From the NCBI GenBank assembly GCA_907163375.1, contig CAJQUW010000464.1, positions 26,808 through 90,807 on the forward strand: a stretch of DNA of 64,000 nucleotides. Direction: 5' to 3'. This DNA comes from Prostheceraeus crozeri. Taxonomy: Eukaryota > Platyhelminthes > Polycladida > Euryleptidae. Position 1 is the first letter of the stretch. The number at the start of each line of letters is the position of its first letter. Below the pieces are notes generated by a model that saw only the letters and a list, made by a program, of their open reading frames with translations, was not told where the DNA came from and did not search any database. Of this stretch, positions 1-64,000 are shown piece by piece. Made by a program: the position numbers and the translations under genes.

Positions 1-222
1 TTCCATTCATCAATTCGTCTCATTGATAGAGACAGGTAGAACTCATGGTTCTCATAACGTATGCAATGGAAAGTTTATAAGGCAACCTTCGACAGTTGGC
101 TAAATGTCGCCCTGGCGCGAATGCATACTACGTTGAGACAGAGGCAATCACTTGCAAACATGACGCAGAGAGGTTTAACAAGATTGACCATTGCTGAATG
201 TCCCTTGCGGTATACATAATTA
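1..222 (-). repeat. Inverted Polinton non-coding fragment
   Basis: Read on the minus strand this stretch matches the Polinton non-coding segment at about 9797-10011 in copy A and 29410-29628 in copy B, including the GAATTGATGAAT end and the GTATACCGCAAGGGACATTC end. It is therefore a third, inverted piece of the same family. The window edge cuts it, so it may continue leftwards. No coding sequence lies in it. Confidence 0.9.
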
Positions 223-3200
223 GAGATGACAAAGAATCAAACTGTTAAAGCGAGTGCTTTTCATTCAAACTAGTTTATGCAAATTGCTTTCATTAGAAAA
301 ACTCCCGAAAAAAACTCTACGATAAAAGATTGATAGGTGACTCATATATTGACAGCTGTGTTGACTACCAAAGCTCCGTTGCCGCGTTGCCTACTTTGAA
401 CTCATGTCATGCAAGACGACATCAGGGAGTTCTAAAGAACTGTTTGTACTTTAGAACTCCCTGTACCACATGTTTGGGCATTAAAGTTGCAATACCCACA
501 TATTTCTAGTCATTTGACAATTTTCAAAGCAGTTTTACAATCTCTGATTTTCCTTTGATAAGAAAATGCTTCCTTCCATATTTATTTTCAAACTACTCGC
601 GGGGTAGAGTTCTTCCTCTTCTTTGCCTGAAAACATGTTTCAACTCTTCGTGTCATTACATTGATTAGGTTCAAATAAATTTCATTCAAATGATTTGCCC
701 TAATCATGATGAAAGTTTACCTTGCTATTAGACCTACCGAAGAATTGCTTCATGATGTTCTGCTGAAAGTTCTCCCTAGATGGTATGTCCGCAGACTTTT
801 ACGGACTTTTAAAGTTCAGTCCGAAAAGAACTCAGTAAACCTAAATTGTCTGCAAGTCTATCATTCCCCTGTCTTAGTGTGCGAGTCATCCGTGACACCA
901 TTCTTCGCACATTTCACTTGGAGTTCTGAAGATGTTCTCGGAATCAATTTCAATAAACGGAATTTGACCACCTCGCTCTGATCATTTCCGTAATCATCCG
1001 CAGTTGCAGCGGTGGTCATGAAACTAGCCTGTCTCTCATCGAGTATCATTATGATACGACTGACAAGCGTGGCTCATTTCAAGTACAACAGCAACTTCAC
1101 TGTGACATATTATTTTATCATTTTCTAACGGGTGGCGACTTGTACTCAGCGCATCCAATTGAACATGCCTATCAAACGCACCGAGGAGTCAAGTTTATGA
1201 TTAAAACATAGGAATGTGAAGCTAATTCTCAAAAATTGATGATACTGATATGTAGGCCGGACCATATGCCACGATCAATTTTACCAATCGATTTCGTATT
1301 GAAATCTCAATGACGCTAAAGCGGACAATGTGACGTTGCACTGTAAGATAAACAGGATGCTGAACTGTGTCAAACGTCTAATTTGATGTCAAAGTCATGA
1401 TAACGCCACGCCAGTAAAGAGATTATGACACAGAATACCAGCAATCATGAATGAAGCATATATTTCGATAATTAATTCTTGAAAAAACAATAGCCTATCA
1501 GAGAAATTCAATTACAGTTCGAAGCTCATTTTTGCGGGTTTTTTCAAAAGTTTCACGACCATTTGCGTTACTGCTGTCACGGTATCACGCATCTGTCAGA
1601 GATAAAAATCAATTCAACCAAAAATCAGGAGGAAACCTTCAGACATGCTTAATAGCAGTTAGAACACACACAAACAACATGCAACAGATGAATTCCAAGG
1701 TGAACACTGACATATTGAAAAGGCTACCAGACCTAGCCTGACATCCCTCACATTGATACCGGTACACCACCTGGACTCTCTACACAGAGCGTTCAGGTTC
1801 TTCGCGCAACAGGCGCATCTCTTTTTAGAATTCCTGAAAACGAGCGCCGAAGTCAGGACCAGGCACGACAGATTCGAGGTTGACAACGCGCCTGCAGTAC
1901 ATACGTAGATATACTATAAGACTTTCTAAAAAAGATAACCAGTTCGTTGAGGCTGGCCATCTGACGCCTGTCTCTCACTTCTCAATAGCATCCCATGTAC
2001 AGATTCCAGCTCGGATTACAATTTGAATTTACTAACCACAACCTCTGCCTTGGATGCTATAGAGAATTAAAACGTGTTTTGACAATCGTTTCGCAAGCAG
2101 TGGACACCGGTATGGGGCTTGAAAAGCACCCTTCATATTACAATCATTTGAAACTACACAACATATAAAAATTGCAATATGAATAGAATTCTAAAGACGG
2201 CAAAAATGCCTACAGTGCTGAAGTGGTGTTAAAATGCAAGCCTACACCATGTTCTTCATCAGTGAATCACTCAAATCGACAAAAAATACATGAACACCTG
2301 GTACCTGTATTTAATTTCATTGAATCCAACAGCAATATTCGTTATGTCAGGGAATTTATCGAAACTCAACTTTCACTTGACGCGGCTTGCTCCGATGTGA
2401 ATTCGTGCAATTTACTGCGGCACAGTAGCCCAATTAAAAAGATAACGTTGAATCAACGGTGAAAAAACGTTGATGTTCAACGAGATTTTGGTTGATAAAC
2501 GGTTAATTCAACGTTGATGGATGGTTGATATCGTGACGCTTTGGCCGCTGATGTAACGCTGATTCAACGTTACTTAAAAACGTTGAAGAAAGTGGGGTGA
2601 TCAACGTTTTATCAACTAGTTTCTGTTAATATAAAACCTCTTTTAAAATGATTTTCAACCTTACATCCCCATTACCCATTCAACGATATAAGTAAGGAAA
2701 ATATCACAATTGTTGATAGGCATATTTATTTACATTTCCATGACGTAATTTGACATGAGCAAAATGACATAAAACTGGAATCACAAACTGCTAGCTCACT
2801 TAGAGCATCCGCTGAAAATATCGGGCTTCATGCAATATGGAGTCATGCATTAAACACATAAAATCATCCTATATCCGTACCTATTATGGTGATTGAACAT
2901 AAAAATGCAATTAAGTAATTTGCAGCAGAATTGTAAATTAATCTTGTAATGTTTTGACCGGGAATTGGTAGAATAGTTGCAAAAGAAAATGTTTCATATT
3001 TGAGGTTCATAAACTCTTACATGCTCTCAATTTAGCTGATCATTGCTTATATGACAATTATGTGACTTAAAACGAAAATGAAACAAGGTGAGCTACATAA
3101 AACGGAAAATTTGGAAAAACCGGGGTTTGAATGCGTAAATTTGAAATTTTCACATTAGTTTAATTTCGTAAAAAACGGAAAATTGCGATCCCTGATAACA

Positions 3201-5389
3201 AGCGTATATAAAATGGCAGTGCAAACGGTTATTCGGAAAGTGCTACTCTGAAATATTCTTTAGATATTTACTTGATGCAGCCTTGTCGATCGCAAGGGTG
3301 CCATCACAGTTTATTGAGTAATATAGTAAAAGATATTTGAAATTTGAATAAAAAACGATTGAACAATCATTCAGCTTATGGGATTTTCTTCTGATTAAAA
3401 CAAATATATTATGGTACGATGTGCTTCCTTTAAAGCTATAGGGCCTACAGAATATAGCGCTTTAAACTGAAGTAAGTGTTCTTTATTCAAATTTCAAATA
3501 TGATCGTCTTTCCGCACAATGGTAACCTCGTAGTAGAACAGTAGTTAGGCCTATACATTTGGTAAAATATTCCTACTAAAATTTTACTTTGTAGGATAAC
3601 ATTCATCAAGATTACAAAAACTGAGCCCTGCTATCCCAAGTAAACAGCAGAAGGGATGGACATCTTTCAAAAACACAATTTTTCATCTACAAAGAATTTA
3701 GCAAATGAAGAAAGCTTTACCACCATGCAATATGACGTTTATATAGTAGCACACATCGAACGATCAGATACAAATAATCTTGATGAAGATCACTTTTATC
3801 AACGTATATGGGAAATTTCTCTATCCGGATTTGATCATCCTTCATTTGAAAATCCTTCCAAACAGATAACATGCCCACAGCCCGAATGCGTATTTCACGT
3901 CATCTGGAACACTGTCATTTTGAATCGAACACCGTCGCGCCGTTATCAGTCACATTTTTAAGAATAGAGGTGATGCCACTTTCTCTGTTACAATTCAACA
4001 GAGAAACATTCACTACTCAAATGAAATTTGAGGCGATGATGCGAGGTCACTCAATAGTATCTATGGTTGGATCACCAGGCGCTTGTCCGAATCTGATGAT
4101 CACTTGGACGTTGCGAGTATAACAGACTAATGGGTAAATAAAATTCCAGTAGCTTTCGGGGCTAATTAGCTCAAATAACAAGACAGAAAAACAGCCGAAC
4201 GAAGGTCAGGTCTCGAGTCATCGATGCACAGATAAGACGAGCTTGCACAGCCTCAGCAATCAACACCTGTAAAAAGAAGACAACTTTTGTGCTGATGTGC
4301 AGAACAGAATTATCAAACTTAACTACCTCAATTAACATTCCCTGGGTAAGCCTACTCAAAGTTTAAAGGAGAAATCATTCATAGTAATATTAGGTGTTAT
4401 AGTAAAGATAATTAAGAAAATTGCTTTTGGATCATTTAATCTTTGACAATTTGGCATGCGATATTCACAGGAATTTTGATAGCAAATGAAGAAATTCAGG
4501 AGTGGCCGAATTGTGATCATTATCAATTTATTAATAATTTTCTAATCAATGCGCGTAGTATTTATCAATTTCATTCTGATATTCAAGTTACTTTTTTTTA
4601 GAAAAATGTGATTTGCAAATAAAAACGGAGTATGTAGCCTATTGCCGACCGGTTTTGCAACAGTTTATGCGATGAAGATATTCAGGAGCGCTTGAATTTT
4701 TATTATAAAATTGATACATGTAAATTCATTTTGATATCCAAACAGTTTTTTTAAAAATACAATCTACAAACACATACACACATAATATCCTCTTGTCTCT
4801 ACTATTTATATGACATCTCTTCAGGTAATTCATGGTGACATATGTGCATACAGCAAACATGTGACCATAATACCTAGGCCTACGATTATATTGAAAAGTG
4901 CGAAGCATGATGTGTAATCACAATGTAATGAGTCAACACAAATTCAGATGAAAGAGTAGCAATGAGTTTGCATTTTGATTGTTTTATACTGGTCGTAAAG
5001 CATGAAGAATTATTGATTAAATTGCACAACTAAACCCATTGTAGGGCTTTAACACAAAACTAGTCTTGTGCGCATAACTATACGGTGTGCATGTAGCCGT
5101 ATACAACGTGTAGTTCGTGGTGTAGCATTTATACCTTCAGTGTGCTTGATTATTTTTCTTAAACGACTCGAAATATCAAATTGATGGTACTTTTTTAAAT
5201 GTGGCAATTCTGAAATAAATAATTACCACAGGCGATAGCTACAGGTTTTCAATTCAATATAAATTAAAATGGAAATAATGACCTGTTTAAACATGTTTCC
5301 TTGATAGATGTATCTTTAAGAAACAATAGAAAAATTATACAACTTAAGCAGAAATCGAATAGCAATAATAATTTTCTTTTCACGACACA
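223..5389. other. Gene-poor host sequence
   Basis: About 5.2 kb of AT-rich sequence between the inverted Polinton fragment and the left end of copy A. Open frames are all short (about 110 codons or fewer), resemble no family I recognise and lack a convincing promoter or splice pattern. The only internal structure I can point to is the CAACGTTGA-rich patch near 2430-2630. GGCCTA-type words recur (for example 3450, 3550, 4878), which is common in some marine invertebrate genomes. Confidence 0.6.
2430..2630. repeat. Patch rich in CAACGTTGA-type palindromes
   Basis: The self-complementary core AACGTT and its flanks (TTGATTCAACG / CGTTGAATCAA) recur many times in both orientations over about 200 bp. 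This is what an old foldback or MITE-like repeat would look like. There is no coding potential, and no clear termini or target duplication were found. Confidence 0.5.
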
Positions 5390-6540
5390 AGTAGTAAGCA
5401 AAACTCCACCACTGGACCGCGCAAGATGGCCGCCGTCGCTGACGTCCCCCCCCTCTGGAACGCCAGAGTGTCGTGGTCGGCCGCCGTGTTGCTTCGAGTC
5501 CGACTCCCCCCCTCTGGAACGACAGAGTGTCGTGGTCGGCCGCCGTGGTGCTTCGAGTCTGACTCCCCCCCCTCTGGAACGACAGAGTGTCGTGGTGGTC
5601 TTGGGCGACCGCCAGGTTTTGTCTTGAGGCTATAGTGTGTGATGTTTTTCGTGCAATCTGATGAATTTTGGGTTGAAAATGGGCTGTTTCGAGTGGAAGC
5701 ATCGGATGAGAAAACGGAGGCCAGATTCGGATTCAGCGTGAAATTCTGCATCGGTATGGTGAATTTGAACGCAATCGGAGAGAAAAATTTTCGCTGACGT
5801 CCCCCCCCTCGGGAGAGCTCGCTTCGATTTTTGCTTCCAGTGGACGGATTTTGTCGTGCCATAGCTCGTTTGAAAGCTAAGAGTGAGACAAATTCAGTGA
5901 AAGAATCGACTTGTTCATATCTGTCTTCGTTTAGATGTGAGACGCCATTTAAGATTTTAGGTCGGAGCTCACCTGAAAAAATCCTAAGTGTCAGAGTGGC
6001 TTTGTATGGGCAAAATTTTGAAAATTTTCCAAAGTGGCGCATTTCGACCTGGGACCTTTACCAAAACATTTTTCATCAAATTTCGCTGACCCCCCCGACA
6101 GCGATCTTCTAACTTTGGTTCTAGTGGACAGATTTTGTCTTACAGCTACTCGTTTGAAAGAGGAGAAAAAACTGCTGGATGACATTTTTTGCCGCGAGTC
6201 AATCGGACCAACCGTTCAAAAGTTAGACCTGTTACAAGATTTTAGGTCGGAGCTCACCTGAAAAAATCCTAAGTGTCAGAGTGACTTTGTATGGGCAAAA
6301 TTTTGAAAATTTTCCAAAGTGTCGAATTTCGACCTGGGACCTTCACCAAAACATTTTTCATCAAATTTCTCTGAACGAGGGGGGGGGATGGGGGGAGTCA
6401 GTGAAATTTGATGAAAAATGTTTTGGTAAAGGTCCCAGGTCGAAATTCGGAAGTTTTAAATTTTTCAAAATTTTCACCACACTGGAGCTCTCACACTTAG
6501 GAATTTTTTCACTTGTGGCATGTTACATGGACATGTGCTG
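5390..6540. repeat. Left terminal repeat region, copy A
   Basis: It begins AGTAGTAAG, followed by the segment with GCAAGATGGCCGCC and C-runs ending CTCTGGAAC that is also found at both ends of copy B. After that come about two degenerate units of the roughly 300-bp repeat that copy B carries about six times (key words: GTGGACGGATTTTGTCGTGC, GTTTGAAAGCTAAGAGTGAG, CCAAAACATTTTTCATCAAA). It is shorter than the copy B array and diverged from it. Confidence 0.85.
6324..6448. repeat. Long palindrome at inner end of terminal repeat (A)
   Basis: Arms of roughly 45 bp (GAATTTCGACCTGGGACC... and its complement ...GGTCCCAGGTCGAAATTC, with CCAAAACATTTTTCATCAAATTT inside) are separated by a G-rich spacer. 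The last repeat unit has in effect been turned round. Copy B has the same palindrome at 25967-26089. Confidence 0.85.
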
Positions 6541-6683
6541 ACGGACCAACTTCCCGTGGTCATAAGACAATGGTTGAGGTGTCATATGATAGACAATGAT
6601 GAGACAAATCGTTTGCAACAAACCGCATGTCGCTACGATGAATACTTTCGGAGATAGAGCCATTTTAAGTTTTCTTCCGAGCA

Positions 6684-6691
6684 TATATAAA
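6684..6691 (+). promoter_or_regulatory. TATA box of the coiled-coil gene (A)
   Basis: TATATAAA, about 42 bp upstream of a strong splice donor (AG|GTAAGCG at 6733). The same box is conserved in copy B. It suggests transcription starts near 6715 and that the gene has a spliced leader. Confidence 0.7.
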
Positions 6692-6732
6692 CCCCCGACA
6701 ACGTAACTCTGATCACTTCATCGAAAGACGAG

Positions 6733-7296
6733 GTAAGCGACGGTCGTCGCCCTGAGCTCCCGATATCGGGTGTTTCAAAGGACTCTATCTTTTGAAGTAG
6801 GCAAGCTATCTTCTTACTTCAAAGTTTGTATGATAGAGTTTGATAGTGTCTTTACTACTGATAAAATTTTTTAAAAAGTAGTATGAGTAGTAAAATGCGG
6901 AATTTTTTAAAAATTCTTAATTTTCAGTTTTTTCAAAGTTTTAACATATAGACTAAGGTTTTCAAGTATGCTGAGTTCAAATCTGCTATCAGATTTGAAA
7001 TTTAACTAAGTCTAAGGCACCTTTGAGGGGTTAGATCCCAGCTACTGATCACTACCTTTGACTCGGTGTTGCTGTTACCACTTCGGGGCAGTGACAATGA
7101 TGTCTTCAGCTGTAAAGAGCGGGTATCGGGGAAGATCTCTCACTTCCCTAGTGATCAGTACAAGGCCTTCGGGCTGTCGACGGGATCGAGTGCCACTCAC
7201 TATACTCAAATCTATCATTCCTGACTAAGTGTAATGCTTTAGGAATATGACTGTACTACATGATTCCAAACTTATACAAATTTCATTATCTTACAG
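6733..7296 (+). other. 5' UTR intron of the coiled-coil gene (A)
   Basis: The donor is GTAAGCG after CGAAAGACGAG, and the acceptor is CATTATCTTACAG, about 19 bp before the ATG. Both sites are kept in copy B (26374-26906). The intron contains no coding sequence. Confidence 0.65.
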
Positions 7297-7315
7297 TTAA
7301 CAAGAAATCTCAGGC

Positions 7316-8482
7316 ATGGCTAATGACAGGAACCGCAAATTCCATATTAAGATGTGTACATGTGGGCGAATCAATCGCAGTGCGGACGCCAAGGCTCATA
7401 TCAAGAAGGCGGGCACCGACCACATGATTATCCTGAATAGGGTTGCGTGTGTGAAGTGCAGAGTGTTGAAGGGTGATGAGGATGAGGCGCGTTTCTACAG
7501 AGTGCATGCTGACTGTAGTGGAGGTTTGGTGAATGACGGGCGATTCACGCAGTTGATTGTTAAAGAGAGGGAGCGAATGTTGGCGATCGAGCGAGAGGGT
7601 AAGGTTGAGAATGTTGTTGAGAATGTTGTTGAGAATGATGAGTTGGCGAGAGCAGTTGCGTCGTTGGAGGCTGAGATTGAGCGAAAGAGAGTGCTTGAGA
7701 GTGATGATGAGGATGATGTGGATTTAGATAGGGAGCGTGTGAGGAAGTTGAGCTCTTCGTCGTCGGAGGTGTCAAACATTGTCATCACCGACCCCCCGAA
7801 GAGCTCATCTTCCCCAAAAGTGAAGAGTGGTGGGATTCATATGCAGTCGGCGAGGTGGTTGAAGGATGAAGAGAAGAAGCATGTTTCACAGCAGATGGTG
7901 CATCATTTGTTGGTGAATAAGTATGACAGTTTGAAGAAGGTGAAGGATGAAGTTGTGAAGGAGTTGGATGAGTTGAAAAAGAAGGAACTGAAGTCGAAGG
8001 AGGTAGCGGATGAGAATATACGAATGAGGCGTAGTGTGACTGATTTGAAGAATAAGACGCGAGAGTTGGAAGAGAAGAATGATGAGTGTGAGAAGAGGGC
8101 GAGTGATGCGGAGAGAAGAATTAGAGATGCAGAAGCGAAGTTTGAGGAGATGATGAAGGAGATGAGTGTGTTGAGAGCGAGGAATGTTGAGTCGGAGAGG
8201 AATGTGGCTCGACGGGGTGATGAGAGGCAGGCGTATGAGAAGTTGGAGCGCATGAGGGATGAGTGGAATCGTGTGAATGAGGATCGTTTGTTTGAGTTTC
8301 ACATCCCTATTCGGGATAATCATTTGGACGGCGAAGTACTCGTCAATCAAAATCTGCACGAGTCCATCCTATGTTATAACGGCCATCCGACGAAAAAATG
8401 TCTCCATGCCAGCCTGAGAATGCGCGGCCATCTGCACAAATTTTCTATTCGGAAGCGCGCGAGACTGCCAAAGGATGGCTAA
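7316..8482 (+). CDS. Zinc-binding/coiled-coil Polinton protein (A)
   Basis: This is a 388-aa protein starting MANDRNRK. Residues about 13-65 carry spaced Cys/His pairs (CTCG, CVKC, HADC) that look like a small zinc site. Residues about 75-330 are highly charged and heptad-like, rich in E, K and R, consistent with a long coiled coil, with a basic RKL/SSSS patch near 140. The last 60 residues (FEFHIPIRDN onwards) contain a second Cys/His cluster. No enzyme signature is visible and I do not know the family. The gene is first in the left arm, has a TATA box and introns in both UTRs, and is followed by an HDV-like ribozyme. Copy B encodes a near-identical 392-aa protein. A nuclear or replication-associated role is only a guess. 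Confidence 0.75.
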   Translation: MANDRNRKFHIKMCTCGRINRSADAKAHIKKAGTDHMIILNRVACVKCRVLKGDEDEARFYRVHADCSGGLVNDGRFTQLIVKERERMLAIEREGKVENVVENVVENDELARAVASLEAEIERKRVLESDDEDDVDLDRERVRKLSSSSSEVSNIVITDPPKSSSSPKVKSGGIHMQSARWLKDEEKKHVSQQMVHHLLVNKYDSLKKVKDEVVKELDELKKKELKSKEVADENIRMRRSVTDLKNKTRELEEKNDECEKRASDAERRIRDAEAKFEEMMKEMSVLRARNVESERNVARRGDERQAYEKLERMRDEWNRVNEDRLFEFHIPIRDNHLDGEVLVNQNLHESILCYNGHPTKKCLHASLRMRGHLHKFSIRKRARLPKDG

Positions 8483-8486
8483 CTTG

Positions 8487-8546
8487 GTAAGTAAAAAGTA
8501 AATAAGATAGTATATCCTATTCTAATACATATCATTTTCATTGCAG
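8487..8546 (+). other. 3' UTR intron of the coiled-coil gene (A)
   Basis: GTAAGT begins 4 nt after the TAA stop, and the acceptor is TTTTCATTGCAG. The 60-bp interval is kept in copy B (28107-28167). Its position between the stop codon and the ribozyme means the spliced RNA would still contain the ribozyme. Confidence 0.6.
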
Positions 8547-8619
8547 ATCTTTGCCCGCCTTCACCACCCCATCACGTCACTCCCGAGAACGAACCATCGG
8601 CTCTCTTAAGGGCCACCTA

Positions 8620-8688
8620 GGGGCAAGACATGATAGAACCTCCACGCGGTTTGCCCTGGGCAGTCTTTGGACTGGCGAATACTATCAT
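8620..8688 (+). ncRNA. HDV-like self-cleaving ribozyme A1
   Basis: The sequence folds as the HDV nested double pseudoknot. P1 is GGGGCAA with TTGCCCT, including the G1-U wobble typical of HDV. P2 is ATGATAG with CTATCAT. P3 is ACC/GGT, closed by loop TCCACGC. CTGGGC after P1 supplies the P1.1 G pair. P4 is AGTC/GACT with loop TTTG. J4/2 is GGCGAA, with the catalytic C expected at 8676. The predicted cut is just 5' of G8620. It lies about 140 bp after the coiled-coil stop codon. Differences from the other copies fall in loops L3 and L4. Confidence 0.9.
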
Positions 8689-8739
8689 TAAGTTGAATCT
8701 GCTATCAGTCAACTACAACGTTGCGTCGCGTTAGAGGGG

Positions 8740-8747
8740 TATATAAA
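8740..8747 (+). promoter_or_regulatory. TATA box of the 88-aa gene (A)
   Basis: TATATAAA, 39 bp before the ATG at 8779 and about 50 bp after the end of ribozyme A1. It is conserved in copy B at 28361. Confidence 0.7.
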
Positions 8748-8778
8748 CCAATGCCTCTCATTTCATTTCATTTCAATC

Positions 8779-9045
8779 ATGCAGACGCCGAACAGTCAAG
8801 TCAGCTCTCCTCGCGGACCGCAGTTAAGGCCGCGAAATATATTTGAGGAGTTTGTCAGGCTAGAGGAGCAAGACAGAGTCCACAATAATCTTGCTCGGAT
8901 TGGCAATCCGATGACAGCAACTGCTGTCAATCCAACGGAATGGCGCTACATTCCACTTTTTAGCCATGTACCAGTTAGTGTGGAATTCGAAAGTGCTACC
9001 AAAGAGAGAGTCAAAGACTCTCTCAGCAGAATTGGTAGGGTGTAA
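8779..9045 (+). CDS. 88-aa left-arm protein (A)
   Basis: A small intact frame starting MQTPNSQVSS, with a helical, charged middle (EEFVRLEEQDRV) and ending SLSRIGRV. No family is recognised. Reality is supported by 95% or better identity to the copy B frame over its whole length, a TATA box at promoter distance and a ribozyme 51 bp after the stop. Differences between copies are mostly conservative (HNN/FNN, EFES/EVDS). The function is unknown. Confidence 0.65.
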   Translation: MQTPNSQVSSPRGPQLRPRNIFEEFVRLEEQDRVHNNLARIGNPMTATAVNPTEWRYIPLFSHVPVSVEFESATKERVKDSLSRIGRV

Positions 9046-9095
9046 GATGACGTTACTCCCGAGAACGAACCACCGGCTCTCTTAAGGGCCACCAT

Positions 9096-9164
9096 GGGGC
9101 AAAATTTGATAGAACCTCCTCGCGGTTTGCCCTGGGCAGTCTTCGGACTGGCGAATACTATCAT
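9096..9164 (+). ncRNA. HDV-like self-cleaving ribozyme A2
   Basis: Same fold as A1. P1 is GGGGCAA/TTGCCCT, P2 is TGATAG/CTATCA, P3 is ACC/GGT with the HDV-identical loop TCCTCGC, P4 is AGTC-TTCG-GACT, and J4/2 is GGCGAA with the catalytic C expected at 9152. The J1/2 and outer P2 bases differ (AATT in place of GACA), which shortens P2 by one pair but keeps it formed. It is placed 51 bp downstream of the 88-aa stop codon. Confidence 0.9.
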
Positions 9165-9263
9165 TAAGTTGAATCTGCTATCAGTCAACTTGAACGTTAT
9201 GCAGTCGATTGCTATCCCTGAAGCATTCTGATTCGCTGTTGAGCAATTCATTGTTGAAAACCC

Positions 9264-9270
9264 TATGTAA
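9264..9270 (+). promoter_or_regulatory. Degraded TATA box of the 84-aa gene (A)
   Basis: TATGTAA stands where copy B has TATATAA (28885), 42 bp before the ATG. A single A-to-G change probably weakens this promoter in copy A. Confidence 0.5.
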
Positions 9271-9311
9271 GCCAGAAGATTGTAGCGCTTCTCATTCAAT
9301 TTCAAGTCACG

Positions 9312-9566
9312 ATGGAAGCGACATCTGCCGACAACATTCCCGTCTTCATCGATGAAGACAATGCTATTCCCGAGTTCGTCATCCTCGACGAGTGGGATGA
9401 AGAGGATGATAAGAAGGGGAAGATCGAGAAGATTGTTTGGACGGATGGGGTGTGGACTCCAAATACCACTCGCATCCGAAAGGTGCCAGATGCACCAGCA
9501 CGACCTCGGCGGTATAGGGTCTATGACAACCTAACCGTCATACCCATTGACTATTCCAGCCAATAG
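9312..9566 (+). CDS. 84-aa acidic left-arm protein (A)
   Basis: An intact small frame starting MEATSADNIP, with an acidic central stretch (DEWDEEDD) followed by a basic one (ARPRRYRVYD). I recognise no family. The frame is kept in copy B (29-30 kb) with mostly conservative changes, and it sits between a TATA-like box and a ribozyme, as its left neighbour does. The function is unknown. Confidence 0.65.
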   Translation: MEATSADNIPVFIDEDNAIPEFVILDEWDEEDDKKGKIEKIVWTDGVWTPNTTRIRKVPDAPARPRRYRVYDNLTVIPIDYSSQ

Positions 9567-9621
9567 TCAACTTAAATTCACACCCCGAGAACGAACCATC
9601 GGCTCTCTTAAGGGCCACCAT

Positions 9622-9690
9622 GGGGCAAGACATGATAGAACCTCCTCGCGGTTTGCCCTGGGCAGTCTTCGGACTGGCGAATACTATCAT
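9622..9690 (+). ncRNA. HDV-like self-cleaving ribozyme A3
   Basis: Full match to the HDV-type core. P1 is GGGGCAA/TTGCCCT, P2 is ATGATAG/CTATCAT, P3 is ACC/GGT with loop TCCTCGC, P4 is AGTC-TTCG-GACT, and J4/2 is GGCGAA with the catalytic C expected at 9678. The predicted cut is before G9622. The ribozyme follows the 84-aa stop codon by 55 bp. A conserved 40-nt leader (CCCGAGAACGAACC...) and a 3' hairpin (AAGTTGA...) frame it, as in the others. Confidence 0.92.
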
Positions 9691-9749
9691 TAAGTTGAAT
9701 CTGCTATCAGTAAACTTGAACGTTGCAAATGAAGTTCGGTGTAATACTT

Positions 9750-9775
9750 CCTTTCGACAGGCGTTCCTGTAAAGG
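9750..9775 (+). ncRNA. Conserved hairpin downstream of ribozyme A3
   Basis: CCTTT and AAAGG enclose ACAGG-CGTT-CCTGT, giving a near-perfect 10-bp hairpin. In copy B the 5' arm reads ACGGG, so one A-U pair becomes G-U and pairing is kept. The role is unknown; it may be part of a larger structured non-coding segment. Confidence 0.45.
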
Positions 9776-10064
9776 GCGGCGGTGAAACCCGTAGCTATGT
9801 ATACCGCAAGGGACATTCGGCAATGGTCAATCTTGTTTAACCTCTCTGAGTCATGTTTGCAAGTGATTGCCTCTGTCTCAACGTATTATGCATTCGCGCC
9901 AGGGCGACATTTAGCCAACTGTCGAAGGTTGCCTAAAATTTTCCATTGCATACGTTATGAGAACCATGAGTTCTACCTGTCTCTATCAATGAGACGAATT
10001 GATGAATAGAATGAAATGGGAGGACACTCACGCGCCACACGCAACATAACACACTTCTCTCTTT

Positions 10065-10482
10065 CGTAGTCTAACAAGCTCTTTACACATGGATCGCAGT
10101 CGATTGCTATCCCTGTATAAGTGTAAGCTATCTTAATTTTATTTAACACTATTTCATCTATTATCATCATCATCGTCCATATGAAATGTTTTAAGATTTA
10201 CAAGTTAGACCGAGCGTGCTACTATTTCCAAATGAAAAAGTATACATGGTTAAATCATCCACTTAAGCCCATCCGTAGTCTAACAAGCTCTTTACACATG
10301 GATCGCAGTCGATTGCTATCCCTGTATCAGAAGTGTAAGCTATCTTAATTTTATTTGACACTATTTCATCTATCATCATCGTCCATATGAAATGTTTTAA
10401 GATTTACAAGTTAGACTAAGCGTGCTACTATTTCCAAATGAAAATGTATACATGGTTAAATCATCCACTGAAGCCCCGTTCA
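10065..10482. repeat. Tandem duplication of about 209 bp (A)
   Basis: Two successive units begin CGTAGTCTAACAAGCTC, at 10065 and 10274, and run through GATCGCAGTCGATTGCTATCC to the AAATCATCCACT end. Copy B carries the same duplication (29682 and 29894), so it predates the split of the two copies. No gene lies in it. It separates the ribozyme block from the divergent small gene. Confidence 0.9.
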
Positions 10483-10526
10483 AGTAAGTCAGTATGAAAG
10501 GAAAGATAATACGAAATAAAAATTTA

Positions 10527-10919
10527 TTATGGCATGTATTTCAAAAGGTCTTCATCGTCAATATCGTCCCAGAGTCTGGCTTCACATAGATAACAAAAAC
10601 AGTTCACTTGCTTTAATCGTTTTTCCACTGCGAGCCTCACTTTGTCAATATACTCCCACTCCGCCATAGTTCGTGGCTGGGAGTTAGGGGTGTACCACTC
10701 CCATAATTGGTGGAGGAACTTGGTGCTGGTGATCTCCATCACATCGTCAGTATCGTACTGGAGATACTTCCACCTCACGCCTGTTAAGTTGGGACACTCC
10801 TTCTCACATACACTCTCTTCGTTGTCCGCTGGTAATGACACCTCTACCTTCGTTGGAGCGTTTGGTGTTGAGGATGGAGAAGAGAATTTTGTGTTTGGTG
10901 TTGTCGGAGGGCTTGTCAT
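10527..10919 (-). CDS. 130-aa acidic protein divergent from polymerase (A)
   Basis: Starts MTSPPTTPNT. The conserved core is LTGxRWKYLQYD, then WEWYTPNSQPRT, ending CxCxLCExRLWDDIDDEDLLKYMP, where the Cys pairs could bind a metal. I do not know its family or function. It is transcribed away from the polymerase gene from a shared intergenic region (10920-11176). A TTTATT (AATAAA on its strand) just after the stop is a likely poly(A) signal. Copy B has a 145-aa version with a longer variable middle, showing that only the ends are constrained. Confidence 0.7.
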   Translation of the reverse strand: MTSPPTTPNTKFSSPSSTPNAPTKVEVSLPADNEESVCEKECPNLTGVRWKYLQYDTDDVMEITSTKFLHQLWEWYTPNSQPRTMAEWEYIDKVRLAVEKRLKQVNCFCYLCEARLWDDIDDEDLLKYMP

Positions 10920-11016
10920 GTTGACTGTGAATAATAACTTTGAAATGTTTTCTAATTCTTAAGTATCAACAAGCAACCAATCAGAATGAACAGCCAATGA
11001 ATGATGAATACGAAAG

Positions 11017-11024
11017 TATATATG
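11017..11024 (+). promoter_or_regulatory. TATA box of polymerase gene (A)
   Basis: TATATATG lies about 160 bp before the ATG-only first exon at 11177. Copy B has TATATAAG at the same place (30698). Confidence 0.6.
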
Positions 11025-11176
11025 TAAAGTGACATTCGTGTCATTTCACTCTGTCTTTGTGACATATAAGTGAAGTGTTCTCTGACGAATTCTATATTTG
11101 AGGCGTACAAGTGAACTGCTCTCTCGTGAAGTCTCTATCTTGTTGAAGTATCAACCTTAAACTCGATTTCGTTGAA

Positions 11177-14100
11177 ATGGTAAGTTAAAGATTTCCTCTC
11201 TCATCTCCCTCAAACGTGTGGCTAATAGCATCTTCCTCAATTTCAGGCATCAACTTCATCACCAACGCCCTCCCTTCTCGAGGAAAGTTTAGAGTTGTTG
11301 AGTCAAAGTAGGTTGTAACAATACACTGAGACTTGAACAGAGATGATAGAATGATTTCTCTTTCAGGTGATGTGAGTTCCAGCTCAGGACTCTCGCGACA
11401 AGGCAACGAGTGGGAATGTGCCGACTGCGGACATATGTTTACAAGGAAGCACAGTCTCCTTCGACACATCAAACAACGTGTGTGTCAACGCAAAGCGGCG
11501 TCAATCTCCGGAGGTGAAGTTGATTCTGACGATGACATCTCCTTTCCTTGCGATTTGTGCCCTCTTTCTTTTGATATTCACTTTCAGTGATCTTCGCACA
11601 GACTTCAACACACGCATGCAAATGATCACTACACCAACGGTACCTCTACCATCTCCCTCATTAATGTTTCACATAATAATTTAGTACGCGACTACTTCAT
11701 GGAGTCCAATACTCAAATAGTAGATTTTCCTGAGTGGCTCCTTCAAAATTCTAACATTATCGAAGCGCTCTTCAACAATTTAGACAATTTTAGAATGACG
11801 GCGCTCATCTACCTTAAACTAAAATATATTAAGACAGATTTTCAAACGGGTCAAGTGACGGAGAGAATACAGTTTCATGTTCCTTCCTCTTCCGCAACCG
11901 AAGTTGTAGACTGCGAGTCTTGGCTAAATTTTCACATTCAATGTTTAAAATCAAATGTAGATAAATTCAATAAACGCGACAGCGCTCTCATTTTTGATGG
12001 TGTGGACTCAGCCATATTCAAAATTTCACTATTAGAAAGTCATGCAGCTCGAGGTACATTTAAACTACCAAAAACGTTGTATAATAAGAAAGCTGTCATC
12101 AATGTCGATTGTAAATCACAGTGTTTCAAATATGCAGTCCTATCCATCCTTCACTATAATGATATCAACGCGCACCGAGATCACACCTATAGCTATAGAC
12201 AGTGGGAGGATGAACTAGACTTTGAAGGTTGTGATAGTAACAACATGAAAATCAAAGATGTAGAAACGTTCGAAAAACATAATAAGATTAAAATTGTAGT
12301 TCACGTGTGGGAGAAGGGGTTGAAGGGTGCCCGCTATAATTCACGTTCAACTTGTTATGAACGTGTAGTCAACCTCTTATTAGTAAAACAAGATGATAGC
12401 GAGGAATGGCACTGCTGTGGTATTCCCAAAATCTCTCGCTTGTACACTCACTTGGGGCATTCTAAAAGAGGTGAACATTTTGTATGCGATCGCTGCATCC
12501 GCTCCTTTTGGAGTAAAGATAAATTTGAAACTCACTATGAATGGTGCAAGCGAGGTAAATTACAAATGGAACGCATGCCCAAAGATAAAATATTTTCACA
12601 TAGGGATAATGGTGACGATTTAAGTCCCCTGCGTGTCATTTACGCAGACATAGAATGCTACATTGATGATATCATCCACAAGCCAGCAGCCATATCCTGC
12701 TATGAAGTATGGCATGACCACTTTTGGAATAGACAAAACAAAATGCATACTTGGCAAGGTGAAGATTGCATTTCAAAATTTCTAGAATTTCTCGATAAAG
12801 CTGCTAAATTTCAACAATCATCTGATTCCCAATTGCAGCGTAAGTCACTACATATGTCAGATGAAGACAAACAAAAATTTGAAAGTTGCACATCCTGACC
12901 TAAATGTCATAAAACGTTTGAAGACGATAAAATTAAGAAAGTGCGTGATCATGATCACATCACTGGTAAATTTAGAAACGCACTCTGCTCCAAATGTAAC
13001 TTTTCACTTAGGTTGAGACGTCGTGTACTACCCGTCATTTTTCATAACTTTAAGGGCTATGACAGTCATATGCTCATAAAAGGAGGGTTGAGCCAGATGA
13101 AATCGTGGCAGTTTAATGTAATAGCAGAAACGAGAGAAAAATTCATGGCAATGACAGCAAAAGTACCAGTAGATAAAACTAAAGAAAATAAGACAGTCTT
13201 CTTCGAAATAAAATTTTTAGATTCATTCCAATTCATGTCAGCGTCACTAGCTTCTCTCGTTCGTAATCTCAAGTTTCTTCCCCATAGTCAAACTTTGAAG
13301 AAACACTATCCAAACTTAACGGATGAAATAATCACTCGCAAAGGAGTCTTTCCTTATGCGTATTTTAGCTCAATGTCTAAACTAAATGAAACAACCCTTC
13401 CTTCTATTGACAAATTCCAAAACGATTTGACGGGTGAAGATTGTCCAGTAGAAGATTATGAACATGCTCAAGAGGCATGGTTAAAATTTGAATGTAAAAC
13501 GTTTGGCGATTATATGATCGCTTACTTAGAATTAGATGTCATTTTGCTGGCTGATGACTTTCAGGAATTTCGACGAGTGGCATTAGAAGAAGACAAATTA
13601 GATCCTGTCCACTTTGTCAGTCTACCAGCCATGTCCTTTAAATCAGCCTTTAAAATGACTGGTGAGACCATTCATCTCTTACAAGACCCGGAGATGTATA
13701 ATATATTTGAGCGCGGAATACGCGGTGGTCTCACATTTGTAAATAAACATCATATAAAATCTGAAACAGTAGGTGATGATCATATCCACCTAAAGTACTA
13801 TGACCAAAATAATTTATATGGCAGTTCACTGTCTAAACCACTACCTCATTCCGAGTTTAGTTGGTTAAATCAAGATGAGCTTGAGTATTACTCTAACCCT
13901 TCAAACATACTGAAGATACCAGATGAAGGTGATTGGGGATATTATTTTGAAGTGGATTTGATTTATCCAAATGGCATTAAAAATAAAACTGCTGATTTCC
14001 CACTCGCACCTGAATCTGGTGAAGTGACTGAAGATATGTTTTCACCATTCATGTCACAATTTCATAATAACTTAACAGAGTGTGGACAGCCAAGGTACAA

Positions 14101-15151
14101 ACCATGCCGCAAACTTTTACTCACCCAATATGATAAGAAAAATTATCTCGTACACTTCTGCATACTAAAATTCTATTTAGAAATGGGCATGCTTCTAAAG
14201 TCAGTTCACCGCATTATCAAATTTAGACAAAAAGCCTTCCTCAAACCCTACATAGATAGTAACAGTCAAAAACGTGCACTCGCCCAAAATAATTTTGAAA
14301 AGGATTTTTATAAATATAAGAATAACAGTCTTTTCGGAAAGACCATGGAGGATGTTAGAAAACGTATAAACTACAAACTAGTCGTTGATGAACAAAAATA
14401 TCACAAATTGACCTCATCATCTCTTTTCATTGATAGAGAGATCATCGATGAGGATCTTGTAGGTGTTAAAATGATAAAATCAGAAGTTGAGTTGTGCAAA
14501 CCCATCTATATTGGGCAAGCCGTTTTAGATTATTCCAAGCTTGAAATGTATCAAATCTTCTACAAAATATTAAAACCATGCCCTCTCGTAAAAGAGGTTC
14601 GCTTGCTGGGTGGTGATACAGATAGTTTCTTTTTAGGAATTACCACTCAAAAAGATTTAAATTTTAATGAAGTAGGCAAGTCATTAGAAAAATATTTCGA
14701 CACATCTAACTACAATCCCACTCATCCACTCTATTCCATGCAGAATAAAGCCAAACTTGGTTGTTTTAAGGATGAAACAGCAGGAAAGGAAATAGATGAA
14801 ATGATTCTCCTCCGTCCTAAAATGTATTCCATGAAATTAAAAGAATGTGCAGATAGTATTAAGCATGCTAAAGGTATATCAAAATCCATTGTTCAGAAAA
14901 TGAAACATCGGTCCTATAAGAAGGCCTATAAAAATAAAACTATAACGTTTGTCAATATGACAATCTTAAAATCTCAAGTTCATACTGTGAAAACGTACAC
15001 GTTCAAGAAACGAGCACTTTCAGCATGGGAAGATAAGAGGTGTTGGATAGGACATAACACATCTCTTCCACATGGACATCCTGACACAAACATACCTCCA
15101 CCCAAAAGAATAAAACTCACGCTACCACATTCAGGAGATGTATTGACATAA
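11177..15151 (+). pseudogene. POLB: DNA polymerase B, two nonsense codons (A)
   Basis: Protein-primed family B polymerase of Polinton type. Splicing is predicted as exon 1 (ATG only, 11177-11179), intron 11180-11246, exon 2 11247-11307, intron 11308-11366, exon 3 11367-15151; total coding length equals that of copy B. All domains are present: a C2H2 finger region, ExoI YADIECY, ExoII FHNFKGYDSH, ExoIII YLELDVILLAD, PolA YYDQNNLYGS, PolB NSLFGKT and PolC GGDTDSFF. Two in-frame TGA codons break it: at 11588-11590 in the second finger and at 12896-12898, where copy B has a Cys codon. No frameshift is seen. Without recoding the enzyme cannot be made full length. Confidence 0.93.
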
Positions 15152-15287
15152 TCAACGCTAACTCAGTATTTTGATGTTGCTTTTGTAGATATACATGGTT
15201 GTTTTATGTATCGCATGAGATCGTTTCTTCCTTGTGAATATATGCCTACAGTTAGCTCATTCCCCCTATATCTGTGAAAAGACTTTT

Positions 15288-16409
15288 TCATATACATATT
15301 TTTATTTCAATAAACATATCACAATGACTTAACTTTGTTTTCCGAAACACTAAAGTTACGAGGGATTTAGTATCTTTCACATGGATGCACTCTTGTAAAC
15401 CATTGGTAATTTTGATAGCAATAGAGGGTATAGTTTGTTTGACGACGGGATGATAGAAAATAGATTCAAACATCTTCTCGACTATTCCATATGAAGCGTC
15501 TTTATCATGAATGAAATCGCGTAAAATGTATTCTTTTTTCTCACCAACAGAAATAGGTAGAATCAAATCACTTTGAATGGTTGGAAAGAAATAAACTGTA
15601 AGTTTGTCATTATATTTCTGAATAACCAACTTATTCTTGTCCGCCATAAATTTCTCTCCATACTTCTTACCCACAGTCTCATCCCATCGTTTTACTAACT
15701 CAATAAGTGATAAAGGTTGAACACCACGCTTTTTCAAAATGATGCGTTCTTCGCATTCTACAACATCTTCATCAAATATTTTAAATCTATAATGAAATTT
15801 GTTGATTCGATTTGAATAAACTTTTTTAACATTTGCAGTAGCAATTGACGTTAGATGTAGTCCATGACCAAAACCAAGATGTGGATAGAATTCACTATCC
15901 AACCTCAGCGTAAGACCTTTAGTAAAAGAATGAAAGCGGAGGAACTGTCTCCCACTCCAATGATAGATAGTAAACTCATAAACTTTCTGATCCTTATTCT
16001 TCATGATGGAAGTATTACCACTATTGAATGCCTTAATAATTTTCTCATTCCCAAATGGTTCATAAGAATCTGATTTTATCTGAATCCATTCATAGTTCCA
16101 CTTTCCATCTGATGTTAAATTGTATGGGAACTGGAATGCATTATTCATCGTTATTCCATCATGGGTGCGAGGAGTCAATATCATTTCTTCCAAATCATTC
16201 ACATTCTGAATATTGCTATCATAGCAAATACTAGAAACGCCAACCTCCCATTCACCTTCTAAATGTAGTGGCCGATTTAATTCTACTCGATAGTCTGATG
16301 GTTTATTTTTAGGAAATTTATTCATAGAAGCATTACTTGGCAAGTAGATTAGAAACGAGTCCTTATTTTCACTTTCCATATTATTCACATTGGAAAAATA
16401 TATTAGCAT
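15288..16409 (-). CDS. WEVGV-type Polinton protein, internally deleted (A)
   Basis: A 373-aa frame beginning MLIYFSNVNNMESENK, with another possible start at the second Met 10 codons on. Residues about 20-70 carry the motif DYRVELNRPLHLEGEWEVGV that marks a family found in many Polintons; its role is unknown, and a structural or virion role is my inference. Compared with the 516-aa copy B protein, about 145 residues are missing after DKLTVYF with the frame kept, so this copy has a clean internal deletion. The tail runs a few codons past the copy B stop. It is convergent with the polymerase gene. Confidence 0.75.
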   Translation of the reverse strand: MLIYFSNVNNMESENKDSFLIYLPSNASMNKFPKNKPSDYRVELNRPLHLEGEWEVGVSSICYDSNIQNVNDLEEMILTPRTHDGITMNNAFQFPYNLTSDGKWNYEWIQIKSDSYEPFGNEKIIKAFNSGNTSIMKNKDQKVYEFTIYHWSGRQFLRFHSFTKGLTLRLDSEFYPHLGFGHGLHLTSIATANVKKVYSNRINKFHYRFKIFDEDVVECEERIILKKRGVQPLSLIELVKRWDETVGKKYGEKFMADKNKLVIQKYNDKLTVYFFPTIQSDLILPISVGEKKEYILRDFIHDKDASYGIVEKMFESIFYHPVVKQTIPSIAIKITNGLQECIHVKDTKSLVTLVFRKTKLSHCDMFIEIKICI

Positions 16410-16418
16410 ACTTTTGCA

Positions 16419-17819
16419 TTAACTCTTCATTCGGAAATGGAGTGTGATACTTGTCACAGCATCTTTATGAAAAGGAATCAACGCACCAGCATCGTCATAA
16501 ATTGCAATATCAATTTGTGGGATGTAGTTTGATTTCAGCTTTGTATAATGCACTTTCTTGAAAGTATGCTCAGATAAAATACTGCAGCTTTTTGGCTGGT
16601 ATGGTATCATTGCTAGCAATGGAGCTTCAACATCTCCCACACGTACATCTTCACCAATATTGGAATATATCTGAAAATAGTTAATACGACGCGATAGCGA
16701 CATGTCTGCGCTAGCTTTGGTTACAGTACCACTTTTAAAGATATTTTGATCAAAACCCAAAATGTCCATTAGAGTTTTATCCATAATTAGTTCAATACCT
16801 TTTCCACTTATAGTGAGAGACAAAGTACCTTCTTTTTCAGAAAATGAAATATGTTGCTCATTAATCACTTCATTTAAATAATCTACAACCAATTTAACCG
16901 AAGTAATAATGCGAGGCATCAACACTCTTGTTTCATGTAAGATACCACCGAAAGGCTCTACACACTTCCTGTATAAAGATACGGTCCATTCTGTATCAAC
17001 TTGATTTGATCCATCACATTTTAAATAGCGCATATCAAATTTTCCATGAACAGCTGCAGAACGATGTCGTAAGAACTGATGAAAATCTTCTGAACAAACT
17101 AATACTAGATCATCATCATCATCTAATTTACTAATGACGATTTGATCCGTTGATTTCGTATAAGTCAATGTTGCCACTTGTTTACCATCAACTCGAAGGA
17201 GATAATTAAATTTCTTCAATAATGTTTCAGGAGTCATGTTTGTCTTTCTTGGCTTAATCACAATCTTCTTCACCAACGTCTTCTCATTTCTTGGAATAAG
17301 ATCTACATAATAAGCTTTCTCTTTGTAAATCAAATCTTTACAACCACTTGGGTGGTAATTAACGTTATAATTATCATAGCTTGTTAAGGCGCTAGCGAGG
17401 TAACCTAAATCATTTCTTAAACTTGGACTTAAACCAACAATCCAATCTTTCTCAACTACATGATGTACATAATTATAATCATCATTGTGCGGAGTAAATT
17501 GGACAATATGTTTACACGCTTTATTCAAGAAATCATATATAAACTTTTTACATGATAATAGATCTTTCTTTGGCCACTGTGGAATGTATACTCGGCACCC
17601 CTTTTCACATTGATAAGCAGCTGTACGCCTCATATTAATAGTCATCACCTCATGATCAAAAGTATAGACACAGTTGCTATAAACAAGTTGAGTGACACCC
17701 ACTTCCCAATTTCCATTTAGCTGTTGTGCATGATCAATGGGAGTAGAAAAGAGTGCAGCTCGATTACTAGTAAATCTCTTTGTAGCCGCATTGCTAAGCA
17801 AAATATGATAAAACGACAT
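16419..17819 (-). CDS. WEVGV-type Polinton protein, 466 aa (A)
   Basis: Starts MSFYHILLSNAATKRF; the frame is open upstream but without an ATG, so this Met is chosen. It carries QQLNGNWEVGVTQLVYSN near residue 35 and is a distant paralogue of its neighbour (15288-16409), sharing the N-terminal layout. The rest is beta-rich with no catalytic motif I can see. It is only 9 bp upstream of the paralogue on the same strand, so co-transcription is likely, and it is divergent from the PC4-like gene with about 35 bp between the start codons. Confidence 0.8.
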   Translation of the reverse strand: MSFYHILLSNAATKRFTSNRAALFSTPIDHAQQLNGNWEVGVTQLVYSNCVYTFDHEVMTINMRRTAAYQCEKGCRVYIPQWPKKDLLSCKKFIYDFLNKACKHIVQFTPHNDDYNYVHHVVEKDWIVGLSPSLRNDLGYLASALTSYDNYNVNYHPSGCKDLIYKEKAYYVDLIPRNEKTLVKKIVIKPRKTNMTPETLLKKFNYLLRVDGKQVATLTYTKSTDQIVISKLDDDDDLVLVCSEDFHQFLRHRSAAVHGKFDMRYLKCDGSNQVDTEWTVSLYRKCVEPFGGILHETRVLMPRIITSVKLVVDYLNEVINEQHISFSEKEGTLSLTISGKGIELIMDKTLMDILGFDQNIFKSGTVTKASADMSLSRRINYFQIYSNIGEDVRVGDVEAPLLAMIPYQPKSCSILSEHTFKKVHYTKLKSNYIPQIDIAIYDDAGALIPFHKDAVTSITLHFRMKS

Positions 17820-17854
17820 TTTTATATTGCTGATCTGCAACTTTGCATAACATC

Positions 17855-18148
17855 ATGAAGACTTGGATTTTGGACTCTCTACAATATATCAGAGTTGATC
17901 GTAATGGAAACGTACATTTCAAAAATTCTCATGGTCATTCATCAAGAGGTATTACATTAACATGGCGACAATTTGTCAACCTCAATGATATCATGAGGGA
18001 TTTGGAATATTTTGAAACATTAAGATTCATCTCCTTGGGTGATCAAGTTTGGCTTCAACGTCGCAACAATGAAATTCAAATCTGCCATTCTCATTTCGCA
18101 AATACAATTGGGAGAAGTATAGAAGATACATACATCGCTGCATCATGA
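17855..18148 (+). pseudogene. PC4-like protein 1, frameshifted (A)
   Basis: The N-terminal 75 residues match copy B (38083-38439): a strand-rich part with GNVHFKNSHG, then RGITLTWRQFVNLNDIMRDLEY, resembling the ssDNA-binding fold of transcription coactivator PC4. After HSHFANT a small deletion relative to copy B shifts the frame, replacing the KYRRYIHRS tail and ending early. It is probably non-functional or shortened. Confidence 0.55.
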
Positions 18149-18214
18149 CATTTATTCGTCGTGAGTTCATCGCCCTACTATGCAAATCTTAATCAGACAT
18201 GACTACCACGCACC

Positions 18215-18865
18215 ATGAGTTGGAAATTAGATTCCCTACAACGTATTGAAACGGATCATGATCGAAACGTCTATTTCAAAGATTCAACTGGAAATGTGAG
18301 AAGAGAGTTTGCTTTATCTTATCGCCATTTTCAATCTCTACATCATATCATGAAGGATTTGAAATACTTCTATATGAAAAGACATTCACGTATTGGAAAT
18401 CGCATCTGGCTGCGCGTTAACAAACGGCGAATTCAACTCTATCATTCCCAACTTCATATTAACTTCACATTTCATCAAGGTAGTTGGGAAAAGTATAAAA
18501 GGAAGGTACATCGCTCAATTTACTCATTCTTTCATCATGAAGCGCCATCGCTACACCATCGTCAACATTCTCCGTCGCTTCAGACTCTACACCAAAATCG
18601 ATCTCGCAACATTACACCAACACCTTCCCAACAGCAAGTATTACCCGGGCCGACCTCAAATGTTAGTGGTGAAGATGAACAATTCACGGAATCTTCAACT
18701 CTTCCCAAATGGGACTGTACAGATTCTCGGCGCCCTTTCTCATTCATCGGCGCAGTCAATGCGCTTAGAGCTACAAAGACTTCTACGTCGGATATGGAAG
18801 AGGGAGAGGTGTGTGATGTCGAATCTGACTGTGGACAATATGGTGATCTCTACTCAATTGAGTGA
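18215..18865 (+). CDS. PC4-like protein 2 (A)
   Basis: A 216-aa frame, MSWKLDSLQRIETDHDR onwards. Residues 1-60 repeat the PC4-like pattern of the previous gene (GNVRREFALSYRHFQSLHHIMKDLKYF). The segment WEKYKRKVHRSI matches the end of paralogue 1. Residues from about 109 on are low-complexity, Ser/His-rich, and overlap the TBP-like frame, so the tail may be dictated by the other frame. PC4 proteins bind ssDNA and melt promoters; that role here is inferred from a weak pattern. Confidence 0.5.
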   Translation: MSWKLDSLQRIETDHDRNVYFKDSTGNVRREFALSYRHFQSLHHIMKDLKYFYMKRHSRIGNRIWLRVNKRRIQLYHSQLHINFTFHQGSWEKYKRKVHRSIYSFFHHEAPSLHHRQHSPSLQTLHQNRSRNITPTPSQQQVLPGPTSNVSGEDEQFTESSTLPKWDCTDSRRPFSFIGAVNALRATKTSTSDMEEGEVCDVESDCGQYGDLYSIE

Positions 18866-19079
18866 CAGTGTATCATTTTTGAAGATTCGTACCAGCAGTT
18901 ACAATTTGTGTTATGAACCCGAACTTTTTCCTGCAGCTCTCATTAGTTGTTGATTACCTGTGCATGTGGCAATCTTTCATAATAGTAAAGTGATCATTAC
19001 TGGACTAAAATCTCATGTACAAGCAAATGTGATCCTAGACTATCTCATCGAGTATGTACGCACCCAGCGGATTGTATAA
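18537..19079 (+). pseudogene. TBP-like protein, one nonsense codon (A)
   Basis: Start chosen at ATG 18537 (MKRHRYTIVNI). Two TBP half-repeats are visible: the first runs from TIVNILRRF to LFPNGTVQILGALSHSSAQ, the second from LTVDNMVISTQL to the YEPELFPAALI box, which matches the conserved YEPELFPG box of eukaryotic TBP, then VIITGLKSHVQA. The total would be about 180 residues, the size of a TBP core. An in-frame TGA at 18951-18953 cuts it within the second repeat, where copy B has a Trp codon. The gene overlaps PC4-like gene 2 in another frame. Confidence 0.75.
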
Positions 19080-19108
19080 TAAAAAACAATTTTTCCAACA
19101 TGATGTTT

Positions 19109-19570
19109 TTATTTCAAATCATGATAGAACTTACAAATCATTTTTTCATTAGAGGATTGATTACATGAAAAGTTTTGAATAACAGATACAAATCGAGATA
19201 CATGTAAACGTTTTAAGATGAAGTACAGTACAAAAGCACCACACGTTGATGAAAGTGGATGTTGTAGTATGCGTTCATTTCGCTGATATTGACGCGCATG
19301 TTTTCTCAACCACTGCTGTGTTGGTATATTTGGAGGTTGAGCAAGAGAGTCAAATAGTTCACCACGTCGGTCTTCTCCAATAAAGATCGCTTTCCAATGC
19401 TCACCGCCTAAATTCTGAGAATGAGTGTTTAGCACAATAAAGATGGGATAGTGATTTACTGCAGGTGGTAAGGTATCGAGTGAATAGACATTATCGAAAG
19501 CTTTCAACGTCGCTTCGTCTGCATTACGCTGCACTTTAGTCTTAATATCGTCAGCAGTCAACCAACTCAT
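19109..19570 (-). CDS. PRO: Adenovirus-type maturation protease (A)
   Basis: A 153-aa cysteine protease of the adenain/Ulp1-like fold. The catalytic order is visible: His in GGEHWKA (about residue 58), acid in ELFDSLA (about 72) and Cys in SSTCGAFVLYFI (about 110). In this family it cleaves virion precursors. The N-terminus is complete here (MSWLTADDIKTKV), unlike in copy B. Its ATG overlaps the capsid stop codon (TAATG), so the pair is probably one transcript. The last 25 residues differ from copy B by small indels. Confidence 0.92.
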   Translation of the reverse strand: MSWLTADDIKTKVQRNADEATLKAFDNVYSLDTLPPAVNHYPIFIVLNTHSQNLGGEHWKAIFIGEDRRGELFDSLAQPPNIPTQQWLRKHARQYQRNERILQHPLSSTCGAFVLYFILKRLHVSRFVSVIQNFSCNQSSNEKMICKFYHDLK

Positions 19571-20883
19571 TAACGATTATACTGAAGAATCACGTCACGA
19601 TACTTTGTAATTTCAATGTTTGAATCGAAGACTGCATAAATTAATACATTGATCGTCTCAGGTAGTGTTCTTTTGAACGTCAAATCCAAACGAATATTAT
19701 GAGGCACGTTCGATTGACGATAGGGGGCACTAATATCGCTGTCAGCAGTCAAATCAAATGCATAAATAGTATATCCACTCTTCAACTCTTTCATAGTGAG
19801 TCTGTTGGTGTCATCCGTATTGTAAAAGCCAAAGACATCCATAAAATCAACATAACTGCGCATAAATTGATCCGCAGCAAAATCTAGTTTGTAGGGTGGA
19901 CCATGATGACTCACACAATTTACACGTAAAGCAATTTCACTTAACTGATTGTGTATAAAATTGAAAGGATTCTTCTTTATATTACCATTAAATGCATCAT
20001 TTTCAACCATTGCCACCATGAGGAGCTTCGGTGCTTCCGATGGAAAGAGGCCATCTTTCATGAAACTCTCTTGATCTTTAGGAATTGTAAAGGTGAGAAG
20101 CTTTGTATGCTGAACGGGGTAAATGGCATTTTGGCGGTTAAGACCTTCAGCATGTCCTCTAATGACACTTGGATTCGGTACTACTCGACGAATGTAAAGT
20201 GCAATATCTTCCACATGAATTCTAAAATTGTCAACTTTAGCAAATGCATTCAGCACAAATTCAGGCTTATTCAATGTCAGCTTGAGTCGCATGCTGGTAT
20301 TACAGAGTAAAAACTTTGACTGTCTAAAGAAGTCTAAATTTAGCGGACCATATAGCTGACATACTCTACTATCGTTAATCATAGCAGATCGCTTTACAAA
20401 ACCACTGTTTGTTTCAACATCAAATTTTCCTGCTTCATCTCTGTACCATCCCATGGCTTCCATATGACTTTTTTGTGCTGCTGGATGAAACTGTGATACA
20501 TGATTGAAATATGATTTATAGGGATAATCGCTTTGACCACCTTCCACCTGCTGCTCTCCAATCGTTAGAGAAACATCGCGAAGTAATGTAGTCAATGGTA
20601 AATTGTTCAGTCCAACTTTATGTGCATCGTCAATAGCAGTTCCATCTGCTTGCTGAATTCTAAACCTCAAATCAACCATCGCATAACTCAAATCTATGTA
20701 GTCATCACTACCACCAGGAATAACAAATTCAATGGGGCCAGCATTCTCAGCTGTTCGAGGATGATAATCTACCCTATCAACCACAAAAGTCGCCCAGCGG
20801 TCGCCGCGACAGCCCTCGGCGTCGCCGAAGTCGCCGCCGCCCGGCGACTCCTGGTGGCGGTCGCCTCGACTGTATGTGGGCAA
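19570..20883 (-). pseudogene. MCP: Major capsid protein, 5'-truncated (A)
   Basis: Double jelly-roll major capsid protein of the Polinton/adintovirus type. Residues from VDYHPRTAENAGPIEFVIPGG onwards match copy B, and the C-terminal about 70 residues, lost in copy B, are intact here (ending ITKYRDVILQYNR). Element homology stops at 20772; the first about 35 codons of the open frame come from the GC-rich repeat and are not native. The gene has therefore lost its true start and promoter. Confidence 0.9.
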
Positions 20884-20940
20884 CCGTTGCCCGGCGACCG
20901 CTGTCAGCAGTTGCCTCGAGTGTCAACGGCGACCTTCATC
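20773..20940. repeat. GC-rich GTCGCC/GGCGAC repeat at copy A breakpoint
   Basis: Starting exactly where Polinton homology ends, this sequence is built from GTCGCC, GGCGAC and close variants in both orientations (for example CCGCCGCCCGGCGACTCC). It differs sharply in composition from both sides. It may have promoted the break that truncated copy A. Confidence 0.7.
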
Positions 20941-23867
20941 ATATGTCTGGTTTTAGCATTTAACTACCTCCATGATGTCAGAAAGGCAATATTCCGGCTT
21001 CGCAAAACTGATAAATTGCAAAAATTTCGGCAATCAGCTTCAGAGTTTCTAATTAAGACTCAAATGTAGAATGCTTGTGGAAAAAGATGCTTCTGATGCA
21101 GAAATTCGAACGCATTTAATCAAACTAGATCGATGCATTTCCCGCGAGAAAATGAGTCGTGGGTCCCTCGTCAAAAAGTCTTGGGCCACATGAAAGAATT
21201 GGGACCAACAAATTTTTCGAAAAATGGCTTATTTGGAAGTAAAAATGCATGATCATATCAATTTGTGACCGCTCTCATCGAAAAATGACGTGAAATGTGA
21301 TGTCTTGAAGTCGAGGTTTGGGCCCCCCCCCCAATTTTCACGTTTATTTTTTTGACAGGGACTGGTCGTGAGTCAGCCCTTAAATTCACACGAGCTAATT
21401 TTGAAATAGAACGACCCCAGAGTTGTCACACACATTGAGCAGCGAATTTGTTGTGATTTCTAAGAAAATCGTATCTCCACTGTTAGTGGACTTGCCCGAA
21501 ACTGTCATCGATCGGCTGTCTGGCACATCTGGGCAAGTTTTTCCCTTGGAATAAATAACCTTAGCTCTCATTTCTCTCAGTGATTTTCGCTACATGATGA
21601 TGATGCATTCAATCGTGAAATGTTGCGTCAAACATCTTTGGTTGCAATGCTTCATATATATTTGCATGACGCATCGATGACAATGAAAAAAATTGCTCAA
21701 AATTCTTGACTTGACCGTGAACTTTATATCATTCTGACCATGATTCTGACTATGCCTGAATTTCACCGCTTGTCAATTTTTTGGTCAATCAAGGTTGCAA
21801 GTTGTATTATTGTTCATTCATTAAATTGTGAATGAATGGAAGAATCCTCAATGAGTGTTGCATAATATCTCGGTCGCTTCAAGCCTGTGATACAGTGAGG
21901 GAGAGAAGGGAGAGAGAGAATTCTATTAATAGAAGAGCGCTTTGTCCAGTCCAGCCCGATAGCAGATAACTTTCTCGTGCGCCTTCGATAGCGCAGCGCA
22001 ATCGGAAGATCACATTTCAACTCGAGGGGTGAAATAGAGGTCATCGCTTCATTCCACAAAAAGAAATAGCGCAGAATAATCTGGAAGTTTCATTCGTGTC
22101 TCTACACTGTTAGGCAAAATGGTCCGTATTACAGGTAGGAAAGGGTCCGTATTACAGGTAGGAAAGGGTCCGTATTACGATGGTCCGAAATTATTTTGAG
22201 AAAAATTCTGTCACGTGTGTTATTTATTACTGATTAATGCTTGCATACCTGAAAAATTGCTAACAATAAGGTTTAAAGAAAAAAGCGAAGTTGATTTTAT
22301 TCAATATTGCATGAAATCTTTAGAGGGTCCGTATTCACAATATATGTGAAGGTCCGAAATATGGTCTGCAATATTTCATAGGGTCCGTAGGCCACACTGG
22401 TTGACAAAATTGCGGAAAAATTGCAATATATATCCGATAATACAGAAATAGTACAATTTATAATTTGATGATATAAAACTATTACGATTTATATATAAAC
22501 TGAAAAATTGCAGTTTCTGAAAGTTATATATATTGCAATAAAATCATATGAAATGCAAATTATGAAAAGTATTGTAGAGGGCGCTCAAAGAGATCAATGA
22601 CTTAGAATATGGTTAGAATAGAATGTATGAATCAGATTGTCTGTAGGTGCGGTGACTTATTATTTTACGCCCGTATTATAAGACGCATAACATTTCGAGA
22701 GGCTCTTACTGACTTAAAATGACTGTATCACTCAACGTCTTTTGGAATTCATTGCAATGCAGTTGTAACATCTCAATGTCAGCTTAATGACGTAAGCAAG
22801 TTAACAATGAGTGACATTCAGCGGGTGCTCCATCCATCCACTTCTTCAGCAATTAAAAGATTCATCAATTATTCTCCTATCACCCACCCCATCAATGTCT
22901 TCATTTCTCATTCACATTCATTAACATTAACATATGGGAAACTAGCAGAGCGTTGATTTGAGAATCACCTGCTCCATCTCAATCATCATTCGTTGATTTT
23001 AACTTGTAAAACTTTAACATTTCTGTACATGTGATTGATTTCACTGAGAAGAAAATGAATATATATATATTTGGTTTTGAGTTCTAGAGCAATGAAAAGT
23101 TATGCTTTGAAGCGTAAATCAAGGATTTAGATATCATTTGTGGATTAAGGGACATTTGAAATGATCTTCAGATCAGAAAAGGAATGAAACATTCAACACA
23201 AGTGACAAACTTAATCATACGAAAGAGTCAGCGCTCCTTTTTAATTGGCTTAAATTTGATGATAGACCAATGAGAATACGCCGACTGCTTTCAACGGATA
23301 ATGAAATTAGAATTTGCTGTCTTCGACGAGTGAGAACTGCAAAACTTACGCTCCTGTTCTTTCAAATGAACTACACGTCTGTCGCATCGTTTTTTATGTG
23401 ATTACCATTGAGTGAAATGGTATGTGAATAAGACATAAATAATATTCAACGTTCGCATAAATTTAAACCATTGATAATTATTTATGTAACATATTTCTGT
23501 GAATACCCCGGAATACCCTTGAATTATGAGAATGTTATGCTGTACCTTTAAAATGTAGAATTATGGTTAATAATTATTTTTGAATTGAGACTCGAAACAG
23601 TAAGAGTCGCATTTTAATAACCTGTATTATTCATATTATAAATTGCATTGGATAGGTAAGAATATGTTTAGGGAGGAGAAAAGTGAAGACCTCGTGGCCT
23701 CGACATGTCGCTCGCCATGTCCATCAAAATCAAAACTCGAGTTCGGTAGACGAGAGTTATTAGAAAGTTATCTTGAAGGTTTATTCGACTCACGCACGGC
23801 GAAAAGAAGTTAAAAACTGTATTCCTTAGCATTAATTTCCTATTACACATAGGGAAGAATAGGCAAT
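20941..23867. other. Host-like spacer between the two Polintons
   Basis: AT-rich sequence without a supported gene. Open frames are short and unrelated to Polinton proteins. It contains the GGTCCGTATT repeats at 22121-22390. About 2.9 kb of non-element DNA means the two copies are separate insertions or the product of a rearrangement, not a direct head-to-tail dimer. Confidence 0.6.
22121..22390. repeat. Short repeats of GGTCCGTATT
   Basis: GGTCCGTATT occurs at 22121, 22144, 22168 and 22325, two of them in a 23-bp tandem unit with ACAGGTAGGAAAG, and the variant GGTCCGAAAT occurs twice. No gene or known element is recognised. Confidence 0.6.
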
Positions 23868-26230
23868 AGTAGTAAGAAAACGGCGAACACCAGATAGCGC
23901 AAGATGGCCGCCATCGCTGACGTCCCCCCCCCTCTGGAACGGCGGAGTGCCGTGGTCGGCCGCCGTGGTGCTTCGGGTCTGAGTCCCCCCCTCTGGAACG
24001 ATAGAGTGTCGTGGTGGACTTGGGCGACCGCCAGGATTAGTCTTGAGGCTATAGTGTGTGATGTTTTTCGTGCAATCTGCTGAATGTTGGGTTGTAAAAT
24101 GGGTTGTTTCGAGTGGAAGGAGTGGTCGGATGAGAAAACGGAGGTCGGATTCGTATTCAGCGTGAAATTCTGCATCGGTAGGGTGAGTTTCAAGGCAATC
24201 GGAGAGAAAAAATTTTCGGCTGACGTCCCCCCCCCTGGACAGCTTGCTTCGATTTTGGCTTCCAGTGGACGGATTTTGTCGTGCGATAGCTCGTTTGAAA
24301 GCTAAGAGTGAGACAAATTCAGTGAAAGAAACGGCTTGTTCATATCTGTCTTCATTCAAAAGTTAGAGCGGTTACAAGATTTTAGGTCGGAGCTCGCTCA
24401 CCTAAAAAAATCCTAAGTGTCAGAGTGACTTTGTATGGGTAAAATTTTGAAAATTTTCCAAAGTGTGGAATTTCGACCTGGGACCGTCACCAAAACATTT
24501 TTCATCAAATTTCACTGACCTCCCCCCCCCTCTGGACAGCTTGCTTCGATCTTGGCTTCCAGTGGACGGATTTTGTCGTGCGATAGCTCGTTTGAAAGCT
24601 AAGAGTGAGACAAATTCAGTGAAAGAATCGGCTTGTTCCTATCTGTCTTCATTCAAAAGTTAGAGCGGTTACAAGATTTTAGGTCGGAGCTCGCTCACCT
24701 GAAAAAATCCTAAGTGTCAGAGTGGCTTTGTATGGGTAAAATTTTGAAAATTTTCCAAAGTGTGGAATTTCGACCTGGGACCGTCACCAAAACATTTTTC
24801 ATCAAATTTTGAAATTTCACTGACGTCCCCCCCCTCTGGACAGCTTGCTTCGATCTTGGCTTCCAGTGGACGGATTTTGTCGTGCGATAGCTCGTTTGAA
24901 AGCTAAGAGTGAGACAAATTCAGTGAAAGAAACGGCTAGTTCCTATCTGTCTTCATTCAAAAGTTAGAGCGGTTACAAGATTTTAGGTTGGAGCTCGCTC
25001 ACCTGAAAAAATCCTAAGTGTCAGAGTGACTTTGTATGGGTAAAATTTTGAAAATTTTCCAAAGTGTGGAATTTCGACCTGGGACCGTCACCAAAACATT
25101 TTTCATCAAATTTTGAAATTTCACTGACGTCCCCCCCCCTCTGGACAGCTTGCTTCGATCTTGGCTTCCAGTGGACGGATTTTGTCGTGCGATAGCTCGT
25201 TTGAAAGCTAAGAGTGAGACAAATTCAGTGAAAGAAACGGCTTGTTCCTATCTGTCTTCATTCAAAAGTTAGAGCGGTTACAAGATTTTAGGTCGGAGCT
25301 CGCTCACCTGAAAAAATCCTAAGTGTCAGAGTGACTTTGTATGGGTAAAATTTTGAAAATTTTCCAAAGTGTGGAATTTCGACCTGGGACCGTCACCAAA
25401 ACATTTTTCATCAAATTTCACTGACCTCCCCCCCCCTCTGGACAGCTAGCTTCGATCTTGGCTTCTAGTGGACGGATTTTGTCGTGCGATAGCTCGTTTG
25501 AAAGCTAAGAGTGAGACAAATTCAGTGAAAGAAACGGCTTGTTCCTATCTGTCTTCGTTCAAAAGTTAGAGCGGTTACAAGATTTTAGGTCGGAGCTCGC
25601 TCACCTGAAAAAATCCTAAGTGTCAGAGTGACTTTGTATGGGTAAAATTTTGAAAATTTTCCAAAGTGTGGAATTTCGACCTGGGACCGTCACCAAAACA
25701 TTTTTCATCAAATTTCACTGACCTCCCCCCCCTCTGGACAGCTAGCTTCGATCTTGGCTTCTAGTGGACGGATTTTGTCGTGCAATAGCTCGTTTGAAAG
25801 CTAAGAGTGAGACAAATTCAGTGAAAGAAACGGCTTGTTCATATCTGTCTTCATTCAAAAGTTAGAGCGGTTACAAGATTTTAGGTCGGAGCTCGCTCAC
25901 CTGAAAAAATCCTAAGTGTCAGAGTGGCTTTGTATGGGTAAAATTTTGAAAATTTTCCAAAGTGTGGAATTTCGACCTGGGACCGTCACCAAAACATTTT
26001 TCATCAAATTTCTCTGAACGAGGGGGGGAGGGGGGGAGTCAGTGAAATTTGATGAAAAATGTTTTGGTAAAGGTCCCAGGTCGAAATTCGGAAGTTTTAA
26101 ATTTTTCAAAATTTTCACCACACTGGAGCTCTCACACTTAGGAATTTTTTCACTTGTGGCATGTTACATGGACATGTGCTGACGGACCAACTTCCCGTGA
26201 TCATATGAGAATGGTTCAGGTGTCATATTG
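23868..26230. repeat. Left terminal repeat array (B)
   Basis: After the terminal segment, a unit of about 300 bp repeats roughly six times. The word CTGGACAGCT(T/A)GCTTCGAT recurs near 24235, 24532, 24836, 25140, 25438 and 25735. Each unit contains C-runs, GTGGACGGATTTTGTCGTGC, AAGTTAGAGCGGTTACAAG and CCAAAACATTTTTCATCAAA. The array ends in the inverted half-unit (palindrome 25967-26089). Units differ by only a few bases, indicating recent homogenisation. Confidence 0.9.
25967..26089. repeat. Long palindrome at inner end of terminal repeat (B)
   Basis: Same structure as 6324-6448: the arm GAATTTCGACCTGGGACC... with CCAAAACATTTTTCATC is mirrored after a G-rich spacer. A hairpin or cruciform of about 45 bp could form. 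Confidence 0.85.
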
Positions 26231-26324
26231 TAAAGAATGATGAGACGAATCGTTTGCAACAAACCGCATGTCGCTACGATGAATACTTTCGGAGATAGAG
26301 CCATTTTAAGTTTTCTTCCGAGCA

Positions 26325-26332
26325 TATATAAA
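26325..26332 (+). promoter_or_regulatory. TATA box of the coiled-coil gene (B)
   Basis: TATATAAA in the same context as copy A (GAGCATATATAAACCCC), 42 bp before the leader splice donor. Confidence 0.7.
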
Positions 26333-26373
26333 CCCCCGACAACGTAAGTCTGATCACTTCATCGAAAGACGAG

Positions 26374-26906
26374 GTAAGCGACGGTCGTCGCTCTGAGCTC
26401 CCGATATCGGGTGTTTCAAAGGACTCTATCTTTTGAAGTAGGCAAGCTATCTTCTTACTTCAAAGTTTGTATGATAGAGTTTGATAGTGTCTTTACTACT
26501 GATAAAATTTTTTAAAAGTAGTATGAGTAGTAAAATGCGGAATTTTTTAAAAATTCTTAATTTTCACTTTTTTCAAAGTTTTAACATATAGACTAAGGTT
26601 TTCAAGTATCCTGAGTTCAAATATGCTATCAGATTTGAAATTTAACTAAGTCTAAGGCAGCTTTGAGGGGTTAGATCCCAGCTACTGATCACTACCTTTG
26701 ACTCGGCGTTCCTGTTACCACTTCGGGGCAGTGACAATGATGTCTTCAGCTGTAAAGAGCGGGTATCGGGGAAGATCTCTCACTTCCCTAGTGATCAGTA
26801 CAAGGCCTTCGGGCTGTTGACGGGATCGAGTGCCACTCACTACACTCTTTAGGAATATGACTGTACTACATGATTCCAAACTTATACAAATTTCATTATC
26901 TTACAG
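26374..26906 (+). other. 5' UTR intron of the coiled-coil gene (B)
   Basis: Donor GTAAGCG, acceptor TTATCTTACAG. The open frame running upstream of 26924 lies mostly inside this intron, so it is not the protein's N-terminus. Confidence 0.65.
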
Positions 26907-26923
26907 CTAACGATAAATCTAAC

Positions 26924-28102
26924 ATGGCTAATGACAGGAACCGCAAATACCATATTAAAATGTGCTCATGTGGGCGAGTTAATCGCAGTGCGGACGCCAA
27001 GGCTCATGTCAAGAAGGCGGGCACCGGCCACATGATTATCTTGAATAGGGTTGCGTGCGTGAAGTGTAGAGTGCTGAAGGGTGATGAGGATGAGGCGCGT
27101 TTTTACAGAGTGCATGCTGACTGTAGTGGTGGTTTAGTGACTGATTTGAGATTTACGCAGTTGATTGTGGAAGAGAGGGAGCGAATGTTGGCGATCGAGC
27201 GAGAGGGTAAGGCTGAGAATGTTGTTGAGAATGTTGTTGAGAATGATGAGTTGGCGAGAGCGGTTGCGTCGTTGGAGGGTGAGATTGAGCGAAAGAGAGT
27301 GCTTGAGAGTGATGATGAGGATGATGTGGATTTAGATAGGGAGCGTGTGAGGAAGCGTGTGAGGAAGTTGAGCTCTTCGTCATCGGAGGTGTCAAACATC
27401 GTCATCACCGACCCCCCGAAGAGCTCATCTTCCCCAAAAGTGAAGAGTGGTGGGATTCGTGTGCAGTCGGCGAGGTGGTTGAAGGATGAAGAGAAGAGGC
27501 ATGTTTCGCAGCAGATGGCGCATGATTTGTTGGTGAATAAGTATGAGAGTTTGAAGAAAGTGAAGGATGAAGTTGTGAAGGAGTTGGATGAGTTGAAAAA
27601 GAAGGAACTGAAGTCGAAGGAGGTGGCGGATGAAAACATTAGAATGAGGCGTTGTGTGACTGATTTGAAGAATAAGACGCGAGAGTTGGAAGAGAAGAAT
27701 GATGAGTGTGAGAAGAGGGCGAGTGCTGCGGAGAGAAGAATGAGAGATGCAGAAGCGAAGTTTGAGGAGATGATGAAGGAGATGAGTGTGTTGAGAGCGA
27801 GGAATGTTGAGTTGGAGAGGACTGTGGCTCGGCGGGGTGATGAGAGGCAGGCGTATGAGAAGTTGGAGCGCATGAGGGATGAGTGGGAACGTGTGAATGA
27901 GGATCGTTTGTTTGAGTTTCACATCCCTATTCGGGATAATCATTTGGCCGGCGAAGTACTCGTCAATCAAAATCTGGACGAGTCCATCCTATGTTATAAC
28001 GGTCATCCGACGAAAAAATGCCTCCACGCCAGCCTACGAATGCGCGGCCATCTCCACAAATTTTCGATTCGGAAACGCGCGAGACTGCCAAAGGATGACT
28101 AA
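26924..28102 (+). CDS. Zinc-binding/coiled-coil Polinton protein (B)
   Basis: A 392-aa protein. Start chosen at MANDRNRK because it follows the leader intron and matches copy A. It has N-terminal CSCG, CVKC and HADC Cys/His pairs, then a long E/K/R-rich coiled coil, then a C-terminal Cys/His patch (LCYNGHPTKKCLH). A four-residue basic duplication (RKRVRK) near residue 140 is absent in copy A and makes a stronger candidate nuclear signal. Function unknown. It is followed by ribozyme B1. Confidence 0.75.
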   Translation: MANDRNRKYHIKMCSCGRVNRSADAKAHVKKAGTGHMIILNRVACVKCRVLKGDEDEARFYRVHADCSGGLVTDLRFTQLIVEERERMLAIEREGKAENVVENVVENDELARAVASLEGEIERKRVLESDDEDDVDLDRERVRKRVRKLSSSSSEVSNIVITDPPKSSSSPKVKSGGIRVQSARWLKDEEKRHVSQQMAHDLLVNKYESLKKVKDEVVKELDELKKKELKSKEVADENIRMRRCVTDLKNKTRELEEKNDECEKRASAAERRMRDAEAKFEEMMKEMSVLRARNVELERTVARRGDERQAYEKLERMRDEWERVNEDRLFEFHIPIRDNHLAGEVLVNQNLDESILCYNGHPTKKCLHASLRMRGHLHKFSIRKRARLPKDD

Positions 28103-28106
28103 CTTG

Positions 28107-28167
28107 GTAAGTGAAAAAGTAAATAAGATAGTATATCCTATTCTAATACATATCATTTTCATTGCAG
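28107..28167 (+). other. 3' UTR intron of the coiled-coil gene (B)
   Basis: GTAAGTG begins 4 nt after the stop codon; the acceptor is TTTTCATTGCAG. It is conserved with copy A apart from one extra base. Confidence 0.6.
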
Positions 28168-28240
28168 ATCTTTGCCCGCCTTCACCACCCCATCACGTCA
28201 CTCCCGAGAACGAACCATCGGCTCTCTTAAGGGCCACCTA

Positions 28241-28309
28241 GGGGCAAGACATGATAGAACCTCCACGCGGTTTGCCCTGGGCAGTCTTCGGACTGGCGAA
28301 TACTATCAT
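28241..28309 (+). ncRNA. HDV-like self-cleaving ribozyme B1
   Basis: P1 GGGGCAA/TTGCCCT, P2 ATGATAG/CTATCAT, P3 ACC/GGT with loop TCCACGC, CTGGGC joining region, P4 AGTC-TTCG-GACT and J4/2 GGCGAA, with the catalytic C expected at 28297. The predicted cut is before G28241. Against A1 the only core difference is the P4 loop (TTCG for TTTG). Confidence 0.92.
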
Positions 28310-28360
28310 TAAGTTGAAACTGCTATCAGTCAACTTGAACGTTGCGTCGCGTTAGAGGGG

Positions 28361-28368
28361 TATATAAA
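28361..28368 (+). promoter_or_regulatory. TATA box of the 88-aa gene (B)
   Basis: TATATAAA, 39 bp before the ATG at 28400, just downstream of ribozyme B1 and its trailing hairpin. Confidence 0.7.
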
Positions 28369-28399
28369 CCACTGCCTCTCATTTCATTTCATTTCAATC

Positions 28400-28666
28400 A
28401 TGCAGACGCCGAACAGTCAAGTCAGCTCTCCTCGCGGACCGCAGTTAAGGCCGCGAAATTTATTTGAGGAGTTTGTCAGGCTAGAGGAGCAAGACAGAGT
28501 TTTTAATAATCTTGCTCGGATTGGCAATCCGATGACAGCAACTGCTGTCAATCCAACGGAATGGCGCTACATTCCACTTTTTAGCCATGTACCAGTTAGT
28601 GTGGAAGTCGACAGTGCTACCAAAGAGAGAGTCAAAGACTCTCTCAGCAGAATTGGTAGGGTGTAA
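28400..28666 (+). CDS. 88-aa left-arm protein (B)
   Basis: MQTPNSQVSS... ending SLSRIGRV; the same length as copy A with four or five substitutions and no indel. No family recognised. It is bracketed by its own TATA box and ribozyme B2, so it is probably a true short gene. Confidence 0.65.
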   Translation: MQTPNSQVSSPRGPQLRPRNLFEEFVRLEEQDRVFNNLARIGNPMTATAVNPTEWRYIPLFSHVPVSVEVDSATKERVKDSLSRIGRV

Positions 28667-28716
28667 GATGACGTTACTCCCGAGAATGAACCATCGGCTC
28701 TCTTAAGGGCCACCAT

Positions 28717-28785
28717 GGGGCAAGACATGATAGAACCTCCTCGCGGTTTGCCCTGGGCAGTCTTCGGACTGGCGAATACTATCAT
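28717..28785 (+). ncRNA. HDV-like self-cleaving ribozyme B2
   Basis: Complete HDV-like core: P1 GGGGCAA/TTGCCCT, P2 ATGATAG/CTATCAT, P3 loop TCCTCGC, P4 AGTC-TTCG-GACT and J4/2 GGCGAA, with the catalytic C expected at 28773. It lies 51 bp after the 88-aa stop codon. Confidence 0.93.
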
Positions 28786-28884
28786 TAAGTTGAATCTGCT
28801 ATCAGTCAACTTGAACATTATGCAGTCGATTGCTATCCCTGAAGCATTCTGATTCGCTGTTGAGCAATTCATTGTTGAAAACCC

Positions 28885-28891
28885 TATATAA
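28885..28891 (+). promoter_or_regulatory. TATA box of the 84-aa gene (B)
   Basis: TATATAA in AACCCTATATAAGCCAG, 48 bp before the ATG at 28933; mutated in copy A. Confidence 0.65.
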
Positions 28892-28932
28892 GCCAGAAGA
28901 TTGTAGCGCTTCTCATTCAATTTGAAGTCACG

Positions 28933-29187
28933 ATGGAAGCGACATCTACCGACAACATTCCCGTCTTCACCGATGAAGACAACGCCATTCCCGAGTTCGT
29001 CATCCTCGACGAGTGGGATGAGGAGGATGAGAAGAAGGGGAAGATCAAGAGGATCGTTTGGACGGATGAGGTGTGGACTCCAAATACCACCCGCATCCGA
29101 AAGGTGCCAGATGCACCAGTACGACCTCGGCGGTATAGGGTATACGAGAACCTAACCGTCATACCCATTGACTATTCAAGCCAATAG
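28933..29187 (+). CDS. 84-aa acidic left-arm protein (B)
   Basis: MEATSTDNIP..., with the acidic DEWDEEDEKK stretch and the basic VRPRRYRVYE stretch, ending IPIDYSSQ. Same length as copy A. Unknown family. It is followed after 51 bp by ribozyme B3. Confidence 0.65.
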   Translation: MEATSTDNIPVFTDEDNAIPEFVILDEWDEEDEKKGKIKRIVWTDEVWTPNTTRIRKVPDAPVRPRRYRVYENLTVIPIDYSSQ

Positions 29188-29238
29188 TCATCTTGTTACT
29201 CCCGAGAACGAACCATCGGCTCTCTTAAGGGCCACCAT

Positions 29239-29307
29239 GGGGCAAGACATGATAGAACCTCCTCGCGGTTTGCCCTGGGCAGTCTTCGGACTGGCGAATA
29301 CTATCAT
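29239..29307 (+). ncRNA. HDV-like self-cleaving ribozyme B3
   Basis: Complete HDV-like core identical to B2 in all paired and catalytic parts, with the catalytic C expected at 29295. A perfect trailing hairpin AAGTTGA-AT-CTG-CTAT-CAG-TCAACTT follows from 29311. Confidence 0.93.
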
Positions 29308-29366
29308 TAAGTTGAATCTGCTATCAGTCAACTTGAACGTTGCAAATGAAGTTCGGTGTAATACTT

Positions 29367-29392
29367 CCTTTCGACGGGCGTTCCTGTAAAGG
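29367..29392 (+). ncRNA. Conserved hairpin downstream of ribozyme B3
   Basis: CCTTT-CG-ACGGG-CGTT-CCTGT-AAAGG. The A-to-G change relative to copy A turns one pair into G-U and preserves the stem. Role unknown. Confidence 0.45.
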
Positions 29393-29681
29393 GCGGCGGT
29401 GAAACCCGTAGCTATGTATACCGCAAGGGACATTCGGCAATGGTCAATCTTGTTAAACCTCTCTGCGTCATGTTTGCAAGTGATTGCCTCTGTCTCAACG
29501 TAGTATGCATTCGCGTCAGGGCGACATTTAGCCAACTGTCGAAGGTTGCCTAAAACTTTCCATTGCATACGTTATGAGAACCATGAGTTCTACCTGTCTC
29601 TATCAATGAGACGAATTGATGAATGGAATGAAATGGGAGGACACTCACGCGCCACACGCAACATAACACACTTCTCTCTTC

Positions 29682-30105
29682 CGTAGTCTAACAAGCTCTT
29701 TACACATGGATCGCAGTCGATTGCTATCCCTGTATCAGAAGTGTAAGCTATCTTAATTTTATTTGACACTATTTCATCTATTATCATCATCATCGTCCAT
29801 ATGAAATGTTTTAAGATTTACAAGTTAGACTAAGCGTGCTACTATTTCCAAATGAAAAAGTATACATGGTTAAATCATCCACTTAAGCCCATCCGTAGTC
29901 TAACAAGCTCTTTACACATGGATCGCAGTCGATTGCTATCCCTGTATCAGAAGTGTAAGCTATCTTAATTTTATTTGACACTATTTCATCTACCATTATC
30001 ACCCATATGAAATGTTATAAGATTTGCAAGTTAAACTAAGCGTGCTACTATTTCCAAATGAAAAAGTATACATGGTTAAATTATTCACTAAAGCCCCATT
30101 CAAGT
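29682..30105. repeat. Tandem duplication of about 212 bp (B)
   Basis: Units begin CGTAGTCTAACAAGCTC at 29682 and 29894; the second unit is more diverged. Same arrangement as 10065-10482. No gene. Confidence 0.9.
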
Positions 30106-30146
30106 AAGTCAGTATGAAAGCAAAGATAATACGAAATAAACATTTA

Positions 30147-30584
30147 TTATGGCATGTATTTCAAAAGGTCTTCATCGTCAATATCGTCCCAGAGTCTGAC
30201 TTCACATAGATCACAAAAACAGTTGAGCTGCTTTAAACGTTCTTCTGCAGCGTCCCTCACTTTCTCAATGTACGCCCACTCCGCCACGGTTCGCGGTTGG
30301 GAGTTAGGGGTGTACCACTCCCATATTTGATGCAAGTGCGACTTGCTGGTCATCTCCATCACCCCTTCGGCATCATATTGTAAATATTTCCACCGTATGC
30401 CTGTTAGGTCGGGCAACTCCTCTTCATCGTCCTCCGATAATGATAACTTTCGTATATTGTCGAGATTGTATGTCTTCTCCACCTTCGCCTTTCTTGGTGC
30501 ATTTGGTGTAACGAGCACCTTTGCTGATGTACATGGAGAGGAGAACTCCAATGCGGTATTTGGTGTTGTTGGAGGACTTGTCAT
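30147..30584 (-). CDS. 145-aa acidic protein divergent from polymerase (B)
   Basis: MTSPPTTPNT start, acidic SLSEDDEEELPDLTG middle and a conserved C-terminal half with WEWYTPNSQPRT and CFCDLCEVRLWDD. Longer than copy A's 130 aa owing to insertions in the variable middle. It shares a 225-bp intergenic region with the polymerase gene. Function unknown; the C-terminal Cys pairs may bind metal. Confidence 0.7.
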   Translation of the reverse strand: MTSPPTTPNTALEFSSPCTSAKVLVTPNAPRKAKVEKTYNLDNIRKLSLSEDDEEELPDLTGIRWKYLQYDAEGVMEMTSKSHLHQIWEWYTPNSQPRTVAEWAYIEKVRDAAEERLKQLNCFCDLCEVRLWDDIDDEDLLKYMP

Positions 30585-30697
30585 GTTGTCTTTGAAATGC
30601 TGACTTTGAATAATGATAACTTTAACATTTTTCTAATTCTTAAGTATACACAAGCAGCCAATCAGAATGAACATCCAATGAATGAAGAGAATGAAAG

Positions 30698-30705
30698 TAT
30701 ATAAG
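30698..30705 (+). promoter_or_regulatory. TATA box of polymerase gene (B)
   Basis: TATATAAG, about 110 bp before the ATG-only first exon at 30810. Confidence 0.65.
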
Positions 30706-30809
30706 CAAAGTGACATTCATGTCATTTCATTTAATCTGTGAATCATAAAAGTGACGAACGCACGATCTCTCTCTTTGACTATTATTCTGTCTGATCATAT
30801 TTCATTAAA

Positions 30810-33800
30810 ATGGTAAGTTAAAGATTTCCTCTCTCATCTCCCTCAAACGTGTGACTAATAGCATCTTCCTCAATTTCAGGCATCAACTTCATCACCAACG
30901 CCCTCCCTTCTCGAGGAAAGTTTAGAGTTATTGAGTCAAGGTAGGTTGTAACACTACACTGAGGCTTGAACAGAGATGATAGAATGATTTCTCTTTCAGG
31001 TGATGTGAGTTCCAGCTCAGAACTGTCGCGACATGGCAACGAGTGGGAATGTGCTGACTGTGGGCACATCTTCACGAGGAAATGGGATCTCACCCGACAC
31101 ATCAAGCGAGGTGTTTGTCGACCTAAGCCGGCATCAATCTCCGGAGGTGGGGATGATTCTGTTAACGTCGTCTCCTTTTCTTGCGACTTGTGCGCTCAGT
31201 CTTTCGAGACACGTTTTGAACTATCTTCGCACAGACTTCAACATACACACACGAACGATACCTACACCAACGGTACCTCCTCTATCCGACTCACTGAAGT
31301 GTCCATAAATAATTTAGTGAGGAACTACCAGATGGACTCCTCAGAAACCATTGCTAACTTTGAGGAATGGTTTCATCAAAATTCATCATTGATAGAAGCG
31401 CTCTTCAACAATTTAGACAATTTTAGGATGAAGGCGCTCATCTATCTTAAAATAAAATATGTAAAAATCGACCACCATACTGGACAAATAATAGAGAGGT
31501 TGGAGTTTCACATACCCTCCTCTCCTGCAACCGAGGTTGTAGACTATGAGTCTTGGATAAATTTTCACATCCAAGGATTAAAATTAAATATTGATAAATT
31601 TAACGAGCGCGATAGCGGTCTCATTTTTGACGGCATTGAGTCCGCCTTATTTAAAATCAGTTTATTAGGAAATCATAGTGGTCGAGGCTCCTTTAAACTT
31701 CCAAAAATTTTAAAAAACAAAACAGCAGTCATTAATGTCGATTGCGAATCGCAATGTTTTAAATATGCTGTCCTCTCCATTCTCCACTATAATGATATCA
31801 ATGCGAATCGAAATCGCGCATATAGCTATAGGCAGTGGGAGAATGAATTAAACTTCGATGACTGTAATAGTGACGATATGAAAATTAAAGATATAGAAAA
31901 ATTTGAAAAATTGAACAACATTAAAATAGTTCTCCATGTTTGGGAAAAGGGATTGAAGGGTGTGCGCTACAACTCGCGTTCGAGTTGTTATGACCACGTT
32001 GTCAACCTTTTATTAGTAAGACAGGATGATAGTGAGGAATGGCACTACTGCGGCATTCCCAAAATTTCTCGCTTATACCACCACTTAAGAAATTCTACCT
32101 CATCAGAGATTTATTACTGTGACAGATGCATTCGGAACTTTAGGAGTAAAAACAAATTTGAAACTCATTATGAGTGGTGTAAGCGAGGTAAACTGCAAAT
32201 GGAACGCATGCCCAAAGATAAGGAGTTTTCATATAGAGAGAATGGCGATGAACTAAGTCCTCTTCGTGTCATCTATGCTGACATCGAATGTTATATCGAT
32301 GATAACATCCATCGACCAGCAGCCATTTCCTGCTATGAAGTATGGCATGACCATTTCCAAAATAGAAAAAATAAAATGCACGTCTGGCAAGGTGAGGATT
32401 GTATTTACCAATTCCTACAATTCCTCAAACAGGCTGTAAAATTTCAGCAAAAGTATGATGGTGAACTCTATCGCAGATCATTGCATATGACAGCAGATGA
32501 TCAAGTAAAATTTGATAGTTGCAACGTTTGCCCCAACTGTAGGAAAACATTTGATGATGATAAGATTAAGAAAGTGCGCGACCATGATCACATCACTGGT
32601 AAATTTAGAAACGCACTATGTTCAAAATGCAATTTTTCACTTAGGATGAAACGGCGTACATTACCCGTCATTTTCCATAATTTCAAGGGCTACGATAGCC
32701 ATATGATAATAAAAGGAGGTTTAGGTCAAATGAAAGAGTGGAAGCTTGATGTAATAGCACAAACGAGAGAGAAGTTTATGGCCATGACAGCAAAAGTGCC
32801 TGTCGATAAAACTAAAGAAAATAAGACGGTCTATTTTGATATAAAATTTTTAGATTCCTACCAATTTATGACTGCATCACTGGCCTCTCTCGTACAAAAT
32901 CTAAAGTCTCTTCCACTAACACAAAATCTTAAGAAACAATATCCAAATCTAACCGATGAAGTCATCACACGGAAAGGAGTCTTTCCATATGCATATTTTG
33001 ATGCGATTAGTAAACTCGGCGAGACTTCTCTTCCGCCCATAGATAAATTTAAAAATGATTTGATCGGCGCAGAATGTAAGACCGAAGATTATGAACATGC
33101 ACAAGATGCATGGATAAAATTTGACTGCCATACATTTGGCGAATATATGATTGCCTATCTTAAGTTAGATGTATTTTTGCTGGCTGATGTATTTCAGGAG
33201 TTTCGACGAGTGGCATTAGAAGAAGATAAGTTAGATCCCGTCCACTTTGTCAGTCTACCAGCCATGTCATTTAAGTCTGCTTTTAAAATGACTGGTGAGA
33301 CCATTCATCTCTTACAAGATCCAGAGATGTATAATTTATTTGAGCGAGGAATTCGCGGTGGTCTCACATTTGTAAATAAACATAGGTTAAAATCAAAAAT
33401 AGTAGGCGATGATCAGACTCATCTTAAGTATTATGACCAAAATAATTTGTATGGTAGTTCATTATCCAAACCGCTACCTCACTCTGAGTTTAGCTGGTTA
33501 GATGATAGTGAAATTCAACATTTCTCCAACCCTTCTAACATACTAGCAATCCCAGATGAAGGTGATTGGGGATATTATTTTGAGATAGATCTAATCTATC
33601 CAAATAATATTAAACATAAAACCGTAGATTTTCCACTCGCACCCGAATCAGGTGAAGTGAGTAAAGATATGTTTTCCGACTTTATGAAACAATTTCATAA
33701 AGATTTAGAATCATGTGGACAACCCAAGTATAAGCCTTGCCGCAAACTTTTGCTCACTCAATATGATAAAGAAAACTATCTAGTTCACTTTAGCATCTTA

Positions 33801-34784
33801 AAATTTTATTTAGAAATGGGCATGATTTTAAAAAGAGTTCACCGCATTATTAAATTTAGACAGAAAGCCTTCCTCAAACCCTACATAGATAGTAACAGCC
33901 AGAAACGTGCACTAGCCCAAAATAATTTTGAAAAAGATTTTTATAAATATAAGAACAACAGTCTATTTGGTAAGACGATGGAGGATGTTAGAAAGCGCGT
34001 AAACTACAAACTAGTTAATGATGATCAAAAGTATCACAAATTGACCTCATCACCTCTATTCATCGATAGAGACATTATCGATGAGGATCTTGTAGGTATT
34101 AAAATGATAAAATCTGAAGTTGAGTTGTGCAAACCCATCTATATTGGTCAAGCTGTTCTAGATTACTCCAAGCTTGAAATGTATCAACTCTTCTATAAAA
34201 TACTAAAACCGTGTCCTCTCGTAAAAGAGGTTCGTTTGTTGGGTGGTGACACAGATAGTTTCTTCTTAGGTATTACCACTCAAAAAGATTTAAATTTTAA
34301 TGAAGTAGGAAAATCTTTAGAAAGATATTTTGATACATCAAATTATCCTACTGATCATCCACTATACTCCATCAAAAATAAGGCCAAACTTGGTTGTTTT
34401 AAGGATGAGACAGCAGGGAAGGAGATAGCTGAAATGATTCTCCTCCGCCCTAAAATGTATTCTATGAAATTAAAGGATAGTGATGATAGCATTAAGCGCG
34501 CTAAAGGCATATCAAGATCATTGGTCTCTAACATGAAACATAAAAATTTCAAGGGAGCCTATAGAAATAAAAATATAACGTTTGTCAATATGACAATCTT
34601 AAAATCTAAGTCGCATGAGATCAAAACTCATACTTTTAGGAAACGGGCGCTTTCAGCATGGGAGGATAAGAGGTGCTGGCTAGAACACAACATATCTCTT
34701 CCACATGGACATCCTGACACAAACATACCACCACCCAAAAGAATTAAACTCACACTACCACATTCAGGAGACGTCTTAGCATAA
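30810..34784 (+). CDS. POLB: Protein-primed DNA polymerase B, spliced
   Basis: Predicted exons are 30810-30812 (ATG only), 30880-30940 and 31000-34784, with introns GTAAGT...TTTCAG (67 bp) and GTAGGT...TTTCAG (59 bp). Their sum is 1282 codons plus stop, in frame throughout. An N-terminal C2H2 pair (CADCGHIFTRKWDLTRHIKRGVC, second CDLC...H) is followed by a Polinton-specific region (INVDCESQCFKYA). ExoI is YADIECY near residue 445, then an HNH-like CPNC...CSKC segment, ExoII FHNFKGYDSH, ExoIII YLKLDVFLLAD, PolA YYDQNNLYGS, PolB NSLFGKT and PolC GGDTDSFFLG. All catalytic carboxylates are present and no break is seen. It replicates the element from protein-primed ends in this family. Confidence 0.95.
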
Positions 34785-35089
34785 TCATCCTTAACTTAGT
34801 ATTTTGATGTTGATTTCTGTAGATAAACATTGTTGTTTTATGTATCGCATGAGATTGTTTTTTCCTTGTGAATATGTGTCCACATCTGTACATTCCCCAT
34901 GTGATGACTTTTCCACTGAAAGACATTTTTCCTATCCCTGTATATTTCCACCCTTCACGAAGTAAAAAGACTTTTTGTATATAGCAATGTTTATTGAAGT
35001 GCGCTCATGTATATATTTTCAGTGGATGTTGTATAAAGTCTATTGCTTCACATTCATGTACATATTTCAATAAATGTTGTATAAAGACT
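34785..35089. other. Convergent 3' region after polymerase (B)
   Basis: The 3' flanks of the polymerase (+) and the 516-aa gene (-) meet here. AATAAA-type signals occur in both directions (TTTATT near 34990, AATAAA near 35069). No gene is seen. Copy A has a shorter version of this stretch, from 15152 to 15287. Confidence 0.5.
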
Positions 35090-36640
35090 TCACTTTGTTT
35101 TCCGAAACACTAACGTTATGAGGGATTTAGTATCTTTCACGTGGATGCACTCTTGTAAACCATTGGTAATTTTGATAGCAATAGAGGGTATAGTTTGTTT
35201 GACGACGGGATGATAGAAAATAGATTCAAACATCTTCTCGACTATTCCATATGAAGCGTCTTTATCATGAATGAAATCACGTAAAATGTATTCTTTTTTC
35301 TCACCAACAGAAATAGGTAGAATCAAATCACTTTGAATGTAAAGGTGCTGTTCATGTTTATCAAGTGTCATTGGTGTTTCTATACCAATCGTATGCGCAG
35401 CAGCAAACACAGTTTGTAGCATTGAAAAACCAAAGAGTTTTTTCAAATTTTTACTCAATTGACATTGAATGTCATCACCCAGTCTCAGAACAACGCGTTG
35501 ATTTTCAATTGAAAACGAAATGTGGTGTGTCTTTACATCATATTTACTTTTCATCACATGCTTCAACTTCTGTTGTATATAAGGATTTACTACATGAATG
35601 AAGCTTTCAACTGTATGATATAGACGCGGCATTATATTGATAGCAACTTTAGATTCTTCATAAGACTGGTAAATTTTCTTGATGCGATCGCCATAGATGT
35701 CCACCCACCATTCATCATTAACTGAATCAGCTTTAGTGTGATATTCATGAGAACCATACACCACACCGCTTCCAATAATAGGTGTATAATGTCTTACAAA
35801 ATGACGCAAGGTTGGAGAGAAATAAACTGTAAGTTTGTCATTATATTTCTGAATAACCAACTTATTTTTGTTCGCCATAATTTTCTCTCCATACTTCTTA
35901 CCCACAGTCTCATTCCATCGTTTTACTAACTCAATAAGTGATAAAGGTTGAACACCACGCTTTTTCAAAATGATGCGTTCTTCACATTCTACAACATCTT
36001 CATCAAATATTTTAAATCTATAATGAAATTTGTTGATTCGATTTGAATAAACTTTTTTAACATTTGCAGTAGCAATTGACGTTAGATGTAGTCCATGACC
36101 AAAACCAAGATGTGGATAGAATTCATTATCCAACCTCAGCGTAAGACCTTTAGTAAAAGAATGAAAGCGGAGGAACTGTCTCCCACTCCAATGATAGATA
36201 GTAAACTCATAAGCTTTCTGATTTTTATTCTTCATGATGGAAGTATTACCACTGTTGAATGCCTTAATAATTTTCTCATTCCCAAATGGTTCATAAGAAT
36301 CTGATTTTATCTGAATCCATTCATAGTTCCACTTTCCATCTGATGTTAAATTGTATGGGAACTGAAATGCATTATTCATCGTTATTCCATCATGGGTGCG
36401 AGGAGTCAATATCATTTCTTCCAAATCATTCACATTCTGAATATTGCTATCATAGCAAATACTAGAAACGCCAACCTCCCATTCACCTTCTAAATGCAGT
36501 GGCCGATTTAATTCTACTCGATAGTCTGATGGTTTATTTTTGGGAAATTTATTCATAGAAGCATTACTGGGCAAGTAGATTAGAAACGAGTCCTTATTTT
36601 CACTTTCCATATTATTCACATTGGAAAAATATATTAGCAT
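35090..36640 (-). CDS. WEVGV-type Polinton protein, 516 aa (B)
   Basis: MLIYFSNVNNMESENK..., with the marker GEWEVGVSSICYDS near residue 60. The central part missing in copy A (HFVRHYTPIIG to HLYIQSD) is present. Proteins with this N-terminal motif recur in Polintons, but I know no proven function; size, position and pairing with the next gene suggest a virion component. The second Met, at residue 11, is an alternative start. Confidence 0.8.
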   Translation of the reverse strand: MLIYFSNVNNMESENKDSFLIYLPSNASMNKFPKNKPSDYRVELNRPLHLEGEWEVGVSSICYDSNIQNVNDLEEMILTPRTHDGITMNNAFQFPYNLTSDGKWNYEWIQIKSDSYEPFGNEKIIKAFNSGNTSIMKNKNQKAYEFTIYHWSGRQFLRFHSFTKGLTLRLDNEFYPHLGFGHGLHLTSIATANVKKVYSNRINKFHYRFKIFDEDVVECEERIILKKRGVQPLSLIELVKRWNETVGKKYGEKIMANKNKLVIQKYNDKLTVYFSPTLRHFVRHYTPIIGSGVVYGSHEYHTKADSVNDEWWVDIYGDRIKKIYQSYEESKVAINIMPRLYHTVESFIHVVNPYIQQKLKHVMKSKYDVKTHHISFSIENQRVVLRLGDDIQCQLSKNLKKLFGFSMLQTVFAAAHTIGIETPMTLDKHEQHLYIQSDLILPISVGEKKEYILRDFIHDKDASYGIVEKMFESIFYHPVVKQTIPSIAIKITNGLQECIHVKDTKSLITLVFRKTK

Positions 36641-36649
36641 ACGTTTGCA

Positions 36650-38047
36650 TTAACTCTTCATTCGGAAATGGAGTGTGATACTTGTCACAGCATCTTTATG
36701 AAAAGGAATCAACGCACCAGCATCGTCATAAATGGCAATATCAATTTGTGGGATGTAGTTTGATTTCAGCTTTGTATAATGCACTTTCTTGAAAGTATGC
36801 TCAGATAAAATACTGCAGCTTTTTGGCTGGTATGGTATCATTGCTAGCAATGGAGCTTCAACATCTCCCACACGTACATCTTCACCAATATTGGAATATA
36901 TCTGAAAATAGTTAATACGACGCGATAGTGACATGTCTGCGCTAGCTTTGGTTACAGTACCACTTTTAAAGATATTTTGATCAAAACCCAAAATGTCCAT
37001 TAGAGTTTTATCCATAATTAGTTCAATACCTTTTCCACTTATAGTGAGAGACAAAGTACCTTCTTTTTCAGAAAATGAAATATGTTGCTCATTAATCACT
37101 TCATTTAAATAATCTACAACCAATTTAACCGAAGTAATAATGCGAGGCATCAACACTCTTGTTTCATGTAAGATACCACCTAAAGACTCTACACACTTTC
37201 TGTATAAAGATACGGTCCATTCTGTATCAAATTGATTTGACCTTTCACATGGTAAATGTTGCATATCAGATTTTCCATGAACAGCTGCAGAACGATGTCG
37301 CAAGAACTGATGAAAATCTTTTGAACAAACTAATACTAGATCATCATCATTTAATTTGCTTATTGCAATATGATTAGATGATTTAATATAAGTCAATGTT
37401 GCCACTTGTTTACCATCAACTCGAAGGAGATAATTAAATTTCTTCAATAATGTTTCAGGAGTCATGTTTGTCTTCCTTGGCTTAATCACAATCTTCTTCA
37501 CCAACGTCTTCTCATTTCTTGGAATAAGATCTACATAATAAGCTTCCTCTCGATATATTAACTGTTTATGACCACTTATGTGGTAATTAACGTTAAAATT
37601 ATCATAGCTTGTTAAGGCGCTAGCGAGGTAGCCTAAATCATTTCTTAAACTTGGACTTAAACCAACAATCCAATCTTTCTCAACTACATGATGTACATAG
37701 GTATAATCATCATTGTGCGGAGTAAATTGGACAATATGTTTACACGCTTTATTCAAGAAATCATATATAAACTTTTTACATGATAAGAGATCTTTCTTTG
37801 GCCACTGTGGAATGTATACTCGGCACCCCTTTTCACATTGGTAAGCAGCTGTACGCCTCATATTAATAGTCATCACCTCATGATCAAAAGTATAGACACA
37901 GTTGCTATAAACAAGTTGAGTGACACCCACTTCCCAATTTCCATTTAGCTGTTGTGCATGATCAATGGGAGTAGAAAAGAGTGCGGCTCGATTACTAGTA
38001 AATCTCTTTGTAGCCGCATTGCTAAGCAAAATATGATAAAACGACAT
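36650..38047 (-). CDS. WEVGV-type Polinton protein, 465 aa (B)
   Basis: MSFYHILLSNAATKRF, with NGNWEVGVTQLVYS near residue 35. It is the paralogue of the 516-aa gene 10 bp downstream and about 95% identical to copy A. One local cluster of differences (IAISKLNDDDLVLVCSKD region and HLPCERSNQ) stands out against an otherwise near-identical background. Divergent from the PC4-like gene, with only 35 bp between the two ATGs, so promoters must lie within coding DNA or transcripts must overlap. Confidence 0.8.
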   Translation of the reverse strand: MSFYHILLSNAATKRFTSNRAALFSTPIDHAQQLNGNWEVGVTQLVYSNCVYTFDHEVMTINMRRTAAYQCEKGCRVYIPQWPKKDLLSCKKFIYDFLNKACKHIVQFTPHNDDYTYVHHVVEKDWIVGLSPSLRNDLGYLASALTSYDNFNVNYHISGHKQLIYREEAYYVDLIPRNEKTLVKKIVIKPRKTNMTPETLLKKFNYLLRVDGKQVATLTYIKSSNHIAISKLNDDDLVLVCSKDFHQFLRHRSAAVHGKSDMQHLPCERSNQFDTEWTVSLYRKCVESLGGILHETRVLMPRIITSVKLVVDYLNEVINEQHISFSEKEGTLSLTISGKGIELIMDKTLMDILGFDQNIFKSGTVTKASADMSLSRRINYFQIYSNIGEDVRVGDVEAPLLAMIPYQPKSCSILSEHTFKKVHYTKLKSNYIPQIDIAIYDDAGALIPFHKDAVTSITLHFRMKS

Positions 38048-38082
38048 TTTTATATTGCTGATCTGCAACTTTGCATAACATC

Positions 38083-38439
38083 ATGAAGACTTGGATTTTG
38101 GACTCTCTACAATATATCAGAGTTGATCGTGATGGAAACGTACATTTCAAAAATTCTCATGGTCATACATCAAGAGGAATTACATTAACATGGCGACAAT
38201 TTGTCAACCTCAATGATATCATGAGGGATTTGGAATATTTTGAAACATTAAGATTCATCTCCTTGGGTGATCAAGTTTGGCTTCAACATTACAGAAATGA
38301 AATTCAAATCTACCATTCTCATTCCGCAAACTGTTTCTCATTTCGCAAATACAATTGGGAGAAGTATAGAAGATATATACATCGCTCCATCATGACATTT
38401 ATTCGTCGTGAGTTCATCTCCCTACTATGCAAATCTTAA
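38083..38439 (+). CDS. PC4-like protein 1 (B)
   Basis: A 118-aa protein starting MKTWILDSLQYIRVD. Residues 5-55 show strand-rich YIRVDRDGNVHFKNSHG, then GITLTWRQFVNLNDIMRDLEYF. The G-IxL-xxF-xxL-xxI pattern is that of the PC4/Sub1 ssDNA-binding domain. The C-terminal KYRRYIHRSIMTFIRREF is basic and shared with paralogue 2. No in-frame break, unlike copy A. Role inferred: ssDNA or promoter binding alongside the TBP-like protein. Confidence 0.5.
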   Translation: MKTWILDSLQYIRVDRDGNVHFKNSHGHTSRGITLTWRQFVNLNDIMRDLEYFETLRFISLGDQVWLQHYRNEIQIYHSHSANCFSFRKYNWEKYRRYIHRSIMTFIRREFISLLCKS

Positions 38440-38461
38440 TCAGACATGACTACCACACATC

Positions 38462-39112
38462 ATGAGTTGGAAATTAGATTCCCTACAACGTATTGAAACG
38501 GATCATGATCGAAACGTCTATTTCAAAGATTCAACTGGAAATGTGAGAAGAGAGTTTGCTTTATCTTATCGTCTTTTTCTATCTCTACATCATATCATGA
38601 AGGACTTGAAATACTTCTATATGAAAAGACATTCACGTATTGGAAATCGCATCTGGCTGCGCGTCAACAATCGGCGAATTCAACTCTATCATTCCCAACT
38701 TCATACTAACTTCACATTTCATCAAGGTAGTTGGGAAAAGTATAAAAGGAAGGTACATCGCTCAATTTACTCATTCTTTCATCATGAAGCGCCATCGCTA
38801 CACCATCGTCAACATTCTCCGTCGCTTCAGACTCTACACCAAAATCGATCTCACAACATTACACCAACAGCTTCCAAACAGCAAGTATTACCCGGGCCGT
38901 CCTCAAATGTTAGTGGTGAAGATGAACAATTCACGGAATCTTCAACTCTTCCCAAATGGGACTGTACAGATTCTCGGCGCCCTTTCTCATTCATCGGCGC
39001 AGTCAATGCGCTTAGAGCTACAAAGACTACTACGTCGGATATGGAAGAGGGAGAGGTGTGTGATGTCGAATCTGACTGTGGACAATATGGTGATCTCTAC
39101 TCAATTGAGTGA
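38462..39112 (+). CDS. PC4-like protein 2 (B)
   Basis: A 216-aa frame, 22 bp after paralogue 1. Residues 1-60 have the same PC4-like pattern (NVYFKDSTGNVRREFALSYR...SLHHIMKDLKYF) and residues 85-105 the shared basic segment. The C-terminal half, with an acidic DMEEGEVCDVESD end, overlaps the TBP-like gene by 329 bp in another frame. The frame is open in both copies, but this may reflect constraint on the other frame. Confidence 0.5.
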   Translation: MSWKLDSLQRIETDHDRNVYFKDSTGNVRREFALSYRLFLSLHHIMKDLKYFYMKRHSRIGNRIWLRVNNRRIQLYHSQLHTNFTFHQGSWEKYKRKVHRSIYSFFHHEAPSLHHRQHSPSLQTLHQNRSHNITPTASKQQVLPGPSSNVSGEDEQFTESSTLPKWDCTDSRRPFSFIGAVNALRATKTTTSDMEEGEVCDVESDCGQYGDLYSIE

Positions 39113-39263
39113 CAGTCTATCATTTTTGAAGATTCGTACCAGCAGTTACAGTTTGTGTTATGAACCCGAACTTTTTCCTGCAGCTCTCATTAGTTGTTGG
39201 TTACCTGTGCATGTGGCTATCTTTCATAATAGTAAAGTGATCATTACTGGACTAAGAATATAA
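38784..39263 (+). CDS. TBP-like protein, C-terminus clipped (B)
   Basis: 159 aa from MKRHRYTIVNI. TBP-like repeat 1 spans about residues 6-70 (IDLTTLHQQLP, YYPGRPQMLVVKM, LFPNGTVQILGALSHSSAQ). Repeat 2 spans about 95-159 (LTVDNMVISTQL, CYEPELFPAALI, VAIFHNSKVIITGLR). The YEPELFP box and FxxGxxxxTGA-type ends are hallmarks of TATA-binding protein. A 7-nt insertion near 39255 shifts the frame and removes about 20 C-terminal residues that copy A still encodes. The start is chosen because upstream codons belong to the overlapping PC4-like gene. Expected role: promoter recognition for element genes, which carry TATA boxes. Confidence 0.75.
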   Translation: MKRHRYTIVNILRRFRLYTKIDLTTLHQQLPNSKYYPGRPQMLVVKMNNSRNLQLFPNGTVQILGALSHSSAQSMRLELQRLLRRIWKRERCVMSNLTVDNMVISTQLSDSLSFLKIRTSSYSLCYEPELFPAALISCWLPVHVAIFHNSKVIITGLRI

Positions 39264-39288
39264 ATCTCATGTACAAGCAAATATGATC

Positions 39289-39803
39289 CTAGACTATCTC
39301 ATCGAGTATGTACGTACCCAGCGGATTGTAAAATAAAAAACAATTTTTCCAACATGATGTTTTCATCTTCAAATCATGATAGAACTTTAACAAATCATGT
39401 TTTTCATTAGAGGAATGGTAATTACATGAAAAAGTTTTGAATAATACGAGTGCAAATCGAGATACATGTAAACGTTTTAAGATGAAGTACAGTACAAAAG
39501 CACCACACGTTGATGAAAGTGGATGTTGTAGTATGCGTTCATTTCGCTGATATTGACGCGGATGTTTTCTCAACCACTGCTGTGTTGGTATATTTGGAGG
39601 TTGAGCAAGAGAGTCAAATAGTTCACCACGTCGGTCTTCTCCAATAAAGATCGCTTTCCAATGCTCACCGCCTAAATTCTGCGAATGAGTGTTTAGCTCA
39701 ATAAAGATGGGATAGTGATTTACTGCAGGTGGTAAGGTATCGAGTGAATAGACATTATCGAAAGCTTTCAACGTCGCTTCGTCTGCATTAACGCTGCACT
39801 TTA
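39289..39803 (-). CDS. PRO: Adenovirus-type maturation protease, N-terminus lost (B)
   Basis: His (GGEHWKA), acid (ELFDSLA) and Cys (STCGAFVLYF) are all present, but homology to copy A ends at about 39803, after the codons for about 13 N-terminal residues have been lost and with a 1-nt shift near 39790. Beyond that point lies the anomalous block. Small indels in the C-terminal 40 codons compared with copy A suggest uncorrected sequencing error close to the block edge. Confidence 0.85.
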
Positions 39804-42800
39804 TGGGGGGAGGGCCTTGTATTTGAGCTTAGGGAGTTAGCAGAGAAGGTGGGGAAGGGGGGGTGGGGAGGGAGTCGTAGAGGAGAGATGAGGGAAGGGG
39901 GGGGGGTAGCTAGGCAGTAGGTAGAGGGTTAGGGGGGGGTAAGACAGGGTAGGTACGGAGGGGGGAGGAGGAGAGGGGTTAGCGGAAGGGGTAGGGGGAG
40001 GGTTGGGTTAGGGGGGGGGCAGGGGTGAGTTATAGGGATAGGGAGTAGGTATGAGAATAAAGGGAGCGGAGATTAGTAGGTAATTAGGTCGGGTATGTGA
40101 GAAGGGGTTGAGGGAGAGGGGAGTGATTAGGGTAGGGGAGATTTACTAGGCGTTGTCTTTAGAAGCGTAGGGTAATAGGGGGGAGAGGAAGTGTACCACT
40201 TATAGGGGAGGCTAGTAGTAAGGAGGGGAGGTAGGGTAGGAGAGTAGGGGGGATGGTGTGCACATCTATTTATATCGGAACGGGTTTAATGGGGGGGATA
40301 CTGGAGAGTAGGTTTTTTGCATTACGATTGCATGTTCTTTTTTTTGCCTTTCCCGGGTGTTTTATAAAAAACCTTACTGTTGTCGTTATTCTAATGGTTC
40401 TTCTGTGTTTGCTGCTACTTGAGACTTTAAGAAATTTTCTAGTCGTTCGGTTTTGTACTTCTTTTTTGGCTAATTGAACATACAAGTACTCGAACTCTTG
40501 TTTTTTTTTTGTATTAACTTTTGTGCTTGCATAACGGTCAACTCTACCTGTATTTGTTTGTTACCGACCTTTTTAATCCCCAACACCTTCAGAAACCCTG
40601 TCACTTTTGTGAACCTACGTTCGTTTTCTCCGTAGCTTCCTGGTTACTTTTTTTGAAGCTACACTTGACTTAACTTCGTTGTTTATATAGGTGGTGCTTC
40701 TCTGCTCTGCAACTCGGGGTACTTTGTTCTTACTCGGTACGTCTTGTTTGACGTCACTGAGAACATATACCTTTATAATAAGAGCGTTTTCTCTACTTGA
40801 AACGTTTCTGCAACCTCTGGACGACCTTTTGGCTTACTGTTTTAGTCTTTACTCTGTCGTAACCGACATCTCATCTTGATTTACCAACCTTTGCTTTGTT
40901 GACTAACCACTTTCCTAAATTGGCGATCTAAACAGGGCATATCATCGTGCTCGTAAACTGTTGCGCTCCGCTGGCTCCTGCCAAAATACTGTCTGTAGAG
41001 ACTCGACCTCTGTTCCCAACGGAGGCTCTTTGATTTGGGACTTTTTCTGGTTCTGGACCTCACGTAGACGTGGGTTGTTGTAAATCCTCTTTCTTTCTTT
41101 ACGTTTTAAACTGTTCTCTTGTGTCTCTTTGTTACTTCTCTTGTTTAGTAACTAACAACTCTACTGGGTAGGAACTTAAACTTTTTGGCTGTTTACTACT
41201 TAACTTTGGGGTTTTTCTAGCTTTCCATTACTTAGTTACTTACACTATAACTTTTTTGATCTACGTGTGTTGCTTGCGAACTCGTCACTTCTTGTCTGTC
41301 TCCTAAAGAACTTATCTGCTCTTTGTGTACTTTTGCTGGTTTTTCAACTTAGCTCATCTTTTCGCTCTGGGCACTTCCTTCTTTTGTATCACTTGTTTTT
41401 TTTGTTCTGTTGTATATTCTTTTTTATGCGTTTGTTTAGCGGGGGCTGACTTTCTAACGGAGCGCACGGTTGGCAATACGGAAGGGACTATACGAGGTGG
41501 GGCGCGATAGGTCCAAAATCTGGTCGGCGAAAACAGTAAGAATAGGTAACAACAGAATAGAGGCGAGTTCGTTTGATTTCTTTATTTAGTATTTTCTTAG
41601 GACCTTGTTTTGTTCTGGATAGTCTAGAGTCGCGTTCGTTGGTAATCGGTGCTGAGGAATAACGTGTTGAGTGCACAGATCGGATGAAGTGGAGGCTGGG
41701 TTGGAGAGGTGACTTTGGGTTTGTGTAGGAGTGCACTTTATGTAAGGAAGTACCACAACGGGAAGGGGTGTGGGATAGCTACAACTAAACAATATACTGC
41801 TGTGCCTTAGTAGAGAATGAGGGGGTGGGCGGTCAGAGGCTAATTTGTGCATCGATCGGATTTTGATAGGTTATATTTTTCTGAGACGCTCGACTGCTCC
41901 TTTGCGTTAGGTAATAATAAGTAAGTTTTAAAGTCGAAACGGTTTATTGGTATCTACGTCGTTAAAGCGTTATTAGCCACGCGAGCCTCGTCGATCATTT
42001 GATGCAGGTATTGTGATTGTCCCTTGTAGTTTCGAAGTAGGTTTACGTCTCCTCGTAAGTTATGGATTAACTGTCACAATGTGCTACGGTTTCTTCTGGT
42101 CGGTATAACGAAGTGTTACTTAGAATTGATGCGTCCTGTCTAACTGTCATTGTCATATCTTTTTCCTGGGTACTGTCCTATGAACTTCTTCTTCTATCGT
42201 GGCTGCTTTTTAAACTTCGCAGACTACTTTTCTCGTTTGTTCTTCTCCTCTTGGCGTTGGAGATTGAAAAAAGTAACTTGAACTTTCACCAGGACGTCTG
42301 TCATGTGTCACTCTTCTCCCACTGCGTATTGACTAACCCAACCTGGTTGTCTCCTTGTTTGATGTACTATATTCTTCTTTGGTGTGCGGTTAACGCACAA
42401 AAGGAACTCCTTTGGAACAGTAATGTGTCTACTTAGCTTACTCTTGTTGTGCGTGGAAGTTACTTCACTCTCGACGGTCGTGCTATTTTATGGGCGTTAT
42501 GGTGCTCCTAAAGAGGTAGGCCTACTAGGTTGTAGTGGGGTTACTTTATTCGGCTCTACGGACGACGCTGGGGACTTCTGCGTGCGACTGGTATGCGTCG
42601 GTTTCGAGTGTTTCTATTGTCGGACTCTCTTTGGACGGGTTTGTCTCACGCGCTGGACCCTGACGTAGGCTGAAACTGCTCTCTTTTCGTATTTTGTGTG
42701 TACTCCACTGAATGACTCTGCTACTGTTTCTACTTGTCTTGACTAACATAGTTTGTTCACGGCTCCCTTAGTGACTGACGTTGGCAGTGTTATTTTTCTA

Positions 42801-45480
42801 GACCTGCACACAACCTATGCTTCTTACTAACACAACATCTTGATGTGTCTAGCTGCCGCTTTTGTGCGTTTCTTCCTCTTTTCCTTATCATTCTGGGCGT
42901 GAACTTTTGAACCTGGAGAAGTTACGTATTACTTAACTGATTTGTCTTGTGGTGATTCGCTCTTGTTTGAAGTTTATAACGATATATGCTAACAACTATC
43001 TTTTTTATTCTTAACGGTGCACTTATACCTATATCTAATGGCCCCTTTCGTTTTTTCCTTGTCTGTTTGGACTTGCTAAATTTCTTCCTTGCGTCTTTTG
43101 TCGTTTAACTTTTTAAACGTAGTGGGGTTAACTACGGTTCGTTTTTTGCTTTTGGTCTTGCATTGCAGTCTTGGTAAATACGTTTTGTGTAAGCATAAAA
43201 CATGGCTAAGAACTTGGTCCTCTATAGAATTATCGTGGGTTTGCTGCTCGTATGTCTGTCGTTCGCCCGTATACTATTGTATTCTTTGTCTTGTTTGAAT
43301 ACTTCTGGTTGCTTTGTGGCGTTGCTACTTGGTGCCATTCGCTCGTTAATTTCGGTCTATATACAAAATTTACACTGTTGACTCTGGTGTGGTCGTTGCG
43401 TTAATGCGTTGAAAGTTTTTCCCAGAACCTGGTTGTAATCAACTACGCAAACGGGTTCGCCAACGCTGTGGTTGCCTTGGTCCTTCGTTCGATCTTTACG
43501 CTTTAAACGTCTTCCTATATCTTTTCGTCTTGCTTTAAGACTTTTTCTCTCTTTGTATTCCTACTAAACTCTATGGCTCTCTTGGCTCTACAAACACTTT
43601 CTTGCTTTTGGTTTGCAGCTTGTTGAAGACTGTTGGCTGATCGGTTCTTATTTTTTGCACTGACGGTCAGCGCAGGATACTTGTACGGCGTGTTGTGTCG
43701 TCTGTCGTTATTCTTTGTTTCTTCTTTACTCTGCAACTTCTGCTTTTCCTTTTTCTGCTACGGACGTCTGCGTTTTTAGAGAGCTTAATTTCACCTTGGA
43801 ACTACTTACTATATCAACTTGGTGTAGCTATCTGGGGATACTTATTTTATTGCTTACTTGCTGCTTTAACTTGTTCCTGAGTTTCGCCCTTTCCGATGAG
43901 CTCTTCCTTTAGGGTGTTTATCTTTACTTTTTTTGCCTGGGTTTTACTCCTAAAAAACTTGTGTGTTTACTTGACAGCGTAATAACTTACTGGACTACTT
44001 CATTAGACGCTTTCTTTTTCAAAGACACTTACTAACTTTAATTAATTGCTACTAAAGCGGCCCCGCACTTGACTGCCTTCTTTGGGTCTAACTTATAGTC
44101 CTAGAGCGAACTGCGACCGTAGCTTTGCTTTGTGTTAGCGTTTGAGCTTTGTTCCTATAGAAATGTCGTAGCTAGACTGTTGACTCTAGGCTTTTTGTCA
44201 TCTTTGGGCAAGCCCGCTTGAACCATTTTCCTTGTACTACTAGCTATTATACTTCTGTATACTACTCACTACTAATCCTCTGTGCGTCTAGACTTCTCCC
44301 TTTTTTTCGTGCGACAGTCTACGAACTTGGACTAACTTGTCCTTCGCCTTGACCCAACGTTACATATTTTGGTGCGTATACTGACTTGTACATCCTGGAC
44401 TGACCGTTTGTCTTATTGTGGGTCATGACTGCCACTTTCTGTGTCAGCTTTGAACTGTTGCTTTAACTACCTACTCCAGCTTTTTAAGGCACGTGAACCT
44501 TTGATTTACGTGGTTACTTTGCTTTTGGCTTTTCTTTCTCTACCCTGAACTCTATACTTTGTTTGGCTTTTTCTTGCTAGTTTTTTTAGCTGGTTTCTGA
44601 TCAATCCAAATGACCTTTGTTACTACCTATCTGCCGTCGTGTATACGTCCTCATTGCTTGATTCTTACACGTCTGTTTCTTTTTTTTTATTTACTTTCTT
44701 CTTGTACGTCTTTTTTCGACTACTTTCACTACTACTTTGCGTAAACTGCTCACTTTTATTTTAACCTTTCTTTCGAGCTTCATCTTTTTCTTATACTGTC
44801 TCGTGCGAAGTCGCCTGTGCGCTCTATGTTCACTGTTCTGCTGCAGAACTGTACCATACTAGGTACCATAACTTACTGGTTTGTTCGTTTGTGTTGTGTG
44901 GGTTGGATTGTGAGTGGTCTGTTTTCTCTTTCTCTTGCTGTGGGGCTCAATGTCGTATTCACCGCCGTTGCTTACTTGCGTCTTTTGTTGCATGAACTTT
45001 GACTCTATTTCCTCAGACTGTCCAAACAACCTTCGAAACGTATGAACTCTACTCTTTTTATACCGCACTCTGATCTATAACTTTGTTCTTGCGCGCGTTC
45101 TCTGCACTTGAAACTGGTCATGCATATCTTCCGTTCGCTGGCTACTCATTCGGTTTTTGAAGCACGCGCGATCTTCTGATTAACAGACTTCTCTAGACTC
45201 TGGCCCTATTTTTCGAACTGTTTACGCTCCGCTTAATCTTGACTCAGTAGTCATTCTGGTACGTAAGCTGCTTGCTTACTAACTGGCTCTTTCAACTTTG
45301 GGTGTAGCTTATGGGCAACCCTTTACTGTTTCGTTGCATTGTAGTTTCCCCTCGTTGCTATCTGGCCTGTCTAACTTTTTTTCGTCACTCGTTTTTCGGC
45401 TTACACTTTTCGTTTTCTGTACATTCCACTCGACCTTCAGACCGCGCCACCACCATACCTAAGGACTCCATGACATCCTC
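39804..45480. other. Anomalous block 1: G-rich then T-rich, probable artefact
   Basis: Interrupts the protease-capsid junction, which in copy A is a one-base overlap. 39804-40260 is G-run-rich with little C. From about 40260 the + strand is T-rich, and neither normal strand has good coding potential. Read as the complement without reversal, several stretches give protein-like frames (see finding). The right edge grades into a noisy version of the capsid gene. I regard it as misassembled raw-read sequence, not element DNA. Confidence 0.7.
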
Positions 45481-46743
45481 CCGACCTAAACTTAGTAATA
45501 TCACTACATTAGAAACGTAAACTTCATAAAAGTAATACGATTACGTACTCCTTGTCAGTGTTCTATTGAACGACAAATCCCACGCAAATATTATTGCCCC
45601 TGGACGCATACGCTAGGTGCAGCACTAATATCGCAGTCAAGCAGTCAAATCAAATGCATAAATAGTATATCCACTCTTAAACTCTTTCATAGTCAGTCCG
45701 TTGGTGTCATCCGTATTGTAAAAGCCAAAGACATCCATAAAATCAACATAACTGCGCATAAATTGATCCGAAGCAAAATCTGGTTTGTAGGGTGGACCAG
45801 GATGACTCACACCATTTACACGTAAAGCAATTTCACTTAACTGATTGTGTTTAAAATTGAAAGGATTCTTCTTTATATTACCATTAAATGCATCATTTTC
45901 AACCATTGCCACCATGAGGAGCTTCGGTGCTTCCGATGGAAAGAGGCCATCTTTCATGAAACTCTTTTGATCTTTCGGAATTGTAAAGGTGAGAAGCTTT
46001 GTATGCTGAACGGGGTAAATGGCATTTTGGCGGTTAAGACCTTCAGCATGCCCTCTAATGACACTTGGATTCGGTACTACTCGACGAATGTAAAGTGCAA
46101 TATCTTCCACATGAATTCTAAAATTGTCAACTTTAGCAAATGCATTCAGCGCAAATTCAGGCTTATTCAATGTCAGCTTGAGTCGCATGCTGGTATTACA
46201 GAGTAAAAACTTTGACTGTCTAAAGAAGTCTAAATTCAGCGGACCATATAGCTGACATACTCTACTATCTTTAATCATAGCAGATCGCTTTACAAAGCCA
46301 CTGTTTGTTTCAACATCAAATTTTCCTGCTTCATCTCTGTACCATCCCATGGCTTCCATATGACTTTTTTGTGCTGCTGGATGAAACTGTGATACATGAT
46401 TGAAATATGATTTATAGGGATAATCGCTTTGACCACCTTCCACCTGCTGCTCTCCAATCGTTAGAGAAACATCGCGAAGTAATGTAGTCAATGGTAAATT
46501 GTTCAGTCCAACTTTATGTGCATCGTCAATAGCAGTTCCATCTGCTTGCTGAATTCTAAACCTCAAATCAAGCATCGCATAACTCAAATCTATGTAGTCA
46601 TCACTACCACCAGGAATAACAAATTCAATGGGGCCAGCATTCTCAGCTGTTCGAGGATGATAATCTACAATACTTGAACTAAGAATATCTGTCTGTATGG
46701 CTTGTTGATCGAACAAACAAAAACCGGAAGTTTTACACTCCAT
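45481..46743 (-). pseudogene. MCP: Major capsid protein, C-terminus degraded (B)
   Basis: The native start is MECKTSGFCLFDQQAIQTDI at 46743. The double jelly-roll capsid sequence is near-identical to copy A from PRTAENAGPIEF to GYTIYAFDLTA, where a stop falls at 45637. Between 45640 and about 45481 the nucleotide sequence still follows copy A but with many indels and substitutions, as in an uncorrected long read. The last about 70 residues are therefore unreadable here. The true gene is probably intact. In this superfamily the protein forms the icosahedral shell. Confidence 0.9.
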
Positions 46744-47200
46744 GATTAGAAGTTATAGCAGCGTCGTCGTTTAGCGCCTGATGAATGATTAGAGCCTCTG
46801 CGACGTTTGCGTGAATGCCTTTTGACTGAAGATCGCACCTTACCAGCTCCGCGATGTTTCCTCCTTCCTTTTTCATTCGTTTAGGTGATTTCTTTCCTTG
46901 AGTAACACCAGCAATGGTCTGCTTCAATGTTTTTAAACCGCGTTCCTTCCCACGATTCAACAAACTGCTCTTAAAACTTCTACCTCTGGAAAGATCACTA
47001 GCAACATCACCAGCAAAGCCAACGGCATTACTTAAAACATTTCGTTTTAAAGATCTACCGACATTGGATATGAGAGGTGCTACAACAGATTTCAGTGCAC
47101 CAAGTATGCTACCTCCACGTTGGCGGCGAGCACCGATGTAAATTTGTCCTCCACCACTTACATAGGAGGGTCGTGAATAAAATGAGGCAGTTGGATTCAT
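46733..47200 (-). CDS. Small basic virion-type protein with frameshift
   Basis: 155 aa as read, MNPTASFYSRPSY. Gly-rich YVSGGGQIYIGARRQRGGSI is followed by an amphipathic LKSVVAPLISNVGRSLKR segment and Lys/Arg-rich repeats. This layout is typical of the small basic protein encoded next to the capsid gene in Polintons and adintoviruses, possibly analogous to an adenovirus membrane-active or core protein (inference). Near 46860 the frame probably slips: an alternative frame stays Arg-rich and ends in TAA just before the capsid ATG, whereas the current one overlaps it. Sequencing error or mutation cannot be separated. Confidence 0.65.
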   Translation of the reverse strand: MNPTASFYSRPSYVSGGGQIYIGARRQRGGSILGALKSVVAPLISNVGRSLKRNVLSNAVGFAGDVASDLSRGRSFKSSLLNRGKERGLKTLKQTIAGVTQGKKSPKRMKKEGGNIAELVRCDLQSKGIHANVAEALIIHQALNDDAAITSNHGV

Positions 47201-47241
47201 AGCTCAAACCCTAAACATTGTTAGTTACAACTTTGCATGAA

Positions 47242-48461
47242 TCACTGTCGATCACTTAGATGAAAGATGTCGGCACGACGCATCCAAGAGTTCATACTTG
47301 AAGGATAACCAGTCCATTTAACAAGACACCATTCTTCACCTTGCCGTTTTTTACATCGAATGATTTTCTCTACCAAATATGTTTCACTTTCAGTGACTAC
47401 CTCAATCTCATCGCGGTAAAAGCTACCCTCAATTTCTTCATTATCGTAATCTTTCAACTTGTAGGTGGTCGGAGAGTCTTTTTGATTAATCCTTGATACT
47501 GTAAATACCTCCTCTGTCCAATTCGGAGGTACCCTTTAGCAAAAACACTTTTCACTTTTGAGATACGAACTTTATCGCCAATTTTCACATCACTTTTCAC
47601 ATGAGTGCGTTTACGTTGGAATGATTCGCGCACTTTATCTACATTGTCAGCATTTACATCTACTGGTCTGAGTCCAATAGAACGATGGATAGAGTGATTG
47701 TAGGCATGGAGTGTATCTTGTAGAACCTTTGTCCAATTTTGTGTCAAGTTGGCAGTAAAATGTCGCCACAAGCGATTTTTTAATGTGCGATTAAAACGTT
47801 CAACGAGTGCAGCTTTATAAGCGCTCTTTACACTAAACAACTCAATGTCATGCCTCTCAAATAATCTTGTCACATGCTGATTTTCAAACTCTTTTCCTTG
47901 ATCACTCTGAATTCTTTTTGGAATGCGACCTTCTCGAAAAATTGTTTGGAATGCTTTTGCTACTCCTTTCCCTTCTTTAGTTTTTAAAGGTTGAGCCCAC
48001 GCATAACGCGAGAAAATATCAATGACGGTTAAAATAAAATTATTGCCCGAGTTATGTTTTGAAATGGAGGCAACATCGCACAAATCTGCTTGCCACTGTT
48101 CATCGATGTCATGAACAATATAATGGCGGGTGCGGTACTTCTTTTTCGCTTGTTTGTGGAGTGTATAGGTAGCCTGACCCTTTAACCATCGTTTCACTTG
48201 TGATTGTGGAAGACCACTCGCTTTTGATAATTTCTTGATAGATGCAAATCCTGCCGGATGTTTTACATCATAATAGATTGACTTCAAACGTTCAGTCGAT
48301 GACGGCTGACTCTTTTTCCTCCTTCTCATCTTTTTGTTTTCTTGCCTTTCTACATTTACAACAACTGCAGCATTTAGCTTTAGCGGTTTTGCGATCGTGT
48401 TCACATTGCTTAGGGGTTTCATTATGAGAGCTGGCGCAGCAAGTGCAAGTGACAACGACAT
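47242..48461 (-). pseudogene. INT: Retroviral-like integrase with chromodomain, frameshifted
   Basis: The likely start is Met at 48329 (MRRRKKSQ); upstream codons overlap a Cys-rich frame. Residues next show the Polinton N-terminal domain (IYYDVKHPAGFASIKKL), then the DDE core: WQADLCDV, FILTVIDIFSRYAW, IQSDQGKEFEN and the Glu in ALVERFNRTLKNRLW. A one-base frameshift near 47530 separates this from the tail at 47242-47457, which holds a chromodomain (YLVEKIIRCKKRQGEEWCLVKWTGY). In this family the protein inserts the element, and the chromodomain may guide it to histone marks. All three catalytic acids are present. Confidence 0.9.
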
Positions 48462-48507
48462 TCACCTCTGGCGGCTCATTACATGGCAAGCAACACATCT
48501 GCTTCAT
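48292..48507 (-). CDS. Cys-rich 71-aa frame overlapping integrase start
   Basis: MKQMCCLPCNEPPEVN..., with CTCCASSH, QCEH and KCCSCCKCRKARK: a dozen Cys in 55 residues, spaced like metal ligands, followed by a charged tail. It overlaps the integrase start in another frame. It may be a separate small zinc protein or a zinc-binding N-terminus of the integrase joined by a frameshift. No family assigned. Confidence 0.4.
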   Translation of the reverse strand: MKQMCCLPCNEPPEVNVVVTCTCCASSHNETPKQCEHDRKTAKAKCCSCCKCRKARKQKDEKEEKESAVID

Positions 48508-48508
48508 A

Positions 48509-49201
48509 TTAATAGTCTGAGAACATGTATTTCCTAGGAGGAGCTGTTTTACGTTTTCCTTTTACCAGTTTTAGTGGCGATGTAGATCTACGTCGAGTTC
48601 TTCCTCTTGTTTGCTTAGTGAGTGTGGGAGGGGATGTAGCAGGTGACGTCTTAAACCAATTTGTTGGCATTTTCATCGCCTGAAGCATTGGAGTAGTAGC
48701 CACTGTTGAATCAAGTTCTTTCAATGTCTCATTATTTAAAGCAAATTTTGGCACATTATGCTTTTTCAATAGTTTAAGAAAGTATGACCAACCAGGTGGA
48801 ACATAGCCCTGACGGCGCTTTCTACGTGTCGCATACTGAATCAAGTCTTCATAACGTGAAGCATCAATCACTTTATTTTCATCTGTAATGATTTCTCCTC
48901 TATCATTTACATTGAGATGGGGTTCAATACTGTTGAAAAGAGATATGGCATGTGCGCGAGATGCTAAAGGTGTAGCAGTCGATACAGAGTCACGCATCTT
49001 ATTCTTCAAGTTTTTCAATTGCTCAACAGTTTCCGATTGTAATAATACAGCACGATGTGGATCTTTGATGTGAACATTTTGCTGATAATCTATTTCTTTC
49101 CTATACATTTGATTTGCAAGAGGTTGCTTTACTTGCTGCATGGCAGTCAATTGTACATATTCATCCTGAGGAATAACAATCATGCGAGAATAAGAACTCA
49201 T
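48509..49201 (-). CDS. Conserved 230-aa Polinton protein
   Basis: MSSYSRMIVIPQDEYVQLTAMQQVKQPL opens a family commonly found next to the ATPase in Polintons. The middle has VLLQSETVEQLKNLKNKMRDS, then GWSYFLKLLKKHNVPKF, and the tail is basic (RGRTRRRSTSPLKL). Function not known to me; a virion or DNA-binding role would fit the tail. Its ATG overlaps the ATPase stop (ATGA), so the two are co-transcribed. Confidence 0.8.
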   Translation of the reverse strand: MSSYSRMIVIPQDEYVQLTAMQQVKQPLANQMYRKEIDYQQNVHIKDPHRAVLLQSETVEQLKNLKNKMRDSVSTATPLASRAHAISLFNSIEPHLNVNDRGEIITDENKVIDASRYEDLIQYATRRKRRQGYVPPGWSYFLKLLKKHNVPKFALNNETLKELDSTVATTPMLQAMKMPTNWFKTSPATSPPTLTKQTRGRTRRRSTSPLKLVKGKRKTAPPRKYMFSDY

Positions 49202-49815
49202 AGTTTGTAGATAATCATGGGAGTTTTCAAAATATCACTTCGAAATCTAAATTCTTCCGGACACTCTTGCGTAAAGTCAATGAATAAGTAACCGTATGGT
49301 TTTTCAGTAGCTGCTTGAAAAATTTCAATTAAGGCTTTTGATCCTCTGGGTGCAACTTGTCGCGCTAAAATTTCAAATTGACTTTTATCTCGCGGATTCT
49401 TGAAAATAGCATAATAGTGTGTATTCAGGTTTCGTGTACGAGCTTCTTTTCCATCAGGAAACAAATTTTGTGTAATATAGATGATAAAACACCTTTTATG
49501 GTGTGCTGCGCGAGTGAACATATCTGTAACATCTTTTGAATTCTTACTTTCTTTTAATAAATCATCCAATACAACAACATCATTAGACTGAAGTTTATCC
49601 ACTGGAATAATTCCTTCATGTCGAATAAAGTTGCGACTTTGCAATTCCTGAAACAGCGACGGTTGATAAATACCATAACACCAAATCACTCGATTGATAG
49701 GTTCCTTAAACAACTCCCTTCTTTTATCCAATAAATTCAGCGTGAAAACAGTTTTACCTGCATGAGATGGACCTGATACAGTCAGAACTTTATCACATTG
49801 AAGTCTGAAATCCAT
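49198..49815 (-). CDS. ATP: Genome-packaging ATPase (FtsK/A32-like)
   Basis: 205 aa; start chosen at MDFRLQCDKV, because the open frame upstream is AT-rich and non-conserved in character. Walker A is GPSHAGKT near residue 15, Walker B VVVLDDLL near 80, and the sensor-like IYITQNLF near 115. It drives genome packaging in the adenovirus-like and NCLDV lineage. It is complete and without visible breaks. The sequence degrades into low-complexity AT DNA at 49830-50080 before anomalous block 2. Confidence 0.92.
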   Translation of the reverse strand: MDFRLQCDKVLTVSGPSHAGKTVFTLNLLDKRRELFKEPINRVIWCYGIYQPSLFQELQSRNFIRHEGIIPVDKLQSNDVVVLDDLLKESKNSKDVTDMFTRAAHHKRCFIIYITQNLFPDGKEARTRNLNTHYYAIFKNPRDKSQFEILARQVAPRGSKALIEIFQAATEKPYGYLFIDFTQECPEEFRFRSDILKTPMIIYKL

Positions 49816-50079
49816 TTTATTACTTTGAGACTCAACATTTGCATAATTAACGCTTAAGAGCCAAAGATATTTAAAATGAAAAGATAAAAATTGAAGGATG
49901 TATAACAAAGAATGGGGAATGAAGGAATTTTCGATAAAGAAAGTGGAGACCATTGAGATAGTATAACGGATAAAAATAATATAATCGGAAATAAAAAAAT
50001 AATAAAATAAAAATTCGAAAAGATTGAAAATAAAATAAAATTACCGAGCAGACAAGAATATGCAGAGATTGCAAATTAA

Positions 50080-53000
50080 ATCCCCCACTTCACTTCAACA
50101 CACAACACATGACTCAACCCAAATCTCAATACTGCGCTCCTTGTTCCCAAAATCACAGTGCAGTCTACCACAACGGCCCACAACCCCGAATTCACCCGAA
50201 CTCATCCCCCACTCACACCCGCTACCATCCATCCGTGACACCCCAACAAGCCTGCCCCGCCAAATCCAACACATTTCCCGCCACACCCAATCCCCTCCAA
50301 ACACTCCACCCACAACCAAAATGACATACCACCACTCCCCCCACAGCCATATTTCCCATTCTGCCCAAATACCACTCCAACAAAAATTCACACCCCGCCA
50401 CCCACAAACGCAATACACCATTGTCGGGCCACATCTTCGTGCCCACGCCACCCTCCTTCACACCCGCAGCAATCCACCAACCACGCAGCGACTATCACAA
50501 CTCGCCTATCGCGGTGCAGCTCCAAGTTGCCTACCAATTCCCTATACCCGCACCTCGACATCCACCCACTACATCCATCAACCACATCCAGAACGACAGG
50601 ACATCAGAACCCAACCCCCCACCCTGGCTCCACAAGGTCCGACCCTTACACCCTCCCCCGACTATGCTACAACCGCGATCCCTCTTCCTCTTTCCCATAT
50701 CGCCCCGGCTGCCAGGCATCACCCTCCCTCCCACCTCTAGGCCCCTTAGCCGCCCCCCCGACGCGCAAAACAACCAATCCCCCCTAAACACTACAACACC
50801 TGGCACATAACCCCCCCACAACACTACTACGGAACACCAAACTACCCACCACATCCCAAACCCAAACCAGCTTCGAATGGGCCACAACAGCCCCACACCA
50901 AATATAAACGAACTCCCTACCTACATAATCCCACGTCCGATAAACACCCCCCCTCCTTCGCGCACTCCACCCACCATAATCCTGCTTACGCAATCGCGGC
51001 ACCCCTCAAGCCAGACGCCCAGACCCCAATCACCCCCATGCTGCCCACAACCACCCCCTAGCCACCCAGATCTCCACCCCGACCCATCCACCACCCTCCC
51101 CAGCCCTCCTCCACCACCACCCACCCAACTACCACAATATACCTAAGACCAATACCACATCCACTCCACCCACCGGCACTACCCCACCAGTCTGCTCACC
51201 TAACCACCATCCCCAACACTCCATCCAAACCACACACCCGATCCACCCACCTTACCCCACCCCAAGGCCCACTCCCATCCACCCTCCCTAAACCACTCCA
51301 ACCACACCTACCACTCGTCCCCCCACACCCAAGTCCCCCGAGCTCACCCTACTGTACTCTCCTCCAGCCACACCAACCACCCACACAACCATGCTTCCAA
51401 GCAAAACTCCCCCCACCACCAACGCCAAACAACCCTCAACCCCCCAACACACACTGCCACCCTAACTCTGACATTGCCATCTCCCCTCCAAGTCTAAACG
51501 CCCGCACCCACACGTACGCCCATAATGTCGATCTCCCACACCCAATCCTCTCACACCCCCGCCCTACTTAATGCCAAACACCACCACAAACCCCACCAAC
51601 CCCCCCCCCCCGGCTTTTTTTGCACCCACCCCACCCACCTACAACACGCCACATCCAACCGACCAGTTTTGAAGGTTAAACAAACCACCCCAACTCACCC
51701 CCACACCAAGCACATCACCCCTCACCAGCCAACAACGTCACCATCCTCACAAACCACACCAATACCCCGATCGCCTCCCCCACACTCACTCCCAACACGC
51801 ATTGCCTACTCCCACCCAATCAACCGCCACCACGCCCCCTCCCGAAGTCTTTGCGTCCACTATCCACCATACCAACTGCAAACAACATTTTGTCTCCGGC
51901 CACCCATAACCCCACCATCACCGCGTCCGCCATCACAACCCACAATCGCCCACACCCCCCACTCTTCTCACGCGCCCCGAACCTCCTCCCCACTCACCAC
52001 TTCATCCAGACCCCACTGCACCTACCGCATTCACATCACCATCGCCCACAAGCCCAAAGTCGCCAACACCCTAACCCCCCCTTCTCGCACAAACCACTCT
52101 CACCATCCCACCACCCCCACATACACGCCACCATTCCCACACCGCCAAACCACCCACCACCACCAACCCCCCCCAAACACACAGCCCCGCCATCCAACTC
52201 ACAACCCACCCACCCACCCAAACGACCAGCCTCAACACCACAACCCCCCATGCAACAATATCAGTGCTACGCAAACACCCTCCGTGTAGCATACCTCCCA
52301 CCCAGCTACCACGAAGCCCGAAGACCAAAACACCACCAAACACCCCCAAAAAAACCCCTTGGCCTAACCGAAAACGAGATAACACCCAACCTACCGAACT
52401 CTCGCCACCCCAATCCACATTCACTGCCCTCAACAACCACCAAACGCCCCACCAACTCCATCCCAACGAACCACCCCACCTCCACACTCCCCACCCACCA
52501 CACTCACACCCCCTCCACCCAAACAACACCCCAAAACCCAACACCCCCCCCAACAACTCACCCGCCAACCTACACTACAACCCACGACCAACACACCAAA
52601 CAACGGCACAACTTCGACATACCCACTCACTCGCGGTACCCGCTCTCCAACACCCCCCGTCAACACGCCTCTTAGCCCATCTCCCCTACCCTGGGACAAT
52701 CCCCTCTCGCGCAATGTCCGCACAAGGTCACAGTGCCGACTTGGGTCCCATCCTCCTCTGCAGACTGCAGATGCCAATCGGAAGGCGCCCACACCCCACC
52801 GAAGGGAACGGCACTCACCACCTCACACCACGGCCTGCAGGGCAGAAGGATGACTAATCTCCCCATCCTAGCGGCAACTGACCTCTCCCGATCGCACCAC
52901 TCTGCAGCCGGCCAACCCACCGACAGCCATCTGGATGCCAAGTCCACACCAACCACCAACCTAGGCTCACACAACGATCACCCGCCCGCCCCCAATCAAA

Positions 53001-54735
53001 CTCAAAAAACACTCGCTAGCTGACGTTGAGGGTGTCGTTAACATTCCGATCATCCGCAATGGCGACATCTCAGCTCCGACCACGCGCCATCCAAACAAGT
53101 CCCCCACTGCTTTCGGCTGGCGGGGCGCGGGTACAAGTTTGCGAATCACGCCCACAGTAGACACTCAAACGCTGTCGCTCGCTAGCCAAGCCGCCCTTAA
53201 GGATTGCGCTGTGTGCATCGCGTCCTCCGGTCCAATGCTCCTCCAAGCGGGGTCGGCAGACGCGGTTGCGGACGCATCCGCACCCCAAGCTACCACCTGA
53301 TCGACCTCCACCTCGATGACACACCTTCTCCGCAGCTGAGTGTCCGCCAACCTACGCCGTGATCAGGCCTTTCAACCGAGATGGCGGCCCACAGAGCGTA
53401 TACAGCTGAGGCGCGCCGCAAGGGCACCCTCCTACCGGCGTTTCATCCCCACTCCAACAAATATTTGGTACTGCCCCTGTAGTCGCGCGACAAGTGCGCC
53501 ATAAGGCCCTAGCCCGGCTGGTTGTGCAGGCCAGCCGCCATCCATACTGGGGGGCTCCGCTTACCAACCGCATGCGCCTTAGCACTTACCCATATCCTCC
53601 GAAGCCTCCACTCGCAATCCCCACTCGGCACCCCTCTGAAACCAATCCTTGCGGGAAGGGGGACTTCTCCTGGCCATCACCTCCCAACACGTCCGCTAAA
53701 GCCCAATGTCGCTGCGGCGCCCAACCCCATCCAGCCACATACTCCAGACCCACTCCGGCCTCACGTTTCGTGCTACCCACACTGGCTCGCTAGACTCGGC
53801 GGCCGCCCGACAATTCGAGCGCACTATAGTCAGCATGGCACACGCCCGAGGCTCCGCGCCAACCTTTCCCGTACCTACCTTGCCTTCGCCGACCCCAGGC
53901 GTCAACGTACATGCGCTATGCCCACTCGGGGTGTGTTGGTTAGGGGTTTGAGGTGTGGTTTTGCCTTAACCACGAGTCTGCCCAAGGAAACACCACCATC
54001 CCCGGCCTCCCCGCCCCACCCCCCCCAAGATTGGGTGGGTTTCTCTCCCATCCTTGGGTCTACTGCTATCACACCCTTCTCGCTCCGTCCAGTCCAACAC
54101 CCACCTCGTGTCTCCATCCCGCTTACACACCTGTTAATGGGTTGGGGGGTGTGGGAGGAGGCTCTGGGGGTGCGGGCGCCATCGCCAGAGCCAACATGTG
54201 GGTCCCCGGGCTGTCGACCCGTCTCAGGTGCATCGCACATAATCGAACACCCCTCCGCCGGCTCACCACCCGCTCGGACCCAAGAGCCTCACTCACCCTA
54301 TCACCTCGCACATAGGCGGCTATGGGCTGCTTAGGGCGTCAGACCCACAAGTGTCCATGGTGGCACGGCACCAACCGACTACTGCACATGTCGGTGGCCC
54401 CATCATCAAAGCGGGCTAGCCCACGGAGTACGCTGCCGTATCAACCAAAAACAACTAGCCCATTTTCCCCCACCTATTCGGAGTGGGCCGACCCGCAAAC
54501 ACGCCAAACTAGCAAGAAGCCGACATCCAATCCTACTCCACAAGGGGATCCAGCTGCAACCCAAACCCAAGCGGCCAGCCCTCTGGGTGTGCTGAGGCGT
54601 AGCCATCTCTTCTCGGGCCAACCCCAGACAACAGACCGTCCAACAGGTACGCACGCCGCCATGCTACCATACGCCCGAAACCTAACTGAGCCTACCAATC
54701 CCGGTGTCCTCCGAGCCACCCACCCCTGTATCCCC
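50080..54735. other. Anomalous block 2: A/C-rich then GC-rich, probable artefact
   Basis: From about 50080 to 52660 the + strand is almost only C and A (52141-52200 has 3 G and 2 T). From about 52700 to 54735 it is GC-rich and mixed. Long open frames arise simply because T is scarce; their products are Pro/Thr/His-rich with no domain. The block sits between the ATPase 5' end and the truncated tail of the next gene and has no counterpart elsewhere in the window. I judge it non-element sequence, probably low-quality read or misjoin. Confidence 0.65.
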
Positions 54736-55065
54736 AATAGTTTGCCTCACGGCAGGAGCTATCATTGGAAGTATTGCTGAAAGGAAACCGCCCTTTTGTG
54801 TTAGAGTTTTCCTCTTTCTTTGAAGGGTGACTTTAGGATTGGAGATGAAACGCAATTTCGTAGCATATCGCTTAAGTAACTTTCGTTGTTTTGGCGCTAA
54901 TTTCTTCGTCCTCAACTTCCTCACATGAGAAATAATTTCACAAATGAATTTATCGTTAGCATGTCGTATAGCATTGTATCGCTGATTTGCTTTCATTCGT
55001 CGGAGAGCTTGAATGGCTGAAGAAAACTTTTGACTTTTACGTTTCGTCATTTTACGTTTCGCCAT
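54735..55065 (-). CDS. Basic protein with GGFL tail, C-terminus lost
   Basis: MAKRKMTKRKSQKFSS... Lys/Arg-rich helices (RYNAIRHANDKFICEIISHVRKL), then LTQKGGFLSAILPMIAPAVRQTIG. A basic body ending in a Gly-rich hydrophobic GGFL segment is typical of a short Polinton/adintovirus protein, thought by analogy to be a core or membrane-active virion protein. Homology to the expected hydrophobic end stops near 54735, at the edge of anomalous block 2. Confidence 0.7.
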
Positions 55066-55116
55066 TTTCCGTGTTAGTCTTTGCTAAAACCTATCTTTAC
55101 CACATTTGCATAGGTA

Positions 55117-55446
55117 CTAACTATTGCGACATAAGTGACACTCGAAATGAGCAATATCACAGTGGTTACATTGGCAAAGTTGAATGCAATTACGTATGAA
55201 ACAGCGTTGACAAAAAGCATGCTTACATCTCTTGAAGATGCGCTTTTCATTTCCATCCTTTCGCTTACATACATCGCAACACATAGTTTCACCGTTACTG
55301 ATGTCTATAGCAAGTCTTTTTGAAGATATGAATTTGCTAGCCTTTTCTAAATAATAGACGCATGTACAGAAGGAATATACTTCGAGAGTGAGCAGACATA
55401 GCTCGAAAACCAGTTGTGCTACAATCAAGTACCACTGCATTTTCAA
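55117..55446 (-). CDS. Membrane-anchored RING-like protein
   Basis: 109 aa. Residues 1-30 form a hydrophobic signal-anchor (WYLIVAQLVFELCLLTLEV). Residues 55-109 carry a Cys/His array: CCDVC, FKRCKHAFCQRC and CQCNHC...CHLC, matching a RING-type cross-brace (C-x2-C, C-x-H-x2-C-x2-C, C-x2-C). RING proteins usually act as ubiquitin ligases. No break is visible. Possibly a host-interaction gene; family not recognised beyond the fold. Confidence 0.6.
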   Translation of the reverse strand: MKMQWYLIVAQLVFELCLLTLEVYSFCTCVYYLEKASKFISSKRLAIDISNGETMCCDVCKRKDGNEKRIFKRCKHAFCQRCFIRNCIQLCQCNHCDIAHFECHLCRNS

Positions 55447-55546
55447 TTTTTCTTTATGGAAAGTTGAATGTGAATATCTGAAATCGCTTCAATCACTAGA
55501 CTGCTACCATGATGGTTAAATGCGTTAAGACGTTCAGCAATTTTTA

Positions 55547-55852
55547 TCATATGTCTTTTAAAAAATTCTTGGGGTGATCTACCACTTCCATTGAGTAAGA
55601 AGCAAAATGGAAAGAGCGACTTTCCACCTCTTCCTTTCCAAAATGACTAAACTTAATTTTCGCAACTAATCGCGCCATGATAATGCTATCAGAGAATGTA
55701 TTCATTAACTCTAGAAATAGAGTGCTAGCATCATCGACCACTGCTTCGATGTCGGTCTCATCTTTATGAAATTTTATCACATAATCTTGAACAGCTCCTT
55801 TTAAACTTTGCCTATGAAAACGTAATGTTCCGCAGTCGTTTGAGAAAGACAT
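55547..55852 (-). CDS. 101-aa protein of unknown function
   Basis: MSFSNDCGTLRFHRQSL... with IIMARLVAKIKFSHFGKEE and a C-terminal SFHFASYSMEVVDHPKNF. No family recognised. The frame is well formed and in register with neighbouring minus-strand genes; its start lies close to the end of the signal-anchor frame. Support is moderate, resting on length and composition. Confidence 0.5.
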   Translation of the reverse strand: MSFSNDCGTLRFHRQSLKGAVQDYVIKFHKDETDIEAVVDDASTLFLELMNTFSDSIIMARLVAKIKFSHFGKEEVESRSFHFASYSMEVVDHPKNFLKDI

Positions 55853-56130
55853 GATCGCCCTTTATCTAACCCATCCATTGCATGAAAACAACAACTCTTC
55901 TCATAGTAACATTTATTGAATAACGGTAACAAGCATGCATTATAAATCAATGGTTTGAAAGAGATAAAATAGATACAGCTGATAACTATCATACAGCGAG
56001 CAATGATAACCATACAGGACTTTGGCAGTGTTGAGGTAAGGAGGAAAGAAGCATTGGTTATGAACGTAGCTACTACAACGAACAGACAAAATAGGAACAC
56101 ACAAATCCTTAAAACGTTTCGTGACTTCAT
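55801..56130 (-). CDS. Signal-anchor Cys-rich small protein
   Basis: MKSRNVLRICVFLFCLFVVVA is a textbook signal peptide or anchor (basic start, hydrophobic core). A second hydrophobic stretch (VIIARCMIVISCIYFI) and several Cys (NKCYYEKSCC) follow. It overlaps the end of the exonuclease frame and the start of the 101-aa frame, so one boundary here is probably wrong. No family recognised. Confidence 0.4.
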   Translation of the reverse strand: MKSRNVLRICVFLFCLFVVVATFITNASFLLTSTLPKSCMVIIARCMIVISCIYFISFKPLIYNACLLPLFNKCYYEKSCCFHAMDGLDKGRSCLSQTTAEHYVFIGKV

Positions 56131-56488
56131 GATAATGTTGATTCACTCTACTATCCCAAGGCGGGAGCAAAATATCATCAATGATTAGATTGGGAAATAC
56201 TTTCCTCTCCTTACCAGGATTATTACAAAAGATGCGTATAACATTGAAAGCAGCTAACCATCGTTTAAAGTCAATAAGAAGAGCACTTTCACAAGAAAAG
56301 CCATAGTCTTGCAAATATTTCAGATTAAGTCCATGAATGTGTTTTCTCGCCCATTGATCAACATTGGGATCGCAGTTGGCATGTTGATGATAGACACTAA
56401 CAATCTGATATGTCCAATTGTTCATAGCAATAGCACTGAGCTCCTGTACAGGTTCACCCTCACAATCCATAAAAATGATGATAGAAGC
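55940..56488 (-). CDS. DEDD-type (DnaQ-like) exonuclease, 5' exon not found
   Basis: The frame opens at a splice-acceptor-like TTTTAG at 56489 with the hydrophobic strand SIIIFMDCEGEPVQELSAIA, then HANCDPNVDQWARKHIHGLNLKYL, ALLIDFKRWL and LLPPWDSRVNQHYHEV. DxE in a buried strand, then IHGL and later Asp/His are the order of DEDDh 3'-5' exonucleases. An ATG exists at 56470, giving 176 aa, but the strand before it looks structural. Residues after about RFKD look unlike the domain and may be intronic. Role could be RNA or DNA trimming; inference. Confidence 0.55.
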   Translation of the reverse strand, partial: ASIIIFMDCEGEPVQELSAIAMNNWTYQIVSVYHQHANCDPNVDQWARKHIHGLNLKYLQDYGFSCESALLIDFKRWLAAFNVIRIFCNNPGKERKVFPNLIIDDILLPPWDSRVNQHYHEVTKRFKDLCVPILSVRCSSYVHNQCFFPPYLNTAKVLYGYHCSLYDSYQLYLFYLFQTIDL

Positions 56489-56522
56489 CTAAAACGGAAA
56501 TTTACACATCTAAGGAAACGTT

Positions 56523-56648
56523 CTATAACATATTACAAAATGAAGAATTACATCGATGCTTTTCACGACAAAATACACAAATGATATGATGGCAACGAAG
56601 AAGTAAAATGTATCTAATAAGACCACGTCTACGACACTCAAAGCACAT
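56523..56648 (-). CDS. Mini RING-like 42-aa protein
   Basis: Start chosen at MCFECRRRGLIRYILLLRCH. The ligands are CFEC, RCHHIICVFC and HRCNSSFC, a compact RING-like pattern resembling that of the membrane RING at 55117-55446. A longer open frame upstream overlaps the 235-aa gene. It could also be the exon preceding the exonuclease. Confidence 0.4.
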   Translation of the reverse strand: MCFECRRRGLIRYILLLRCHHIICVFCREKHRCNSSFCNML

Positions 56649-56682
56649 AAGCGAATTGTCATAGGGTAGAGTTAGGAAAGGA

Positions 56683-57458
56683 CTAGCAATTCTCCTTCTT
56701 TGATTTGCGTTTTGATGTAGCATTCTTCTCCGACTTGCGCTTCGTACCACTGCTGTTAAGGATTTGATCAATTATGTCGTCCACGTTGGGTGGTTTCGGA
56801 ATATATAGGATGGATTCCATATGCATGGAGAGAGAGGCTATTTTATTATCCTTGTGTCGACCATAATATAGCCCATTCACTTTGAAAAGGATATCCCAAG
56901 TACCTTCTCCGAGCTCATCACATCTGATGGGTATTGATTGATCTCCCTCCTTCTTATAGTAAGTACACCAATGTGATACCGGTAGGCAAATGTGATTACC
57001 ATCCCAAATCTTTCTATAGGGAGTATCCTTGTCATCTCTCGCCTTCCACTCTTGAGCAAGAGGAGTAGGAATGTCCATATTTAATGTCACATACTCCTCA
57101 ATAATATCAAGTTGGTGGCGAATGTACGGACTCACGGGGATCAGTATGTAGTCCCCATACTGATTGCGCATTATCTTGACATCCGTGGAAGGGAGCATTC
57201 CCGTTTGGAGTACTACGCTATGATCGCCATAACGCAAGACTTGTTTAAATTTACGCTGTAGCGGTGTAGGATTATGTACCTTGGTTGTTTCTTCCACTGG
57301 CCTCAGTTGTAGATGATCTGACCGTAGCGAACCTTGTAACGTTTGACCGCCATTTTGTCCTACTAGTGCAGCAGATGGAGTAGATGCCTGAAAATGAAAA
57401 AAGATTGTATTAAGTTTACGTTCAAGGGAGGAGAGGGAGGGAAGTAGCGACTTACCAT
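56683..57458 (-). CDS. Conserved 235-aa Polinton protein, spliced
   Basis: Predicted exon 1 is the ATG alone (57456-57458), the intron is 57388-57455 (GTAAGT...TTTTCATTTTCAG) and exon 2 is 57387-56683, 235 codons in frame. Motifs: VLRYGDHSVVLQTGMLPS, YGDYILIPVSPYIRHQLD, KIWDGNHICLPVSHWCTYY and GLYYGRHKDNKIASLSMH, with a Lys-rich tail. It looks like a family found in other Polintons, but no function is known to me. The exon plan copies that of the polymerase gene. Confidence 0.75.
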
Positions 57459-57563
57459 TTTAGTTGGATAATAGAACAGGGAACTAGAGAGAGAGAGAGA
57501 AAATGTGCGTCCGTCACTCGTGTGATTCAACGATGGAATGATTCTCACTGTGGAAGGCTCGCT

Positions 57564-57573
57564 ATTTATAAAG
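57564..57573 (-). promoter_or_regulatory. TATA box of the 235-aa gene
   Basis: On the minus strand CTTTATAAATAG, about 105 bp upstream of the ATG-only exon, a distance like that in the polymerase gene. Confidence 0.6.
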
Positions 57574-57639
57574 AAATGCTTGATTCTCATTGGATGATGA
57601 TCCTCATTGGACAATAACATCAAGCTGATTCCAAATCTG

Positions 57640-59001
57640 GCCTCCGTTTACCCATCCGAGCCTTCGTTTTGGTGCTACAGCCCAAAACGTCCCAAATTCT
57701 AACTCTGTCGTTTTTCGCCAATGTCCCAAAATCTTAAATGGCGTCTCACATCTAAACGAAGACAGATAGGAACAAGCCGATTCTTTCACTGAATTTGTCT
57801 CACTCTTAGCTTTCAAACGAGCTATCGCACGACAAAATCCGTCCACTAGAAGCCAAGATCGAAGCTAGCTGTCCAGAGGGGGGGGAGGTCAGTGAAATTT
57901 GATGAAAAATGTTTTGGTGACGGTCCCAGGTCGAAATTCCACACTTTGGAAAATTTTCAAAATTTTACCCATACAAAGCCACTCTGACACTTAGGATTTT
58001 TTCAGGTGAGCGAGCTCCGACCTAAAATCTTGTAACCGCTCTAACTTTTGGACGAAGACAGATATGAACAAGCCGTTTCTTTCACTGAATTTGTCTCACT
58101 CTTAGCTTTCAAACGAGCTATTGCACGACAAAATCCGTCCACTAGAAGCCAAGATCGAAGCAAGCTGTCCAGAGGGGGGGGGAGGTCAGTGAAATTTGAT
58201 GAAAAATGTTTTGGTGAAGGTCCCAGGTCGAAATTCCACACTTTGGAAAATTTTCAAAATTTTACCCATACAAAGTCACTCTGACACTTAGGATTTTTTC
58301 AGGTGAGCGAGCTCCGACCTAAAATCTTGTAACCGCTCTAACTTTTGAACGAAGACAGATAGGAACAAGCCGATTCTTTCACTGAATTTGTCTCACTCTT
58401 AGCTTTCAAACGAGCTATCGCACGACAAAATCCGTCCACTGGAAGCCAAAATCGAAGCAAGCTGTCCAGAGGGGGGGGACGTCAGCCGAAAATTTTTTCT
58501 CTCCGATTGACTTGAAACTCACCATACCGATGCAGAATTTCACGCTGAATCCGAATCTGACCTCCGTTTTCTCATCCGATGCTTCGTTTTGACGCTACAC
58601 ACCAAAACGTCCCAAATTCTAACTCTGTCGTTTTTCGAAAAATGTTGAAAATTTTTTCTCACCGATTGCCTTGAAACTCACCCTACCGATGCAGAATTTC
58701 ACGCTGAAAACGAATCCGACCTCCGTTTTCTCATCCGACCACTCCTTCCACTCGAAACAACCCATTTTACAACCCAACATTCAGCAGATTGCACGAAAAA
58801 CATCACACACTATAGCCTCAAGACTAATCCTGGCGGTCGCCCAAGTCCACCACGACCGACACTCTATCGTTCCAGAGGGGGGGGGACTCAGACCCGAAGC
58901 ACCACGGCGGCCGACCACGACACTCTGCCGTTCCAGAGGGGGGGGACGTGAGCGATGGCGGCCATCTTGCGCTATCTGGTGTTCGCCGTTTTCTTACTAC
59001 T
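57640..59001. repeat. Right terminal repeat array (B)
   Basis: Inverted copy of the left array, with about three 300-bp units (AGCT(A/T)GCTTCGATCTTGG complements near 57860, 58155 and 58458), then an extra partial repeat of the CCTCCGTTT(T/A)C region and the terminal segment ending CTTACTACT. It is shorter than the left array, so the inverted repeats are asymmetric in unit number. Confidence 0.9.
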
Positions 59002-59507
59002 TATGTGCCATAAGCCATGTGTGTAACTTCGTACCTGCAGATAGGCTTGGAAAGTCACATAACGCAAAAAGCCAACTCGAAGATGGTTTGATCAACTTAT
59101 ATTCATCAACACGTTTGAATTCTACGCATCTCTGCAGTGTAATAAAATCAATAAAATAGGTTTTCATCTTATTATTGACCTGGTTTACATATATTTCTTA
59201 GCAGCCTATATTGCCAAACAATTGACGTATTCGGCTATTGTGCTGTGACTCAGCTGACAACCTGTCGTCAGAGCGGCAATATCTTCCCATTTCTATCGAT
59301 GATAGAAATGTTAGATATCGTTGGTATGGGTTAAACTCGTCAATTCGATTGACTGTTATTTATGGACTGGAATCGTAAAAGATCAGTGAATAATGTACAT
59401 GCTTTAGTGCTAGCTGTGACCTGACTGAGACTTTCTGATCTTCGCGTTGTGGTGTTATGGCGACCCGGCCAAAACGACAATGCAAGACTGTTACAATCTC
59501 TCTCATG
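59002..59507. other. Host flank right of copy B
   Basis: About 500 bp of AT-rich sequence between the Polinton end and the palindrome. No gene and no matching target duplication seen. Confidence 0.6.
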
Positions 59508-60035
59508 AACATAGAAATAAACTGTTTATCTGAAGTTGACTAGAATCATAGAAATTGACAACAATAAAACCTCTAGAATGGAAATTAAGCTTCATGCAAT
59601 GCACAATAACGGCACATAAATCGCACGCATTTTAACTTAGATGCACCTGCCAACGTCTGTATCATTGGGTTAGAATCAGTCACATGAGTAAATCGAAGCT
59701 TTTCATTGGTTCTTCATGCCCCAACTTAGTTCCCTCGGATGTGCCGCGACCTTGAGTCAATTTCCATTCTAGCGAACTTCAGATAAACAGTTTATTTCTA
59801 TGACTAGAATGGAAATTGACTCAAGGTCGCGGCACATCCGAGGGAACTAAGTTGGGGCATTAAGAACCAATTAAAAGCTTCGAGTTACTCATGTGACTGA
59901 TTCTAACCCAATGATACAGACGTTGGCAGGTGCATCTAAGTTAAAATGCGTGCGATTTATGTGCCGTTATTGTGCATTGCATGAAGCTTAATTTCCATTC
60001 TAGAGGTTTTATTGTTGTCAATTTCTATGCTCATG
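59508..60035. repeat. Large nested palindrome upstream of piggyBac
   Basis: About 59573-59774 and 59804-60003 are inverted copies of about 200 bp, nearly identical (differences such as GGTTCTTCATG/CATTAAGAACC). Outside and between them GAAATAAACTGTTTATCTGAAG (59512) and its complement (59779) and CATAGAAATTGACAACAATA (59549) and its complement (60009) pair as well. The result is a snap-back of about 500 bp running into the start of the transposase. It may be a foldback element or a rearranged transposon end. Confidence 0.85.
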
Positions 60036-61809
60036 AATAACTGTAATTACGAGTCAGAGGACGAGGATATGATTTTTAACGACCAAGTTGATAACCAGAT
60101 CAATAATGACATGCCTACGACAAGTGACAGCGGCGATATCGAAGCTGATTCACCCGAGCTCGAAAACGATGATGACGACGTGCTTGATGAATCATACCTT
60201 GTTGACGCTGAAATGGAATATTGCAGGAGTGATGATGATGATATTGATGGTGGACCCAGTGTTCAGTATTCCTCTTCATCTGGACATATTTGGAGTACAC
60301 TTCCTCCGAATCCTCAAGGCCGTGCCGCATCTACAAACATAGTTCGTTTTTACAGTGGTCGGAAACCAGGCCTCAATCCACGAACCGAGCGAGAATCCGT
60401 TATCATTATTCTTGATTGCATCATCGACGATATTTTGTTATATTCTAATCTGCATGGCCGTCGTATTATTCAGAAATGGAATCTATCTCATGTTAAAAAG
60501 AAACAATGGAAGTCTATAGATCGTGTTGAATTCGAAGCCTTCCTTGGACTATTGATCGTCACTGGTGCATTTCGTGCTAAGTACCGTAATGTTGAAGAGT
60601 TGTGGTCTCTGAGAGACGGCTTCGCGATCTGCCGATCAACAATGACTATGGAGCGCTTTCTGCAGATCAAATCAGCACTCCGGTTTGATGATCCTCGCCG
60701 AAGAGACAGAAGTGACGCTCTTGCTCCTATCAGGCACATAAGTGAGATATTCAACAAAAATCTTCGATATATTTACACTCCTGGACCCTGGCTTACAATT
60801 GATGAGCAATTACTTGAATACCACGGAAAAGTAAGGTTCAAACAATATATTTCGTCTAAGCCTGGTAAATTTGGCATGAAGCTTATATGGCTTTGCGATG
60901 CAGAAACATTTTACGCCGTCAATTGTGTAATTTACATTGGTGCGGATACAATCATACCAGGATTTGTTTTTACCTCAAAATCTGTGACACGGCATTTGCT
61001 CGAGCCTTATTTTGGATCCGGACGTCACCTAACTGGATATAATTGGTTTTCTTCCATTGACCTTGTTACTGAGTTGAAAGAGCGAAATATTTCATACATT
61101 GGTACTATCCGAAAAAATAGAAAGGGTGTTCCACAAATAGCTACCTCCACTGATGGACGCATTCGAAAGGATACTCGGATCTTCTATGATAACAACGGTA
61201 CTACGCTGGTTTCATTTTGGGGTAAGGGTGCATCACCAGTCGTGCTAATTGATTCTCTAAATAAGATTGTGCCGAGACCAGATCTGAATTCTAAACCGGT
61301 AACTGTTCTGCAGTACAATGCCACAAAATCTGGTGTTGATATTTTCGACAAACGCGTACGTGGATTTTCCTGCAAAAGAAAACGCAATCTTCTCAAATAT
61401 GACTGATATATCCACCAACAATGCCTGCATTATATTTAACCAAGAAAGAGAAGGAAGTCGTAGGCAGGAGCAGCATTACAATTTTCTCAAAACTGTCGGG
61501 TACCAATTGGTGCATGAGCATATCTTGCGTCGACTTTCTACTGATAAATTGAGTGAATCAACCAAGATATCCTTGAAATGTATCGGATATAATACAAGCC
61601 CACAAGTTGATATCACACCAATCCGCTTCGAAAAGCCAAAGCGTTGCTATTTTTGTGATTGGCGGAAGGATAAAAAACTTACTGGGCATGCCCCAAATGT
61701 AATCATCCACGATGTCAAGATCATCGATAAGATTTGTGCAAACAATGCCAAATTTAGGCAACGTGTTTTGGTAATTAGTTATACATCGTATATCCTTGCG
61801 GCATTGTGA
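60012..61809 (+). pseudogene. piggyBac-type transposase, broken
   Basis: The acidic N-terminus, then VEFEAFLGLLIVTGAFRAKYR, FDDPRRRDRSDALAPIR, WLTIDEQLLEYHGKVRF (first catalytic Asp), SKPGKFGMKLIW and SGVDIFDKRV (third Asp) define a piggyBac DDD transposase. The position of the second Asp (normally DNWFTS) reads GYNWFSS, a Tyr. The frame ends at 61406 and continues in another frame (TDISTNNACIIFNQ... to a KRCYFCDWRKDKK Cys region), so there is a frameshift near 61395, and the zinc tail has lost expected Cys residues. It is not active as read. Confidence 0.88.
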
Positions 61810-64000
61810 ACCGAACCATTGTGTAAAATTGTAATTCAAGCGTAGGCCTATACTTTTCGTAAGCCTACTTATGTCATACCAATATATCTATCCGGATCGT
61901 TGTTATATCTGTGTATTTGTTATATAAAAACAAAATCGGTCATCAAAGCCAACTTGGTTACTGAATTGAATAAACTCGCAATTTCTGAAAATATTATACA
62001 TGTACTTTAATCGACAAAATTGATCATTTCACCTTCACAGTTGCCGTGTACATGTACATGTAGGCCCCTTAGAACAATGCATATTCTTGGAATATAAAAT
62101 GTATGGGACTTTTGTGACACCTTAAGTCGGCATTCCATAATAAAAAGATAATATTCTGACAGATTAATTTTTTTGTTATCTGGGTGTGTCATACCCATTA
62201 CATAGATGAAGCCAAATCTAACTTGACATAGGACAACCGTTAAGGTTGAGCATGACAGTAATGGCAACCTATCGAGTTGCTAATTTAGCAAACATTGCAT
62301 CCCCAAGGCTGTCATGACACGGAGGAGCTGTAAAATACCATTATTCCTTCTGCATTACTATCATGATCATTCAATTCCGTGGTAGTTTCTTCAAAACTGC
62401 AAAAATTTGCTTATTTCACATTTGGTAACAATACCCAGTTGTATTCACCTCGAGTTCATTTAAATCGAAAGTGTATACACTTTGGGGATTTAATGAATGC
62501 TGAGTTATCACTCTACCTAATATACTTACGAGTACTCTTTAGTTGTCATTCTCTTCAAATAGACAATTGACTTAAATATTATCATGAAATTCTACCTTTG
62601 GTTCAAATGACGCAAATAATGTTAAAATTACATGCGCTTTCACTGAAGAGAAGGGGAAAAACTAAATTTTGCTACATTTTCATTCTCATGTCAAGGGTAA
62701 GAAAAAGCTGTGGCACTACTGAAATGTTACTGCGATTGATAAATCCAAATTGAGAAGTTGATACAACATCTAAAATCGCTGCCAGACCTCTAAAGGTACA
62801 ATTCTATTTACCCGAATTTATCTAAACATTCATTCATAATAAATCTTGAGTTAGACCTTTATTTTCCTAACGAGCATACTTTTGACTGCACTCAATCATA
62901 TTGGATAGATAGAAAATGTTTTTGGCAACAATGCAGATTAATTTCTATCTTAGACGATGTTTAATTAAATCTTATTCACTGCAGTATTTGCCATCAGTTC
63001 ATCAAGGACGGAAGAGTGTCAATTATCTTATTATTCAAGAAATCCATTCTTATTATTTTAGGTGTTTTCATCAACAGACTGTTTATGAAGCTCTGATAAC
63101 TCATTAAGAAGCAAACGTAAACTTATCTAACAGAAGATTGTTTTTCTTCAATGTAATCAACAAGGATTGATTGCATTTTCAATGCAGTCATCATGGGCTG
63201 GCAATTTCTCGGAGAATTTATTACATGTCCATTGGCGAGCCGAGTAGTGTAGTCGCGATTATTTAGTGCACATGTCAAACGCAAGTTGCGGCATTGAAAA
63301 TGCGGCCAGTATAGAGACTAGGAGTGTTATTTGAACATTTAAATGCCTTACTGTGTAGATTTGTAATTAGCAAGTACTCGTAAGTGAAATTCATTAAATA
63401 CCACTTTAAACACATTACTGGCATATCGCCTAGGCTAGTGCGCCTGCAGAAATTAATAAATGCTGCTTTTTGCAAACGATGTAAATAGAATAATTGAATA
63501 TTAAGTTACATCCTCAGTTGAGAAAATTGGGGGAGGCTATGTCAATGTTGAAAGGCTTGCTGATGATTCTTGAGATTGGATGAAATGGCAACTATTCAGA
63601 GCCTTAAAGTGTGGTAAAATACGTCAATATTTTCTTGCTAAATAGACTATGTCATAGGCCATAAGAAGGGTATGAAAATTATGCCTTAAACTGACCTTTT
63701 TAACTTGCATGTGTTATGCACCACATAATCCATCTTGAAGCACAGATAAAAACTGTGTTATTATTTTGCTGTGAAGATCTATTTAAGTTGCAATGATTTG
63801 AACAATCTTGGATACAAAACAATTTGCAAGTAATAAAAAATTGCGCATGACCAAAAAAAGGTTTCTGCAGATGTTAGGTTGTATCTTCAGCTGGAAAAAG
63901 TGAGCAAACTCGAATAGCAGCCATTCATCCATAATTAAATTAGCTATCATGACATTGGATGAAATCGTGACTATTCGGTTATGTTTCTATTCTGGGATGG
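61810..64000. other. AT-rich host sequence, no gene seen
   Basis: All open frames are under about 90 codons, none with a recognised motif. No piggyBac right terminal repeat or TTAA duplication was identified with confidence. Confidence 0.6.

Follow-up and report, generated by a model that had tools for sequence, protein, structure and literature searches.

The stretch of DNA analysed here, called the window (64,000 nt from Prostheceraeus crozeri), carries two copies, A and B, of a virus-like element, each with three consecutive genes on the plus strand of its left arm. In copy A these are gene 1 (7316..8482, 388 aa), gene 2 (8779..9045, 88 aa) and gene 3 (9312..9566, 84 aa); their counterparts in copy B lie at 26936..28102, 28400..28666 and 28933..29187, respectively. 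None of the three is recognisable as a histone. A structure model of the gene 1 product predicts a long coiled coil (helix 178-322), the rest being of low confidence, and gene 1 of copy A is followed on the same strand by an apparent 3′ UTR intron (8487-8546, GTAAGT...TTGCAG in the sequence). The element had been labelled a Polinton in the original prediction, and the clearest evidence for this label is a retrovirus-like integrase domain in copy B (PF00665 rve, E 8.3e-11). Other evidence is weaker: a 1272-aa ORF with an endonuclease VII domain gave no polymerase match in Pfam, PHROGs or PDB and contains, by eye, DTDS and NSLFG motifs that we take to be polymerase-like; the ATPase-like ORF has a weak match to Pox_A32 (E 0.03); and the structure model of the capsid-like ORF (pLDDT 36.6) was not usable.

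Behind each of the six left-arm genes stands a module composed of a histone-type hairpin, an HDV-like ribozyme whose predicted cut lies 5 nt past the hairpin, and a small inverted repeat (AAGTTGA...TCAACT). From the alignment, the inverted repeat directly follows the first ribozyme at 8690..8715 on the plus strand and is largely kept in all six modules (the others at 9166-9191, 9692-9717, 28311-28336, 28787-28812 and 29309-29334); the A3 repeat folds with -5.5 kcal/mol (z -1.4). The modules are near-identical duplicates, with 1-10 differences over a 141-nt core, and their conservation is therefore hardly informative. A search of viral, bacterial and archaeal contigs and of phages revealed no homologous module in another species. 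Specifically, the viral contigs yielded no relatives of the module (pattern search) or of the PolB-like, ORF1 and capsid-like proteins, the bacterial and archaeal contigs did not match the module pattern, and protein and DNA searches of phages revealed no relatives.

HDV-like folds had been proposed at 8620-8688, 9096-9164 and 9622-9690 in copy A (ribozymes A1, A2 and A3, plus strand). These coordinates proved exact, and the sequence features that define the HDV fold are all present. Three further plus-strand sites, B1 (28241..28309), B2 (28717..28785) and B3 (29239..29307), lie in copy B. In A1, for which the predicted cut is 8619^8620, the helices would be formed by 8620-8626/8651-8657 (P1), 8631-8636/8682-8687 (P2), 8638-8640/8648-8650 (P3) and 8661-8665/8670-8674 (P4), with L3 at 8641-8647, P1.1 between C8642-C8643 and G8658-G8659, J4/2 at 8675-8681 and C8676 as the predicted catalytic residue. 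The corresponding predicted cuts and catalytic cytosines are 9095^9096 and C9152 for A2, and 9621^9622 and C9678 for A3. All six copies have a 7-bp P1 (GGGGCAA/TTGCCCU) that starts with a G1-U pair at the predicted cut, and the pairing describes a nested double pseudoknot, in which P2 (UGAUAG/CUAUCA) crosses P1 and P1.1 (CC/GG) joins L3 to the strand behind P1. They also share P3 (ACC/GGU), a pyrimidine-rich L3 of the form UCC(U/A)CGC, P4 (CAGUC/GACUG) and a J4/2 GGCGAAU with its C. The L3 sequence TCCTCGC, attributed earlier to every copy, holds for the second and third ribozymes, whereas the first of each element reads TCCACGC. The fold is unbroken in 6/6 copies, A2 losing only one outermost extra P2 pair.

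Variation among the six ribozymes is limited to five positions, which avoid the helices; the chance of this is 0.003 with a 6-bp P2 and 0.03 with a 7-bp P2. This distribution and the intact fold in all copies argue against the view that the module persists as DNA, serving as a shared promoter or as a unit of recombination, or is a repeat in decay, with an ancestral ribozyme fold that is no longer of consequence. We consider that view very unlikely, even with the same module standing behind three unrelated genes, an inverted repeat behind each ribozyme, and a 17-nt edge of module 3 at which 54% substitutions between copies A and B suggest exchange between modules. Divergence between A and B amounts to 0.7-3.9% in the modules and 1.8-6.3% in the neighbouring parts, with extremes of 0% (an intron-like stretch of 88 nt) and 54% (the 17 nt before module 3); because the modules are not clearly lower than their neighbours, these values provide no argument for selection. 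Codon differences between the copies (synonymous/non-synonymous 8/8 in gene 3 and 1/4 in gene 2) are too few to decide.

A search of both strands of the window was done with a descriptor composed after inspection of the sequence. It comprised a 7/7 P1 starting from G, a 3/3 P3, a C in L3, GG after P1′, a P4 of at least 4 bp, [GC]CNRA, and a P2 of at least 5 bp. It matched exactly six sites, starting at 8620, 9096, 9622, 28241, 28717 and 29239, and gave no match in 200 dinucleotide shuffles of the window. In 284 kb of IMG/VR contigs the descriptor recovered 10 of the 14 strong covariance-model sites, and no site beyond those of the covariance model.

Scoring with Rfam covariance models had been suggested as a check, the lack of any hit being named as a refutation; that refutation applies solely if hits below the gathering threshold are discounted. 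None of the copy A ribozymes matched at the gathering threshold: RF00094 gave 25.0-29.6 bits (cut-off 50) and RF02682 26.5-27.5 bits (cut-off 44). The sub-threshold matches to A1-A3 were nevertheless full-length and in register, with E-values of 0.012-0.53 for a 1.6-kb stretch. Over the whole window, at E up to 10, RF00094 listed 4/6 copies and RF02682 5/6, so that each copy was listed by at least one model, with E 0.49-6.9; with the hairpin matches included the range was 0.45-6.9, and unrelated sub-threshold families scored better (E down to 4.6e-8) at repeats. The Rfam gathering threshold also missed seven IMG/VR sites with an HDV-like fold, in three loci. A model trained on phage ribozymes alone weakly listed four of the six window copies, A1 (23.0 bits), A2, B1 and B2, at 20.0-23.0 bits and E 0.019-0.063; A3 and B3 were unlisted. 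Two contigs that were not counted as ribozymes, L012 and L014, their P1 pairing at 6/7 positions, reached 20.2 bits with the same model.

Pairing was further examined in an alignment of four window rows with eight phage rows. The phage rows had been found by their core letters and kept by P1/P2 pairing, loci without a fitting P1/P2 among the 13 + 23 candidates being left out before alignment; the model subsequently detected 14 sites, of which these eight are part. One locus left out, L025, fitted by chance-like pairing and had no model match at E 1 or better. Standard pairs occupied 98.8% of the pair cells, vs. 75.6% in shuffled and 35-48% in slid alignments, doubly changed pair cells numbered 57 vs. 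21 expected, and the G1-U pair was present in 12/12 rows. Two of the five measures gave no clear excess over shuffles: pairs changed on both sides (13 vs. 10.7 shuffled, a value reached by 28 of 500 shuffles) and further pair types (18 vs. 18.6). The comparison is partly circular, since the phage rows were retained by their pairing. Judged from these sequences, the predicted pairings of the window ribozymes hold against phage HDV-like ribozymes of different letters, and the reading of the six sites as HDV-like ribozymes is supported at the level of sequence.

Directly upstream of 6/6 ribozymes we found GGCUCU-CUUA-AGGGCC-ACC, a hairpin of the Histone3 type of 3′ end. Its presence before every ribozyme copy had no place in the original prediction, which also put forward no function for the ribozymes. 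On the plus strand of copy A the hairpins lie at 8599..8614 (gene 1; 6-bp stem and CUUA loop, then ACCUA), 9075..9090 (gene 2; then ACCAU) and 9601..9616 (gene 3; then ACCAU), with sub-threshold RF00032 (Histone3) scores of 18.9, 20.7 and 18.1 bits, respectively. Those of copy B, at 28220..28235 (then ACCUA), 28696..28711 and 29218..29233 (both then ACCAU), were detected by the motif scan and likewise by sub-threshold RF00032 matches. Across the six hairpins RF00032 scored 18.1-20.7 bits and did not reach its gathering value of 34; this model also spans about 20 nt behind the hairpin, which here are ribozyme. A strict hairpin motif, likewise composed with the sequence already in view, has six matches in the window, always before a ribozyme, and none in 1000 shuffles, and a looser motif found the same six sites vs. 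0.051 expected per window. Every copy has the histone features of a 6-bp stem, a GG...CC base, a 4-nt YUUH loop and ACC behind it. The folding z-score of the hairpin weakens with added flank, from -2.9 to -1.6 and -1.2. Two viral contigs that matched the histone-hairpin pattern were taken as chance, as neither by eye nor by descriptor did a ribozyme adjoin.

Passages of PMC1924863 describe the histone hairpin loop of C. elegans as CTTT, with CTTA in its place for four H2B genes, and the mRNAs as ending 3-6 nt past the hairpin, after A or U. The CUUA loop and the predicted end position, 5 nt past the hairpin and after U in four copies or A in two, agree with this pattern, which may not be that of the host. 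A hairpin at this place need not mean stem-loop binding protein (SLBP), because phage HDV-like ribozymes have hairpins too: one was found upstream in 8/8 of those folded (14 found), its stem ending 0-4 nt before the cut. This recurrence without histone signals is what favours a generic hairpin that would protect the 3′ end or insulate folding and would not be an SLBP site, its histone likeness reflecting convergence on a stable GC hairpin. The phage stems, however, vary in length (5-9 bp) and sequence, whereas the window hairpins match the histone consensus in their letters (0/1000 shuffles), carry a CUUA loop, which worm H2B genes also use (PMC1924863), and lie 5 nt from the predicted cut. 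We therefore regard a generic hairpin as unlikely.

Behind worm histone hairpins stands an AATCC element, according to the same passages (PMC1924863). Reading of the ~30 nt behind the window hairpins revealed no worm-type AATCC, and the ribozyme stands there instead. For these two reasons, the module is not claimed to be an ordinary histone 3′ end. The same finding, although the comparison is with the worm element only, makes it most improbable that ordinary host machinery of the U7 type processes the hairpin, with the ribozyme a back-up or an unrelated neighbour, the presence of a histone-type hairpin notwithstanding.

Genes 1-3 follow one another on the same strand, each separated from the next by a ribozyme, an arrangement in which ribozymes might, as in R2 or L1Tc, cut a longer transcript, the product that matters being the downstream one (ribozyme plus next gene). 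HDV-like ribozymes at the 5′ ends of R2 and L1Tc free the element from a co-transcript, as passages of PMC8256844 describe. Yet the interval from the ribozyme to the following ATG contains a TATA-type box for gene 2 in both copies (8740 and 28361, each 39 nt before the ATG) and for gene 3 of copy B (TATATAAG at 28885, 48 nt before), and the next mRNA may thus start behind the ribozyme. Moreover, no long plus-strand ORF lies close behind the third ribozyme (the next of at least 200 aa is at 11699), and the histone-type hairpin before each cut would be left unexplained. We consider such a role distinctly unlikely. Gene 1 has TATA-type boxes at 6684 in copy A (632 nt before the ATG) and 26325 in copy B (611 nt). 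Such boxes are common, the plus strand of the 64 kb having 43 of them, and those near genes 1-3 are therefore weak evidence; in copy A, moreover, the box upstream of gene 3 is degenerate (TATGTAAG).

For genes 2 and 3 the hairpin follows the stop codon at 29-34 nt (29 nt for gene 2 in both copies, 34 nt and 30 nt for gene 3 in A and B, respectively). AATAAA or ATTAAA within 400 nt behind the stop was found for none of the six left-arm genes (three kinds, two copies), vs. 8 of the 13 other long ORFs, with five lacking it; counting from 30 nt before the stop, and not behind the stop only, raises the latter to 9/13. The fold features, the hairpin, the spacing and the place behind three unrelated genes in two copies can be read directly from the sequence. 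We propose that the ribozyme probably replaces cleavage by U7/CPSF73 and so provides the three genes with SLBP-bound mRNA ends without poly(A). Hairpin and ribozyme would together constitute a 3′-end module: the transcript would fold, and the ribozyme would cut just 5′ of GGGGCAA. The upstream mRNA would thereby keep the hairpin with ACCAU or ACCUA and no poly(A). In shape and length this product would match the end of a mature histone mRNA, and it would arise in cis, requiring neither U7 snRNP and CPSF73 nor a poly(A) signal. Host SLBP would then bind the hairpin end and support stability, export and translation. Going by HDV chemistry, the cut is expected to leave a 2′,3′-cyclic phosphate, unlike the 3′-OH of normal histone mRNA, and this could alter uridylation, trimming or decay. 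We infer a separate transcription unit for each gene, cleavage by the ribozyme, binding of SLBP and use of these ends in vivo.

In a bench design, described in passages of PMC12775136, fusion to an HDV ribozyme was used to obtain an RNA with a histone stem-loop and a defined 3′ end. In a reporter system with HDV-ribozyme plasmids (PMC10908868), a histone stem-loop alone equalled a 40-A tract in expression (ratio 1.06), although the passages leave unstated whether the stem-loop plasmid retained the ribozyme. Taken further, and with somewhat less assurance than the cleavage proposal, we lean towards a virus-like animal DNA transposon that possesses a protein-free device for making histone-type, SLBP-ready, blocked ends without poly(A), which might escape histone-mRNA decay and cell-cycle control. 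If true, this would add to the known ways of forming the 3′ end of an animal mRNA, with a mobile DNA element copying the histone end by means of an RNA enzyme, and HDV-like ribozymes of animal genomes would gain a concrete role in gene expression. The combination of histone hairpin and HDV-like ribozyme is a signature that can be searched for across animal genomes and viruses, and the HDV-like ribozymes already listed in the literature (nematodes, sea urchin, lancelet, lamprey, iridovirus) could be rechecked for an upstream histone hairpin.

The literature searched, represented by excerpts, contained no description of ribozymes or histone-type ends in Polintons and no natural precedent for an mRNA end made of a histone hairpin and a self-cleaving ribozyme. 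With Polinton/Maverick elements the window element shares a retrovirus-like integrase; further candidate likenesses are a large ORF with polymerase-like motifs, and putative ATPase-like and capsid-like ORFs. The 3′ ends of replication-dependent histone mRNAs depend on a stem-loop, SLBP, U7 snRNP and CPSF73. Likenesses to such ends are the 6-bp stem, the 4-nt loop, ACC, the predicted end at +5 nt and the lack of a close poly(A) signal; differences are that the window genes are not histone-like, that AATCC is missing, that a ribozyme stands in for the cutting machinery and that a cyclic phosphate is predicted. The nested double pseudoknot, with P1 (G1-U), P2, P3/L3, P1.1, P4 and the J4/2 cytosine, is common to the HDV, R2, theta and drz ribozymes and those of the window. 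Passages of PMC10879173 and PMC8256844 assign HDV-like ribozymes roles in rolling-circle RNA, in freeing retrotransposons at the 5′ end, at the 3′ ends of tRNAs and, in loose terms, in mRNA biogenesis and gene regulation; the window ribozymes, in contrast, belong to a DNA element and stand at the 3′ ends of its three protein-coding genes, directly behind a histone-type hairpin. The phage theta ribozymes resemble them in that a small HDV-like ribozyme determines the 3′ terminus of a structured RNA in a DNA virus, but they differ in having bacterial hosts and a tRNA in place of an mRNA, with no histone signal mentioned in the passages (PMC10879173). Finally, the laboratory HDV-ribozyme fusion frees a histone stem-loop 3′ end much as the window module is predicted to do, the former being, as far as the passages go, a man-made reagent with a shortened stem (PMC12775136) and the latter being encoded in a genome.

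The window holds two long related mobile-element copies, A and B, which agree at 86.6% over 9,595 columns when aligned from 5786 and 25413. Near the left end of each copy, three genes (genes 1-3) lie in tandem on the plus strand. Although these genes are unlike one another, each is followed by a shared module of roughly 141 nt, and any two of the six modules show 1-10 differences. The self-cleaving ribozymes that the original prediction had placed at 8620-8688, 9096-9164 and 9622-9690 (A1-A3) belong to the copy A modules, one to each, and their counterparts in copy B (B1-B3) lie at 28241, 28717 and 29239, also on the plus strand. The element itself had been labeled a Polinton. An integrase in copy B (PF00665) speaks for this label, but the 1272-aa ORF, in which an endonuclease VII domain was identified and family B polymerase motifs could be made out by eye, gave no database match to a polymerase, and the evidence for ATPase and capsid was weak. 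The name Polinton/Maverick-like was kept. A fragment of a third copy occupies positions 1-218 on the reverse strand (97.7% to 29413-29628).

Every ribozyme copy contains, by sequence, P1 (GGGGCAA/UUGCCCU, with the G1-U wobble), P2 (UGAUAG/CUAUCA), P3 (ACC/GGU around the loop UCC(U/A)CGC), P1.1 (CC/GG), P4 (CAGUC/GACUG, whose loop is UUCG in all but one copy) and J4/2 (GCGAAUA), which holds the predicted catalytic cytosine. An HDV-fold descriptor, composed after the sequence had been seen, recognized the six module sites; the rest of the window and 200 shuffles gave no match. Only 5 of the 69 ribozyme positions vary among the six copies; assuming a 6-bp P2, all five fall among the 23 unpaired positions (chance 0.003), and assuming a 7-bp P2, which leaves 21 positions unpaired, four of the five do so (chance of at least four, 0.03). 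The three HDV-like ribozyme folds proposed for copy A are borne out by the fold features found in all copies and by the descriptor counts, and the folds are, as judged from sequence, very probably real. Directly behind each ribozyme there is an inverted repeat (8690-8715 and five sister positions), the loop of which repeats the CTATCA of P2.

For comparison, IMG/VR contigs carrying clear HDV-like ribozymes were collected from viral_contigs by core-letter patterns, and a covariance model was trained on eight of the collected phage ribozymes. The model found 14 sites with 46.8-82.5 bits, eight of them its own training rows, and gave the sites in contigs L011 and L006 an identical score; the HDV-fold descriptor recovered 10 of these 14 sites in 284 kb of IMG/VR contigs and nothing else. 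On the window, four of the six copies were matched (20.0-23.0 bits, E 0.019-0.063) and A3 and B3 were not listed, a weak test because contigs L012 and L014, in which the core letters are shared and P1 pairs at 6/7, also reach 20.2 bits. When four window rows were aligned with eight phage rows over 20 pairs in five helices, standard pairs made up 98.8% of cells vs. 75.6% after shuffling and 35-48% after sliding by 1-3 columns, with 57 vs. 21 doubly changed cells and a covariation score of 0.649 vs. 0.228. Pairs changed on both sides numbered 13 vs. 10.7 in shuffles (28 of 500 reached 13), and further pair types showed no excess (18 vs. 18.6). As the phage rows had been selected partly by their own pairing, these statistics are supportive and not independent proof. 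The IMG/VR contigs with HDV-like ribozymes are L006, L011, L018, L019, L028, L030, L031 and L013, the last of which carries five within about 3.1 kb of its plus strand (2851, 3353, 4884, 5396 and 5919). L013 has in addition a Twister-sister ribozyme at 4519-4587 (RF02681, 55.3 bits, above gathering), located some 300 nt upstream of one of its HDV-like ribozymes.

Scoring with the Rfam HDV families, a check proposed with the original prediction, gave no match at gathering, but RF00094 and RF02682 aligned below threshold, full-length and in register with all three ribozymes of copy A (E 0.012-0.53 on that stretch). In the whole-window scan RF00094 matched four copies and RF02682 five (E 0.49-6.9), and every copy was matched by at least one of the two. 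The Rfam scores alone are insufficient, since unrelated sub-threshold microRNA families at repeats received far better E-values in the same scan. A score below gathering does not weigh heavily against the fold, because seven of the 14 IMG/VR sites (in L006, L011 and L013) lie in sequence for which Rfam reports no HDV family at gathering. The sub-threshold microRNA-family matches are at 59735-59845, 6334-6438 and 25977-26079; as the first sits in a near-perfect inverted repeat (59547-60029), they are probably palindromic repeats and not microRNAs. An ORF at 60012-61406 encodes a piggyBac-type transposase domain (DDE_Tnp_1_7, E 3.4e-51), and 297-bp satellite arrays lie in opposite orientation at 24227-26017, near the start of copy B, and at 57755-58485, near 58 kb.

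The original prediction made no mention of a hairpin in front of the ribozymes. We observed that the 21 nt before every predicted cut read GGCUCU CUUA AGGGCC followed by ACCAU or ACCUA, a histone-type hairpin. Against a cut-off of 34, the Rfam histone 3′UTR stem-loop scored 18.1-20.7 bits in front of A1-A3, with E 0.011-0.1 over 1.6 kb; in the whole window it matched all six sites, likewise below gathering (E 0.45-4.1). A strict histone motif, composed after the sequence had been seen, occurred six times in the window, only before ribozymes, and not once in 1000 shuffles; a looser motif returned the identical six sites, with 0.051 per shuffled window. In 25 nt the A3 hairpin forms six bp (-8.5 kcal/mol, z -2.9); with longer flanks it still forms, but with z of -1.6 and -1.2.

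Genes 2 and 3 stop 29-34 nt before the hairpin, and in gene 1 an apparent intron of 60 nt (8487-8546), recognized from its GT...AG ends only, separates the stop from the hairpin. Behind the stops of the left-arm genes, three kinds in two copies and six in total, neither AATAAA nor ATTAAA occurs within 400 nt. Such a signal follows 8 of 13 other long element ORFs and both small minus-strand ORFs (10527 and 30147); it was not found in this range behind the 15288 ORF, the capsid-like ORFs of A and B, the integrase of B and the 48509 ORF, that of the 15288 ORF lying 18 nt before its own stop. Plus-strand TATA-type boxes stand 39 nt upstream of gene 2 (8740 in A, 28361 in B) and 48 nt upstream of gene 3 in copy B (28885), where copy A has TATGTAAG. 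For gene 1 the nearest, at 6684 (A) and 26325 (B), are 632 and 611 nt upstream, and their use would need a leader intron. Because the pattern occurs 43 times on the window's plus strand, these boxes are only suggestive. A left-arm tandem repeat with a unit of about 206 bp (10065-10476 and 29680-30096), which may be a regulatory unit, has CAGTCGATTGCTATCCCTG in common with sequence preceding gene 3 (about 9202).

We propose that each of genes 1-3 would be its own transcription unit, the transcript of which would fold behind the stop codon. The ribozyme would then cut itself off and leave the histone-type hairpin at the extreme 3′ end of the mRNA, on which SLBP of the host could act as it does for histone mRNA; poly(A) signal and U7 snRNP would not be needed for such ends. 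The best explanation, and a likely one, is that the ribozymes generate mRNA ends of the histone type. Among the phage ribozymes, a hairpin of 5-9 bp ending 0-4 nt before the ribozyme was present in all eight sites folded (of 14 found), two of these stretches not being clearly better than shuffles (z about -1), and by eye a ribosome-binding-like stretch with ATG or GTG follows about seven of the eight ribozymes. Hairpin-plus-ribozyme 3′ ends seem to occur without any histone link, which makes the 3′-end reading likelier but leaves the SLBP reading less secure. No tRNA was reported by ARAGORN for L006, L011 or L013, and the IMG/VR ribozymes may represent relatives of theta ribozymes that are not tied to tRNAs and produce mRNAs ending in a hairpin.

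HDV-like ribozymes are reported from C. japonica, P. pacificus, sea urchin, lancelet, lamprey and Chilo iridescent virus (PMC8256844). Fusion to an HDV ribozyme has been used at the bench to produce a histone stem-loop 3′ end (PMC12775136), and in a reporter system with HDV ribozyme plasmids the stem-loop alone, on a plasmid that may or may not have kept the ribozyme, equaled a 40-A tract (PMC10908868). At the bench, hairpin and ribozyme can thus act together. No natural case of the two combined appeared in titles and passages of the mainly open-access literature on ribozymes, Polintons and histone stem-loops, which is no proof of absence. Each half is known; as far as this search reached, their combination and its adoption by a mobile DNA element are new.

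Histone mRNAs of C. elegans end with a 3′-OH 3-6 nt past the hairpin, the last nucleotide being A or U, and most of them lack poly(A); their hairpin loop is CTTT, or CTTA in four H2B genes (PMC1924863). The AATCC element that stands behind C. elegans hairpins is absent here, and the ribozyme takes its place. Hairpin letters, loop and distance to the predicted cut point to SLBP: the loop is CUUA, and the predicted cut falls 5 nt past the hairpin, where four copies have U as the last nucleotide and two have A.
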